DNA of 41,207 nt from a virus. Below, in pieces: positions 1-41,207 of the stretch. The translations under genes and the position numbers were made by a program. Every line of letters begins with the position of its first letter. Positions within the stretch are counted from its first letter, which is position 1. The notes beneath the pieces are model-generated. The model was not told where the DNA came from. It was given only the letters and a program-made list of their open reading frames with translations, and did no database searches. The stretch lies in IMG/VR virus record IMGVR_UViG_3300022701_000029, positions 1-41,207 of that record. One strand, written 5' to 3'.

Positions 1-99
1 CACGCCAATGGCTGCCGCTATACCGAAACTATCGATGAAGGTAAAGCTGGTCGTTCCATTAGTGAACAGATCAAGCTACGTATCGATGCTCGAGCACGT
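1..99. repeat. Left copy of 99-bp exact terminal direct repeat
   Basis: Bases 1-99 are identical to 41109-41207. The repeat lies inside the ligase reading frame, which is continuous across the join. A coding repeat of this length is typical of the k-mer overlap left when an assembler closes a circular or circularly permuted genome. A true short terminal repeat cannot be excluded from the sequence alone. Confidence 0.95.
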
Positions 100-945
100 G
101 TTAAGATGGACCAAGGTTTTAAGAAGTCGAAAGATGAACTTGGTGATTTTGTAACAAATCAACTCGGCCTGGCGGCACCTATGTTAGCCCAACCATTGAA
201 GAATGCTGGACACTTCCAGATTCATAACATGCTCACTCAACCAAAACTTGATGGGCATCGATGTTTGGTTAATCGTGATGGAGCATACTCTAGAAGAGGC
301 AAACCCATCGATACTATTGGTGAAATCCTCGATAGTATCAATCTTCCAGATGACGTTATACTCGATGGTGAATTATACGCACATGGCAAGCCATTACAAA
401 CGATCGCGTCGTGGGCGAAGAGGAGGCAGCCAAACACACTACTTCTTCAATACCATATCTATGATGTGATCATACCTGGTGAAAGATTCCAAGACCGATT
501 AACATATCTCCATGATGTTATCACAGAGAATCAATTTGTGAGACTAGTGCCGACGTATAGAGTCAAGCAAGGAGTAGACCCATATGAACTCTGTAAAAGA
601 TACATCGCAAAAGGATACGAGGGCGGTATACTACGTCATGCGGATGGAAAGTATGATATTGGTAAGCGGTCTAAAAATCTCATCAAAGTTAAAATGCGAC
701 ACGATGAAGAGTTCGAATGTGTCGACATTGAAAGGTCAAAAGATGATTGGGGAGTCTTAATACTGAAAACTAAGGATGGTAAATTATTTAAGACATCGGC
801 ACCTGGGGACCACGGCGCGAAGAAGTATGCGCTTGATCACAAGGAACAATTCATTGGTAAACTAGTTACTTGTGAATACGCAGATCTCACCAAAGATGGT
901 ATACCATTTCATTGTGTGGCTATTCGTTGGCGGGACGATCTATAA
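1..945 (+). CDS. ATP-dependent DNA ligase, C-terminal part (gene starts at 41019)
   Basis: The frame is open from base 1 and continues from an ATG at 41019 through the terminal repeat, giving a 344-residue protein. It seals nicks using ATP, presumably at Okazaki fragments or recombination intermediates. The nucleotidyltransferase motif I is TQPKLDGHR, with the adenylated lysine near residue 112 of the full protein. Motif III is ILDGELYAHG (Glu near 154), followed by YEGGILRH (motif IV) and LIKVKM (motif V). A C-terminal OB-fold-like part ends with CVAIRWRDD. The N-terminal part on the other side of the join looks like a WGR domain. This is the last gene of the plus-strand block and ends just before the convergent terminator. 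The ATG at 106 is an internal methionine, not the start. Confidence 0.93.
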   Translation, partial: HANGCRYTETIDEGKAGRSISEQIKLRIDARARVKMDQGFKKSKDELGDFVTNQLGLAAPMLAQPLKNAGHFQIHNMLTQPKLDGHRCLVNRDGAYSRRGKPIDTIGEILDSINLPDDVILDGELYAHGKPLQTIASWAKRRQPNTLLLQYHIYDVIIPGERFQDRLTYLHDVITENQFVRLVPTYRVKQGVDPYELCKRYIAKGYEGGILRHADGKYDIGKRSKNLIKVKMRHDEEFECVDIERSKDDWGVLILKTKDGKLFKTSAPGDHGAKKYALDHKEQFIGKLVTCEYADLTKDGIPFHCVAIRWRDDL

Positions 946-946
946 T

Positions 947-976
947 AAAAAAGGCCCTAGACCTAGGTCTAGGGCC
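947..976 (-). terminator. Rho-independent terminator of the late (minus) operon at the convergence point
   Basis: Bases 953-976 form a perfect 24-bp palindrome (arms GGCCCTAGACCT and AGGTCTAGGGCC). Reading the minus strand, it is followed by six T residues (A947-A952 on the plus strand). This is a strong intrinsic terminator for transcripts coming from 1004. It lies 8 bases after the ligase stop, so the hairpin may also slow or stop the plus-strand transcript, though there is no T-tract in that direction. Confidence 0.9.
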
Positions 977-1003
977 AATCCCTACTTACGAGGGAGGAGT
1001 GAT

Positions 1004-3214
1004 CTATTTCTGATCATGCTTCCAGTCGAATAATCCAAGATACTCTTTCACTGTTTTCTCAGCTTCATCAAGATCTTCCTGAACACCAGTCAACTTCTCT
1101 TTAGTCCAGTCATATCCAGTCTTGGATAAATCAATACCACCTAGAATCACGTCAGGATGGACTTGCGTACCCATCGCTACGGCTCTATTGATTTTAGGGA
1201 AGTTCCATAGACGGTTGTCGTTTATGTTCATTCCAGCTAAACCACTAGTTACTGGCCAACCCTTCTTATAAGCTCCTAAGTAAGCCTTAGATATTGGATT
1301 GAAGAATGCTGCACCAGCCATAGGTGTCTTAAGAAACGCATGGAAGGGAGTGACCTTCTCAGGGTTTTTGATAAGACTAGCCGTTCTATTAGCATTACCA
1401 GGTAGCTTTCTTGTCATATGGCGTAATTTAGCCATCTTTTGTAATGGGACGATTCTACCACCTTGTTCTTGAATCAGACGTTCTGCATCAGTAGTCAATA
1501 AGTGACTTGACAAACGATCTAAATCAATTTGGCCAGTAGGTGTCATACCATGTTGTTGCACAAGCTTCGACATCGCGTAGCGCTCATTAATGTCTTTCCA
1601 ATCTGCTGAAGTAACGGGTTTATCAATCTTACCCTGACCCAGTGACTGGACTCGTGCATCTGCATCAATACCACGAGCTAGTGCATCATCAAGCTCAGTA
1701 CGCATCTCTTTCAACATATTGTATGCATCAAGCTCTTTGTTGTCATAAGCCTTTTCCATACGGTTAGAGATACGACGTCTTACGTCCTGATAATTAGCAC
1801 CATCGAATGATGCACCCTTAAATCGACCACGTGCATCACGTTTCAAAGTAGACATCGACATCATCTCTTTATACATGGCATCGGCCTCTTTACCCGCTGC
1901 AATATCAGATGGAGATTTAGACTTGAGAAGTCGATTGATTTTATGTCGCATATCCATGATGCGACCTTTATCGAATCGGCCAGTAGTCTTCATCTCAAGG
2001 TCTTGGAACTCTTTCTTAAGAGATGCCATATGATCTGTCAAATCTTTTGGAGAGATAACGTCTTTACCTTTAAGACCCATCGCCTCATAAGCTGTGCGAT
2101 TAACAACATGGTCATTTGAGCGATCAAACTCATGCACAAGGTCAGTCCAAGCTTTCTCACTTCTTAGACCCTCCTCAAACATGTGAGCAGAGTGCATACC
2201 TCGTTCAGTACCAGGTAAGAACTTCATACCTCGGTCTTTACCCCACTCAATAAGATCACGCTCAGGTTGAGAGTAGAAATCAGGTGCACGTGTAAATGCA
2301 GGTTTCCATACTTGTCCTATCGATGAACCCGAGGCTGAAGCAATGGCCCCTTCAATAGGATTCATATTGTAATGGAGTGCACCTTCTACGGCACCAAGAC
2401 CCGTATCACCAAGTACATGTTTCAGGGCATCAGGACGGTATGGGTCTACCTCTTTAACTTGAGCTTTCTTTCTCATTGCCCAGCGATTAAGAGGGTCCGT
2501 CCATTCTTTCTTCATCCGCTTACCAGCAGAGCCTACAGGTCCACGTTGTTTGGCGGCGGCCTCAACACCTCTAGTCATTAATCCACGACCCTGTCGTCCG
2601 GCATATTTGGCAGTATCTGTAGCGCCCTTAATCAAGCGACCAGATAACTTAGCTGATGCAGGACCAGCTCCAAATCCAGAAGCAAGATATGGAAGGGTAG
2701 TGGCTATCTTAGTACCACCCGTATTTTCTTCGAACTCACGGAATAACTCATCATTAAGAGCTTGCTCCTTAGCACGATTATTAGTACGAGCCATAGCTGC
2801 TTCCTGACCTTCGGCACCACTAACGAGATAGTCAAGCCAATCTACAACATCTCCACCACCCGCAAGCAATTTATCCGTTTCACGACCAGCATGAATCATG
2901 GCGGCCTTTGGAATACTCGTTTGCCGGGCTTCAATAGCGCGTTGCACTGCCTCAGGACCACGTTGAGCTAATTCTTCCTGATACCGTTTATTGATACCAT
3001 AGTTGCGGAGATAGTGTTGGCGCTGACGTGGGTCCATCTTCTCTAGTGCTGTGGTATCTTTAGTCGGTGCTTCGAGCAGTCCTCCCTCCTTCTCAGCCTC
3101 TTCGATAGTCTTGTGGGTAGTACGTTCCCACTGCATCTGCCCATCGGCACCTTTAACTTTACGAACGATTACAGGTTTACCAGCTTTATCGTATGCTACT
3201 TTATAATCAGACAT
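1004..3214 (-). CDS. Large probable internal virion / DNA-ejection protein (736 aa)
   Basis: This is the last and longest gene of the late operon. I do not recognise a catalytic domain. The protein is highly charged and helical over residues 1-165, then has an Ala/Gly-rich segment (ATTLPYLASGFGAGPASA, about 171-188) that could insert into a membrane. A long Arg/Lys-rich helical region follows, and a hydrophobic stretch sits near the C-terminus. A long helical protein at the end of a podovirus structural operon, after a GNAT-like protein and other small virion proteins, fits the ejection proteins that pass through the tail during DNA entry (T7 gp14-16, P22 gp7/16/20 by analogy). That role is an inference from position and composition. 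The start shares one base with the stop of the upstream gene. Confidence 0.6.
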   Translation of the reverse strand: MSDYKVAYDKAGKPVIVRKVKGADGQMQWERTTHKTIEEAEKEGGLLEAPTKDTTALEKMDPRQRQHYLRNYGINKRYQEELAQRGPEAVQRAIEARQTSIPKAAMIHAGRETDKLLAGGGDVVDWLDYLVSGAEGQEAAMARTNNRAKEQALNDELFREFEENTGGTKIATTLPYLASGFGAGPASAKLSGRLIKGATDTAKYAGRQGRGLMTRGVEAAAKQRGPVGSAGKRMKKEWTDPLNRWAMRKKAQVKEVDPYRPDALKHVLGDTGLGAVEGALHYNMNPIEGAIASASGSSIGQVWKPAFTRAPDFYSQPERDLIEWGKDRGMKFLPGTERGMHSAHMFEEGLRSEKAWTDLVHEFDRSNDHVVNRTAYEAMGLKGKDVISPKDLTDHMASLKKEFQDLEMKTTGRFDKGRIMDMRHKINRLLKSKSPSDIAAGKEADAMYKEMMSMSTLKRDARGRFKGASFDGANYQDVRRRISNRMEKAYDNKELDAYNMLKEMRTELDDALARGIDADARVQSLGQGKIDKPVTSADWKDINERYAMSKLVQQHGMTPTGQIDLDRLSSHLLTTDAERLIQEQGGRIVPLQKMAKLRHMTRKLPGNANRTASLIKNPEKVTPFHAFLKTPMAGAAFFNPISKAYLGAYKKGWPVTSGLAGMNINDNRLWNFPKINRAVAMGTQVHPDVILGGIDLSKTGYDWTKEKLTGVQEDLDEAEKTVKEYLGLFDWKHDQK

Positions 3215-4374
3215 TACTGGCCCCCTGGCTTCTTAAAGGATAAATCATCCGGCAATGGTGGCTCATTTGTGACAGCATCAAATGAGGCATCGATAGCAGC
3301 ATTAATTGCCGCAGCCTTATTACTATCCCACTTACCTCCTCGATTAATTGGATCAATAAGGTTTGTGGCATTATTAATAAAGTGCTTATATGCGGCTACT
3401 TTCTGCTCCACAGCTTCAATATCTTCACCCGGTAAAGGAATGAATCGTCTACGTGTATTAGTCAATTCTTCTGGCGGCATTGCGGCACCTGTTTCAACAC
3501 GAGTAATTGCCTGAATACCACGTTCAAAAGCATTAGACAAGAGATGAGATTCTGGTGAAGTTGCCCATGTTGCAAGTACACCACCTGTTGGATCAACATT
3601 ATGACCAAGCATTTCCAAAATGATTTTCTGGTTAACATCACCAGCTTCATCATATAGTAAACGATCAATCACACCAAATCCTGTCTTCGCATTTTCCAAC
3701 ATCGCTTGTCGACCTGCGGCATCAGATGAAAGATTATTACGAAGAACAAGTTTACGACCTGAATCCATCACCTGACGAGGTGTTGTATTTGGCTCAACAG
3801 ATGAACCATCCTCATACATATATGCTTCAAGCTCAGAAACACTATATGGTTTATCTAATGGATCGATAACCATTTTAGATTTCTGTGACTGACGAAGAAC
3901 ATCGGCCTGAAATTCTGGTGTACCTGGAATAAATCCGGCATCACGTGAATTCTTGCCATATGTGCTGAGCCCGTTCATTGCATTCCATCTTGAGTTCATA
4001 TTACTCATTGCAGAGGTCTGCATATTTTGTGCATTCGCTGCTGCAATCTTCTGATAACCTGGTAAACCAGTAGCCATCATACGTTTCTGGAGAAGATTAA
4101 ATTTGTCATCAGCTGGGACTCGCATATCGAATAATCCAGTACCTGGATGGAACTGTTCTTCAATATTCATGAGTCCTTCAATGTTAGGTTCCCACTGATC
4201 AAACTTCTCATCTTCAGACATTTGATAAGGCACAGGTGTGTCCTTCACCTGAGCTGGTGTACCATAGACTTTGTCAACATGCTCAGACATCTTACGCGCC
4301 TCAGCCTGCTGAATCATAGTCTTCAGCATTTCGGGGTTCTGACGTAGCATTTGACCAAAACGATAGTAATCCAT
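3214..4374 (-). CDS. Probable virion protein, ejection-protein group (386 aa)
   Basis: No family recognised. The N-terminus (MDYYRFGQMLRQNPEMLKTM) is helical and Met/Gln-rich like its upstream neighbour. The rest is a mixed, soluble-looking sequence without a signal peptide or clear membrane segment. Start: ATG at 4374 preceded by AGGAGG-like purines (cggaggtat on the minus strand). It is translationally coupled to the 736-residue gene by a one-base TAATG-type overlap. Position in the block after the nozzle-like protein suggests a minor virion or internal protein. Confidence 0.6.
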   Translation of the reverse strand: MDYYRFGQMLRQNPEMLKTMIQQAEARKMSEHVDKVYGTPAQVKDTPVPYQMSEDEKFDQWEPNIEGLMNIEEQFHPGTGLFDMRVPADDKFNLLQKRMMATGLPGYQKIAAANAQNMQTSAMSNMNSRWNAMNGLSTYGKNSRDAGFIPGTPEFQADVLRQSQKSKMVIDPLDKPYSVSELEAYMYEDGSSVEPNTTPRQVMDSGRKLVLRNNLSSDAAGRQAMLENAKTGFGVIDRLLYDEAGDVNQKIILEMLGHNVDPTGGVLATWATSPESHLLSNAFERGIQAITRVETGAAMPPEELTNTRRRFIPLPGEDIEAVEQKVAAYKHFINNATNLIDPINRGGKWDSNKAAAINAAIDASFDAVTNEPPLPDDLSFKKPGGQ

Positions 4375-4387
4375 GGTATACCTCCGA

Positions 4388-4840
4388 TTACATTCCCATC
4401 AGACTTTTGCGCTGCATTAGCTGCTGAGCCTGCTGCATTGGGTTAGGCTGCTGTTGATTCTGCATCTGTTTCATCTGCTGCATCTGCTTCATCTGCTGAA
4501 TACGCTGCTGAATCTGCTGAGCATTTGAACCTTGATTTAGAGCCTGAGCAGCCTGCACATTAGGAGCACCCTGTGCTCGGTTGTTCATCATCATGAGCCC
4601 TTCCATCGGCATTGCTTGGGCATGATTCTGCATATCTTTCGCTGCAGACATACCAAGCTGCTGAGCCTGATTACGTCCAGCCTGAGTAATACTTGCTCCA
4701 GTCGGACTTTGGCCCATAAAACCACTCATTAGTTGAGACTGTTCTTGTGGGGACATGTTAGTCCAACCAGGGTATACTGTAGAAAAGAACTCACCCATAC
4801 CTGCAGAAGGATTACTATTTTTTGCTGTATCACCGGCCAT
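4388..4840 (-). CDS. Gln/Met-rich small virion protein (150 aa)
   Basis: The C-terminal half is low-complexity with repeated QQ, QM and KQMQQM units (residues about 100-150) and ends MQRKSLMGM. The N-terminal half has a short conserved-looking segment (EFFSTVYPGWTNMSPQEQ). The composition suggests a long helix or an intrinsically flexible linker. One-base overlap with the upstream gene (4840) indicates coupled translation. Function unknown; a part of the internal core or ejection complex is plausible from position only. Confidence 0.6.
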   Translation of the reverse strand: MAGDTAKNSNPSAGMGEFFSTVYPGWTNMSPQEQSQLMSGFMGQSPTGASITQAGRNQAQQLGMSAAKDMQNHAQAMPMEGLMMMNNRAQGAPNVQAAQALNQGSNAQQIQQRIQQMKQMQQMKQMQNQQQPNPMQQAQQLMQRKSLMGM

Positions 4841-5673
4841 TATTTGGCACCTCCAGAAACTGATTTACCTTTTGAATCACCTGACGAAATACCCGAACCT
4901 GAACCCAGGATTGTCGGCCCGCCAAGGATGTCACCATATGCTCCGACAGTAGTCCATGGAAGCATGTACTGGTCGATGCCTAAACCATAAAGGTCGCCAC
5001 CGAGTGTAAGACCTGTATTAGCTGTAGCCTGCTGAGCGCCAAGCATATTGGCTAATAGGTCTTGTCGAGCAAGAGTATTCGCGTCAGCTGCAGACGCAAT
5101 CTCAAGCTTACGATCAAGGTCTTGGTCAAATGTATCATAACCAAGCTGAGTCATGTTTGTCAGTAGTGAGTCGTTAATATCTTCCATACCTTCAGCGATG
5201 AGGTTACCATGTGTCGATGCACCTGACATACCCGCTGCTGCGGCACGTGCATCTAGCTGACGAAGTAGAAGATCACCTGTAGACTCAGCATCATTCATGA
5301 GAGTCTGCTTCATGGCATCAACATAATCATTACCTTCACCGCCCATGATCTGGGCATAAAGCTCAGAAGTCATAGATGGAGAGTTCAATGAATCATTCAA
5401 AGAACCCATAAGGGTGTCAGCAATACCTATGTTATCATATACACCACCTTGAGCTGTATCATTCCAATAAGGCATGATAGACGATAGCACATCGGTACCA
5501 TAGGATGAACCGTAGTCGATTGCTGGGTTAAATGTCGGTAGATAACTACCGTATACGCCACCAAGGACATTGTAGAGGTCTTGTAGCGCATCACCCTGCG
5601 GCCCCCACACATCTTGGTTAAACGTATTTTGAGCGTCAGAGCTAGACTCTGACTTACCTATAGAACCACTCAT
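4840..5673 (-). CDS. Probable virion structural protein (277 aa)
   Basis: The N-terminus (MSGSIGKSESSSDAQNTF) is Ser-rich, followed by segments of alternating small and aromatic residues. The middle (about 110-185) is helical: QTLMNDAESTGDLLLRQLDA and later MEDINDSLLTNMTQLGYDTF. Proteins with this kind of Ser-rich start are common next to ejection-protein genes of podoviruses, but I cannot assign a named family. The start codon overlaps the end of the upstream GNAT-like gene by 4 bases (ATGA). Confidence 0.6.
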   Translation of the reverse strand: MSGSIGKSESSSDAQNTFNQDVWGPQGDALQDLYNVLGGVYGSYLPTFNPAIDYGSSYGTDVLSSIMPYWNDTAQGGVYDNIGIADTLMGSLNDSLNSPSMTSELYAQIMGGEGNDYVDAMKQTLMNDAESTGDLLLRQLDARAAAAGMSGASTHGNLIAEGMEDINDSLLTNMTQLGYDTFDQDLDRKLEIASAADANTLARQDLLANMLGAQQATANTGLTLGGDLYGLGIDQYMLPWTTVGAYGDILGGPTILGSGSGISSGDSKGKSVSGGAK

Positions 5674-6131
5674 TGAGCGTCCTCCTTAGTAGGTCGTTTC
5701 ACTTTACAGCCAATCACTTCATGTACATGATACCACTCATGACCAGCTTTGTTCAAAGCCCTTAACCATCCCTTGCGACACGCCATACCTCGGAGTTCGT
5801 CACATTTGTGATCTATCGCTATAGCATGGGCAATTGCCATAAAGCGATCCAACCACTCATCCATACGGTCACCACCAGTAATAGGGATGTACATTACACG
5901 GTGGCCTGTCTCATACTCAGATACTTCAAGTATATTGACAGCAACTACTTGGTCCTCATCAAGGACGGCGACCAACATTGTCTTACCTTCGAGCAATTTC
6001 TTCTTAATTGACTCGAGATTAATATCTCTTGGTGCACGTGCAATTACACGTTCCAAATGTGGAGCTGCTTTAGGAAAAACAAAATCCACAAGTGTTACGG
6101 GTATTGGTGCTATTATTAGATTACCCATCAC
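5670..6131 (-). CDS. GNAT-like acetyltransferase-fold virion protein (153 aa)
   Basis: The central strands (MLVAVLDEDQVVAVNILEV) and the later helix-strand unit (DELRGMACRKGWLRALNKAG) fit the GNAT-like fold found in small phage proteins such as T7 gp13. A typical acetyl-CoA pyrophosphate loop (Q/RxxGxG/A) is not evident, so enzymatic activity is uncertain. Its place between the tail genes and the ejection-protein candidates supports a role as an internal virion or assembly protein. The start at 6131 has GGAGAGAG-like purines upstream on the minus strand. Confidence 0.65.
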   Translation of the reverse strand: MMGNLIIAPIPVTLVDFVFPKAAPHLERVIARAPRDINLESIKKKLLEGKTMLVAVLDEDQVVAVNILEVSEYETGHRVMYIPITGGDRMDEWLDRFMAIAHAIAIDHKCDELRGMACRKGWLRALNKAGHEWYHVHEVIGCKVKRPTKEDAQ

Positions 6132-6137
6132 TCTCTC

Positions 6138-6782
6138 CTAAAATAAGGAATACTCATAAGTAGAACCAAGCTGACCTCGTTGATAGTGTATATCAAACTC
6201 AACCAACCTTGCATCAGATGCGTATGTATCAGCTGCATCACCACCTACTCGACTTAGCTTCCACAGTATGCAACATGAAATCTTTTTATTTACCATAGTC
6301 ATTTCGCCAAGATCGGTTACTAATAACCTGTTGGCTGAATTATCGTCTGTTATTTGTGGTACTATTGTATTTGATTGCAATTGAGAGGTGTACCCCATTG
6401 TTGCAATATCGCCATTGGGTACTACTTCATAATCTAGTTGCCAAACTACATCGCCAGCTCCTGCTACTGTCTTTTGCCAATGTACATGAGGTCCAAGGAT
6501 AGAACCTTCTTTCCAATCATGTGGCATCTGAGCAACGCCAGCTATTGTCTCTGTACCAGAAGCTCCAAATAAAAGAAGCCCAGTTGTTGCTTCTCTTGCG
6601 GGATCTGATACCTGTCCTGGTGGATTAATACCTTGAGCAGGGAATCGTAAGTCATCCCAAGAGGTACGGAAGATACTATGAAATGCCTGATCTGCAAGGC
6701 GAGCCTCACGAAACATACGATCAAGGTATTCCGCTAGATGTTTATCTGTACCTTTTGGAGGTGACTCGTTAGGTATACTCAT
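6138..6782 (-). CDS. Conserved phage structural protein with HVHW motif (214 aa)
   Basis: The core FGASGTETIAGVAQMPHDW followed by a GPHVHWQK segment (about residues 74-105) is a pattern I recognise from uncharacterised virion-associated proteins of marine and enteric podoviruses. The rest is beta-rich (YEVVPNGDIATMGYTSQL) and ends in aromatic residues (YEYSLF). Likely a beta-sandwich tail or capsid accessory protein; the exact role is unknown. The start overlaps the nozzle-like gene by 4 bases (ATGA). Confidence 0.65.
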   Translation of the reverse strand: MSIPNESPPKGTDKHLAEYLDRMFREARLADQAFHSIFRTSWDDLRFPAQGINPPGQVSDPAREATTGLLLFGASGTETIAGVAQMPHDWKEGSILGPHVHWQKTVAGAGDVVWQLDYEVVPNGDIATMGYTSQLQSNTIVPQITDDNSANRLLVTDLGEMTMVNKKISCCILWKLSRVGGDAADTYASDARLVEFDIHYQRGQLGSTYEYSLF

Positions 6783-8344
6783 CGTTTACCTGCCCTACTC
6801 ACTTCAATACCAAAACCTGAAAATTCAAGTTTACCAGTTGATTTAGATTTAATACGCCATGCTAGTAGCTTTCCAGTGATTCGTACATCAATCTTTCGGT
6901 CTGTTGAAGGATTGAATGTATGCTCAACGCCCCAAGTCACCGGCCCGCCGACATAATCATGTGTACCAAACTGGATAGATACATCGTCTACGCCGTCCAT
7001 ATATGGATATACTCTGGAGATAAAGAATACAGAGTCATGATCAAGCAATGGGTATTGTAATCGTTCTAACTCTGTATCAGTTATCTCGGCAACAGTATTC
7101 TCTGGTTCAAGTACAATGAGACTACTGTCGGATATATCAACACCAATAATATTATCATCATTTGGTGAACCTTGTTGTGCACCATATGATGAGGTCGCTT
7201 CAGCATACGAGATAGTCTGATCTGCGTATGTTACAACTGGGTCACCTTTAGGTCCATAGGCTGCGAAGGCTATATTATCTGGAAGATCATGAATCGACCA
7301 AGCATCATCTTTCCAGTTATATACATAAGCAACATTTGGATATTGGGCATTATCTTCGGTAACACAGAACCAAAGTTCTTTCTTTGCAGTAAACTTCACT
7401 ACAAACGACCGATGATAATAATCCGCATTCATATTCGATAACATACGTGTACGTATACGATTATGGATAATTGAATCAATACTATTACCATTATTGATAA
7501 GGATATCACCGTCTGTCAAGATGAAATGGTTACCATCTATTTCAGCGATGCAATCTTTGGTCAATGCACCATAGGATGACGATAGCTCACGACGTCTCCA
7601 AACGAACTCATCACCTGTCCAATCGAGTACGTTAATACCTGTCTCAGAGTAGACAATGAAGGAGTCACGTAAAGATAGCCCATCAACTATTGAACCAGTA
7701 TGGCCACCAAGCTGAGCCTTACCTGCAAGTGCGCTATCATCTTGCTCATCCCAACTAAAAGGAATACCATTGTTATCTGCTGGATGACTCCAACGATAGC
7801 TGTGCGGTAGTTCTACAGCGCCTTCAGATAAGTTCAATGCCAGTAATACATTCTTATGAGCACGAATCACTTGGCAAGTGTATGATTTATCTGACCAAGT
7901 ATTAGAAGCATCAAAAGGCAATGCCTGTAGTACTTGACCTGCGGATTGTGGGCTCCAATATTCAGGATAATGAGCAGGATTATTGACTATTGGGACAATA
8001 CCCAACATAGCCATAGTCCAGTTAAGTTCTCCATCAGTACTGATTCCTGCATAAGCTCCACTACTTATCTCTGTCCAAGAAGCGCCGTCAAATACATAAA
8101 CATCATTACGACCAAACACCATCCAGTATTCCGCAGATGGTGTCTTAACAAAAGTATTTCGGCCCGCGGTGAATGCTGTTGTAGGAGTATCATATGTTTC
8201 TGAACTACCCGCAGAGATAATCCTATCACCAAGTACTCGGAAGTTCTTACCTGATGATATAAACTCTGGAGGCAATTCCCAAGGTGAGAGGTCTGTATTA
8301 AGACCCTTCAAACCTACTTGATTTATTGATAAGAACTCAGGCAT
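6779..8344 (-). CDS. Tail nozzle / beta-propeller tail protein (521 aa)
   Basis: The start (LKGLNTDLSPWELPPEFISSGKNFR, spanning residues 13-37) matches the conserved opening of podovirus tail-stabilising or tail-tubular-B-like proteins. Repeated beta-blade patterns follow, such as YWMVFGRNDVYVFDG and VAYVYNWKDDAWSIHDLP, as in beta-propeller nozzles (P22 gp10, T7 gp12 by analogy). Length is lower than T7 gp12. It would form the distal short tail below the adaptor encoded at 13696. It sits between a 94-residue protein of unknown function and the HVHW protein. Confidence 0.75.
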   Translation of the reverse strand: MPEFLSINQVGLKGLNTDLSPWELPPEFISSGKNFRVLGDRIISAGSSETYDTPTTAFTAGRNTFVKTPSAEYWMVFGRNDVYVFDGASWTEISSGAYAGISTDGELNWTMAMLGIVPIVNNPAHYPEYWSPQSAGQVLQALPFDASNTWSDKSYTCQVIRAHKNVLLALNLSEGAVELPHSYRWSHPADNNGIPFSWDEQDDSALAGKAQLGGHTGSIVDGLSLRDSFIVYSETGINVLDWTGDEFVWRRRELSSSYGALTKDCIAEIDGNHFILTDGDILINNGNSIDSIIHNRIRTRMLSNMNADYYHRSFVVKFTAKKELWFCVTEDNAQYPNVAYVYNWKDDAWSIHDLPDNIAFAAYGPKGDPVVTYADQTISYAEATSSYGAQQGSPNDDNIIGVDISDSSLIVLEPENTVAEITDTELERLQYPLLDHDSVFFISRVYPYMDGVDDVSIQFGTHDYVGGPVTWGVEHTFNPSTDRKIDVRITGKLLAWRIKSKSTGKLEFSGFGIEVSRAGKR

Positions 8345-8351
8345 ATACCAC

Positions 8352-8636
8352 CTATATAAGTGTATCTAGCTCTGCTAGTGAAATAGCGTCATCCGTTAAG
8401 ATTGCATCTACCTCAGTACGAGCGCGAACTTTGGCATTATCAACCAAAAGCATCTTTAACTTCTGACCTGCCGCTTTAGTTTGGCCGTTTACTAGTAGCT
8501 GTACAAGCTTGTTACGATCTTCTACAGTGGCGGCTTGGACACCCGTTACTAGGTCAGCCCAAGTAGAAGCTTTGAGAGTATCCGCAATCTTACGCTTAGT
8601 AAGAATTTCTGTCATTTCTTCTTTAGTTCGTGGCAT
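8352..8636 (-). CDS. Hypothetical helical protein (94 aa)
   Basis: Unrecognised, helical and Lys/Asp-rich (MPRTKEEMTEILTKRKIADT at the start; ISLAELDTLI at the end). An in-frame ATG exists at 8648, but the ATG at 8636 overlaps the upstream stop as TAATG, so I prefer the shorter start. Possibly a tail accessory protein or chaperone from its place before the nozzle-like gene. Confidence 0.6.
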   Translation of the reverse strand: MPRTKEEMTEILTKRKIADTLKASTWADLVTGVQAATVEDRNKLVQLLVNGQTKAAGQKLKMLLVDNAKVRARTEVDAILTDDAISLAELDTLI

Positions 8637-9178
8637 TAGTATATCCATCCAAAGCTAATTCGTTTACCAGTACCTGCATAAACACAATGCCAAAAGAGTT
8701 CATCTTCTGGATTAGGTATATCAAACTCTCTAAACATCCAACCTTTCTCATCTTGCACTGTAACTACTTCGCCAGTATTATTATCTAAATATCTAAAGAA
8801 CCCGTCACCTTCTTCAGAGTAAGAAGCATAATACCTTGTCCCCGGATGGTTCGCATTTGTATGCCAACCTAAACAACCAAACTCTGAAGGATAAAGAATA
8901 GCGTTACTAAGATGTCCATCTACACCGACAGCTTCGCGCATAATTTCCACTAAATCATTATCTGTTTGGAATGGGGTGTATACACCTACCTTTGAATTAT
9001 CAATAGATGGGCCATTATATTTTTGTATAAACTCTCCACTAATACCCGCATAGTCTGGATGAAAGATTTGAAATTTCTCACCAAACCTCTGGCTGTCTTT
9101 AAAGGCTCGTTTCGTAAAACGATCCCTCATCCAAGCGTCTAAATCATTTAAGTTCGGAGGTGTTGTTAAGTAACGCAT
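8636..9178 (-). CDS. 2-oxoglutarate/Fe(II) oxygenase-like protein with HTN in place of HxD (180 aa)
   Basis: The second half follows the double-stranded beta-helix plan of 2OG-Fe(II) oxygenases: LGWHTNANHPGTRYYASY, then GFFRYLD, then LFWHCVYAGTGKRISFGW. Candidate metal ligands are His106 and His164; Arg173 would bind 2-oxoglutarate. The third ligand position is Asn108 (HTN) instead of the usual Asp or Glu, so activity is uncertain. Start: the ATG at 9178 follows AGGAG (9190-9186, minus strand) by 7 bases; a longer frame to 9241 lacks such a site. Lying among tail genes, it might act on a virion protein, or be a co-opted structural fold. Confidence 0.7.
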   Translation of the reverse strand: MRYLTTPPNLNDLDAWMRDRFTKRAFKDSQRFGEKFQIFHPDYAGISGEFIQKYNGPSIDNSKVGVYTPFQTDNDLVEIMREAVGVDGHLSNAILYPSEFGCLGWHTNANHPGTRYYASYSEEGDGFFRYLDNNTGEVVTVQDEKGWMFREFDIPNPEDELFWHCVYAGTGKRISFGWIY

Positions 9179-9389
9179 CCATCTTCTCCTGAGCTTTAAC
9201 TCGTGGGTCTTCATTTGGGTTATAAGGGGCAATAGGTCCATAGTCCCCAGCCTGAATCTTGGCCCACAAAGCTTTACCTGTTGGTTCGTTATCTTCTGGC
9301 GACGCTGTATATGGTATCATCCCATATACAGGGTGATCCATATCGCATAGTACCCAACCTTGATGGTCGTATCGTAAATTTAATAACAT
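9144..9389 (-). CDS. Small protein resembling tail-fibre assembly chaperones (81 aa)
   Basis: The segment GKALWAKIQAGDYGPIAPY (about 38-56) resembles the conserved part of short phage tail-fibre assembly proteins, and the gene directly follows the fibre gene (ends at 9390, one base away). The N-terminus (YDHQGWVLCDM) is beta-like and the C-terminus helical. The assignment is tentative. It overlaps the oxygenase-like gene by 35 bases. Confidence 0.6.
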   Translation of the reverse strand: MLLNLRYDHQGWVLCDMDHPVYGMIPYTASPEDNEPTGKALWAKIQAGDYGPIAPYNPNEDPRVKAQEKMDALLNNTSELK

Positions 9390-10208
9390 TTAAGCTATCC
9401 TCATCCAAAGAGAAAGGCAGGAGGCTGTCCAACTATCATCATAGTGATAACCCATTAGCCTCCAAGTCCCTGCGGGGGTAGATGCATAAGCCTGTAGTAC
9501 AAAACCTGAACCGCAGGTATCAGAACATTCTGACCAATATTCTAAACAAGCATAATCTAAACTACTTCCTGCTACAGTGTAACCCGGAGCACGGGTAGCG
9601 CCTAAGTTAGAACGCATAAGTGCATATGTACCAATCTCACCTACACTTGCATCAGCTAACAGGTCTCTAATCCATGCTTCTTCAGCTGTTGTCGAGGCAA
9701 GCTGCGCAGCTGTTACAGTTGATAGGGTAGCTAGAGAACCGAGACCAAGATTAGATCTGGCCGTAGCTGTATCTGTAACACCACTCAAATCATCTACAAG
9801 CGCTTGAGCAGATGCAAGGGTAGATGCATCACCAGAAACCCTGGCAGAAACCTCGTTGCTAATCTGTGTTTGAATAGCAGAGGTGACACCATCAAGATAA
9901 CCTACCTCTACAGGTGTAACACCAAGTGCTGCTACACCTGCTATCGCATTGAGATCAGCTACGACACCAGTAAATCCGTCGAGCTTGTTAAGTTCATCGA
10001 CAGTAGCAGTAATACCGTCAAGGGTATTGAGTTCATCTTCTGATGCAGTAATTGCTTTTGAAAACCCTACACCACTTGCACCTGGGAAGGTCTGTTTGAG
10101 AGCCTTCTTAATGTTACGTAAGTGATCATCGGCCTGATTTAGACCGTCACCATTAAGCGGCCAAGACGAATCAAGATCGTCAATATAGCTCACTGTTTCG
10201 AGTCCCAT
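9390..10208 (-). CDS. Tail fibre protein with LDG repeats (272 aa)
   Basis: The N-terminus (WPLNGDGLNQADDHLRNIKK) is the conserved virion-attachment-like segment of many podovirus tail fibres and spikes. It is followed by degenerate repeats of the type ELNxLDG (residues about 58-115), typical of trimeric fibre shafts. An Ala/Thr-rich helical part and a compact Cys/Trp-containing C-terminal domain (about 190-272) probably contact the host receptor. Short for a fibre. The adjacent gene downstream may be its chaperone. Confidence 0.75.
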   Translation of the reverse strand: MGLETVSYIDDLDSSWPLNGDGLNQADDHLRNIKKALKQTFPGASGVGFSKAITASEDELNTLDGITATVDELNKLDGFTGVVADLNAIAGVAALGVTPVEVGYLDGVTSAIQTQISNEVSARVSGDASTLASAQALVDDLSGVTDTATARSNLGLGSLATLSTVTAAQLASTTAEEAWIRDLLADASVGEIGTYALMRSNLGATRAPGYTVAGSSLDYACLEYWSECSDTCGSGFVLQAYASTPAGTWRLMGYHYDDSWTASCLSLWMRIA

Positions 10209-10212
10209 CTTA

Positions 10213-10731
10213 TTACCTCGCTGCGTTCTTCATGGCATCAGCCATGGCTTTTGTCTTTTCTTTAGAACCACGGCTAGAACCATAAAAATATGATGTAACC
10301 TGTTCCGCCTTCGCTGATACATAACCGATCAATGTTCCAGCCAATACTGAATCAACTACCGCACCACCACTTAAGACATAGTAGACCATAGCGAAGAAAC
10401 CGATCAAAATCAGGCTACCAAGTGCGGTAACAAAACTGCCGCCTAGTTTCTCTTCTCGTTCACGGGCATCTTGGCGGTCTGAGTATTCTAGCTGTGATTC
10501 CCGAATATCCAGCTCGCGCATCTTCAACAAAAAATCATGGTTTGCCTGTTTGAGCTTTAAGAGTATATCAGGGTCTCCAGACATAACAGCTTGCTCAAGA
10601 GCTTCTGGAGTTGCCTCAATACCTAATGCATCTGCCGCAATCTTCGTCGCTACACCGGCAAACGGCCCGCCTATCGCCGTCGCAATCGCTGGAGCTACTT
10701 TTGCTAGTGTACCTTTCCAATCGAAGTCCAT
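10213..10731 (-). CDS. Holin of the 3TM / GTA-type family (172 aa)
   Basis: The plan is that of the 3TM holin family (GTA_holin_3TM): an amphipathic or hydrophobic N-terminal helix (about 8-35), a charged coiled region (REREEK, ending near 95), then two hydrophobic segments at about 100-120 and 127-145, and a Lys-rich tail. It would permeabilise the inner membrane and time lysis. It lies next to the M15 peptidase gene, forming a lysis cassette inside the tail gene block. The one-base overlap with the peptidase gene (10731) indicates coupled translation. Confidence 0.8.
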   Translation of the reverse strand: MDFDWKGTLAKVAPAIATAIGGPFAGVATKIAADALGIEATPEALEQAVMSGDPDILLKLKQANHDFLLKMRELDIRESQLEYSDRQDAREREEKLGGSFVTALGSLILIGFFAMVYYVLSGGAVVDSVLAGTLIGYVSAKAEQVTSYFYGSSRGSKEKTKAMADAMKNAAR

Positions 10732-11060
10732 TAGCGGTATCCTCCATTGAGCTGTGTTCTGTCATGCGTTTGGAGGTGGAGATGCCATCCGCTTCCTGTA
10801 TCATGGAGAACTGCAACCTTCTTCTCTGGGCGTTCAGGGTCATATGTCCAATTGGCATTGATAAATTCCTCGATAGCTCTACCAATAGAAATGACCGGCA
10901 TACTAATATCCCATCCACGACCATAGCCATGGACACCTGTATCGCCAGGCCTAAAGTTAGATGAATTGTTGAACTCTAACCGCGTAGTGTTCTCCAGCCA
11001 CATAAGTAAGTGCTTCATATTGTGGTGGAGATAGTCTAATTGTGAATAATCTACTTTCAA
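10731..11060 (-). CDS. M15-family zinc peptidase endolysin (109 aa)
   Basis: The motif HGYGRGWD (His44, Asp51) matches the M15 pattern HxxGxAxD, and WHLHLQTH supplies the second HxH (His93, His95). These residues bind zinc in D-Ala-D-Ala / L-Ala-D-Glu type peptidases that cut the peptidoglycan stem peptide. It is short and single-domain, with no signal peptide, so it would need the adjacent holin to reach the cell wall. It overlaps its neighbours by 1 and 4 bases. Confidence 0.85.
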   Translation of the reverse strand: MKVDYSQLDYLHHNMKHLLMWLENTTRLEFNNSSNFRPGDTGVHGYGRGWDISMPVISIGRAIEEFINANWTYDPERPEKKVAVLHDTGSGWHLHLQTHDRTQLNGGYR

Positions 11061-11623
11061 AAGTATTTCCTCAACTCTGCATCCAAGAACTGATCACCAT
11101 AACATTTGTTATCGCCAGCGCAGTTATCTTCCCCAAGCTGGGATTTGTGACCCAAGCGAAAATCAAGAAGCATATCATCACTAACACGATAATCAAACCC
11201 CAACCCGTATGTTCCTGCAATATTTTCATAGTAACCATTCTCCGGCAATAGTGGTTGCGAGAATCCTCCAAAAATATACAACCCATTAATTTTAGAGAAT
11301 TTAGCAGATGCCGATTTACGATATTTGCGATCTATGTATTCTTTAAAAAGTTGTTGAAGTTCCTCAATATCATGCTTCATGCGTCCTTTATCTTCGGCAC
11401 ATGCTTTTTCATGTTCAGCATCTTGGGCAAGAAATGTATCAAATCTAGCTTCCACACGTTTACTGTGTTCGTGAGCTTCACGAGCTTCTTTTTCTACAGG
11501 GGTAACTACACCTTGTATATAAGTAGAGCCAAACCATAGTGTCATAGCGACAGCTATAACAGCATAAATATCTTTAGCTGTAAATGCTACTACACCTTGT
11601 TTTGTAGATTCGTTTACTTCCAT
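11057..11623 (-). CDS. Membrane-anchored protein with coiled coil and beta-rich C-terminus ending in Phe; possible spanin-like lysis protein (188 aa)
   Basis: Three parts are visible. Residues about 18-36 form one transmembrane helix (IYAVIAVAMTLWFGSTYI). Residues about 42-100 are a charged coiled coil. Residues about 110-188 alternate polar and hydrophobic residues in strands (YGLGFDYRVSDDMLLDFRLG) and end in RKYF, with a C-terminal Phe like the signal of outer-membrane beta-barrels. There is a Cys pair (168, 174). The gene directly precedes the endolysin and holin. A protein that spans inner membrane to outer membrane would suit the disruption step done by spanins, but no known spanin family is recognised and the C-terminus is short for a barrel. 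Confidence 0.6.
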   Translation of the reverse strand: MEVNESTKQGVVAFTAKDIYAVIAVAMTLWFGSTYIQGVVTPVEKEAREAHEHSKRVEARFDTFLAQDAEHEKACAEDKGRMKHDIEELQQLFKEYIDRKYRKSASAKFSKINGLYIFGGFSQPLLPENGYYENIAGTYGLGFDYRVSDDMLLDFRLGHKSQLGEDNCAGDNKCYGDQFLDAELRKYF

Positions 11624-11754
11624 TAGCTGGGCTTCTTATGTTTAAAGGCAGTTACACCTTTACCCAAATTCTGACCTGTAGTATTAATCAGTCGTTGACT
11701 ATGTACAATCAGTCGATTAACGCGTTTATTCAATGGTTTTAACTTTTGTTTCAT
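11623..11754 (-). CDS. Small basic protein (43 aa)
   Basis: ATG at 11754 follows a good GGAGG site on the minus strand (AAGGAGGTTATATG), and the stop overlaps the next start as TAATG at 11623. The 43 residues are rich in Lys and Arg (MKQKLKPLNKRVNRLIVHSQ at the start, FKHKKPS at the end), with no membrane segment. Function unknown. The ribosome site and tight coupling argue that it is translated, and its basic nature next to the lysis cassette is notable. Confidence 0.7.
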   Translation of the reverse strand: MKQKLKPLNKRVNRLIVHSQRLINTTGQNLGKGVTAFKHKKPS

Positions 11755-11763
11755 ATAACCTCC

Positions 11764-13053
11764 TTAGCATGGTGATTTAAAACTATCTGAATCAGGTGTC
11801 TGTTCTACACTTGTATCGGATTGTATAGTTTGAGTAGACCACGTATCGTTACTTTGACTTTGTGTTATAAACCCATCTATCTGCTCAGACTGTTCAGACC
11901 AACTACCAGATGCTTCAGATTGTGATACCCAAGAATCCCCACTTTCACATTGCTCTGTCCATACTTCAAATACCGCTGTCATTATAGATGATATCAATGT
12001 ATCACCTAACGTAATGGTAGCGGCACCTGCTAAATCTACGTTACCCAAAGAAGATAATACATTATCATCTAAGGTAATATCTACTACACCTAAGGCTTCA
12101 ACAAACAATCCACCGCTAGACGATACAACCATATCGTCTAAAGATATATTCGATAGTCCGACTAAGAATATATCGCCTTCAGATGATAATGTTACATCAC
12201 CTAAAGTTTTATCAAATGTACCACTTACAAGTACTTCACCATTGGTGCTTACTGTAGCATCACCAAGTGTTATGTCCAATATACCTACAACGGGTACTGG
12301 ACCCAATTCACCAGCTGATGAAGCAGTCATCGAGTCTATTGTTTCAGATAATGCACCTGATACAAGTACATCGGCATCTGAACTTACTGTCGCTCCATCT
12401 AGAGTCTTAGTAAGTGTACCCGTTACAGATGCAGCACCTGGACGAATACTAATAAGTTGCGTTATCCATACATCAGACTGAGACCAGGTACCTGATACAG
12501 TTCCAGTACTTCCTGCTGAAGCATAGTCATCATCACTAACAGCTTGACTTTGATAATTTTGGGCAGAATCTGTGTTTACATCCGTCCGTTCTGTGTACCC
12601 TGTAGGAGGAGTATGTGTTGGGTTAGAGTTATTTATCTGTACAGTAGCATGAACTACTTTACAATCATCGTACCCTGTTGTAATAGCTGTACCATTAGAG
12701 CTTGTACCCGTTCCAATAGCACCAGATGATGTATCTATAGGGCTAGTATCATGCGCTCCGCTATACTCGTGTACAGCTATGATATAACCAGTATTTGGAG
12801 CACCTACACTGAAACTTACACTTGTTTCAGTACCATCGCTAATTTTCCAGAAGGTAGCAAGTGTACCATTCGACTGGTCATCTTCTCGTATTGCATTCCA
12901 CCCTATAGGGGTGGGGAAATTCTTAGCTATGTCACCAGAACTTACAGTGCATAATAGTAAGTTACCGGATGTCTGACCAGATATGGTAACAGAGATAGTC
13001 CCACTGGGGTTAGCAGTGTTAGTCCAACTCTGTACATATACTGGCGCAGTCAT
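11764..13053 (-). CDS. Repeat-containing adhesin-like virion protein (429 aa)
   Basis: Residues 1-205 look like a beta-sandwich domain (TISVTISGQTSGNLLLCTVS; WKISDGTETSVSF) of a kind common in phage and surface proteins. Residues about 212-356 hold seven imperfect repeats of roughly 21 residues with the core ITLGDxxVSSxG. Residues 364-423 hold six 10-residue units of the form SWxxQSExSD. The protein ends in Cys. It is made between head-tail genes and the lysis cassette, so a decoration or receptor-binding appendage is likely. The Ser/Thr/Asp-rich composition leaves long open frames on the other strand that I regard as shadows. Confidence 0.7.
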   Translation of the reverse strand: MTAPVYVQSWTNTANPSGTISVTISGQTSGNLLLCTVSSGDIAKNFPTPIGWNAIREDDQSNGTLATFWKISDGTETSVSFSVGAPNTGYIIAVHEYSGAHDTSPIDTSSGAIGTGTSSNGTAITTGYDDCKVVHATVQINNSNPTHTPPTGYTERTDVNTDSAQNYQSQAVSDDDYASAGSTGTVSGTWSQSDVWITQLISIRPGAASVTGTLTKTLDGATVSSDADVLVSGALSETIDSMTASSAGELGPVPVVGILDITLGDATVSTNGEVLVSGTFDKTLGDVTLSSEGDIFLVGLSNISLDDMVVSSSGGLFVEALGVVDITLDDNVLSSLGNVDLAGAATITLGDTLISSIMTAVFEVWTEQCESGDSWVSQSEASGSWSEQSEQIDGFITQSQSNDTWSTQTIQSDTSVEQTPDSDSFKSPC

Positions 13054-13056
13054 TGT

Positions 13057-13461
13057 TTACGAATTACCAGCTGTAATAGTAAAGGTGGTAATAGTAATTG
13101 ACTGGCCATTAGCTACACTGGTATTATCCAGCTCCATATCTCCACCGCCGGAAGTAGCCGTGATAGAACCTTGTATATGACAAGTTGTATCAGTGCTATC
13201 CTTAATTCGGAAATGGGCTGCGGTTCCTGCTGCTACAGCTGTACCAGACCAAGTACCTGCCTTTGCTTTCACGCCGCTCGCTGCTGCTGCCATCCAATCA
13301 GACGGGAGAGCTATGTGAGCTATCTCTGTACCAGAGTCTGCTGCGGCACAGTTAGCCGGCTGAGCACCAGAACGGATGTCCAAATAAGGAGTAGTCCCGA
13401 TGGATGTTTCGACAGCATCTAACTGAGCATTTCGCACACTATCTGAAAATTGAACTGTCAT
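13057..13461 (-). CDS. Small beta-rich virion protein (134 aa)
   Basis: The start (MTVQFSDSVRNAQLDAVETS) and the later THCHIQG-like strand (TTCHIQGSITATSGGGDMEL) resemble small conserved phage proteins found beside head-completion and decoration genes. Ala/Gly/Thr-rich, no membrane segment. Probable minor capsid or tail protein; role unknown. One-base overlap with the upstream gene. Confidence 0.65.
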   Translation of the reverse strand: MTVQFSDSVRNAQLDAVETSIGTTPYLDIRSGAQPANCAAADSGTEIAHIALPSDWMAAAASGVKAKAGTWSGTAVAAGTAAHFRIKDSTDTTCHIQGSITATSGGGDMELDNTSVANGQSITITTFTITAGNS

Positions 13462-13694
13462 TATGTGAGTACCTCACGTTTCTGCATTTCAAAATACTGA
13501 CCAATCTGAAGAGGCATAACCTTAATTTTACCTTCAGCTTCCCATTGTTTGCACATAACCCTTAACTTATCGTGTAAAGGAAAACGTGTGCAGTTATACG
13601 ACATACCGGGATAATAATCTCCCATTAATTTGTCTTCGTCTACCCATTGGAAATTAACCAGTGGAAAGAATTTAAACTCTTGTACTTCAGACAT
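13461..13694 (-). CDS. Hypothetical late protein (77 aa)
   Basis: Unrecognised, aromatic-rich (FFPLVNFQWVDEDKLMGDYY), with a helical C-terminal half. It is packed between the adaptor gene and the small beta-rich gene, with gaps of 1 base or overlap, so it is probably a head-tail accessory protein. Confidence 0.6.
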   Translation of the reverse strand: MSEVQEFKFFPLVNFQWVDEDKLMGDYYPGMSYNCTRFPLHDKLRVMCKQWEAEGKIKVMPLQIGQYFEMQKREVLT

Positions 13695-13695
13695 A

Positions 13696-14304
13696 TTAAC
13701 CTGCTCGTGTTACCATTGATGGACCTGACCAACGGGTCTCAAGGTCATCACTTTTCAGTTCCTCAACCACTTCTAAGAAGCGATTATCCCATATTGCTTT
13801 AGCTTCAGCATCCTTAATGAATGCACTAATCTCAACCAAGAGACCGAAAATGTAACAGTCTGGAGCACCTTCAGATACCCAGTTAGTAGTATTTGTACCA
13901 TCCAAGGCTGTTACCTTTTTATAGTAGAGAAGCTCAAATTCTCCACTATCTTTTGTTGGGTATATCTGGATTTGGCTGTCATTGATATTATAAAAAAGAC
14001 CAACTAGACCGCTCTTTCCAGATAGTGAATCAATTTGCTCTGGATTCATAGGGCTACCAGTTACTTTGTCTGTACCAGATACGTGTTTGATCTGACGAAG
14101 ACCTGCAAAACCAGTTGGTAGACCATAATATTCTTGGTCGGCTACAGCTGAAATACGAGCCCTTACGGACATTTCCAGAGTTTTTAACCTACGATTGATT
14201 CGAGATTCAACGATTCGTAAAAAGTCATCCATACGACTTGTCACATCTGCATCACTTCGATCAGCGTAAGATAGTGTGATAGTTTTAATTTCAGTGTAGT
14301 CCAT
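13696..14304 (-). CDS. Head-tail adaptor / tail tubular protein A-like (202 aa)
   Basis: The N-terminal helix pair (MDDFLRIVESRINRRLKTLEM) followed by YYGLPTGFAGLRQIKHV and IQIYPTKDSGEFELLYYKKV is the usual pattern of podovirus adaptor proteins (T7 gp11 / P22 gp4-like group). Helices at the C-terminus (CYIFGLLVEISAFIKDAEAK) complete the family layout, and the length is typical. It would form the dodecameric ring between the portal and the nozzle. Confidence 0.8.
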   Translation of the reverse strand: MDYTEIKTITLSYADRSDADVTSRMDDFLRIVESRINRRLKTLEMSVRARISAVADQEYYGLPTGFAGLRQIKHVSGTDKVTGSPMNPEQIDSLSGKSGLVGLFYNINDSQIQIYPTKDSGEFELLYYKKVTALDGTNTTNWVSEGAPDCYIFGLLVEISAFIKDAEAKAIWDNRFLEVVEELKSDDLETRWSGPSMVTRAG

Positions 14305-14311
14305 GTATCAC

Positions 14312-14569
14312 CTAAGCAGCTACAGTACCACTAACATTGCAACAAGTAGTGGTAGAATCAATGGCACCACCAGCGGCAGCATCAGCAAAGTCCCAACCAG
14401 CATCCCAAGCAGTATGCGCTTCAGACCCATCGACATGAGGGTTGTTAGTTTTTGGGACTGCAGCAGATGCACCAGAAGCACGATAAGCCATACCTTCACA
14501 ATACGCTACACTCTCACGTGGGTGATAACCATTGTTATCTGAAGAACCTGTACAAATTTTACCAGCCAT
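14312..14569 (-). CDS. Small protein with RMF/CrpP-like NP-AWxxGW motif (85 aa)
   Basis: The stretch NPHVDGSEAHTAWDAGWDFA (about 43-62) matches the NPY...AWxxGW signature of ribosome modulation factor and CrpP-like proteins, which many phages encode. Here it sits among head genes and has four cysteines (6, 24, 77, 78), so a structural role is also possible. No catalytic motif seen. The start shares one base with the stop of the upstream gene. Confidence 0.6.
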   Translation of the reverse strand: MAGKICTGSSDNNGYHPRESVAYCEGMAYRASGASAAVPKTNNPHVDGSEAHTAWDAGWDFADAAAGGAIDSTTTCCNVSGTVAA

Positions 14570-14931
14570 TATAGTCCTCCTACAAATCGGCCTGTTTGAA
14601 CTCGTCTATGGTTTTGAGTACCTACCAAACAACGCTTACCGTCTTCGGTCATGAGCCAACGATGTAGCTCTTTCTCAGCATGTTTAGCGTCTTTGGCATT
14701 CAACTCATAACCTTCACGAATTGCCTTATCCCAAAGGATAAAGGGAATGGAGGCGAGCATTCGCCCCCATGTCTCCCCGGATTGGGCGCCCAAGTCCTGA
14801 ATTGCTCCAGCGTTATTACGGAGGTCCAGGTTCCTCTGAAGAATCAAGTCTTCAGTAGGTTGGGTGACCTTATGGGTCAATTCTTCCGTATGGTCCTGGA
14901 AGAAGAATTCCGACTTGAGCACCTCATCCAT
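14569..14931 (-). CDS. Hypothetical head-region protein (120 aa)
   Basis: Helical and charged, with no recognised family. ILWDKAIREGYELNAKDAKH (about 66-85) and ELHRWLMTEDGKRCLVG are conserved-looking segments. Located between the capsid gene and the adaptor with one-base overlaps on both sides, so probably a head-completion or minor capsid protein. Confidence 0.6.
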   Translation of the reverse strand: MDEVLKSEFFFQDHTEELTHKVTQPTEDLILQRNLDLRNNAGAIQDLGAQSGETWGRMLASIPFILWDKAIREGYELNAKDAKHAEKELHRWLMTEDGKRCLVGTQNHRRVQTGRFVGGL

Positions 14932-15128
14932 TACTTGGCACCTTTCAGATATTTACCAGCGTAGTTCTGGAACTCTGCAATAGTGGCCATACCTTCTTTA
15001 CCAGGTTCAATACTACCATTGGCAAGATTTACATCGCCTTTTGATACATTGGTTACCTTAATAAGGCCATCATCGTTTGCCAAAGACTCGATGGTCTTGG
15101 CAGGTGCTTCTTTCTTTACTTCAGCCAT
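14931..15128 (-). CDS. Small post-capsid protein (65 aa)
   Basis: A short acidic-basic mixed protein starting MAEVKKEAPAK, with a compact beta-like part (LIKVTNVSKGDVNLANGSIE). It directly follows the major capsid gene after an 11-base gap that contains an AGGAGT ribosome site. Possibly a capsid decoration or cement protein; not recognised. Confidence 0.6.
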   Translation of the reverse strand: MAEVKKEAPAKTIESLANDDGLIKVTNVSKGDVNLANGSIEPGKEGMATIAEFQNYAGKYLKGAK

Positions 15129-15139
15129 CAGATCACTCC

Positions 15140-16174
15140 TTAAGCGGTTACTGCGGCGGCTGGGTTAACAGTACCAATGATACCGTGAGCCTTCTCAGTG
15201 TTAACGACCAGAGTCCAATCAACCAGCATCTGGCGATTTTCGGCAGTACCAGTCTTAGCCAGCTCATCAGTACGATAACCGATCAAGTAAGCCAGTTCCA
15301 GGTACTCAGGGTCCAGGATGAATACATCGGCTGCTTCAGCAGCGGCACCATCATTGTACTTCTGCTGGAGACGGTTAGGTACCATCTTCAGAGTACCAAA
15401 ATCGGTAACATAAACATTAACGGCACCGATTGCGGCAGCTGCTTCACGAGATTTACCCTGATCAGAAGTCAGAGTGGCAACGCGGGCAGAAGAAGTAAAC
15501 AGGTACTGTGAGAACTTGCTGATGATACCTGGAATAGACATCATCACAGTTGGGTCACCACCTTCGTTATAGACTGACTCAACACAGTCACGAACATTGG
15601 CTTCGGTAAGAGCTGCACGGTTACCGGTGGTACGTGCTACAGTCAGACTAGTTGAAGTGCTGAAACCACCAGCAGAACCTGAACCATAGTGACTGGTTGC
15701 AATCCATGAAGGAAGACCACCAGCTTTACCAGCTGTATCATCACCATTGTCGGCGACAGATGCCTGGTTCAGAAGAGCGATGGCTTCAACATCACGCTTC
15801 AGTTCCTGTTGACGACGCATCAGCTGGTAAGCCAGCTCTTTAGCACGACCAATGGTGTCAGAAGCATCAGCACGATAAGATACTTTAACAACCTTATCAG
15901 ACTGCTGACAATGGTTACCAACACGAGCACCAGTAGCAGTATTGTTACCAGTTGCATCGGCACCGTCGATGACCGCGTTAGTGGTGTCAGGAGACGCCAG
16001 CTCGTCAGTGGTCCATTCTTTGTAAGAGCTCTTAGCTTTACCAGAGCCGATCATGTCAGTCAGAGGAAGAGGGATTTTTGAAATATCCCAAATCTTGTTC
16101 ATGACATCCTCACGGATTAGGCCTCCATAGGCCACGCCTTTAAGATCTGCGCTATCTAAGTTAGATGTGCTCAT
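15140..16174 (-). CDS. Major capsid protein, SU10/DUF5309 type (344 aa)
   Basis: The segment IWDISKIPLPLTDMIGSGKA near the N-terminus, then YKEWTTDEL and the long helix AKELAYQLMRRQQELKRDVE, fit the HK97-fold capsid proteins of the DUF5309 / SU10 family. The C-terminal part (LDPEYLELAYLIGYRTDELA) is also typical. Length agrees with the family. It forms the icosahedral shell. It lies downstream of the scaffold gene with the start immediately after the scaffold stop. Codon use is visibly richer in preferred codons than in neighbours, as expected for the most abundant virion protein. Confidence 0.9.
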   Translation of the reverse strand: MSTSNLDSADLKGVAYGGLIREDVMNKIWDISKIPLPLTDMIGSGKAKSSYKEWTTDELASPDTTNAVIDGADATGNNTATGARVGNHCQQSDKVVKVSYRADASDTIGRAKELAYQLMRRQQELKRDVEAIALLNQASVADNGDDTAGKAGGLPSWIATSHYGSGSAGGFSTSTSLTVARTTGNRAALTEANVRDCVESVYNEGGDPTVMMSIPGIISKFSQYLFTSSARVATLTSDQGKSREAAAAIGAVNVYVTDFGTLKMVPNRLQQKYNDGAAAEAADVFILDPEYLELAYLIGYRTDELAKTGTAENRQMLVDWTLVVNTEKAHGIIGTVNPAAAVTA

Positions 16175-17287
16175 TTAGTTTCCACCTGATATAAGTACTT
16201 CTGCAATCGCATCAGCCTGAGCGTCACGCTTATTGGAGCCTTTGGCATTCTTTGCTCTCGCAGTGAGTTTCTGTAATTTGGAAGGTCGTTTAGACGACTT
16301 TCCACCACTTTTTTGGAACTTAGGAAGAGGTGTCTTACGAGACTCTTGAGCCATCTTAACTCCCGAGCGGTACTTTTCAGCATCCTTAACGAGTTCAATC
16401 ACACGGGCATCGACGACAGATTTGAAATCCTGATCAGTGAATCCATAGGTATCTGAGCAAAACTCTTTGAGTCGGCCCATATCTTTCTCGTATACCTTAT
16501 CATCGGTCCACTGTGGATTGTTTTCAATCATCTTATTGTATTCTTCACGAATACGATTATTACGCTGTTCAAGATTGGTATTCTGCAGTTGCTGCTGTTG
16601 CTGTTGCATGGCAGTAGCTGTTGCTGCCTTTGCCTGTTGCAATTGCTGAGCTCGTGTAGCCATATCCTGACGAGCGGCCGCATATTCTGCGGGTTGCTCA
16701 ATGCGTAATCTTTCCCAATCAACAGATTGATACTCACCAAGAAGCTGTTGTTCCAACACTTGGGTTAGTGTCGATGCTTCCTGAATCTTCGCATTGTATT
16801 CCAATGTCCGTTGTTCCATTTGCTGGTCAAAGGCTTTCTTCTCCTCAGACAGAGCCTGAGATTTTTGAGTAACGGCCTTATTCAGCTGGAATCCCGCAAC
16901 CAGATCATTGAGACCTACTTGAGATACCTCACCATTGACTTTGACATTTACACCTTTAAGGTTACCGTCATCGTCAAATACGAGTTTATCTTCTTCAATC
17001 CCTAATACATCAGACCAAGTTGGTTCATCCTCAGTAGCGATTTCATCCAGAGTAACTTCTCCAGAATCATCTTCATCAGACTCAGTACTATCGGTAGATT
17101 TATCGGTTTGAGTCTCCTCACCCTTTAAATCTTCAGTTACATCGTCTTTTTCTTCTCCACCAACAAGAATGTCAGCGATCTCGTCCACTGCGTTCGCCTC
17201 ACCGCCTGCACTACCTGGCATTTCAGCCGCATCAGCTGGTGCCATGTAAGTTGCAAACAAAGTTCGGGTAGAACTTCTCAGTTTCAT
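16175..17287 (-). CDS. Capsid scaffolding protein (370 aa)
   Basis: Very acidic N-terminal region (about 40-90, many Glu/Asp/Ser), a central Gln-rich coiled coil (about 150-255), and a basic C-terminus (KSSKRPSKLQKLTARAKNAK). These are hallmarks of phage scaffolds, whose basic tail binds the coat protein. Placement directly before the major capsid gene supports this. ATG at 17287 follows AGGAG by 9 bases; the ATG at residue 15 is a weaker alternative. Confidence 0.8.
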   Translation of the reverse strand: MKLRSSTRTLFATYMAPADAAEMPGSAGGEANAVDEIADILVGGEEKDDVTEDLKGEETQTDKSTDSTESDEDDSGEVTLDEIATEDEPTWSDVLGIEEDKLVFDDDGNLKGVNVKVNGEVSQVGLNDLVAGFQLNKAVTQKSQALSEEKKAFDQQMEQRTLEYNAKIQEASTLTQVLEQQLLGEYQSVDWERLRIEQPAEYAAARQDMATRAQQLQQAKAATATAMQQQQQQLQNTNLEQRNNRIREEYNKMIENNPQWTDDKVYEKDMGRLKEFCSDTYGFTDQDFKSVVDARVIELVKDAEKYRSGVKMAQESRKTPLPKFQKSGGKSSKRPSKLQKLTARAKNAKGSNKRDAQADAIAEVLISGGN

Positions 17288-17577
17288 GATTTAATCTCCT
17301 GTTTTTCAGCAAGGGTCTTAGCGGCCATCTTGCCAGTGTTTATTACTGATTCAATTTCCCCTTCGAGGGCTTTAATCGCCATATCTTGGCGTTTAATCTC
17401 TAGTAGGGCACTTACATCCTCTATCGATGCGGCTTGAAAGGCTTCGAACATTACCTGTCGTTTCTCACCGATAAAAGGTCTGATGAACGCCTCGTAAGCA
17501 TGCTCTGCCTGCTTACCGCGTTTCTGTTCTTCTTTAAGGCGATCTAAAAGATCTTTACCTTGTAACTCCTCCATCAT
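17284..17577 (-). CDS. Coiled-coil protein between portal and scaffold (97 aa)
   Basis: Nearly all helical and charged (MEELQGKDLLDRLKEEQKRG at the start). No family recognised. It overlaps the genes on both sides by 4 bases (ATGA). Possibly a head-assembly helper; the two adjacent Met codons at the start leave one-residue uncertainty. Confidence 0.6.
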   Translation of the reverse strand: MMEELQGKDLLDRLKEEQKRGKQAEHAYEAFIRPFIGEKRQVMFEAFQAASIEDVSALLEIKRQDMAIKALEGEIESVINTGKMAAKTLAEKQEIKS

Positions 17578-19832
17578 ACATTATCCTGATTTTGTTTGAA
17601 ATTAGCATCTTGCTGCGTTTTATTTTGAGCTTCAATACGTGTAAGCTCTACAGCAGTACGTTGATCAAGCTCGTATTTCTTCAGGTCACGATCTTTCTCT
17701 TTATCAACGGCATCACGATATTCTTTCATTTCATTAAGCTGTTGGGTCAACTCTGCTATTCGTGAATCAGAATTTTGTTTCTGGAACTGAAGCTGATTCT
17801 TCATCGAGTCAACTTGACCCTTAATGGCAATATTCTGTTGTTGAATTTTAACTTTCTCAGTCTCAGCATTAGCGAGCTGCTTCTGAATCTGAGTCATCTC
17901 ATTCTGCATGGCCTCTTCTTTCTGACTCATGGTCATACTTGCCTTTTCAACCTGTTTCTTCTTAGCCTGACCCTCAGGAGATGTAGGATCAAGGAAGTAA
18001 CGAGTTGCACCATTTAGACCGCTGAATTTACAGAAGTCATCGATAGCATTGAAAGCCCGTACTTCATCCAGGAGAGATTGTTTTGGATTAGCAACGAGTT
18101 TCTCTTGAATAGCTAATATCTCACGTAGTGCATTAATCTGTTGTAAATGATCCCCTGTACCAGTACCTACACGTACGGTTGTGGATGTTCTATCGCACCA
18201 TGTTGCTGGATTTATCTGTTGCCAGACACCTCTAAATCGGAAATCAACAACCGAATTCACGTGTTTAATTGAGAGATCACGAATCTTAACACATAAAGGT
18301 TTAACGCCAGTCTCTGCGATTACACGAATAATGAGACCGACAAGTTCCTCTTTGGCATTCATCAGTCGGTCAACACCTTCAGACCCGACTCGATCACCTA
18401 TATTCTGAGGTGTAGCTGTACCATCTGGGTCTACACCTGTACGACCTGCTCTTACACGATCGAGATACTCCATCATGTTGTATGAATCAGACCCAAGTTG
18501 TGGAGTAGCCAATGGCATGATTGCATCCATTGATTTGACTCGTACGATGCCACCTGGACGTGATATCATAAGATCATCGAGGTTTACCTGATTCTCGAGA
18601 ACTGCATGACGTTGGTTATTTTGGAGATACATGTTATCAAACATATTTCTCCAAAGAGTTGTCTTTTGGTCCTGAATCTGTTTCAGACGATCTGTGATAG
18701 AAAGACCTTGGAACTTATGCGACATCAGAATCGCAGTAGTAGAGATCCAAGGTAATTCATCGATAGGCTCGACTGACAGAATATCTGTAACATTATCGCT
18801 ATCGCCCGCGACAGTAACCTTAAATAGTTGAGGTACACCTGTCTGATCGATATCGATCATTTTGAAACATTCAGATACCTCAATATCTTTATCAGAGGCA
18901 TCAATATCGCTTTCAGAATCTTCATAGAATACTGAATCTGGACCCATACGGAATCGATATTCAGTCTCATATGATGAGCTGCTCCCTGGTAGCTCGTCAG
19001 TTGCTTTAAGATCAAGATCAAACTCTTCAATCACCTCATATGCTTTCTTTGTAGTCACATGAGCTGAGAAACGTGCTTCATCAAGATTAATAGAGTTATG
19101 ACGTGAATTAACACGAAACTCTTCAGGTGGTACTGGATCAACGTAAATCTGACCCTTAGTTCGCTCAACACCGACCTGAACATCGTATAAGGTGACGGGT
19201 TTCTGTGCTTCGGCATATAGGCGCTCAATCAACTGTGGAGCCTGTGGATTAGTCTGCGCCGTCTGTTCAATCTGTTTGATTTGAAGCTGCAACTGTTGCT
19301 GCTTCCTCAGAGTCTGCTCCTGATCGATGTAAGAAGACTCTGACAAGATTTCAACGCCTTCAGCGGCAACCAGTTGATTATACTGGTCCTCAGTGATGCC
19401 CGTCCACTCACTGATTCTGGTTTTAGTACGCTCTGCATAATAGGTTTTAAGGATGCCATTACGCTGCATAAGGGCATCCTTGACAAACTGGTGAAGGATG
19501 ATAAAGCCATCGTTCTGCTTCATCAATACTTCATATACATACTCAGACTCCATTTCAGCCTGACGCTCATCACCCTCATGAACTGGATCAAATACTACGA
19601 TCTCATTGTTCTGAGTAAATGACTTCATGATCTGAGGCATTATCCATTCAATCGCATCAGCAATGTCAGTGGAAACTACATGGCTTCGCCCCTCGACCTC
19701 CTTACCATCTTTGTCGCCTAGATAGAGGCCTAACGCTTCTTCATAGAATGACTTGGAATTGCTGGATGTCGAACCTATAGCATTCGCCAACTCATCGCTA
19801 ATAATCTGTAGAATGTCTTCTTTCTTTAGCAT
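17574..19832 (-). CDS. Portal protein (752 aa)
   Basis: Length, order (after terminase, before scaffold and capsid) and sequence fit the large P22/SU10-like portals. Visible features include the opening helices with DIADAIEWIMPQIMKSF, the wing and stem region (QDQKTTLWRNMFDNMYLQNN), and RTGVDPDGTATPQNIGDRVG, a conserved loop of this group. The C-terminus (about 625-752) is a long Gln/Lys-rich coiled coil, like the barrel region of P22 gp1. Forms the dodecameric DNA entry channel that docks the terminase. Confidence 0.88.
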   Translation of the reverse strand: MLKKEDILQIISDELANAIGSTSSNSKSFYEEALGLYLGDKDGKEVEGRSHVVSTDIADAIEWIMPQIMKSFTQNNEIVVFDPVHEGDERQAEMESEYVYEVLMKQNDGFIILHQFVKDALMQRNGILKTYYAERTKTRISEWTGITEDQYNQLVAAEGVEILSESSYIDQEQTLRKQQQLQLQIKQIEQTAQTNPQAPQLIERLYAEAQKPVTLYDVQVGVERTKGQIYVDPVPPEEFRVNSRHNSINLDEARFSAHVTTKKAYEVIEEFDLDLKATDELPGSSSSYETEYRFRMGPDSVFYEDSESDIDASDKDIEVSECFKMIDIDQTGVPQLFKVTVAGDSDNVTDILSVEPIDELPWISTTAILMSHKFQGLSITDRLKQIQDQKTTLWRNMFDNMYLQNNQRHAVLENQVNLDDLMISRPGGIVRVKSMDAIMPLATPQLGSDSYNMMEYLDRVRAGRTGVDPDGTATPQNIGDRVGSEGVDRLMNAKEELVGLIIRVIAETGVKPLCVKIRDLSIKHVNSVVDFRFRGVWQQINPATWCDRTSTTVRVGTGTGDHLQQINALREILAIQEKLVANPKQSLLDEVRAFNAIDDFCKFSGLNGATRYFLDPTSPEGQAKKKQVEKASMTMSQKEEAMQNEMTQIQKQLANAETEKVKIQQQNIAIKGQVDSMKNQLQFQKQNSDSRIAELTQQLNEMKEYRDAVDKEKDRDLKKYELDQRTAVELTRIEAQNKTQQDANFKQNQDNV

Positions 19833-20812
19833 TATAACCCCATTAATCCGAAGATGTCCATCACCCTCGGGTCAAGTTTTGTAGCTTCTCCCGAACCACT
19901 GTATGGAGGGAATCCGTATGACCAGTCTTCAATAACCTCTGGGGATTCACCTACAAGCATATCACCTAAACCTAAACCACCAAGTAGTGGTATCATCTCT
20001 GGTACATGTGCATAATTTGCTGCGTCACGTACTTTACCCAATCCTTTAGACACCGCACCACCTATAGGATTCTGTGGAATAGGTGATACTGAACCATAAG
20101 CCATTGGTGCGGCTATCTCGTCTAACTGAGGAGCTCTAAGACCACTCAGTGGCATCGCACCTACGGCAAATGGTGCTTTACCTGTTTTTGCCATAGAGTT
20201 AAGGTATTCTTCGACAGGCATACCTCGACCACTATTTAATGCTTTATTGAGTTCATCACCTAATACAACCGTCTCATGGTTATCTGCTAAGCCCATTGGG
20301 TGATATACTTCCTGCCCTGGGTCGAGACGATATAGCATGTTCGCCTCATCAATCTTATCAAAAGTCCGAAGAGGTATATCCTCTGGATCAAGTACGCTAG
20401 CAGAATAGTGATGATTACTTTGTAATGGTCCACGACCTTGAAACATATTGTTGTGGCTCAGTACATACATTGGCTCGTCTAATATAAACCGTGAATCATC
20501 AACGAACTTTTCCCAATGTTCTACACCCGGATATAAATCATCCATCATGTATCCATACAGACGATTTATATCATCCTCATATTTTGGATCACCTGTTTTG
20601 GCAAATAAATACTTTGCCTTTTCATATTCTGTTACCGTGTCCATGATCTCATCCATATTGAGATCATTTCGATGATCGGTTAGGTAACCTATATCCCCTC
20701 GCATCTTATGAAACACTTGTGATTCAGGTGAAGCGTCTTTCAAGATTTGCTCGCCTAAATCATCATACTCTTTCTGAGTAATGTGTTTCACTATGCCGGT
20801 GATCTTACCCAT
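19832..20812 (-). CDS. Hypothetical protein between terminase and portal (326 aa)
   Basis: Not recognised. Residues about 1-110 are charged and helical, with KEYDDLGEQILKDASPESQV near the start. The middle has HYSASVLDPEDIPLRTFDKI and DPGQEVYHPMGL. The last 100 residues are Gly/Pro-rich with a hydrophobic stretch (MIPLLGGLGLGDMLVG). No catalytic motif or signal peptide. Position suggests a head-related or ejected protein. One-base overlaps on both sides show it belongs to the late operon. Confidence 0.55.
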   Translation of the reverse strand: MGKITGIVKHITQKEYDDLGEQILKDASPESQVFHKMRGDIGYLTDHRNDLNMDEIMDTVTEYEKAKYLFAKTGDPKYEDDINRLYGYMMDDLYPGVEHWEKFVDDSRFILDEPMYVLSHNNMFQGRGPLQSNHHYSASVLDPEDIPLRTFDKIDEANMLYRLDPGQEVYHPMGLADNHETVVLGDELNKALNSGRGMPVEEYLNSMAKTGKAPFAVGAMPLSGLRAPQLDEIAAPMAYGSVSPIPQNPIGGAVSKGLGKVRDAANYAHVPEMIPLLGGLGLGDMLVGESPEVIEDWSYGFPPYSGSGEATKLDPRVMDIFGLMGL

Positions 20813-22215
20813 CAGGTGATCATCCTATTTACTTGGCTATAGTCAATTGGGTCATTGTCAAATCCGCCAATGACATTATCACTACCTACAGCACCTAGTA
20901 CCATGTATTGTAATGCGTCGGCAACGTGTGAATATCGGCCTTTATCTGGTTTATCCATGAATCTGGCTTCACCCGTTACTTGCATACGCTTATACTTATA
21001 ACCACCCGCCAGAGCTTTGCGTACCATCTTGGCCTTTGGGCCTACTACGAATGCTGGTTGTCCTCCGAAGTCGAGACGCTGCATATAGTCTGCTACGACT
21101 TCTCTCCGTATGGAGAAATCATTCGTGTACGTCGGCCAAGCTGTTATACCCTCACTTTCTAGAATCATGAAAGGTGTACGCTCATCGGTCTGAGCTCTTT
21201 GCTCTCCCGCGGGGTCTGCGTAGATCTCCAGCGGGTGGTTACCATACTCTTTATTCAATTTCTTCCTGAGAAGTCGACCAAAGTTCTTAGCACCCATATC
21301 TTCAGTCGTCAACTCATCAATAATCTGTACCTGACCCGTCGCAGTAATTCGTCCAATGACTGCTGCTGGAGTCAATCCGAAGTCAATACCTACATAAATA
21401 ATACTGGACTTCGGCACATCGCCCAACACTTCACGATAATGAGTGTCGTCTTTATATTCTGGCCAAACTGGCTTACCGTCGCTCACGAAGCCATACATCC
21501 CGTGGACATATACGTTAATCCACTCTTTGTCCTTACCACCGCACATATTCTTGTAATAGTTCGCTGGCAAATTGTCAATGTTCTCTGCATGCTCTGACAA
21601 ACCACTCGGCTGGTCATAGTGCTTCCAATTATCTGGACAATCTTCTTCAAATACCTTGTACCACCAATGGTCAGTGTCGGGTGGGTTTGTGTCCATGATA
21701 ACGCCCCACCATGAAGCACCGCCCTGACGCCTCGACGGATATCGTCCAACACGACCTTGGAGCATGTCGACAACAGATTTTGGTATCTCTTTTGCCTCAT
21801 TAACCCATCCACCTGTAAGCTCTAACGATAAGAGCTTCTTCACATCGTTCGGTTTGTCGAGTGCTCTAAACAACACTTCTAGATACAATAACGTCCCATC
21901 TGGTAATGGTCTAATTATCGTATGTGACATGTTACCTTGTGACCATGTACCGATTTTCTCTGGGTACCAGTCTGTCCATGTCTTTATTGTTGTATCAACT
22001 AATTCACGATAAGTATTACGAATTATAACCCATCGTGACCGTCTAACCCGATTGTGTGCTTTCTGTGCCATGGCTCGTAACATGATCTCATGACACATAC
22101 CCACTGACTTACCAGAACCGATCGGGCCTTTTATACCACGTACAAAGGCCGTCTCCATGTCAGTGTCTTTATGGAGCTGTAGAAGTGTTTTGGAAGGGAA
22201 ATACTCAACTTTCAA
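20812..22215 (-). CDS. terL: Terminase large subunit
   Basis: ATPase and nuclease that packages the genome. Walker A is GPIGSGKS (residues 30-37). Walker B with catalytic Glu is LTGGWVNEA (Glu140). The RNase H-like nuclease domain begins with VGIDFG (Asp278), followed by IYADPAGEQR (Asp334) and SHVADALQY (Asp433). Length of 467 is normal. It overlaps the small-subunit candidate by 11 bases. Together with the coding terminal repeat this fits a headful-type, circularly permuted genome, though the packaging mode is not proven. Confidence 0.95.
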   Translation of the reverse strand: MKVEYFPSKTLLQLHKDTDMETAFVRGIKGPIGSGKSVGMCHEIMLRAMAQKAHNRVRRSRWVIIRNTYRELVDTTIKTWTDWYPEKIGTWSQGNMSHTIIRPLPDGTLLYLEVLFRALDKPNDVKKLLSLELTGGWVNEAKEIPKSVVDMLQGRVGRYPSRRQGGASWWGVIMDTNPPDTDHWWYKVFEEDCPDNWKHYDQPSGLSEHAENIDNLPANYYKNMCGGKDKEWINVYVHGMYGFVSDGKPVWPEYKDDTHYREVLGDVPKSSIIYVGIDFGLTPAAVIGRITATGQVQIIDELTTEDMGAKNFGRLLRKKLNKEYGNHPLEIYADPAGEQRAQTDERTPFMILESEGITAWPTYTNDFSIRREVVADYMQRLDFGGQPAFVVGPKAKMVRKALAGGYKYKRMQVTGEARFMDKPDKGRYSHVADALQYMVLGAVGSDNVIGGFDNDPIDYSQVNRMIT

Positions 22216-22510
22216 GAGCTAAAGCCTCACCCTCAATAATCGTCGAATACTCATCTTCTTCCAAGTCTACAGTTAAGCCATGAGCGATTAACTCAAGCTC
22301 ATCCATATCGCCGCCAATCCTAGCCGAAATGTCGATGCTCTTAACTTCTGGAGTCGTATATTTCAACATCGTTTTTACAGCATCAAGCTGTACATTTATA
22401 GGCGCGTCCTGGTCGTGGGCGATGTCCGCTGCATGCACGATCGGGTGATAGCCGGGGTATCGGTCCTGGATCAAGCGGAGTAGTTGCTCACCCGTTTTGA
22501 TCGCTGACAT
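22205..22510 (-). CDS. Terminase small subunit candidate (101 aa)
   Basis: First gene of the late operon, directly before terL. RYPGYHPIVHAADIAHDQDA and DAVKTMLKYTTPEVKSIDI resemble the oligomerisation part of podovirus small terminases, which select the packaging site. The C-terminal third is acidic. A clear N-terminal HTH is not obvious, so the protein is shorter than many relatives. ATG at 22510 follows GAGG by 6 bases; a perfect 11-bp hairpin sits 18 bases upstream of it. Confidence 0.7.
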   Translation of the reverse strand: MSAIKTGEQLLRLIQDRYPGYHPIVHAADIAHDQDAPINVQLDAVKTMLKYTTPEVKSIDISARIGGDMDELELIAHGLTVDLEEDEYSTIIEGEALALES

Positions 22511-22527
22511 GGATACCTCTATTTGTT

Positions 22528-22552
22528 TACAATAATTCTATGAATTATTGTA
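22528..22552. promoter_or_regulatory. Perfect 11-bp inverted repeat in the late-operon leader
   Basis: TACAATAATTC at 22528-22538 and its exact complement at 22542-22552 are separated by three bases. In the minus-strand transcript it would be an AU-rich hairpin 18 bases before the small-terminase start, close to the ribosome site. It could be an operator or a translational control hairpin. There is no T-tract to make it a terminator. Confidence 0.55.
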
Positions 22553-22642
22553 CTGCCTTGGGAGCCAAAAGTACATAGCAGGGGAGAGCAAAGTTACAAA
22601 GATCTTTGCTAAGGGATACCATAGAGGTTAATCCCGCGCTCC

Positions 22643-22671
22643 TACGCGCGTGCGCACGCGCATAATATAAT
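22643..22671. promoter_or_regulatory. Alternating purine-pyrimidine tract with 16-bp palindrome, followed by TATAAT
   Basis: Bases 22643-22663 alternate pyrimidine and purine without a break and contain the perfect palindrome GCGCGTGCGCACGCGC (22646-22661). TATAAT follows at 22666-22671 on the plus strand. The preceding CTCCTACGC is shared with a similar tract at 24291. Such tracts are prone to left-handed (Z) DNA. No convincing -35 box is seen, so promoter activity is only a possibility. Confidence 0.45.
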
Positions 22672-22678
22672 GAGTAAA

Positions 22679-22709
22679 TAGTACTTTTAAAACTTAGTTA
22701 AAAGTACTA
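22679..22709. promoter_or_regulatory. 12-bp perfect inverted repeat, spacer 7
   Basis: TAGTACTTTTAA (22679-22690) and its exact complement (22698-22709) flank AACTTAG. It lies between the ACCGGT palindromes and the late operon. The corresponding place upstream of the dCMP deaminase gene (40360-40395) has a similar AT-rich segment with AAGTTAAACTTTTAAAA. Likely a regulator-binding site or a weak hairpin. Confidence 0.5.
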
Positions 22710-22713
22710 ACCA

Positions 22714-22820
22714 AAGCGCTACCGGAGCTCTCTGGAGTTAACCGGTCAGCGCCGGGGAGCGTCGTACGTAGACCTATATAAGTTAAAATTGAGCTACTCT
22801 GGAGCGCACCGGTTAGCTCC
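22714..22820. promoter_or_regulatory. Cluster of three ACCGGT-centred palindromes (control region A)
   Basis: Three related 20-bp imperfect palindromes are present. Site 1 is GGAGCGCACCGGTTAGCTCC (22801-22820), site 2 is GGAGTTAACCGGTCAGCGCC (22734-22753), and site 3 is AAGCGCTACCGGAGCTCTCT (22714-22733). Sites 2 and 3 are directly adjacent (20 bp centre to centre, about two helical turns). Site 1 is identical, in opposite orientation, to the site at 40243-40262. Between sites 1 and 2, reading the minus strand, there is TATATAGGTCTACG, whose counterpart TATATAAGCCTACG occurs in region B. Likely operators for a dimeric regulator of the late operon. Confidence 0.7.
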
Positions 22821-22875
22821 TGGGACTCTCTGTAATATAGTCTCTTAACCATCGTATTAGGTCTATGGCACGTCG

Positions 22876-22917
22876 GCACTAAACTCATAGCACTAAACCC
22901 ACAGCACTAAACCCACA
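22876..22917. repeat. Three tandem 14-bp repeats
   Basis: GCACTAAACTCATA (22876-22889) is followed by two identical copies of GCACTAAACCCACA (22890-22903, 22904-22917). The array is bordered on both sides by a GTCGGC motif (CACGTCGGCAC on the left, GCGCGTCGGCGCC on the right). Possibly a protein-binding array. Too short and without spacers, so not CRISPR. Confidence 0.8.
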
Positions 22918-23212
22918 GCGCGTCGGCGCCATGGTTGTTTTGTGTCGTAGCTTGACGTGGGAGGTAATTTGCCCAGGATTCCGGAAAATTTTTACTCAAA
23001 GTGAGCCCCGACCCTTGCGGTACAGCATTGACATTGACCAACGATCGAAAGGCCCCCTACATGCCTGCGTACGTCGTCAGGCGGCACACACGCACGTCGG
23101 CACGCAGGTTCACGTTCGTAAGTTATTGATTTCTATCGCAATATTGCCGCTATAAGTTTTATTTATATGGCTATACGAAATTTTAATTGTACTATCGCTT
23201 TTGCTCACGGTA

Positions 23213-23237
23213 GGATTGCTACTGTCAATCGCAATCC
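23213..23237. promoter_or_regulatory. Inverted repeat upstream of the HTH gene
   Basis: GGATTGC (23213-23219) and GCAATCC (23231-23237) flank 11 bases and sit 49 bases before the start of the HTH gene. The spacing suits an operator for autoregulation or a leader hairpin. Evidence is the symmetry only. Confidence 0.4.
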
Positions 23238-23285
23238 AGCGTTGACGCAACCACGGCCGCACCTTAGGTGCGAAGGAGATCGACG

Positions 23286-23642
23286 ATGAAAGACTTCAAC
23301 AACACTCAGCGCATCGCTATGCTCGAAGACGCAGTCGCAGCGCTTGCGGAACACGTGCACACCTTGCAGAGTGACAACATCGCGCTAAGAGCGCAGCTTG
23401 CGGAGGCACCACGTAGAGGCGCGAAGGAGCGCGACTACGGACCGAAGTCGCAACGTGCGATGGACGAGCGTATGGCGCTACGCATCCTCGTAGGCAGGTA
23501 CCGCGATTGGAGCGTACGCAAGATCGCCGATGAATGCGGCTTGAGCCGCGGACAAGTCTACTCGCTCAAAGGTGGATACACCTTCACCGATGTGCATCGC
23601 ACAGCGGACAAAATCCGCGAGCGCCGCGCACAACGCGCATAA
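23286..23642 (+). CDS. Coiled-coil plus helix-turn-helix DNA-binding protein (118 aa), GC-rich
   Basis: Residues about 5-48 form a Leu/Ala-rich coiled coil (QRIAMLEDAVAALAEHVHTL), suitable for dimerisation. Residues about 72-105 read as a HTH: WSVRKIADECGLSRGQVYSL, with the turn at ECGLS. ATG at 23286 follows AAGGAG (23273-23278) by 7 bases. The gene is alone, has its own strong terminator, and is clearly richer in G+C than the AT-rich genes around it, so it may be a recent acquisition. It stands between the two divergent blocks and is the only obvious HTH protein in the genome, so it is the natural candidate to bind the palindromes at 22714-22820 and 40243-40340. That link is inference. Confidence 0.8.
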   Translation: MKDFNNTQRIAMLEDAVAALAEHVHTLQSDNIALRAQLAEAPRRGAKERDYGPKSQRAMDERMALRILVGRYRDWSVRKIADECGLSRGQVYSLKGGYTFTDVHRTADKIRERRAQRA

Positions 23643-23687
23643 CGGACACAGGCACATGGACGTGCCACTACCATAGTCAAGCAACGG

Positions 23688-23717
23688 GCCGCGGTGCGAG
23701 AGTACCGCGGCTTTTTT
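23688..23717 (+). terminator. Rho-independent terminator after the HTH gene
   Basis: GCCGCGGT (23688-23695) and ACCGCGGC (23704-23711) form a perfect 8-bp GC-rich stem with an 8-base loop, followed by six T residues (23712-23717). It isolates the HTH gene from the early operon. Confidence 0.92.
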
Positions 23718-23870
23718 GTGCGTGTAACTTTCTCACAACGGACATCGATGCCATGATATGCGTCGGCACCGCGGCCCGATGCTCGTCATGTAGCGCACGA
23801 AGGACATTGATACATCACACAAAGACTAACGGGACATCGCACAACGGCACCATTAGGTTAAATAGAACAC

Positions 23871-24013
23871 CATTTAGTTACATAGTTACAGTACGATAAA
23901 GTTCTTTTATATAAGTATAAACTATGTACTTTTTGCGATACCGGTTTTTGCTAAAACACCATTTTAACCATATTTTATTTATATACTCTCTACTGTAACT
24001 ATGTAACTAAATG
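23871..24013. repeat. Perfect 23-bp inverted repeat with 97-bp spacer
   Basis: The arm at 23871-23893 begins CATTTAGTTACATAG and the arm at 23991-24013 is its exact reverse complement. Each arm contains two TAGTTAC/GTAACTA heptamers 8 bp apart. The spacer is AT-rich (TTTTAT and TATTTTATTTATATA runs). A perfect match of this length on both sides of an AT-rich segment is characteristic of initiation or regulatory sites. Confidence 0.9.
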
Positions 24014-24247
24014 ATAATTAATAAAGAAATCAGATGCCGTAAGTTATTGTTTTTATTATGTTTGTGCCGACGCACTTCGTGGCAACAATCCCTTCACGTT
24101 GTAACTATTACTGTAACTATATGAGATCTATTACTGTAACTATTACGATACTTAGCATCACACTCTCCTTATATTAGGCCTTACTAATATATAAATAGTT
24201 ACCACAATAGTTACAATAATATCCCATTTAGTTACTAACTTAGTTAC
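23875..24247. other. Iteron-like TAGTTAC array; candidate replication origin
   Basis: Forward TAGTTAC copies start at 23875, 23883, 24196, 24208, 24229 and 24241. Reverse copies (GTAACTA) start at 23995, 24003, 24101, 24113 and 24136. Spacings are 8, 12, 21 or 23 bp within groups. The four groups alternate in direction (two forward, two reverse, three reverse, four forward). Eleven copies of a heptamer in 373 bp, in AT-rich DNA lying between the late block and the replication genes, fit a phage origin with initiator-binding sites. A repressor or transcription-control array is the alternative. Confidence 0.6.
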
Positions 24248-24290
24248 ACGTGGTTCTTTATACAAAGATTTATGAGAGATCTATCCCTCC

Positions 24291-24312
24291 TACGCATGCG
24301 TGCGCGTATAAT
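24291..24312 (+). promoter_or_regulatory. Alternating purine-pyrimidine tract with TATAAT before the early operon
   Basis: Bases 24291-24310 alternate pyrimidine and purine, starting TACGCATGCGTGCGCG, and run into TATAAT (24307-24312). The preceding CTCCTACGC matches the one before the tract at 22643. TATAAT lies 58 bases before the first early gene and could be its -10 box, but no consensus -35 is seen at 17 +/- 1 bp. Confidence 0.45.
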
Positions 24313-24369
24313 AAATGTATGGCTAGATTATGCCTAATGACCTTAACCCTTAAGTTAAAGGAGATTATG

Positions 24370-24633
24370 ATGTATCTTTATGCTATCAACATCGTATCGG
24401 CCGAGGTGCCGACGCGCCCAGATGAGTGCGTAGTCGACGTTCAATGGATGACACAAGACGAGAGAATCATTAGTGGTGACACTTTTATTAGTGACACATT
24501 GGATAACGCTATTGAGTGTGCGAAGGACTACGCACGTGAGCATGCACCAAAGGCTAATACCGAAGACTTTGGTAAATTTAATGGTATCTATGATTTTGTA
24601 TCTAAAGGAGGATGTAATGGCAATGACGTTTGA
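24370..24633 (+). CDS. Early hypothetical protein (87 aa)
   Basis: First gene of the plus-strand early cluster. Two adjacent ATGs occur (24367 and 24370); AAAGGAG is best spaced for the second. The protein has an N-terminal strand (MYLYAINIVSAEVP), an acidic middle and a helix (DNAIECAKDYAREHAPKA). Unrecognised. Genes at the front of early operons often encode host take-over or anti-defence factors, but nothing specific is visible here. Confidence 0.6.
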   Translation: MYLYAINIVSAEVPTRPDECVVDVQWMTQDERIISGDTFISDTLDNAIECAKDYAREHAPKANTEDFGKFNGIYDFVSKGGCNGNDV

Positions 24634-24877
24634 AGAGTTCTATAGCACTATGCGTATCGGGACCGAAAAGGATAAGCTTGATCTAAGTATTGACGACAGT
24701 GTGGAGCCGAAGGAAATACGTGTCTTCGACGACAGTTGTTGGGTGAAGCTAAATTTATGGTCGACGCACTTGACATATTCTGTGCCAATGGGGGCTAGTG
24801 AGCCGACGTTCAGGGTGCTAAGGGACGCGGCAGAGTATCTGTATACCTATCATTACCTTACGGAGTGTGTAGAATGA
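24617..24877 (+). CDS. Early hypothetical protein (86 aa)
   Basis: ATG at 24617 follows AAAGGAGG (24604-24611) by 5 bases, a strong ribosome site inside the end of the upstream gene. Starts MAMTFEEFYSTMRIG, with a helical C-terminus (RVLRDAAEYLYTYHYL). Unrecognised. It overlaps the upstream gene by 17 bases and the downstream start as ATGA. Confidence 0.65.
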   Translation: MAMTFEEFYSTMRIGTEKDKLDLSIDDSVEPKEIRVFDDSCWVKLNLWSTHLTYSVPMGASEPTFRVLRDAAEYLYTYHYLTECVE

Positions 24878-25104
24878 GTGATGAGATTTATAATAAGTGC
24901 TTCGTGGATGAGCAAGGTAATCGTATGCCATTGAAGATATTTCACGAAGTGTGTAAAGAGGGCGACTGGGTTGTCGACGATGTGGTGAAAGCGGCGCTTG
25001 ACCGTGGATGGCGTGCCGTTGTGACTAATGAGCGTATTGAGATATCCGTCGCATTTAATAATCCCATACGTTGGGGTGAACATAAAGGAGTAAAGGTAAG
25101 ATGA
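24874..25104 (+). CDS. Early hypothetical protein (76 aa)
   Basis: Starts MSDEIYNKCFVDEQGNRMPL at the ATGA overlap with the previous gene. Acidic N-terminal half, a helix DDVVKAALDRGWRAVV, and a basic C-terminus (GEHKGVKVR). No family recognised. Coupled to both neighbours by ATGA overlaps. Confidence 0.6.
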   Translation: MSDEIYNKCFVDEQGNRMPLKIFHEVCKEGDWVVDDVVKAALDRGWRAVVTNERIEISVAFNNPIRWGEHKGVKVR

Positions 25105-25373
25105 AATCGATGGTAGTAAGGAAGACTGCACGTGCGCACATGTCGATGGTTGTGAATGAGGGTAATGACATCATTGTGACAGGTATGGCACTCGCTGAAG
25201 AGATTAGAGAAGTCATCGGCGCGATGTCTGCCATTAATGGTAATCTCTATGTGTGGGCCGCAGTGTCAGCGTTCGACATGCTGAGAATAATGGCCAACGT
25301 GTTTCCGTCGAAGCATGTCATTATCCATGAAGTTGACTCAATGAAGCATGACTATAGGAAGCGACTGAAATGA
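25101..25373 (+). CDS. Early hypothetical protein (90 aa)
   Basis: Starts at an ATGA overlap. The middle is hydrophobic and helical (EIREVIGAMSAINGNLYVWA and AVSAFDMLRIMANVF), without a clear transmembrane run, and the C-terminus is basic (KHDYRKRLK). Unrecognised. Confidence 0.6.
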   Translation: MKSMVVRKTARAHMSMVVNEGNDIIVTGMALAEEIREVIGAMSAINGNLYVWAAVSAFDMLRIMANVFPSKHVIIHEVDSMKHDYRKRLK

Positions 25374-25549
25374 TAATCGTAAATGTGTTTGAGAAAGGCA
25401 ATCGTCGTGCCGAAGTGTACGACAATTGGGAGTGGAACGAGTACGTCGTCATGTTCTATGTCGATGGAAAATACCTTGATGAGGCTGATGCACATGAAGA
25501 CGATGAAGCGTCGGCCTGTGATACAGCGAGGTATTGGTTAAATAACTAA
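25370..25549 (+). CDS. Early acidic hypothetical protein (59 aa)
   Basis: ATG at 25370 overlaps the previous stop (ATGA). The product starts MIIVNVFEKGNRRAEVYDNW and is strongly acidic in its second half (DEADAHEDDEASA), ending RYWLNN. Small acidic early proteins often bind host enzymes or mimic nucleic acid; that is a possibility only. Confidence 0.65.
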   Translation: MIIVNVFEKGNRRAEVYDNWEWNEYVVMFYVDGKYLDEADAHEDDEASACDTARYWLNN

Positions 25550-25561
25550 GGAGCAAAGGCG

Positions 25562-25771
25562 ATGATGCTATCACAGAAGCGTAACTGCAATAGGTGTAAA
25601 TGTGGGTGGTATGAGTTAAGGTCACCCCATTTTGTATGCACGTTAGGTTTTAATGTTGAGTATAATAACTGGGAAGGCATACCGCAGGAGCCTTGTTACA
25701 AGCCAATGACCTACAATGAAGTTTTATGCGCAAGGGAATTGATTGCTAACAGGAGACAAAACAATGAGTGA
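25562..25771 (+). CDS. Early Cys-rich protein, possible zinc ribbon (69 aa)
   Basis: GGAG (25550-25553) precedes ATG 25562 by 8 bases. The sequence has CNRCKCGW near the start, VCTLGF in the middle and EPCYKP later, so four or five Cys could bind zinc. C-terminus helical and basic (CARELIANRRQNNE). Function unknown. Confidence 0.6.
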   Translation: MMLSQKRNCNRCKCGWYELRSPHFVCTLGFNVEYNNWEGIPQEPCYKPMTYNEVLCARELIANRRQNNE

Positions 25772-25988
25772 TGCAACCTATGAGATGAGTCTGGAGCGTA
25801 CTATTGATAGTCTTGAATATGAGCTAGAAGCCAAGGACAAAGAAATCGAGAGGCTGAAGGCAGCTATCGAATCTGCCTTATATGGGGAGCTTCTTGATGA
25901 CGTAGGCAATAGAGATGATAACGGCCTGAATGCACACCCAGATACAGCCCGTATTAAACAGGTATTGAAAGATGCATTACAGGAGTAA
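25764..25988 (+). CDS. Early coiled-coil hypothetical protein (74 aa)
   Basis: ATG at 25764 follows AGGAG (25751-25755) by 8 bases, inside the previous gene's end. Residues about 5-35 form a coiled coil (SLEYELEAKDKEIERLKAAI), followed by an acidic part and helix RIKQVLKDALQE. Unrecognised. Confidence 0.6.
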   Translation: MSDATYEMSLERTIDSLEYELEAKDKEIERLKAAIESALYGELLDDVGNRDDNGLNAHPDTARIKQVLKDALQE

Positions 25989-26014
25989 ACATGCTAAGAT
26001 CTTAGAAAATAGCG

Positions 26015-26043
26015 TGTACATTGGTAGCACTATGTAGTAGAAT
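26015..26043 (+). promoter_or_regulatory. Candidate promoter TGTACA-N17-TAGAAT
   Basis: TGTACA (26015-26020) and TAGAAT (26038-26043) are 17 bases apart in the only sizeable gap (25989-26150) of the early cluster. It precedes a gene with a strong ribosome site. The same GTGTACA element occurs in the promoter-like segment at 35660. Moderate match to sigma70 boxes. Confidence 0.45.
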
Positions 26044-26150
26044 AGTAACTGTAAATTGACGCTGCATGCTCAATTTGATCTTTAGCAATATAACCTTGTG
26101 GCCATGTTGGCCATGTAGTTCCCTACTTACATACATTAAGGAGCATTAAT

Positions 26151-26756
26151 ATGCCTCGTTCAAAGAAAGTTGAAGCCGTTGAAGAAGTTGAAGTTACAGA
26201 AACTGAGACCACTGAAGAAGCCACTGAAGAAAAGGCACCTGCTGGTCCCGCTAAGCTGATTCGCGGTCGTATGCCTCTGCCATTGGTATGGCACATTCGC
26301 TTCAAGGAATCTGTTGAAACCCTGGAAAAGAATGAAGAAGGTGAAGAAGTTGCAGTTCATAAGTCTGACTCAGCTGTTGCGAAGGATTTCTTCACAACTG
26401 CGGGCAAGATCATGGACATCCGTACTAATCGCAACTTCAAGTACCTGACCGAAGACACCACTTTTGACCAGGCCGATATCGATGCAGCCAAAGATCAGCT
26501 GCGTAAGAATATCGCTGAAGGTAAAATGCGTGGTGCCGATGAGCCATCGCAGGATTACAGTGAAGACGATGCAAAACCACTCTTCGATATCCTGGATGGC
26601 ATGGTCAGTGACAAGTCTTCTATCGCCGATGATCGTGCTGCGTATAACGAAGCCAATCCTCGCAAGAAGAAAGAAGAATCCGCTGAGACTGAAGTCGAAG
26701 CAGCTCCTGAGTCAGACACCGACGGTGACTCTGGCCTGGACGACCTGGTAGGCTAA
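26151..26756 (+). CDS. Acidic-tailed early protein, possibly DNA-binding (201 aa)
   Basis: AAGGAG (26138-26143) precedes ATG by 7 bases, and a strong terminator follows, so this is likely a well-expressed unit. Codons are richer in C-ending forms than neighbours, another sign of high expression. The termini are acidic and disordered (EEVEVTETETTEEATEE near the start, GDSGLDDLVG at the end). The core has HKSDSAVAKDFFTTAGKIMD and NRNFKYLT. Acidic C-terminal tails occur in ssDNA-binding proteins such as T7 gp2.5, but the clearer SSB candidate is at 36125. Function unknown. Confidence 0.65.
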   Translation: MPRSKKVEAVEEVEVTETETTEEATEEKAPAGPAKLIRGRMPLPLVWHIRFKESVETLEKNEEGEEVAVHKSDSAVAKDFFTTAGKIMDIRTNRNFKYLTEDTTFDQADIDAAKDQLRKNIAEGKMRGADEPSQDYSEDDAKPLFDILDGMVSDKSSIADDRAAYNEANPRKKKEESAETEVEAAPESDTDGDSGLDDLVG

Positions 26757-26781
26757 CACCAATCTCCACAAGTTAGCCATG

Positions 26782-26817
26782 AGCCGCAGCATTGTCGTGG
26801 GTGCTGCGGCTTTCTTT
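26782..26817 (+). terminator. Rho-independent terminator
   Basis: AGCCGCAGCA (26782-26791) pairs perfectly with TGCTGCGGCT (26802-26811) around a 10-base loop and is followed by a T-rich tail (TTCTTTT). Ends the transcript of the 201-residue gene. Confidence 0.9.
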
Positions 26818-26909
26818 TGCGTCGAACAAAAATCTTTTTGGGCTCATATGTACAATGGTATAAATTCTTGATAAAATATATCTGTACACTTAATATAGGA
26901 GTATCACAA

Positions 26910-27101
26910 ATGGTATCAGCAGTTGTAGGTTCACGACCATGGATTCAACTACCAAATGGTAAATGGCGTCATGCGACAGATGATGAGATCGCTGAAGCAA
27001 ATGATCGCGGTCTTCCAATGCGTATGATCAAGCCGAAGTACCCTCTCTCAGATTCGCATCCATTCGATCCTAAATATGGTACGAGGCGCCGTTATGGTTA
27101 A
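26910..27101 (+). CDS. Early hypothetical protein (63 aa)
   Basis: ATG at 26910 follows AGGAG (26897-26901) by 8 bases. Starts MVSAVVGSRPWIQLPNGKWR and ends with a basic segment (KYGTRRRYG). It contains HATDDEIAEANDRGLPMRM, a helical acidic part. Unrecognised. Confidence 0.6.
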   Translation: MVSAVVGSRPWIQLPNGKWRHATDDEIAEANDRGLPMRMIKPKYPLSDSHPFDPKYGTRRRYG

Positions 27102-27276
27102 GCAACCATATCATAGACCTGCTAAGGTGCCGCTGTACCCTGGATTTAAGCTCGATCAGATTTGTGCATCTGCCTTAGATAACCAAATCAGTATATACAA
27201 AGAGCGTGGGCACCGCGGCAATTATGCGAATCACTTTAAGAGACTAGCGGAGAAACATTGTGAACACACTACTTAA
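27094..27276 (+). CDS. Early basic hypothetical protein (60 aa)
   Basis: Starts MVKQPYHRPAKVPLYPGF and ends CEHTT; rich in His, Lys and Arg. Overlaps the previous gene by 8 bases. The ribosome site is weak (GAGG, 8 bases upstream). Not recognised. Confidence 0.5.
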   Translation: MVKQPYHRPAKVPLYPGFKLDQICASALDNQISIYKERGHRGNYANHFKRLAEKHCEHTT

Positions 27277-27343
27277 TATCGTTCTTTATGTCTTCCTTAC
27301 ATTTGTAGTTATCGGTGCATTGGTGAGATATGGATACCTATGA
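27260..27343 (+). CDS. Very small single-span membrane protein (27 aa, GTG start)
   Basis: GTG at 27260 follows GGAG (27249-27252) by 7 bases. The product is nearly all one hydrophobic helix (LLNIVLYVFLTFVVIGALV) followed by RYGYL. It overlaps both neighbours, as small phage genes commonly do. Could act in membrane take-over or superinfection exclusion; no homologue recognised. Confidence 0.5.
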   Translation: MNTLLNIVLYVFLTFVVIGALVRYGYL

Positions 27344-27491
27344 CGAGTGGAAGACAACGGCACCTGAGCCAGAGCCTGAGCCAGAAACAGCCTACGCATG
27401 GCTTCAACAAATAATCAATGATGGTTGTAGTCGTAGGGACCTTGTTGATTTCCTTGATACCTATGAAAAAGAGTTAAAGGATTTACCATGA
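27330..27491 (+). CDS. Early hypothetical protein with PE repeat (53 aa)
   Basis: ATG at 27330; the stop overlaps the next start by 4 bases (ATGA). N-terminal PEPEPEPE linker, then a helical part (AYAWLQQIINDGCSRRDLVD). No recognised family. Confidence 0.55.
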   Translation: MDTYDEWKTTAPEPEPEPETAYAWLQQIINDGCSRRDLVDFLDTYEKELKDLP

Positions 27492-27766
27492 CAGATAAAC
27501 ACTATGTGGCTATTGATGCCATTGGGTGGGCCGTCGCTGATGATGCAGAAACGGCACTACGTAAACGCGTGAATGACAGTGGTACGATACTAACGACATT
27601 TATTTACGAGGTGCCGTTGGGCGTTGATGTTGAGTACGAGATAAAGATGTTCGTACCTCAAGTACCTGGTACTAAGATCGTTAAGAAGATCGTAGTAATG
27701 GAGCCAACTGAACCTGAAGAGGTTGAAATCAATGCCGAAGATGAAACCAAAATCCATTTGCAATGA
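27488..27766 (+). CDS. Early hypothetical protein (92 aa)
   Basis: Starts MTDKHYVAIDAIGWAVADDA. The first 75 residues are alpha/beta, and the last 25 are acidic and probably disordered (PTEPEEVEINAEDETK). Coupled to the previous gene by ATGA. Unrecognised. Confidence 0.6.
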   Translation: MTDKHYVAIDAIGWAVADDAETALRKRVNDSGTILTTFIYEVPLGVDVEYEIKMFVPQVPGTKIVKKIVVMEPTEPEEVEINAEDETKIHLQ

Positions 27767-27962
27767 CCATTACTTGTTGTACCCGACAGGTAAAATCGTA
27801 CGCAATAAACCCGCACGTGGTACACATATTGGTAAAGTATTGAAACCATATAAAGCGTCAAAGCAGTGTGTAGAACGGTATGTAAACCTTTACTATGACG
27901 ATTGGCGTTGGCAAGTTTCTATTAACGAGTTATTGTGGACTTACTTTGGGATAAGACGATGA
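27732..27962 (+). CDS. Early basic protein (76 aa), slight resemblance to HNH-associated NUMOD segments
   Basis: ATG at 27732 follows AGAGG by 9 bases; a later ATG (27741) is possible. HYLLYPTGKIVRNK and LLWTYFGIRR recall the segments that flank HNH homing endonucleases, but no HNH core is present. Basic overall, so nucleic acid binding is conceivable. ATGA overlap with the next gene. Confidence 0.5.
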   Translation: MPKMKPKSICNDHYLLYPTGKIVRNKPARGTHIGKVLKPYKASKQCVERYVNLYYDDWRWQVSINELLWTYFGIRR

Positions 27963-28060
27963 CATGGCCAGATATGTTGTATTGGGGACTTATTATTATC
28001 ATTTTATTATTGGCTGGTCTTATTATCATAGAAGACATCAACAAAAATGATGACCCATAA
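27959..28060 (+). CDS. Small single-span membrane protein (33 aa)
   Basis: ATG at 27959 overlaps the previous stop (ATGA). Starts MTWPDMLYWG, followed by a hydrophobic helix (LIIIILLLAGLIII) and an acidic-polar tail (EDINKNDDP). Looks like a one-helix inner-membrane peptide. Function unknown. Confidence 0.55.
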   Translation: MTWPDMLYWGLIIIILLLAGLIIIEDINKNDDP

Positions 28061-28078
28061 AGATCTTAGTCCGGTGTA

Positions 28079-28107
28079 TTTACTTTGGTATTATACCATA
28101 GTATAAT
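28079..28107 (+). promoter_or_regulatory. Sigma70-like promoter before the primase-helicase gene
   Basis: TTTACT (28079-28084), a 17-base spacer and TATAAT (28102-28107) form a good host-type promoter about 95 bases upstream of the primase-helicase start. Confidence 0.65.
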
Positions 28108-28150
28108 TATAACTTGACTCAATGTTTGAAGAGTACGTGGTGTCTGGGTT

Positions 28151-28199
28151 GAGCTAGTCCTCCCTTCTGGCTCGGCCTGGGCACCCATTTAAGGGAGAG
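28151..28199 (+). promoter_or_regulatory. Leader hairpin whose loop can pair with the ribosome site
   Basis: GAGCTAG (28151-28157) can pair with CTGGCTC (28167-28173), including one G-T pair, around the loop TCCTCCCTT. The loop CTCCC is complementary to GGGAG (28193-28197) in the ribosome site of the primase-helicase gene at 28203. A switch between hairpin and loop-ribosome-site pairing is conceivable; it is not demonstrated. Confidence 0.35.
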
Positions 28200-28202
28200 T
28201 AT

Positions 28203-30452
28203 ATGTCTAACGAGATACCTTCAGCCCTGAGTGCGGGGTTGAAATTCTTGCGATATATCGGTGAACCATATGGTATTATTCCGATAACAATCAAGAACGG
28301 CACTAAAAGACCAATGGTCAAGATTAAAGATAATCTTGGCAATGTTCACAGACTCGATGATAAAGAATATCTAAAAGCTTGGGATGATGCCGAATACTAT
28401 GGTATCGTAACTTCCCCACGATTCAATCCTGATATCAAGAAGCAACTCTTCATTATTGATGTCGATGTGCCGTCAGAAGGAGGTCATGATAATGATGGAC
28501 GTATACACCTTGACAAGCTCAGTATTCCTGACACTTTCACTGTTACAACTCCTAGCGGTGGCATTCACTATTATTTATGGACTGATCTCGGACAACGCTT
28601 CAAACACGCACCGTATCCTGGAATTGACATTGTACACATGTCTCCTTTCTATGCTGTTGGTGTGGGTAATACTGGTTATGAGTTAATTAATAAGAAGCCA
28701 ATTGCCGATGCGCCGATAGAGCTGATTGAAGAGTTACGTTATGTCAATGAACAGGGTGAAACAGAAAAGAGAGATGATAAGACCTCGATTCTGAATGAGA
28801 TTATGACCAATGGTATCCCATCAGGTCAACGTCATAATACTATCCTACGATTAATGGCCAGCCTCGTACGTAGGCGTATTCCCAAAACCGAAGCAATGGC
28901 TATCGCTGAGTTAGCTATTGGTAAGTGTGACCAATCAGATGGATTACCTACACTTGAAGAAGCATCGGCACAGTATGATGATGCCATGCAGAAATTCACA
29001 GTTGGTAGTACGCTTGACGATCTCCTCGATGATTTGGTTCTACTAACAGGTGATAACGTTGTTAAGCGTATATCTAAACCTACAGAGGTGGCTATATCAG
29101 CTACAGCTCTGTCGAATGTATATCCTCAACGTGTACCTAACCTGAATCTACCACCTAACAAGAACGGTGACTTCCAGATGTCGCCATTAGGTAGAGTATG
29201 GCTTGACTCACCAGATAAGAAACAAGCCAGTACTGAGGGTTACTTCCCTTGTCCTGATCCAATATTCAATCGCCATGGTAATAGGTTCTTCAATAAGTAT
29301 CAACCACCAATGATACAGACAGTGACGAATTACGATCAAATAGCGGTTCGTAAATTTCAAGATGTGTTTAAGCGTACTTATGGTCCTATCTATGAGGACT
29401 GGTTGAAGATCATGAAATACAAATGGCTTCACCCATACACTAAGTTTGCATGGAGTATCTACCTGACATCGAGATATGAAGGAACAGGTAAAGGTCTTAG
29501 TTGGAAGCTGACACAAGAGTTATTCCATAAATCAAATTGTTTGAGTCTCAATGTTAATGACATTGGGGCACGATTTAACGTGTCTCTATCAGAGGCAACG
29601 TTCGCACTTGTCGACGAAGCACATGGTGCCAGAAACCCATCACACCGAAATAATATGATGAATGCCATTAAGAGAGTCATTACTGAAGAGACGATGACAA
29701 CTGAAGGCAAGAATAAAGAGAAACAGATCGGTGTCGAATCTTATTTCTTCATGTACATATTCTCTAATGACCGTACAGCTTTGGAAATCTCTAAAGACAG
29801 TAGACGTTTTCTAGTCTACCATGATGAAGAGCCGAAGACCGTTGAGCAAGAAAAACGAATGTACCAAGTTGGTGATATGCTACGTGATCCAACTAAAGTG
29901 GCCGACTTCTTATCGTGGATGATACAAGAAGTCGACTGCTCTATAACGGATGATTTCAATCCGTTGGGCGTCGCTCGTAAGACCGATGATCTTATGTCCT
30001 CTAGTCAAGATGTATACCTGTCTCCTGAAGCACAAAAAGTTAAAGATGATATAGAACACCGTTCCAACATATTCTTTGCGGATTTGGTTACTAGAACCCA
30101 GCTTGAGTATTATAGCTTATGTGAATTTGGTCAAAACAAGGCATATAAGATTGTGCAAGAGCTGTTAGATCGTAGTGTAGTGAAAACAATATCTGCACCT
30201 ACACCTAAGAATCCTCGCCAGGTTAAACGATATAATCTTGAACCTCTTGATATGACTTTAGCAAGAGACGGTATGGATATACGTGACTCATATAAAATGT
30301 CAGATGGAAAACGTCAGACACCAATACTATGTGTCCGTAACCATGATGAATACGAGATCATGGATAAATCAGAGCTAAAGAAGAGATTCGATGCAGAGAT
30401 CGGAAAGAACGGCCCTCGTAAATCAGGCGGTCACCTTACTACTGTTGATTAA
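28203..30452 (+). CDS. Bifunctional primase-polymerase / SF3 helicase (749 aa)
   Basis: The N-terminal domain is an archaeo-eukaryotic primase (PrimPol): FIIDVDVP gives the DxD pair (Asp86, Asp88) and SGGIHYYLW gives the conserved His122. The C-terminal domain is an SF3/DUF5906-type helicase: Walker A EGTGKGLSW (Lys430), Walker B FALVDEAHG (Asp471, Glu472), then a sensor strand FFMYIFSND and an Arg-rich segment SKDSRRFLVY. This one protein would prime and unwind at the fork. The ATG has a GGGAGAG site close upstream. It is followed by an 18-bp palindrome. Confidence 0.88.
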   Translation: MSNEIPSALSAGLKFLRYIGEPYGIIPITIKNGTKRPMVKIKDNLGNVHRLDDKEYLKAWDDAEYYGIVTSPRFNPDIKKQLFIIDVDVPSEGGHDNDGRIHLDKLSIPDTFTVTTPSGGIHYYLWTDLGQRFKHAPYPGIDIVHMSPFYAVGVGNTGYELINKKPIADAPIELIEELRYVNEQGETEKRDDKTSILNEIMTNGIPSGQRHNTILRLMASLVRRRIPKTEAMAIAELAIGKCDQSDGLPTLEEASAQYDDAMQKFTVGSTLDDLLDDLVLLTGDNVVKRISKPTEVAISATALSNVYPQRVPNLNLPPNKNGDFQMSPLGRVWLDSPDKKQASTEGYFPCPDPIFNRHGNRFFNKYQPPMIQTVTNYDQIAVRKFQDVFKRTYGPIYEDWLKIMKYKWLHPYTKFAWSIYLTSRYEGTGKGLSWKLTQELFHKSNCLSLNVNDIGARFNVSLSEATFALVDEAHGARNPSHRNNMMNAIKRVITEETMTTEGKNKEKQIGVESYFFMYIFSNDRTALEISKDSRRFLVYHDEEPKTVEQEKRMYQVGDMLRDPTKVADFLSWMIQEVDCSITDDFNPLGVARKTDDLMSSSQDVYLSPEAQKVKDDIEHRSNIFFADLVTRTQLEYYSLCEFGQNKAYKIVQELLDRSVVKTISAPTPKNPRQVKRYNLEPLDMTLARDGMDIRDSYKMSDGKRQTPILCVRNHDEYEIMDKSELKKRFDAEIGKNGPRKSGGHLTTVD

Positions 30453-30456
30453 TAAT

Positions 30457-30474
30457 ACCAGTCGATCGACTGGT
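30457..30474. promoter_or_regulatory. 18-bp perfect palindrome after the primase-helicase gene
   Basis: ACCAGTCGATCGACTGGT is fully self-complementary and starts 4 bases after the primase stop codon. It is followed by TTTATG, not a real T-tract, so it is more likely an operator, a nuclease site or an RNA-stabilising hairpin than a terminator. Confidence 0.65.
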
Positions 30475-30616
30475 TTATGTAAGGTTCGGCGTGAAGGGTT
30501 GCCCAACGTATTGTTATCGCATACAGACATTCCTTTAGTATTAAAGGATGGAAATATTTACGCACAACTAGATGAACCCAATGTGACCCTTACTTTAAGT
30601 TTTTGGCGTTTGTCTG

Positions 30617-30644
30617 TTTACAAAATAGTTGTACGTAGTATAAT
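30617..30644 (+). promoter_or_regulatory. Sigma70-like promoter before the DNA polymerase gene
   Basis: TTTACA (30617-30622), a 16-base spacer and TATAAT (30639-30644), about 105 bases upstream of the polymerase start. Similar in form to the promoter at 28079. Confidence 0.6.
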
Positions 30645-30749
30645 AGTACCTATAAGCCAAGAATATAAACAGATATTAGACCACATTGGTCATTATCTTG
30701 GGGTTTATTTGGACTACACGACCATGCAAATAAAACGATTGGAGCAACC

Positions 30750-32591
30750 ATGCTTAACCTCGACGAACTCTCCGCAACGGATGTTGAAACCGCACCGACA
30801 GTAAAAACCGATAAGCCTTACGCACTTGAGCCTTGGCGTGTTAAACAAGGTAAAGCACAGATCACTTGTGCTACATTTGCAGGACTATTTAATGGTACTG
30901 CAGAACACCACGATAACTTTCATGAGAAATTATTAGAGGCACTTGAGGCCTTACGTGGTAAACATATTGTTTGCCATAATGCTTTATTTGATGTGGCTTG
31001 GTTATTAGCGACAGTCAAAGACTATGACTTGATTAATAGTATCCATTGGCTTGATTCCAGTCTCTTATCCAGATGGTTAGAAAATGGCCAACAAGCTGAG
31101 AAAGAGAAGCTTAGTCACTCATTGATTAATTGTTGTAACCGTCATCTTAAAGACCACCCCGATATCGATAAGTTCAATGATGTTAAATTCCAGACCGTTA
31201 CACCTGGTGATAACTATGAGTATTGGTTAGAGCGTAACAAACTCGATACTCGTATGACTCTTGACTTATTCAAAGTCATGTGGAAGAAGTTACCTGTTGA
31301 GCAACAACGTGGGTTCTTGATTGAGCAAAAGTGTATTGCACCTATCGCTAAAGGTTGGTTACAAGGTATACCATTTGATGCGGTCTATTTGAGTGATCTA
31401 CATAAGAAACTGGAAGTTAAAAAGCAACAACTCTGTAAAGAGCTTGGTGTTGATACAAAACTACTGGGTTCTCCAAAACAAAAGCAAGCTCTTATATTTG
31501 GTCAGTGGAAACTGAAACCCATCAAATATACACCAGCCGGTAACCCATCTACGGCACATGATGTGTTAATGCGTATGCATCAACAAACTAATGATTCACG
31601 CTTTGATAAATTAATGGCTGCCATTAAGATCAATACGATTCAATCCAAATATACTTCTGGATTCCAACGTACTCTCAAATATGTTGGAGAAGAAGTACTT
31701 TATGGTAGTCCACGTATTTTTGGTACTTATACTGGTCGTATGACTTACTCGAATAAGACTACGAAAAAGCAAGAGCATCAAGTATCAATAGCTCTTCATC
31801 AAGTGCCGAGGAAAGCGAAGAGCATCAAGCATGGTATGAAGATACCTGAAGGCATGGCACTTATAGCTGTAGATGCTAACTCACAAGAACTCCGTTGGGT
31901 TGCTGAAAAGTCAATGGATGATAAGCTTATTGAAGGTTATAAGCAAGGTAAAGATCTACACTCAGATATGACGGCCTCCATATATGGTAGACCATATGAA
32001 GAGGTTGTGGAGGGCAATAAGAATGACGTTAAAGAGATCGTCGAAGAGAGACAGTCTGGTAAGCTCCTTAATCTATCTTGTCAATACCGAATTGGTCCAC
32101 CAGCCCTTGCCGAAAAATTCTTCACCACCTATGAAAAAGATATTGATATTGGTACAGCGAGAAGATACCTTAGTCTATACAAGAGACAGTATCCTGGAGT
32201 CGTTAGATACTGGGACGACTCAATTGCGTTGGCGCGTCAAAAAGGATACGCCGAAACAGTGGGAGGCCGTCGTTACAAGATTACCAAGTTCGACTGGTCA
32301 GGGGAATCATCAGCCATTAATTTTCCAATTCAGGGCAGTGGAGCTGATCATACATATGCTACAATAGCTATGTTGAATAAGAAGTATCCATTCCTTATTC
32401 TAGTTCTTCAGCTACATGATGGACTATATTACTTCTGTCCTAAAGATATAGTTATCGATGTAGCTAAAGAAATTATGGAGATCACTAACACGGATGTGTA
32501 TGTCAAAATCTTTAAGAAAGACTTACCGATTAAATTCCCATTCGATGGTGGGTATTCATTCGAATCATTTGCTAAAATCACTAATCTTTAA
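30750..32591 (+). CDS. Family A DNA polymerase with 3'-5' exonuclease (613 aa)
   Basis: Exonuclease motifs: DVE (Asp11, Glu13), CHNALFD (Asn77, Asp81) and NKLDTRMT (Asp166). Polymerase motif A is AVDANSQELRW (Asp375), motif B RQSGKLLNLSCQYRIG (Arg434, Lys438, Tyr446) and motif C QLHDGLYYF (His556, Asp557). NFPIQGSGAD precedes motif C as usual. The Glu of the common HDE motif C is Gly here. Both catalytic metal-binding Asp residues are kept, so activity is expected. GGAG lies 5 bases before the ATG. This is the replicative polymerase; it must accept modified dCTP if the modification model is right. Confidence 0.92.
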   Translation: MLNLDELSATDVETAPTVKTDKPYALEPWRVKQGKAQITCATFAGLFNGTAEHHDNFHEKLLEALEALRGKHIVCHNALFDVAWLLATVKDYDLINSIHWLDSSLLSRWLENGQQAEKEKLSHSLINCCNRHLKDHPDIDKFNDVKFQTVTPGDNYEYWLERNKLDTRMTLDLFKVMWKKLPVEQQRGFLIEQKCIAPIAKGWLQGIPFDAVYLSDLHKKLEVKKQQLCKELGVDTKLLGSPKQKQALIFGQWKLKPIKYTPAGNPSTAHDVLMRMHQQTNDSRFDKLMAAIKINTIQSKYTSGFQRTLKYVGEEVLYGSPRIFGTYTGRMTYSNKTTKKQEHQVSIALHQVPRKAKSIKHGMKIPEGMALIAVDANSQELRWVAEKSMDDKLIEGYKQGKDLHSDMTASIYGRPYEEVVEGNKNDVKEIVEERQSGKLLNLSCQYRIGPPALAEKFFTTYEKDIDIGTARRYLSLYKRQYPGVVRYWDDSIALARQKGYAETVGGRRYKITKFDWSGESSAINFPIQGSGADHTYATIAMLNKKYPFLILVLQLHDGLYYFCPKDIVIDVAKEIMEITNTDVYVKIFKKDLPIKFPFDGGYSFESFAKITNL

Positions 32592-32602
32592 GGAGATTAA
32601 TT

Positions 32603-32989
32603 ATGTGGGGCCGTAGAAACGAAGTACAAGATAAAGTTAATGAACTGAAAGAAGAACGTGACAGTCTTAAAGCACGTGTCGCAGAACTGGAGAAGGAGGT
32701 TCGTGAAAAGAAGAATGATCTTGCCGATGTCGAGGCTGAACGCAAACGTGCGGATGAAGACATCAAACATATGGTCAAGATGAAGCTTGAAGTTCATGAA
32801 ATAAATTATGAAAAGAGAGTGGTTGCTCTTGTTCAAGAAAAGGATAAAGAGGTTGCAGCCATCAAAGATGTATATCGTGATAAGCTTGAAGAACAGCTTA
32901 AGACCGAGACCAAGAATATAAAGGAAATGTATGGACAAATCCTTGAGCGCCTCCCAAATATCAATGCGAAGGTCAACCTTGGCAAGTAA
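32603..32989 (+). CDS. Coiled-coil protein (128 aa)
   Basis: Starts MWGRRNEVQDKVNELKEERD; residues about 5-115 are an almost continuous charged coiled coil with heptads (LKARVAELEKEVREKK). AAGGAG is 7 bases upstream of the ATG. No enzyme motif. Possibly a scaffold for replication proteins; unknown. Confidence 0.65.
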   Translation: MWGRRNEVQDKVNELKEERDSLKARVAELEKEVREKKNDLADVEAERKRADEDIKHMVKMKLEVHEINYEKRVVALVQEKDKEVAAIKDVYRDKLEEQLKTETKNIKEMYGQILERLPNINAKVNLGK

Positions 32990-33284
32990 TTTTATGGGTA
33001 TTGATATTTATAGTAACCCTCAAATAGGTCATGATCAGATGACTGACCTTTATGGCCTTAGTAACCCTAGACCTGGTGGTATTATTTGTCATCGTGCTGG
33101 AATTGATATGCATATAAAGGCACGAGAAGCTGAATGGTTAGCTCGACAACAAAACCATATAGCTGACGAATTACGATATGGTTTAGGTGTTCTTGACGTT
33201 GATGTCAAAGGAACATTTAAAGAGAAGACATTCCGTGAAGAGCTCCAAGACGAAATAAACGAATGGTTAAAGGACGCAATATGA
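32931..33284 (+). CDS. Hypothetical protein (117 aa, or 96 aa from the ATG at 32994)
   Basis: The ATG at 32931 has AAGGA (32921-32925) upstream, while the ATG at 32994 (MGIDIYSNPQIGHDQM) has no ribosome site but would avoid a 59-base overlap. Contains PRPGGIICHRAGIDMHI and a helical region (REAEWLARQQNHIADEL). The C-terminus is acidic. Not recognised. Confidence 0.5.
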   Translation: MDKSLSASQISMRRSTLASNFMGIDIYSNPQIGHDQMTDLYGLSNPRPGGIICHRAGIDMHIKAREAEWLARQQNHIADELRYGLGVLDVDVKGTFKEKTFREELQDEINEWLKDAI

Positions 33285-33979
33285 AAACTCCAATAGCACT
33301 AAGTTGGTCTCGACTGAATACATATCTCGAGTGCCCGATGAAATTCAAGTCACAATATATCGACAAGACTTATCCCGATGATAGTGATAACCCACATTTC
33401 GCCAGAGGTAACCGGATACATAAGCAGTTAGAGGACTACATTAACTTTAAACGGAGCGCTGAGGAGACATTTGGGAAGCCTCCAGCTATGTCCGAGGAGT
33501 CAAAGAACGTAGTACCTATCATTGATAAAGTATTCCAAAACTTTGACCATGTATTTGCTGAAAGGCAATTGGCTACAGATATGGACTGGAATCAGTGTGA
33601 TTGGTTTGCTAAACCAACCACAGTCAAGTATCGCTGTATCATTGATGGTCTAGCCATACGTGATGCCGAAGGTTTGAGTATGGATTTCAAGACTGGTAAG
33701 GTACGTGAGTATACAGCAGATCACGGTCAGCTCCATCTCTCATCTGCTATGATCATGAGCACGATGCCTGATCTGGAAAAGTTGAAGAACACGTATCTCT
33801 TTGTAGACCATAAACAGTCTATCTCGATTGAGATCAAGCGTGCCGATGTGCAGAGTGAGATTGACTACTTCAATGAGAAGTATGAAGAAGTCAATGCTGA
33901 TGAAGAGTTCAAACCAACGAAACACAAGTACTGCGGTTTCTGTTTGATCAAAGACCAGTGTCCATTGTATAAGAGGTAA
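33281..33979 (+). CDS. RecB/Cas4-like PD-(D/E)XK nuclease with probable Fe-S cluster (232 aa)
   Basis: SWSRLNTYLECPMKF is the opening helix with the first Cys (18). His47 (GNRIHKQLEDYI), Asp122 (CIIDG) and DFKTGK (Asp135, Lys137) form the nuclease core. C-x2-C-x5-C at 218-227 (CGFCLIKDQC) with Cys18 gives the four-Cys set of AddB/Cas4-type 4Fe-4S nucleases. Likely a 5'-3' exonuclease for recombination or host DNA recycling. ATG at 33281 follows AAAGGA by 6 bases and overlaps the previous stop. Confidence 0.85.
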   Translation: MKTPIALSWSRLNTYLECPMKFKSQYIDKTYPDDSDNPHFARGNRIHKQLEDYINFKRSAEETFGKPPAMSEESKNVVPIIDKVFQNFDHVFAERQLATDMDWNQCDWFAKPTTVKYRCIIDGLAIRDAEGLSMDFKTGKVREYTADHGQLHLSSAMIMSTMPDLEKLKNTYLFVDHKQSISIEIKRADVQSEIDYFNEKYEEVNADEEFKPTKHKYCGFCLIKDQCPLYKR

Positions 33980-33981
33980 TC

Positions 33982-34296
33982 ATGGCTAATAAAGAAGCAC
34001 CGATCCAAGCATGGCTACGTACTGAGTTAAGCAAGATATATGGTGATAAGATTGTTTACATCAAATATCCTGCAAGCCAATACTCACAGCGTGGCGTCGC
34101 CGATCTAATCTTCTGTATTCATGGGATGTATGTTGCCATTGAAGTGAAGACTGAGGTCGGAAAGCCCACGGCCCTCCAACAGAAATTTGGAGAATCTGTT
34201 CAAAAGGCTGGTGGTTATTTTGAAATCATGTATGGGAAAGATCGAAATGTCATCAAACGAATCGTCGACTACATCGAACCTGTCATCTGCATTTAA
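33982..34296 (+). CDS. VRR-NUC domain nuclease (104 aa)
   Basis: A single-domain PD-(D/E)XK nuclease: RGVADLIF (Asp41) and YVAIEVKTEVGKPTALQQ (Glu54, Lys56, Gln66) are the VRR-NUC signature. Stand-alone phage members of this size can cut Holliday junctions or similar structures. It sits between the RecB-like nuclease and an SNF2 helicase, a common phage arrangement. Confidence 0.85.
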   Translation: MANKEAPIQAWLRTELSKIYGDKIVYIKYPASQYSQRGVADLIFCIHGMYVAIEVKTEVGKPTALQQKFGESVQKAGGYFEIMYGKDRNVIKRIVDYIEPVICI

Positions 34297-35650
34297 GAAG
34301 ATTGGTTATGAGTTTTACAACTATGAACCTTTTGCACATCAGTATGAAACTATCATGTTCTTTCTTAGGTTTAAGAAAGGGTATTGTTTCAATGATCTAG
34401 GTTCTGGTAAAACTGCTTCGTCTATTTGGGCATTCGATATATTACGCTTCACAGGGAAGGTGAAGCGTATGATGATTATATGTCCACTATCTATTATGGA
34501 AACTGTGTGGGTCAAAGAGTTGAGAAATATAACTCCACACTTGAACTATGCTATCATGCATGGCCCTAGACCTAAAAGGCTTGAAGCCCTGAATTCAAAA
34601 GCAGATGTGATTATTACTAATCATGACTGTGTTAGAACTTATCGTGATGAGATAATTAAGGCCAATATTGATATTATCGTTATCGATGAATTGACAGCAT
34701 ATAAACACCATGGTAGTGCACGATCAAAAGCCATGCAAAAGATAGCGGCACGTGCTAAGTCTGTATGGGGTATGACTGGTACACCAATAACTACTGGTGC
34801 CATGGATGCTTATGGTTTGGCCAAGGTTGTGAACCCAAAGAATTTACCTACACCATATATGACTAAGTTTCGTAATATGGTTATGTACCAGATCGACATG
34901 TATAATTATGAACATAAACCTGAGTGGGAACGTGTCGTATTTAATACTCTTCAACCAGCTATACGGTTTAAGACCGATGAATGTATAGACTTGCCACCTA
35001 TTACATTTGAGACTCGTAGAGTTAAGATGCATAAAGACACAGATAAAGTCTATAAAGACATGGTTAATCAGCAGTTGCATGAGTTAAAAGAAGGTACCAT
35101 AACTGCTGTCAATGCAGGTGTCAAGTTTAGTAAACTCTTGCAGATAGCGAGTGGCACAGTCATCGATGAAGAGGGCGTGGTGCATGAGCTCAACGTACAA
35201 CCAAAACTAGATGAGATGGAGGTAACTCTATTGGAGTCTGGTAAAAAACTTATTGTATTCACACAATTTGTGGCTACGATACATATGATTGAGAAGCATT
35301 TCAGAGGCAAGTATCGCGTCGGCACTGTGTCTGGTCAGGTACCTGTAAAGATGAGATCGAGAATTTTTGATGAATTCCAAGATGGTGACTTACAAATTCT
35401 CATTGCTCAAGTATCTACAGCAAGCCATGGTTTGACACTAACTGCATCAAGCCATATATTGTTCTGGACTCCAATCATGGGTGTTGAGAAATTCTTACAG
35501 AGTATTGCAAGAATTCGTCGTGCTGGACAAACTAAGCACCAGCATATCGTTAAACTCGAATCTTGTAGAGTTGAGACTGAGTTGTTTAAGAAGCTTGAAG
35601 GTGGTAAGCTTACTAATGACGACATCTTAGAACTCTACAAAAATCTTTAA
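34247..35650 (+). CDS. SNF2-family DNA helicase/translocase (467 aa)
   Basis: Two RecA-like domains: EPFAHQYETIMFF (Q-motif-like), NDLGSGKTASS (Walker A, Lys55), IIVIDELTAYK (Walker B, DEL in place of DEAH) and MTGTPI, then IVFTQFVATI and QSIARIRRAGQTKHQHIV (motif VI with Arg fingers). Phage-sized, with no extra domains. ATG at 34247 follows GGGAAAG; earlier ATGs (34187, 34232) are less well supported. Overlaps the VRR-NUC gene by 50 bases, so the two are probably made together and may work on the same substrate. Confidence 0.85.
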   Translation: MSSNESSTTSNLSSAFKKIGYEFYNYEPFAHQYETIMFFLRFKKGYCFNDLGSGKTASSIWAFDILRFTGKVKRMMIICPLSIMETVWVKELRNITPHLNYAIMHGPRPKRLEALNSKADVIITNHDCVRTYRDEIIKANIDIIVIDELTAYKHHGSARSKAMQKIAARAKSVWGMTGTPITTGAMDAYGLAKVVNPKNLPTPYMTKFRNMVMYQIDMYNYEHKPEWERVVFNTLQPAIRFKTDECIDLPPITFETRRVKMHKDTDKVYKDMVNQQLHELKEGTITAVNAGVKFSKLLQIASGTVIDEEGVVHELNVQPKLDEMEVTLLESGKKLIVFTQFVATIHMIEKHFRGKYRVGTVSGQVPVKMRSRIFDEFQDGDLQILIAQVSTASHGLTLTASSHILFWTPIMGVEKFLQSIARIRRAGQTKHQHIVKLESCRVETELFKKLEGGKLTNDDILELYKNL

Positions 35651-35659
35651 GGGAGGGTG

Positions 35660-35689
35660 TGTACAAAGAATAAGCTTGCGTTGTATAAT
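35660..35689 (+). promoter_or_regulatory. Candidate promoter TGTACA-N18-TATAAT
   Basis: TGTACA (35660-35665) and TATAAT (35684-35689) lie in the 68-base gap after the SNF2 gene. GTGTACA is shared with the candidate at 26015. Good -10, weak -35. Confidence 0.45.
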
Positions 35690-35718
35690 ATTTATATGAT
35701 AACAAGTAGGAGCCAAAC

Positions 35719-36117
35719 ATGGCAAAAGTAAATGAACTAGTGAAAGAATACATCTCCAAACGAGATGCTCTTTCTGAAAAGCGAAAAGAGTTTACTGATT
35801 TCGAGTCAGTTACCAAGATGGAAATGGCTGATCTTGAAGCCCAGATATTAGAGATTTCAAATGATACTGGGGTCGAGTCATTCAAGACCGAATTTGGTAC
35901 AGCATTTAGGACTACGAAAGATTATGCTCGTATCGCACCAGGTGCTAGAGATGAGGTTGATGAATATGTCCTCAAATCTGGTAATACCCAAATCTTTACA
36001 AGCCATATTAGTAAGGCCGCTGTAAAGGAACTTATGAATGAAGGCGTTAACCCTGCTGAAATGGGTATCGAGTACATTCAAGAAGACGTAGTACAAATCC
36101 GCAAACCAACGAAATAG
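35719..36117 (+). CDS. Conserved phage coiled-coil protein near the SSB (132 aa)
   Basis: N-terminal coiled coil (about 5-45), then TGVESFKTEFGTAFRTTKDY and a C-terminal part ending VVQIRKP. I know this layout from uncharacterised proteins in replication clusters of many phages, where a helix is followed by a short beta unit. Some resemblance in shape to Gam-like or Gp157-like proteins, but no specific family can be claimed. Good ribosome site (AGGAG). Confidence 0.65.
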   Translation: MAKVNELVKEYISKRDALSEKRKEFTDFESVTKMEMADLEAQILEISNDTGVESFKTEFGTAFRTTKDYARIAPGARDEVDEYVLKSGNTQIFTSHISKAAVKELMNEGVNPAEMGIEYIQEDVVQIRKPTK

Positions 36118-36124
36118 GTGAAAT

Positions 36125-36952
36125 ATGTCTAACGATTTACAAGTCCCAGATTATTTGAAAGAATTGATGGAATCATCTTCAGCCGCCAAGACTGAAGACA
36201 TGGTAAGTGCTGGTTCGAGTGTACCTCGTATCTCACTTAAAGGTATGCGCTTCCGTTTTAAGGAAGACGGTGAAGAAGTTGAGGTTGTAAAAGATGATCT
36301 CGATTGTGTCATCGTTGGCATGTTACCTGAACATGGTACTGCCAAGACTTTCTATGAAGGTGCGTATAATCCTGATTCGAGCGAGCCACCAGATTGCTCA
36401 AGCTCAAATGGTGTAACCCCAGATTCATGGGTTACAAATCCCGTTCACAACAATTGTGCAACATGCCCTAATAATAAATTTGGTTCTGCCATTAGTAAGC
36501 AGACTGGTAAGAAAGCCAAAGCGTGTCGAGACAGTAAGCGTCTGTATATCGTTAAAGCCCAGGATATGAAGGATGAAAAGCCTCAGCACTGGTTGCTTAA
36601 CGTCACAGTATCAAGTCTTAAACCTCTCACTGAGTACAGTAAGAGCCTGTCAAAAGACGGCATCACAACTCCTGCAGTTGTTATTACTCGTCTGTCTTTC
36701 GATGAAGATTCTGAATTCCCAAAACTGAATTTCAAAGCTATGGGCGTTCTGAAGAAAGAAATGGCTCAGGCGTCACTCGCTATTGCTGAAGAAAAAGAGT
36801 GGGAATTTGGTCTGACCTCAAATGCTCCACAGCTTGAGAATAATAAGCAAGCGATGCCAGCCATTGAGTCAAAACCTGAAACGGATGCCCCAGCCGAGCC
36901 TACTAAGCGTGAGTCTTCTGAAGCTGTTGACGATATTCTGGAACAGTGGTAA
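36125..36952 (+). CDS. Probable ssDNA-binding protein with Cys cluster and acidic tail (275 aa)
   Basis: Residues about 30-80 are beta-rich (PRISLKGMRFRFKEDGEEVE). A cluster of Cys follows: PPDCSSSNG, NNCATCPNN and KACRDSKRLYIV, possibly a zinc site as in gp32-type SSBs. The C-terminus is acidic and ends DDILEQW, an aromatic-acidic tail typical of SSBs that dock partner proteins. Position in the replication cluster supports the role. The function is inferred from architecture, not a recognised full-length match. Confidence 0.65.
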   Translation: MSNDLQVPDYLKELMESSSAAKTEDMVSAGSSVPRISLKGMRFRFKEDGEEVEVVKDDLDCVIVGMLPEHGTAKTFYEGAYNPDSSEPPDCSSSNGVTPDSWVTNPVHNNCATCPNNKFGSAISKQTGKKAKACRDSKRLYIVKAQDMKDEKPQHWLLNVTVSSLKPLTEYSKSLSKDGITTPAVVITRLSFDEDSEFPKLNFKAMGVLKKEMAQASLAIAEEKEWEFGLTSNAPQLENNKQAMPAIESKPETDAPAEPTKRESSEAVDDILEQW

Positions 36953-36959
36953 TCTAATA

Positions 36960-36977
36960 GCCGCCCTTCGGGGCGGC
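36960..36977 (+). terminator. GC-rich hairpin with TTCG tetraloop
   Basis: GCCGCCC (36960-36966), TTCG, GGGCGGC (36971-36977): a perfect 7-bp stem with an extra-stable tetraloop. The tail CTCTTTAAA is T-poor, so this may be a partial terminator or mRNA processing/stability hairpin between the SSB gene and the modification cassette. Confidence 0.75.
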
Positions 36978-36996
36978 CTCTTTAAAGGATAATAAA

Positions 36997-38577
36997 ATGC
37001 GAGATCTACTACTAACTCTTGGCCATAATGCCTCAGCTATCGCTGTAGAAGATGGGAATCTAATAGCTGGTTACGAAGAAGAGCGTCTGTCAAAGATCAA
37101 GTCTGATAGCCACTTCCCAGAAAAAGCTATTGCAGAACTTGGTTTCGATGATTATGACCGAGTATATGTGTCACATTGGGAACCATTTGCTGACGTCAAT
37201 AAAATGAAGGATAAGCATTGGCAACCAAGCAAACTACCATTCGGTGCCGAAGTAATTAGTCTCAATAAAGACTTTACACACCATGATGCGCATATGTGGA
37301 GTGCTAAAGCTTTTCTGGGTGCCGACGTATCTGAAATGGATAATCCATACTATTTAGTTGTCGATGGATTCGGTAACTTTGGTGAATGCATCTCTGTATA
37401 CACATCAGATGGTGAACTTATTCACAGAGTACATGGGTACAACGGCAGCCTCGGCCTGATGTATCAATATGCCACAGCTAATATTGGTCTCAAGATGAAT
37501 GAAGACGAGTATAAGCTTCTTGGTTACGAGTCTCAAATCACTGATAAGGATGCTCTTGCACTTGAACCTGTAATCGCCGAAATCTTCCAGTATTTGACAA
37601 CTGTATTCATGTGCCCTCAGCTTGAAAACAAAGCTGACCCACTATATAATATCAGTGCTCTTGTTGAGACACAAGTAATGTGGGATGATCTACTTGAACC
37701 GTGTGAAAGAGACAAGGTTAAAGTTGCATATGTGGTTCAGTCTGTTATCGAGCGTATGCTGATGCAGATAATTCAGAAATTCCAGATTCATGATGTAGTC
37801 CTGGTTGGCGGCTGTTTCTTAAATGTGAAACTTAACTATCGTATCATGGAACGTGTTAATGGTAAGGTAGCTGTCATGCCACTAAGTGGTGATCAAGGTG
37901 CTGCACTTGGTTTATACAAGTATCATAACCCTGATTTTGTCATGCCTAAGCACTTGTTCTGGGGTAAGAGAAAACTCGAACGTGTTGAACATGAGAAAGT
38001 GATGAACTTCGATGACCATGAAGAGATGGAGTACTGGTTACATCGTCTTCTCACGATGGATCAAATCGTTAATATTGTGTGGGGAGCCATGGAATTTGGG
38101 CCTCGTGCATTGTGTCACACATCAACTATAGCCACACCCACTATGGAAAATGTGCACTATATCAATAAACTTAATGGTCGTGCAACTGTTATGCCAATGG
38201 GTCCTGTTGTGAGTGAAGGGTTTGCTGAGAATAATTTCTTGGATTATCATAAATCTCTGCGTAGTCATGAGTTTATGATTACAGCAATGGAATACCATGA
38301 TGTTGCACCCAGTATCCGTGGCGCTGCACATAACCTACCACATGGTGAAGGATTTACTGGTCGTCCTCAAGTAATTGGTTCACACGACCCTCTTATGAAG
38401 GTGATGGGTAAATCTCTGGACGAGTTCGGTATTCTTATCAATACAAGCTTTAATATACATGGTGTCCCTATCGTATATGACAGCAATGATGTTCTGAAGT
38501 GTGTCAAGTATCAGGATGAGAACGATACAGCTGATCGTGTTTGGACTTTAGTTTATACAGGAGATGAGCATGTCTAA
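36997..38577 (+). CDS. NodU/TobZ-family O-carbamoyltransferase (526 aa), probable DNA-modification enzyme
   Basis: Family members move a carbamoyl group from carbamoyl phosphate, via carbamoyl-AMP, to a hydroxyl. N-terminal Kae1-like domain: LGHNASAIAVEDG (8-20), EEERLSKIK, THHDAHMWSA (metal-binding His95, His96, His99), VVDGFGNFGE (121-130) and VLVGGCFLNVKLN (268-280). C-terminal YrdC-like domain: MEFGPRALCHTS (365-376) and LINTSFNIHGVPIV (480-493). The usual GNRSILADPR and REPFRPFAP segments are altered here (ALCHTSTIATPT; RATVMPMGPVV). It is the first gene of the nucleotide cassette and has an AAAGGA ribosome site. With a hydroxymethylase-like gene nearby, 5-hydroxymethylcytosine is the likely acceptor. 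Confidence 0.88.
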   Translation: MRDLLLTLGHNASAIAVEDGNLIAGYEEERLSKIKSDSHFPEKAIAELGFDDYDRVYVSHWEPFADVNKMKDKHWQPSKLPFGAEVISLNKDFTHHDAHMWSAKAFLGADVSEMDNPYYLVVDGFGNFGECISVYTSDGELIHRVHGYNGSLGLMYQYATANIGLKMNEDEYKLLGYESQITDKDALALEPVIAEIFQYLTTVFMCPQLENKADPLYNISALVETQVMWDDLLEPCERDKVKVAYVVQSVIERMLMQIIQKFQIHDVVLVGGCFLNVKLNYRIMERVNGKVAVMPLSGDQGAALGLYKYHNPDFVMPKHLFWGKRKLERVEHEKVMNFDDHEEMEYWLHRLLTMDQIVNIVWGAMEFGPRALCHTSTIATPTMENVHYINKLNGRATVMPMGPVVSEGFAENNFLDYHKSLRSHEFMITAMEYHDVAPSIRGAAHNLPHGEGFTGRPQVIGSHDPLMKVMGKSLDEFGILINTSFNIHGVPIVYDSNDVLKCVKYQDENDTADRVWTLVYTGDEHV

Positions 38578-38983
38578 AGAGTTTAAGAAAGTCCTTGAAT
38601 TTAATAGAGAAATCCTCGGTATTGGATTCAGGAATATGGATATTCTTTCAACAGATGAGATGAAGATCTCACTCAAGAGTTTATCGGAGGAAAACCTTGA
38701 ATTTCTGGAAGCGCATATGGAAGGTGATATTGTTGGCTGCATTGATGCCATGGTTGATAATATTTACTTCGCTATGGGTGTCTTGTACAAACTCGGTATA
38801 AATGACAAAATGTTTGAGAGAATATTTGCCGCAGTGCATGATGCCAATATGGAAAAGAAAAAGGGTATAAACCCTAAACGTGGCGACGGCTCAGCGGCCG
38901 ATGCTATTAAACCAGAAGGATGGAAATCTCCAGAAGATCGGATCATCGATGTCCTTTGTGATTTTGGGAGTATACATAAATGA
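38570..38983 (+). CDS. MazG-like all-alpha NTP pyrophosphatase, candidate dCTPase (137 aa)
   Basis: SEENLEFLEA (Glu40, Glu41, Glu44) and IDAMVDNIYFAMG (Asp59, Asp63) are the paired metal-binding motifs EExxE and DxxxD of the MazG / PRA-PH superfamily. VHDANMEK and KPEGWKSP are typical downstream parts of the phage group. ATG at 38570 follows AGGAG by 6 bases; the ATG at 38564 abuts it and is unlikely. In context it may cut dCTP to dCMP, both feeding the hydroxymethylase and removing unmodified dCTP, like T4 gp56 (a different sequence family). Substrate is inferred. Confidence 0.8.
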   Translation: MSKEFKKVLEFNREILGIGFRNMDILSTDEMKISLKSLSEENLEFLEAHMEGDIVGCIDAMVDNIYFAMGVLYKLGINDKMFERIFAAVHDANMEKKKGINPKRGDGSAADAIKPEGWKSPEDRIIDVLCDFGSIHK

Positions 38984-39471
38984 AGTCAATAATCGTTGAA
39001 GGATATGACGGATGCGGTAAGTCCACTCTAGCAAGGAGGCTGGGTGGATTTTTTGGTTTAGGAGTTCACATGATTGGCGGCCCGCCTAAATCAGATGAAC
39101 AAGCTTCTACAATGGCTAATTATCAGTTAGCTATAGCTGAGCATTCTAATGTGGTATTCGACCGTATTACACCATTATCAAGACTATGTTATGAAGAGGG
39201 TTTGGATGATCGCCATGTGGCGGTTATGTATGCTTACATGGACGCCATTATACGCCATAGTATTGTGATCTGGGCTACTGTGCCGAAGGTCAAGCACGAA
39301 TGGAAAGAGTACGATACTAAAGATCACATCAACAAAATCTTGGCGAACGAAGAAAATATCAAACACAAGTACCATGAGATTATGGATACTATCCCACATA
39401 TTCATTATGACTATACTGAAATGTCATTTGAAGATTTACTTGAGGAGGTAAAAGATGCTATCAACAAGTAA
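38980..39471 (+). CDS. P-loop deoxynucleoside monophosphate kinase (163 aa)
   Basis: GYDGCGKST (residues 8-16) is the Walker A loop, in the setting typical of thymidylate-kinase-like enzymes (IIVEGYDGCGKSTLARRLG). FDRITPLSRLCYEEG corresponds to the DR(F/Y/I)..S segment of the NMP-kinase fold. Length suits phage dNMP kinases. In the cassette it would phosphorylate the modified dCMP, as T4 gp1 does. ATGA overlap with the MazG-like gene. Confidence 0.8.
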   Translation: MKSIIVEGYDGCGKSTLARRLGGFFGLGVHMIGGPPKSDEQASTMANYQLAIAEHSNVVFDRITPLSRLCYEEGLDDRHVAVMYAYMDAIIRHSIVIWATVPKVKHEWKEYDTKDHINKILANEENIKHKYHEIMDTIPHIHYDYTEMSFEDLLEEVKDAINK

Positions 39472-40237
39472 CATGATCCCAGCTGAGAGAGCTTTCCGTG
39501 CAGTCAATGCACACGGTGTTACATCGGCACCACGGAGTCTTAGAATCCGTGAAGTCATTGGTTATCAAGATAGAATTGAATACCCATTTCATTCATTTCG
39601 ATTTCGTCATGATAATCTCAATTACATAAAGAAAGAATTTCTTTGGTACCTTAAAGGAGACCCTTATGATCAAAGCATATGTGATCATGCGAGCATTTGG
39701 CCGACTATTGTTCAACCTGATGGTCGTATCTTTTCTAATTACGGTTATTATTGGTTTCGAAGACTTAACAAAGATGGTGTCAACGGGCTTGGTCAGGTTG
39801 TTTGGACATTAAGAAACGATCCTGATTCTAGACAAGCTTATATACCAATGCTCGGTAAAGAACACATGTTTAGTGGTAACAAGGATGTTGTGTGTACGAA
39901 AGGGATTTTGTTCCGTATCGTTCAAGATAAGTTGATAATGATTGTCAATATGAGATCAAGCGATCTAGCCATTGGTGCAAGCATTGATTGGCCATGTTTT
40001 AGTTGGTTACATGAAATGGTTGCATTCGAGTTACAAGTCGAAAAAGGTGATTTCTACTTTAATGCTGATAGTCTACATGTATATGAGAAGAATTTCGCAT
40101 ATATGCGTGACGTAATCAATTGTACGAAAGAAGATATCGCCATTATTGAGCCACCTCGTATTACGAGTGTATCTGATTTATTACTTGGAACTAATAAGTC
40201 TGAGTTTGGTCAGTGGCTCATGGACAATCAAGATTAA
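39455..40237 (+). CDS. Thymidylate-synthase-fold enzyme, probable dCMP hydroxymethylase (260 aa)
   Basis: Landmarks of the family in order: KKEFLWYLKGD (Glu61, cf. TS Glu58), SNYGYYWF, DPDSRQA (Arg126), catalytic Cys147 (DVVCTKG), RSSD (167-170), and a C-terminal YFNADSLHVYE. Without gaps, Cys147 and Asp178 align with E. coli TS Cys146 and Asn177. Asn177 selects uracil; Asp at this place is found in T4 dCMP hydroxymethylase (Asp179). So dCMP is the expected substrate and methylenetetrahydrofolate the one-carbon donor. Start: GAGGAGG is 6 bases before the ATG. Confidence 0.85.
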   Translation: MLSTSNMIPAERAFRAVNAHGVTSAPRSLRIREVIGYQDRIEYPFHSFRFRHDNLNYIKKEFLWYLKGDPYDQSICDHASIWPTIVQPDGRIFSNYGYYWFRRLNKDGVNGLGQVVWTLRNDPDSRQAYIPMLGKEHMFSGNKDVVCTKGILFRIVQDKLIMIVNMRSSDLAIGASIDWPCFSWLHEMVAFELQVEKGDFYFNADSLHVYEKNFAYMRDVINCTKEDIAIIEPPRITSVSDLLLGTNKSEFGQWLMDNQD

Positions 40238-40240
40238 ATC

Positions 40241-40404
40241 TAGGAGCTAACCGGTGCGCTCCAGTTATTATAAATTGTTAGGCTATATAAGCCTACGGGC
40301 TAACCTGGCTGGTTTAATCTGGAGCGCTCCGGTAAGTCCTGGTAAGCATTTGAAATATAACTTTTATATAAATTTTAAGTTAAACTTTTAAAAGGACAAT
40401 TACT
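40241..40404 (+). promoter_or_regulatory. Control region B with ACCGGT palindromes before dCMP deaminase
   Basis: Contains GGAGCTAACCGGTGCGCTCC (40243-40262), identical in reverse to 22801-22820, a degenerate site TAACCTGGCTGGTTTAATCT (40301-40320) and GGAGCGCTCCGGTAAGTCCT (40321-40340). The last two are adjacent (20 bp centre to centre), as in region A. TATATAAGCCTACG (40284-40297) matches TATATAGGTCTACG of region A (minus strand). The segment from 40350 is AT-rich and leads to an AAAAGGA ribosome site. Region B therefore appears to be a homologous copy of the late-operon control region, pointing toward the deaminase and ligase genes. Confidence 0.7.
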
Positions 40405-40833
40405 ATGGGCCGTATAACTACAGACGAATTATACATGCGAATCGTCAGTGATATTGCCATGAGATCAACATGCAAGCGTCGTGCCGTGGGTGCGATAGCC
40501 ATTGATGAGAATGGACTAGTTCTAGCTACGGGGTTCAACGGCACGCCAGTTGGTACTCCTCATTGTATTGACACTCCATGTGAAGGCTCATCGGCACCAA
40601 GTGGTACTGCGCTTGATAAGTGCGATGCTGTTCATGCCGAACAGAATCTGCTCATGCAAGTACCAGATGTCAATAAGATTCATACCATTTATTGTACGGC
40701 CGAACCTTGTCGGCACTGTGCAAAGATGATTGCTAATACTCGTTGTAAACGAGTTGTCTATGAAGATCCCTATCCTGGGGCTAAACACTACGGAGATGTT
40801 ATTTATGAGCAGTATAAAGGGGTATCCGATTGA
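40405..40833 (+). CDS. dCMP deaminase (142 aa)
   Basis: Zinc site and proton shuttle: DAVHAEQNLL (His77, Glu79) and TAEPCRHCAKM (Cys102, Cys105). The N-terminal KRRAVGAIAID and GFNGTP segments are typical of deoxycytidylate deaminases. It converts dCMP to dUMP for dTTP synthesis, and in T4 the same activity balances the modified-cytosine pool. The insert CIDTPCEGSS may give a second metal or regulatory site as in T4-type enzymes. Confidence 0.9.
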   Translation: MGRITTDELYMRIVSDIAMRSTCKRRAVGAIAIDENGLVLATGFNGTPVGTPHCIDTPCEGSSAPSGTALDKCDAVHAEQNLLMQVPDVNKIHTIYCTAEPCRHCAKMIANTRCKRVVYEDPYPGAKHYGDVIYEQYKGVSD

Positions 40834-41032
40834 TGTAGTGCAGTTTCGTGCATACTATAAAGCATTTGAAAAAGATACAGATTTCTTCAATAAGCTTGAT
40901 AATTACGGTATTTACGATGCGGTTTGCGAGATTTGTAAGAGATACGATCTTACACCACCTTTACCTTCAGACTTAGTTGACGTGTCTTTAGGTCGTGTTA
41001 AAGCGGAGCTTGAAGAATATGAAAGAAAATGA
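40805..41032 (+). CDS. Hypothetical protein between deaminase and ligase (75 aa)
   Basis: ATG at 40805 (MSSIKGYPIDVVQFRAYYKA) overlaps the end of the deaminase gene by 29 bases. Helical and acidic, ends ELEEYERK. No family recognised. An upstream frame to 40730 exists but lies inside the deaminase gene. Confidence 0.55.
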   Translation: MSSIKGYPIDVVQFRAYYKAFEKDTDFFNKLDNYGIYDAVCEICKRYDLTPPLPSDLVDVSLGRVKAELEEYERK

Positions 41033-41207
41033 ATTAACTCTCTACGGACACGGTGTTTCGGGTATAAATGTATGGTCGGTGTGGAGTGAGGGGAACGTCA
41101 TCCACATCCACGCCAATGGCTGCCGCTATACCGAAACTATCGATGAAGGTAAAGCTGGTCGTTCCATTAGTGAACAGATCAAGCTACGTATCGATGCTCG
41201 AGCACGT
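41019..41207 (+). CDS. ATP-dependent DNA ligase, N-terminal part (continues at base 1)
   Basis: ATG at 41019 overlaps the previous gene by 14 bases and follows purine-rich GGAGCTTGAAGAAT. The first 63 residues are in the window. YGHGVSGINVWSVWSEGNVI and EGKAGRSISEQIKLRIDARA resemble a WGR-type domain found at the N-terminus of some phage ligases, where it probably binds DNA. The frame continues through the repeat and joins the catalytic domain described at 1-945; bases 41109-41207 are the same as 1-99. Confidence 0.88.
   Translation, partial: MKENELTLYGHGVSGINVWSVWSEGNVIHIHANGCRYTETIDEGKAGRSISEQIKLRIDARAR
41109..41207. repeat. Right copy of 99-bp terminal direct repeat
   Basis: Identical to bases 1-99, in the same orientation and the same ligase reading frame. 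Removing one copy closes a 41,108-bp circle. Confidence 0.95.

Follow-up and report, generated by a model that had tools for sequence, protein, structure and literature searches.

In P4, a single protein, alpha, unites primase, helicase and, at its C-terminus, a winged helix that binds the origin, and the P4 origin carries repeats in both directions; the origin-binding winged helix was reportedly described by Yeo in 2002. In SaPI, Rep recognizes the iterons through its C-terminal domain, and the origin lies behind the gene (Ubeda 2007, as far as it is quoted in PMC7581432). The P4 alpha primase is of the Toprim type, and ORF904 of pRN1 consists of an AEP domain, an SF3 helicase and a C-terminal winged helix, with no iterons; for enzymes of the pRN1 type, a stem-loop has been proposed as the recognized feature (PMC4234260). 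For PrimPols with a C-terminal winged helix, a role in finding the origin has been suggested, without proof (PMC5862659). The NrS-1 polymerase recognizes 5'-TTTGGTTA-3', an 8-nt priming site (PMC8718748), and two copies of this sequence, one on each strand, sit mid-genome in NrS-1 and form the proposed origin of that phage; no array has been reported (PMC7102993). The tail of the NrS-1 polymerase has been described as a new fold with importance for hexamer assembly (PMC7102993, PMC8718748).

We analysed a stretch of viral DNA of 41,207 nt (hereafter, the window) with an array of the heptamer TAGTTAC in front of its early genes. Like the SaPI system, it pairs a proposed helicase initiator with short repeats, and in two comparison loci, L004 and L010, the candidate origin immediately follows the helicase gene, as it does in SaPI. 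It differs from SaPI in that the window is a tailed phage with a fused AEP primase–SF3 helicase of the NrS-1 type, not a satellite, and its array lies 4 kb upstream of the helicase gene rather than directly downstream. The differences from P4 are an AEP PrimPol and another repeat word, and to see a winged helix in the tail of the window enzyme would be conjecture. The NrS-1 polymerase, which also has AEP, SF3 helicase and tail, is the nearest solved relative of the window enzyme. The pRN1 origin has an inverted repeat (21-nt stem, 58-nt loop; PMC4234260) comparable to the perfect one found here (Table 1).

An exact 99-bp direct repeat at the two ends of the window (1–99 and 41109–41207), probably an assembly overlap of a closed genome, closes it to a complete 41,108-bp map. 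One arm, with the terminase, portal and head genes, starts at 22.5 kb and points leftward; the other, with the early and replication genes, starts at ~24.4 kb and points rightward. Between the two arms lie a gene for a 118-aa HTH protein, a terminator-like hairpin and then the array. As predicted from the letters, the phage has its own PrimPol-helicase (PF09250 and PF19263); the early arm further encodes an exonuclease and an SNF2-like helicase. An exact DnaA box (TTWTNCACA) was not found at 22500–24500. Elsewhere in the window, three 14-bp units (GCACTAAACCCACA) stand in tandem upstream of the terminase genes (22876–22919), and a Nol-like carbamoyltransferase gene (phrog_1601, 36997–38577) possibly serves DNA or surface modification.

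Table 1. Positions of the features discussed, numbered from the first letter of the window
Feature	Position	Strand	Remarks
Terminase large subunit	20812..22215	-	Heads the opposite (late) arm; synteny anchor
Conserved element TAAGTTATTGATTTCT	23119..23134	+	Exact IHF consensus match; between terminase side and HTH gene
118-aa HTH protein (HTH_23-like)	23286..23642	+	Adjoins array; kept in L035
Terminator-like hairpin	23686..23713	+	Between HTH gene and array
Perfect 23-bp inverted repeat, 23871-23893 / 23991-24013	23871..24013	.	97-nt spacer, 74% AT
Putative iteron block 1	23875..23889	+	Two TAGTTAC (23875, 23883), spacing 8 bp
Putative iteron block 2	23995..24009	-	Two TAGTTAC (23995, 24003), opposite orientation to block 1
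Conserved element TAAGTTATTGTTTTTA	24040..24055	+	Between the iteron pairs, likewise in L035; TAAGTTATTGATTTAT with 3 mismatches
Second opposed pair of iteron blocks, imperfect	24099..24248	.	70% AT spacer
Putative iteron block 3	24101..24142	-	Three TAGTTAC (24101, 24113, 24136)
Putative iteron block 4	24196..24247	+	Four TAGTTAC (24196, 24208, 24229, 24241)
PrimPol (PF09250) + PriCT-1-like + SF3 helicase (DUF5906, NrS-1 polymerase-like)	28203..30452	+	Proposed initiator
DNA polymerase (phrog_17)	30750..32591	+	

The window contains 15 exact copies of TAGTTAC, 11 of which fall within the 373 bp from 23875 to 24247, as the original prediction had it. Its four groups of copies were recovered, with the regular spacings claimed (8; 8; 12/23; 12/21/12 bp in blocks 1–4), but not their strict alternation: the order of directions is + (2), - (2), - (3), + (4), giving two opposed pairs. 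At the local composition, chance would give about 0.08 copies in 373 bp, and the claim that the density is far above chance held throughout. No other heptamer of the window exceeds 6 copies in 400 bp (words overlapping TAGTTAC excluded), the top heptamer of simulated whole windows had 3–5 copies, 1000 simulations of the local region gave at most 6 for any heptamer, and 11 copies were reached in 0 of 500 local simulations. The setting is also AT-rich and non-coding, as described: the intergenic region is 62% AT overall, against 74% and 70% in the array spacers, and we found no convincing gene between the end of the small HTH gene at 23642 and the early genes. Folding of the array strand is far more favourable than that of shuffles (z -7.9), as it must be with opposed repeats, and the 23-bp inverted repeat with its AT-rich spacer is, from its sequence, a candidate unwinding element or cruciform. 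An identical array is present in an independent contig from another assembly (L002; 99.66% identity over 4.1 kb, 0 mismatches, one gap).

No close DNA relatives were found among cultured phages, and IMG/VR held few relatives of the HTH protein and the helicase; the comparison loci came from IMG/VR relatives of TerL together with relatives of the helicase. The prediction had proposed a search for repeats at the same position in related phages, and arrays were indeed present, with the same layout and different words, so the absence of repeats that it had named as a refutation was not observed. In the sister phage L035 (TerL 77% and helicase 60% identical to those of the window), TAGTTAT occurs 12 times at the same place and in the same block order (reverse, forward, element, forward, reverse). 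Read in the direction of L035, the blocks of the window are 4 reverse, 3 forward, element, 2 forward, 2 reverse, and those of L035 are (1 forward) 3 reverse, 4 forward, element, 3 forward, 2 reverse. The letter after TAGTTA is C in all 11 copies of the window and T in 12 of the 13 copies of L035, the remaining one having A. Since L035 carries TAGTTAT at the same place and in the same order, the whole array has changed its word. The DNA of the array segment is otherwise poorly conserved between the two (53% identity overall).

Two-direction arrays of other words were found in L010 (TAAGGAT, 11 copies), L004/L005 (AGGGAAA, 7–8), L081 (TAGGATA, 9), Vibrio phage VA-RY-3 (AGGATA, 9), L082 (TAGGGG, 10) and Vibrio phage PVA7 (AGGGGA, 11), and all exceeded local shuffles, being matched in 0–3 of 500 (13 of 500 for the heptamer of L082). 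In Cronobacter phage Ss1, copies of AGGGGAT/ATCCCC span the ends of the circular record. The array lies at the early/late junction in VA-RY-3, PVA7, Ss1, L081 and L082, as in the window, and directly 3' of a DUF3987 primase-helicase, before a RusA-like gene, in L004 and L010. We picked the array words as exact k-mers, so degenerate sites were missed; no exact heptamer array was found in the near-full-length relative G005/L016. TAGGGAT in L018 and TAAGTT in L058 were not clearly above shuffles and were not counted as further arrays. In Ss1 the record begins inside the array (KM058087.1 (L051), 42205/1), which hides the array in the annotation, and the PVA7 record (PQ582223.1, L086) seems rich in frameshifts, its features being hidden likewise. 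A different pattern, dense GTGCGTAGTGC and CTAACCCCTATGC repeats, flanks an HTH gene related to that of the window in L007 (541–640 and 1260–1600). A window-like order of terS, a ~200-aa gene, a two-direction array and early genes was seen in L185, L130, L138 and L121, with the words AAGTTCC, ATTGTTC, TGTAACA and AATGTTC, respectively. A GC-skew plot had been suggested as a check on the origin; the switch at 24 kb is real, but we rejected it as evidence, as the skew of the relatives goes with the coding strand and not with the array.

A conserved element, TAAGTTATTGATTTATAAG or a near form of it, recurs within or beside these arrays. At least 120 stretches of viral contigs (L087–L206) contain TAAGTYRTTGATTTATAAG; of the 120 matches listed, 118 have it outside long ORFs, and it is often ~70–210 bp from terS. 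Two-direction heptamer arrays were enriched around its exact copies in other viral contigs: among the matches listed, clusters of 8–12 copies lay within 300 bp of TAAGTYRTTGATTTATAAG in 11 of 124 cases, compared with 0 of 300 control segments. As a mark of the origin itself the element was rejected, being found by terS without an array too and fitting the IHF consensus. From its sequence, we take TAAGTYRTTGATTTATAAG to be an IHF-type site that would serve origins and other sites alike, not specific to origins.

Nine of the loci bearing the element form a family with PrimPol, an AAA ATPase, the array, terS and often a cytosine methylase. Each genome of this PrimPol-AAA family has one word, GTAGGGGCA, GTAGGGTCA or GTAGGTATG, in all its copies, and many of the array regions contain a perfect DnaA box, TTATCCACA. 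In an enlarged set of 62 loci with an array and a PrimPol C-terminus (among L207–L286; in L251 two words were tied and GGGGCA was taken), the word matched two residues of one helix, its positions 1 and 5, in 60 cases. The pairs are E..R with GGGGCA, E..M with GGTGCA, N or D..Q with GGGTCA, V..K with GGTACA and V..Q with GGTATG; the exceptions are L198 (E..M, GGGGCA) and L146 (N..K, GGGTCA). Among the 669 PrimPol columns, the best predictors of the word in 41 non-redundant sequences were columns 640 (1.44 bits) and 636 (1.23 bits), the third reaching 0.77; these two are positions 5 and 1 of the recognition helix. The PrimPol tree requires at least 17 changes of word, which makes recombination likely, and the word goes with the C-terminal domain rather than with the primase half. 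The sharpest case is the pair L278/L279, whose PrimPols differ by seven residues, all within 626–643, and whose arrays are nearly alike but have GGGTCA replaced by GGGGCA throughout. This switch and the covariation of word and helix show that in the PrimPol-AAA family the PrimPol reads the array. A model of the C-terminal domain built from 40 sequences (pLDDT ~90 over the fold) has the order helix-helix-helix-strand-strand, with 636 and 640 on helix 3, and matches many winged helices, the P4 origin-binding domain being absent among the fold matches listed. Papers describing such arrays, or a code linking residues to word, were not found in the literature searched, which lacks most subscription journals.

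The window enzyme consists of an AEP Prim-Pol domain followed by an NrS-1-type helicase, which places it among the NrS-1 polymerase-like PrimPols, and it aligns with the PrimPol-AAA enzyme in the primase half only (hhalign probability 94.8%, residues 34–242). We would join the window to that family by kind, not by alignment: the PrimPol half, the type of array, the element and the concerted change of word are common to both. The tail of its helicase (about residues 600–749) is one of its least conserved parts, 38–48% identical to that of L035 against 60% overall, and contains a strongly changed segment (GQNKAYKIVQELL in the window, GMANYNKVIRECF in L035) that is, judged from its sequence, likely the recognition helix. 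The change of word and the divergence of the tail co-occur in this one pair. No profile matched the tail, a sequence search against solved structures gave implausible matches only, and a model of the enzyme from three sequences had pLDDT 35. The covariation was measured in the other family, and from it we infer that the tail of the window helicase may be the reader.

The place of the array between divergent arms would also suit transcription control, the heptamers being repeated operators bound by a phage regulator, for example the 118-aa HTH protein, that silences or fires the early operon. The array does lie just upstream of the early genes, behind a terminator-like hairpin and beside an HTH gene kept in L035; the recognition segment of the HTH protein, however, hardly differs between the two phages (window RGQVYSLKGGYTF, L035 KGQVYSLTGGYTF) despite the change of word, and this protein is therefore probably not the reader. 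The arrays of L004 and L010 are flanked by two codirectional genes, in genomes with no homologue of the HTH protein, promoter-like sites were hardly more frequent than in shuffles, and the reader in the PrimPol-AAA family is the primase-polymerase. We consider control of transcription an unlikely function of the array.

The words could instead be template sites at which the N-terminal primase starts synthesis, comparable to the 8-nt site of NrS-1, and not double-stranded iterons. The helicase part of the window enzyme matches the NrS-1 phage polymerase (PDB 6k9c, E 2e-15), and TTTAGTTA, which differs from TTTGGTTA by a single letter, is found at 3 of the 11 copies. Yet the other 8 copies lack the extended match, TTTGGTTA itself occurs four times scattered over the window and never inside the array, and the word of the PrimPol-AAA family tracks the C-terminal domain rather than the primase half, which together make this reading very unlikely. 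It is still less probable that the array is a packaging start (pac/cos) to which the small terminase subunit binds: the terminase genes are 1.3–1.7 kb from the window array and, among the matches listed, other phages have the element and arrays ~70–210 bp from terS, but the best of 164 TerS columns predicts the word at 0.64 bits in 40 non-redundant PrimPol-AAA loci, identical TerS proteins go with different words (L207/L228), and the arrays of L004 and L010 are ~2 kb off terS, behind the primase-helicase.

We conclude that the array is probably a replication origin whose heptamers would be iterons bound by the phage's own PrimPol–SF3 helicase. The original prediction of an origin gains support from the arrays of the relatives and from the covariation of word and helix in the other PrimPol phage family. 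Points that speak against this conclusion are the alignment with that family in the primase half alone, the 4 kb between array and helicase gene, the missing exact DnaA box and the relative G005/L016 with no exact heptamer array. Monomers of the helicase would bind the heptamers through a C-terminal DNA-reading tail, and two helicase rings would load, opposed to each other, on the inverted iteron pairs. The AT-rich spacers would then open, the PrimPol half would prime leading strands in both directions and the phage DNA polymerase would extend both ways. The comparative support concerns the first of these steps, the binding of heptamers, and we infer loading, opening and priming.

On balance, we also favour a broader view, in which several families of PrimPol phages share a type of origin made of two-direction heptamer arrays and an IHF-like element. 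All copies of an array would have switched repeatedly in evolution, along with two recognition-helix residues of the replication enzyme, amounting to a natural DNA-reading code, and the window would be the member with TAGTTAC. The switching of whole arrays raises the question of how about eleven sites can change in step with a single protein, and whether a change of word separates a phage's own replication from that of rivals or satellites. Many phages and plasmids encode PrimPol-helicases, and arrays of this kind name candidate origins of uncultured PrimPol phages by sequence alone. The natural pairs L278/L279 and window/L035 make the reader directly testable.

Follow-up and report, generated by a model that had tools for sequence, protein, structure and literature searches.

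The window analysed here, a DNA stretch of 41,207 nt, is the closed, metagenome-derived genome of a phage carrying a five-gene cassette that very probably directs cytosine hypermodification of the type described by Yang et al. (2021), in which 5-hydroxymethyl-dC would be formed and then capped with a carbamoyl group. Nucleotides 1-99 are identical to nucleotides 41109-41207, and this 99-bp terminal repeat closes the 41-kb genome; the gene for an ATP-dependent DNA ligase of 352 aa reads through the closed junction from 40995-41207 into 100-945. The cassette (36997-40833) consists of five intact open reading frames on the + strand, overlapping or closely spaced, and PHROGs agreed with Pfam on the five gene families (Table 1). 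The first-pass annotation had named the same five genes, and all were found there with the families named; its reading of hydroxymethylation followed by carbamoylation is supported, as a prediction, by residues, homology and linkage, and neither of the sequence-level results that it had named as refuting (TS-fold protein with true thymidylate synthases, carbamoyltransferase with small-molecule enzymes) was obtained. Gene content, gene families, diagnostic residues, conserved linkage and genome closure are direct observations. No glucosyltransferase was found among the window proteins scanned.

Table 1. Features of the phage genome discussed in the text.
Feature	Coordinates	Strand	Evidence
ATP-dependent DNA ligase, second part	106..945	+	phrog_114 8e-60
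Portal and terminase large subunit, podovirus-like	17574..22215	-	VA-RY-3: portal 43%, terminase 57%
Primase-polymerase/helicase-like protein, replication module	28203..30452	+	PF09250, PF19263
Family A DNA polymerase, linked replication module	30750..32591	+	PF00476 2.7e-43
Exonuclease, linked replication module	33263..33979	+	phrog_69 1e-18; syntenic
SNF2-family helicase, linked replication module	34187..35650	+	PF00176 1.7e-24; syntenic in relatives
Conserved 275-aa protein before carbamoyltransferase, candidate ssDNA-binding protein	36125..36952	+	present in core loci
O-carbamoyltransferase, 526 aa, NodU/TobZ-type, predicted 5-hydroxymethylcytosine carbamoyltransferase	36997..38577	+	PF16861 6.7e-23, PF02543 3.7e-17
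MazG/PRA-PH-like nucleotide pyrophosphohydrolase, 139 aa, predicted dCTP to dCMP	38564..38983	+	PF01503 2.8e-8, phrog_18404, EExxE
TMK/dNK-fold P-loop kinase, 163 aa, predicted (5hm-)dNMP kinase	38980..39471	+	AF2 and Foldseek, DR motif
TS-fold protein, 260 aa, predicted dCMP 5-hydroxymethylase	39455..40237	+	PF00303 2.7e-20, best PDB matches, residues
dCMP deaminase, 142 aa, predicted supplier of dUMP for dTTP	40405..40833	+	PF00383 9e-20, phrog_174 2.7e-36, zinc motifs
ATP-dependent DNA ligase, first part	40995..41207	+	terminal repeat, junction read-through

Each reaction of the proposed route, the order of the reactions and the biological effect of the cassette are predicted from sequence. 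The MazG-like enzyme would remove dCTP, yielding dCMP, which the TS-fold enzyme would convert to 5-hydroxymethyl-dCMP. This product would be phosphorylated by the cassette kinase, a host kinase completing the triphosphate, and the phage polymerase, a predicted user of modified dCTP, would place 5hm-dC opposite G. Using ATP and carbamoyl phosphate, the carbamoyltransferase would cap the hydroxyl to give 5-carbamoyloxymethyl-dC (5cm-dC), acting either on 5hm-dCTP or, at the fork, on single-stranded DNA. Thymidine synthesis would receive dUMP from the dCMP deaminase, and the expected outcome would be genome-wide protection against cytosine-reading restriction enzymes. As a tentative extension, the base may be completed at the nucleotide stage, as 5-carbamoyloxymethyl-dCTP, ahead of replication and then incorporated by the polymerase; cassette and replication module would then move together, among phages with short and with long tails, because the polymerase must accept the modified dNTP. 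In T4, glucosylation takes place in DNA.

The linkage of the cassette genes was compared in 48 non-redundant related loci that extend 3.5 kb or more to either side of the carbamoyltransferase gene. The TS-fold gene lay no more than 5 kb from the carbamoyltransferase gene in 47 of them, and an identical gene order was found in 16 non-redundant loci, including those of two cultured phages, Xp15 of Xanthomonas and Effie of Acinetobacter. This indicated that the cassette is not a chance neighbourhood; the kinase recurs in it as a regular component. The cassette is complete in the cultured phages Xp15, Effie and HHU4, and a related form occurs in Bacteroides phages; the laboratory host of Effie is A. 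calcoaceticus ATCC 23055. A phage search at the nucleotide level returned only a single 83-base match.

The carbamoyltransferase contains Carbam_trans_N and Carbam_trans_C domains with the HxxxH, D and EFGPRAL motifs, and aligned over its full length (559 columns) with the 5hmC carbamoyltransferase purified by Yang et al. (2021) at an identity of only 39%. Residues I360, C373 and T375 occupy the positions of W408, G421 and R423 in TobZ (a mapping inferred from exact spacing in aligned PDB relatives), which were linked to cytosine modification by Yang et al. (2021; PMC8670742), and the purified enzyme has the identical I/C/T set. Of 76 readable relatives, 73 have Thr at the R423 position; the unlinked phage carbamoyltransferases, six of six, have Arg there, and the window protein is without this Arg, which is conserved in small-molecule enzymes. 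In the phylogenetic tree, the window protein nests with the purified 5hmC enzyme, apart from the cyanophage Nol-type proteins; this contrast set lies across a 100/95 branch, and support for the nearer join (17 rows) is weak at 81/48. Cyanophage Nol genes adjoin glycosyltransferase, methyltransferase or sulfotransferase genes. The window protein is predicted to be a 5hmC carbamoyltransferase of the Yang et al. type, and the grouping and the missing Arg agree with the earlier call of a DNA-type rather than a small-molecule enzyme. It is improbable that 5-hydroxymethyl-dC is the final base and that the carbamoyltransferase acts on another target, such as a small molecule, a glycan or RNA: such a role would fit a superfamily that mostly modifies small molecules, as cyanophage and NodU/TobZ relatives may, the neighbours of the Nol genes, and the finding that RNA and free nucleotides also serve the purified enzyme as substrates (Yang et al., 2021; PMC8670742), but it is opposed by the linkage to Asp-type TS-fold genes in nearly all loci and by the signature residues and clade common to the window and purified enzymes.

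It is also quite improbable that the cassette has decayed, or that its expression leaves most cytosines unreplaced. The sequences of the kinase and the TS-fold protein have diverged, but all five frames are intact with their catalytic motifs kept, and the IMG/VR relative L005 shows 53-68% protein identity across the whole cassette. The MazG-like protein has a PRA-PH/MazG domain with an EExxE motif, and its context suggests dCTP as substrate. The kinase gave only weak Pfam matches; its AF2 model (pLDDT 94) has a TMK/dNK-type P-loop fold with a conserved DR motif, the best Foldseek matches were YorR, deoxyadenosine kinase and thymidylate kinases, and context likewise points to 5hm-dCMP as its substrate. 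The zinc motifs HAE and PCxxC are present in the dCMP deaminase.

Residues Cys147, Thr148 and Asp178 of the TS-fold protein correspond to C146, H147 and N177 in E. coli TS, and the motifs CT and RSSDLAIGASID were found; the N177 and H147 positions were both named by Yang et al. (2021; PMC8670742). Asp occupies the N177 position in 77 of 77 linked TS-fold rows, and Asp178 is the cytosine-selecting Asp named in the first-pass annotation. The best PDB matches were the CMP/dCMP hydroxymethylases MilA and T4 dCMP hydroxymethylase, ahead of thymidylate synthases, and T4 gp42 (26% identity) has the Asp and Thr in common with the window protein, which is predicted to be a dCMP 5-hydroxymethylase. General Pfam, PHROG and NCBIfam models label it thymidylate synthase, as would be expected of a dUMP enzyme (thymidylate synthase or dUMP hydroxymethylase) in a thymidine-based modification; however, it falls short of the NCBIfam TS equivalog cut-offs, and the thymidylate synthase signature (Asn 177, His 147) is absent from it, Asp and Thr standing instead. 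Carriers also keep a separate ThyA or ThyX: Effie provides an internal control, with a canonical ThyA (CH, N; PF00303 7e-111) beside the cassette copy (CT, D), and Xp15 carries an extra ThyX. Residues, PDB ranking and these separate genes led us to reject both dUMP activities, and with 5hm-dUTP also rejected by the purified carbamoyltransferase (Yang et al., 2021; PMC8670742), a thymidine-based modification is very unlikely. The sequence of the TS-fold protein alone does not tell dCMP hydroxymethylation from methylation, and we infer the former from the linked carbamoyltransferase. Methylation of dCMP (Xp12-like 5-methyl-dC) is hardly to be expected: earlier work to which Yang et al. refer (PMC8670742) did obtain a dCMP methylase from E. 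coli TS by the Asp substitution alone, but no hydroxyl would be left for the linked 5hmC carbamoyltransferase, the purified enzyme does not accept 5m-dCTP (Yang et al., 2021; PMC8670742), and the nearest solved relatives are hydroxymethylases.

A first comparison of palindrome avoidance, as a sign of restriction-site avoidance, looked clean, but terminase relatives, used as a larger set of controls, fell into two modes. Hexamer O/E was below 0.8 in 2 of 47 carriers versus 11 of 22 cassette-free controls (Fisher p 2e-5), a threshold set after the data had been seen and applied to controls of which several are only fragments or might be modified in some other way. Palindrome avoidance is relaxed at the level of the carrier group, which favours the predicted modification. 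The window is not singled out, roughly one in two of its structural relatives that lack the cassette scoring as high, and the signal does not decide its own case.

Three Cys are invariant in the 275-aa protein encoded upstream of the carbamoyltransferase, and its C-terminal Asp...Trp tail is conserved. It was examined for an OB fold as a candidate ssDNA-binding protein: its AF2 model was poor (pLDDT 65), the best Foldseek match, PrgE, was not significant (E 0.12), and a PDB profile search gave no match. It also occurs in phages without the carbamoyltransferase (Rhizobium phages, Pseudomonas phage Rollin). The family A polymerase is 71% identical to that of L005 and 35% to that of Xp15; the portal and terminase of the window had no match in Xp15. 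By these comparisons, the structural half is podovirus-like and the replication/modification half Xp15-like, the two having different origins, and a short-tailed morphology is predicted from relationship only.

The window cassette does not represent a novel type of system, as the enzyme, its product and its domain neighbourhood had already been described by Yang et al. (2021; PMC8670742), where TS, PRA-PH and dCMP deaminase domains are the usual carbamoyltransferase neighbours. Since this neighbourhood and the Xp15 gene order precede it, the novelty first claimed was overstated; the citation given with it (Yang et al., eLife 2021) was correct. Added here are the closed genome, its halves of two origins, the kinase as a cassette member and the cultured carriers. 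No report of 5cm-dC measured in any virion was found in the open-licence library that was searched, and cytosine replacement by 5cm-dC can be checked on existing isolates of Xp15, Effie and HHU4.

The contigs of Yang et al. resemble the window in full-length homology, signature residues and neighbours (TS, PRA-PH, dCMP deaminase, MafB19-like deaminase). Their enzyme came from a metagenome contig, whereas the window is a closed genome with podovirus-like virion genes, and its kinase was identified here as belonging regularly to the cassette. Xp15 (NC_007024) has the same six-gene order (gp35-gp40) beside counterparts of the polymerase, exonuclease and helicase, but it differs in its long-tail genes and unrelated portal, and its proteins are 28-55% identical to those of the window; its annotation gives only a Nol-like carbamoyltransferase, hydrolase, DNA polymerase subunit, thymidylate synthase and deaminase. 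T4 (gp56, gp42, gp1, Cd and glucosyltransferases) has equal roles up to 5hm-dCTP, whereas the window has a MazG-like instead of a gp56-type dCTPase, a TMK-like kinase and a predicted carbamoyl cap instead of glucose. Cronobacter phage vB_CsaP_Ss1 and Vibrio phage vB_ValP_VA-RY-3 share the terminase (54-57%) and portal (43-44%) but no carbamoyltransferase, with ThyX and a PolIII-alpha-type polymerase in place of the cassette. Virion genes are swapped around a constant replication/modification module, which suggests that the chemistry is inherited with the replication machinery and not with the capsid.

The five genes that the first-pass annotation had placed in one cassette are real: the frames are intact and packed end to end, the catalytic motifs are kept in the encoded proteins, and Pfam and PHROGs assigned four of the products, as an O-carbamoyltransferase with two domains (CTase), a pyrophosphohydrolase of the MazG/PRA-PH type, a protein with a TS fold and a dCMP deaminase; the fifth, a kinase, was recognised weakly, with a score under the Pfam cut-off. 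The ends of the window form an exact 99-bp terminal repeat, and therefore the contig is either closed or carries an assembler overlap; IMG/VR records without end repeats are generally termed 'linear' and are often fragments. Joining of the ends completed a 352-aa ATP-dependent DNA ligase, whose gene spans the join and lies directly after the deaminase, as in relatives; on these two grounds the genome is taken as closed.

Coordinates of the features discussed
Feature	Record	Position	Strand	Remarks
Five-gene cassette	window	36997-40833	+	
CTase	window	36997-38577	+	
TS-fold protein	window	39455-40237	+	
275-aa protein	window	36125-36952		phrog_27714, no annotation; just upstream of CTase
Terminal repeat	window	1-99 = 41109-41207		99 bp, exact
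Virion-gene segment	window	1004-22215	minus	terminase, portal, scaffold, major head, others
Large-protein block	window	1004-6782	minus	no Pfam or PHROG match
Replication segment	window	22205 through ligase		
Sulfotransferase-like gene	VA-RY-3	21766-22521		PF13469

The purified 5hmC CTase, in the sequence given by Yang et al. (2021; PMC8670742), was 39% identical to the window CTase over 559 columns. In a maximum-likelihood tree the window CTase grouped with that of L005, an IMG/VR relative of the window, in a group of 22 rows that also contains the purified enzyme; the forks joining the window CTase to the purified enzyme have weak support (88/72 and 81/48). Six phage CTases without a TS-fold partner lay outside this group on a 100/95 branch. 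The TobZ positions W408, G421 and R423, named as modification-linked by Yang et al. (PMC8670742), were placed by spacing and correspond to I360, C373 and T375 in the window CTase, the same three residues as in the purified enzyme. Among readable relatives the R423 position is Thr in 73 of 76 and Ser in one, with Arg only in two distant MAG contigs; Arg occupies it in all six contrast phage CTases and in the solved small-molecule CTases compared. The purified enzyme requires ATP and carbamoyl phosphate, uses 5hm-dCTP but neither 5m-dCTP nor 5hm-dUTP as substrate, and prefers single-stranded over double-stranded DNA (Yang et al., PMC8670742). The CTase family also occurs on three bacterial MAG contigs (L083, L084 and L085), which probably come from phages and were binned with bacteria, because L083 adjoins the viral contig L009 in the tree.

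The best solved relatives of the TS-fold protein in the PDB match ranking were two entries for CMP hydroxymethylase, 5b6d and 5jnh (MilA), and T4 dCMP hydroxymethylase, with nearly all thymidylate synthases (TS) ranking below; identity to gp42 from the T4 record was 26%. The protein has Cys-Thr at the Cys146-His147 positions of E. coli TS and Asp at the Asn177 position. These substitutions fall at exactly the two positions, 147 and 177, that separate TS proteins of modified contigs from those of unmodified contigs (Yang et al., PMC8670742). Asp at 177 is shared by all 77 TS-fold rows found in the vicinity of genes of this CTase family, and Thr at 147 by 74; the set contains some contigs in duplicate and the window protein four times. 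Acinetobacter phage Effie serves as a within-genome control, in which canonical ThyA (Cys-His, Asn) is encoded separately from the cassette copy (Cys-Thr, Asp), and Xanthomonas phage Xp15 has a separate ThyX. Because of these residues and the separate ThyA or ThyX, the cassette protein is most unlikely to be a dTMP enzyme. Its sequence does not distinguish hydroxymethylation from methylation; the CTase partner suggests the former. Several Bacteroides-phage-type loci (L004, L034, L035, L038, L041, L047 and L055) carry two TS-fold genes near the CTase, and one copy may be a non-catalytic partner or act on another substrate, since a divergent motif (SSN..TLLPYD or similar) replaces RSxD...G.

The AlphaFold2 model of the kinase was confident (pLDDT 94), with Foldseek matches to YorR, deoxyadenosine kinases and thymidylate kinases; a profile search also gave YorR, and the P-loop and TMK-type DR motif were invariant across 23 relatives. 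This supports a nucleoside or nucleotide kinase, for which gene position suggests 5hm-dCMP as substrate. In the proposed pathway, the MazG-like enzyme would convert dCTP to dCMP, the TS-fold protein would form 5hm-dCMP, and the cassette kinase together with a host kinase would phosphorylate it for incorporation by the family A polymerase. Carbamoylation would take place either on 5hm-dCTP or at the fork, and the deaminase would supply dUMP for dTTP.

The survey covered 66 viral loci and named phages; linkage was counted in 48 non-redundant loci with at least 3.5 kb on either side of the CTase gene. A TS-fold gene lay within 5 kb of the CTase in 47 of them, and deaminase, kinase and MazG-like genes were linked in 30, 28 and 21, respectively. 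The order [275-aa protein]-CTase-MazG-kinase-TS-fold-deaminase was common to 16/48, counting the window; in one of these (L019) the kinase and TS-fold open frames overlap with their start positions reversed. Three Cys are invariant in the 275-aa family, which ends in an Asp...Trp tail, gave a poor structure model and occurs in replication modules both with and without a CTase. It could be a new family of phage ssDNA-binding proteins, a role that would fit a CTase preferring single strands.

Proteins of the virion-gene segment matched Cronobacter phage vB_CsaP_Ss1 and Vibrio phage vB_ValP_VA-RY-3, and had no match in Xp15. Those of the replication segment matched Xp15 and Effie and, except for the ligase, which alone matches both sets, had no match in Ss1 or VA-RY-3. 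The latter two carry ThyX and a PolIII-alpha-type polymerase; the CTase was absent from both and from six long IMG/VR terminase relatives in a search for which L005 and Xp15 served as positive controls. The window's portal was found in one of the 16 core-cassette contigs and that of Xp15 in seven. The modification cassette therefore travels together with a replication module and separately from the virion genes. The relationship to Ss1 and VA-RY-3 suggests a short-tailed morphology. Two proteins of the large-protein block are common to L005 and three to the podoviruses Ss1 and VA-RY-3. The sulfotransferase-like gene of VA-RY-3 lies in its replication region, adjoining ThyX and a DUF3310 protein.

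Protected cytosines were expected to relax selection against palindromic sites. The observed/expected ratio of C/G-containing hexamer palindromes was 0.92 in the window, 0.94 in T4 (first 45 kb) and 0.79-0.80 in Ss1 and VA-RY-3, and with more controls the group contrast held (2/47 against 11/22 below 0.8). This favours cytosine protection in the window only weakly, because palindromes are as unconstrained in half of its own terminase relatives.

Residues, relatives and linkage thus uphold, as a prediction, the earlier reading of the cassette as cytosine hydroxymethylation followed by carbamoylation. The system itself is of an established type: the commonest CTase neighbours in modified contigs are TS, PRA-PH, dCMP deaminase and MafB19-like deaminase (Yang et al., PMC8670742), and the neighbourhood is therefore already known. 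The kinase may be missing from that list owing to its score below the Pfam cut-off. The interest is moderate and lies in pointing out cultured phages where the predicted base is measurable: Xp15, Effie and HHU4 carry the cassette, and Bacteroides phages such as BF503P2 carry a different arrangement with two TS-fold genes.
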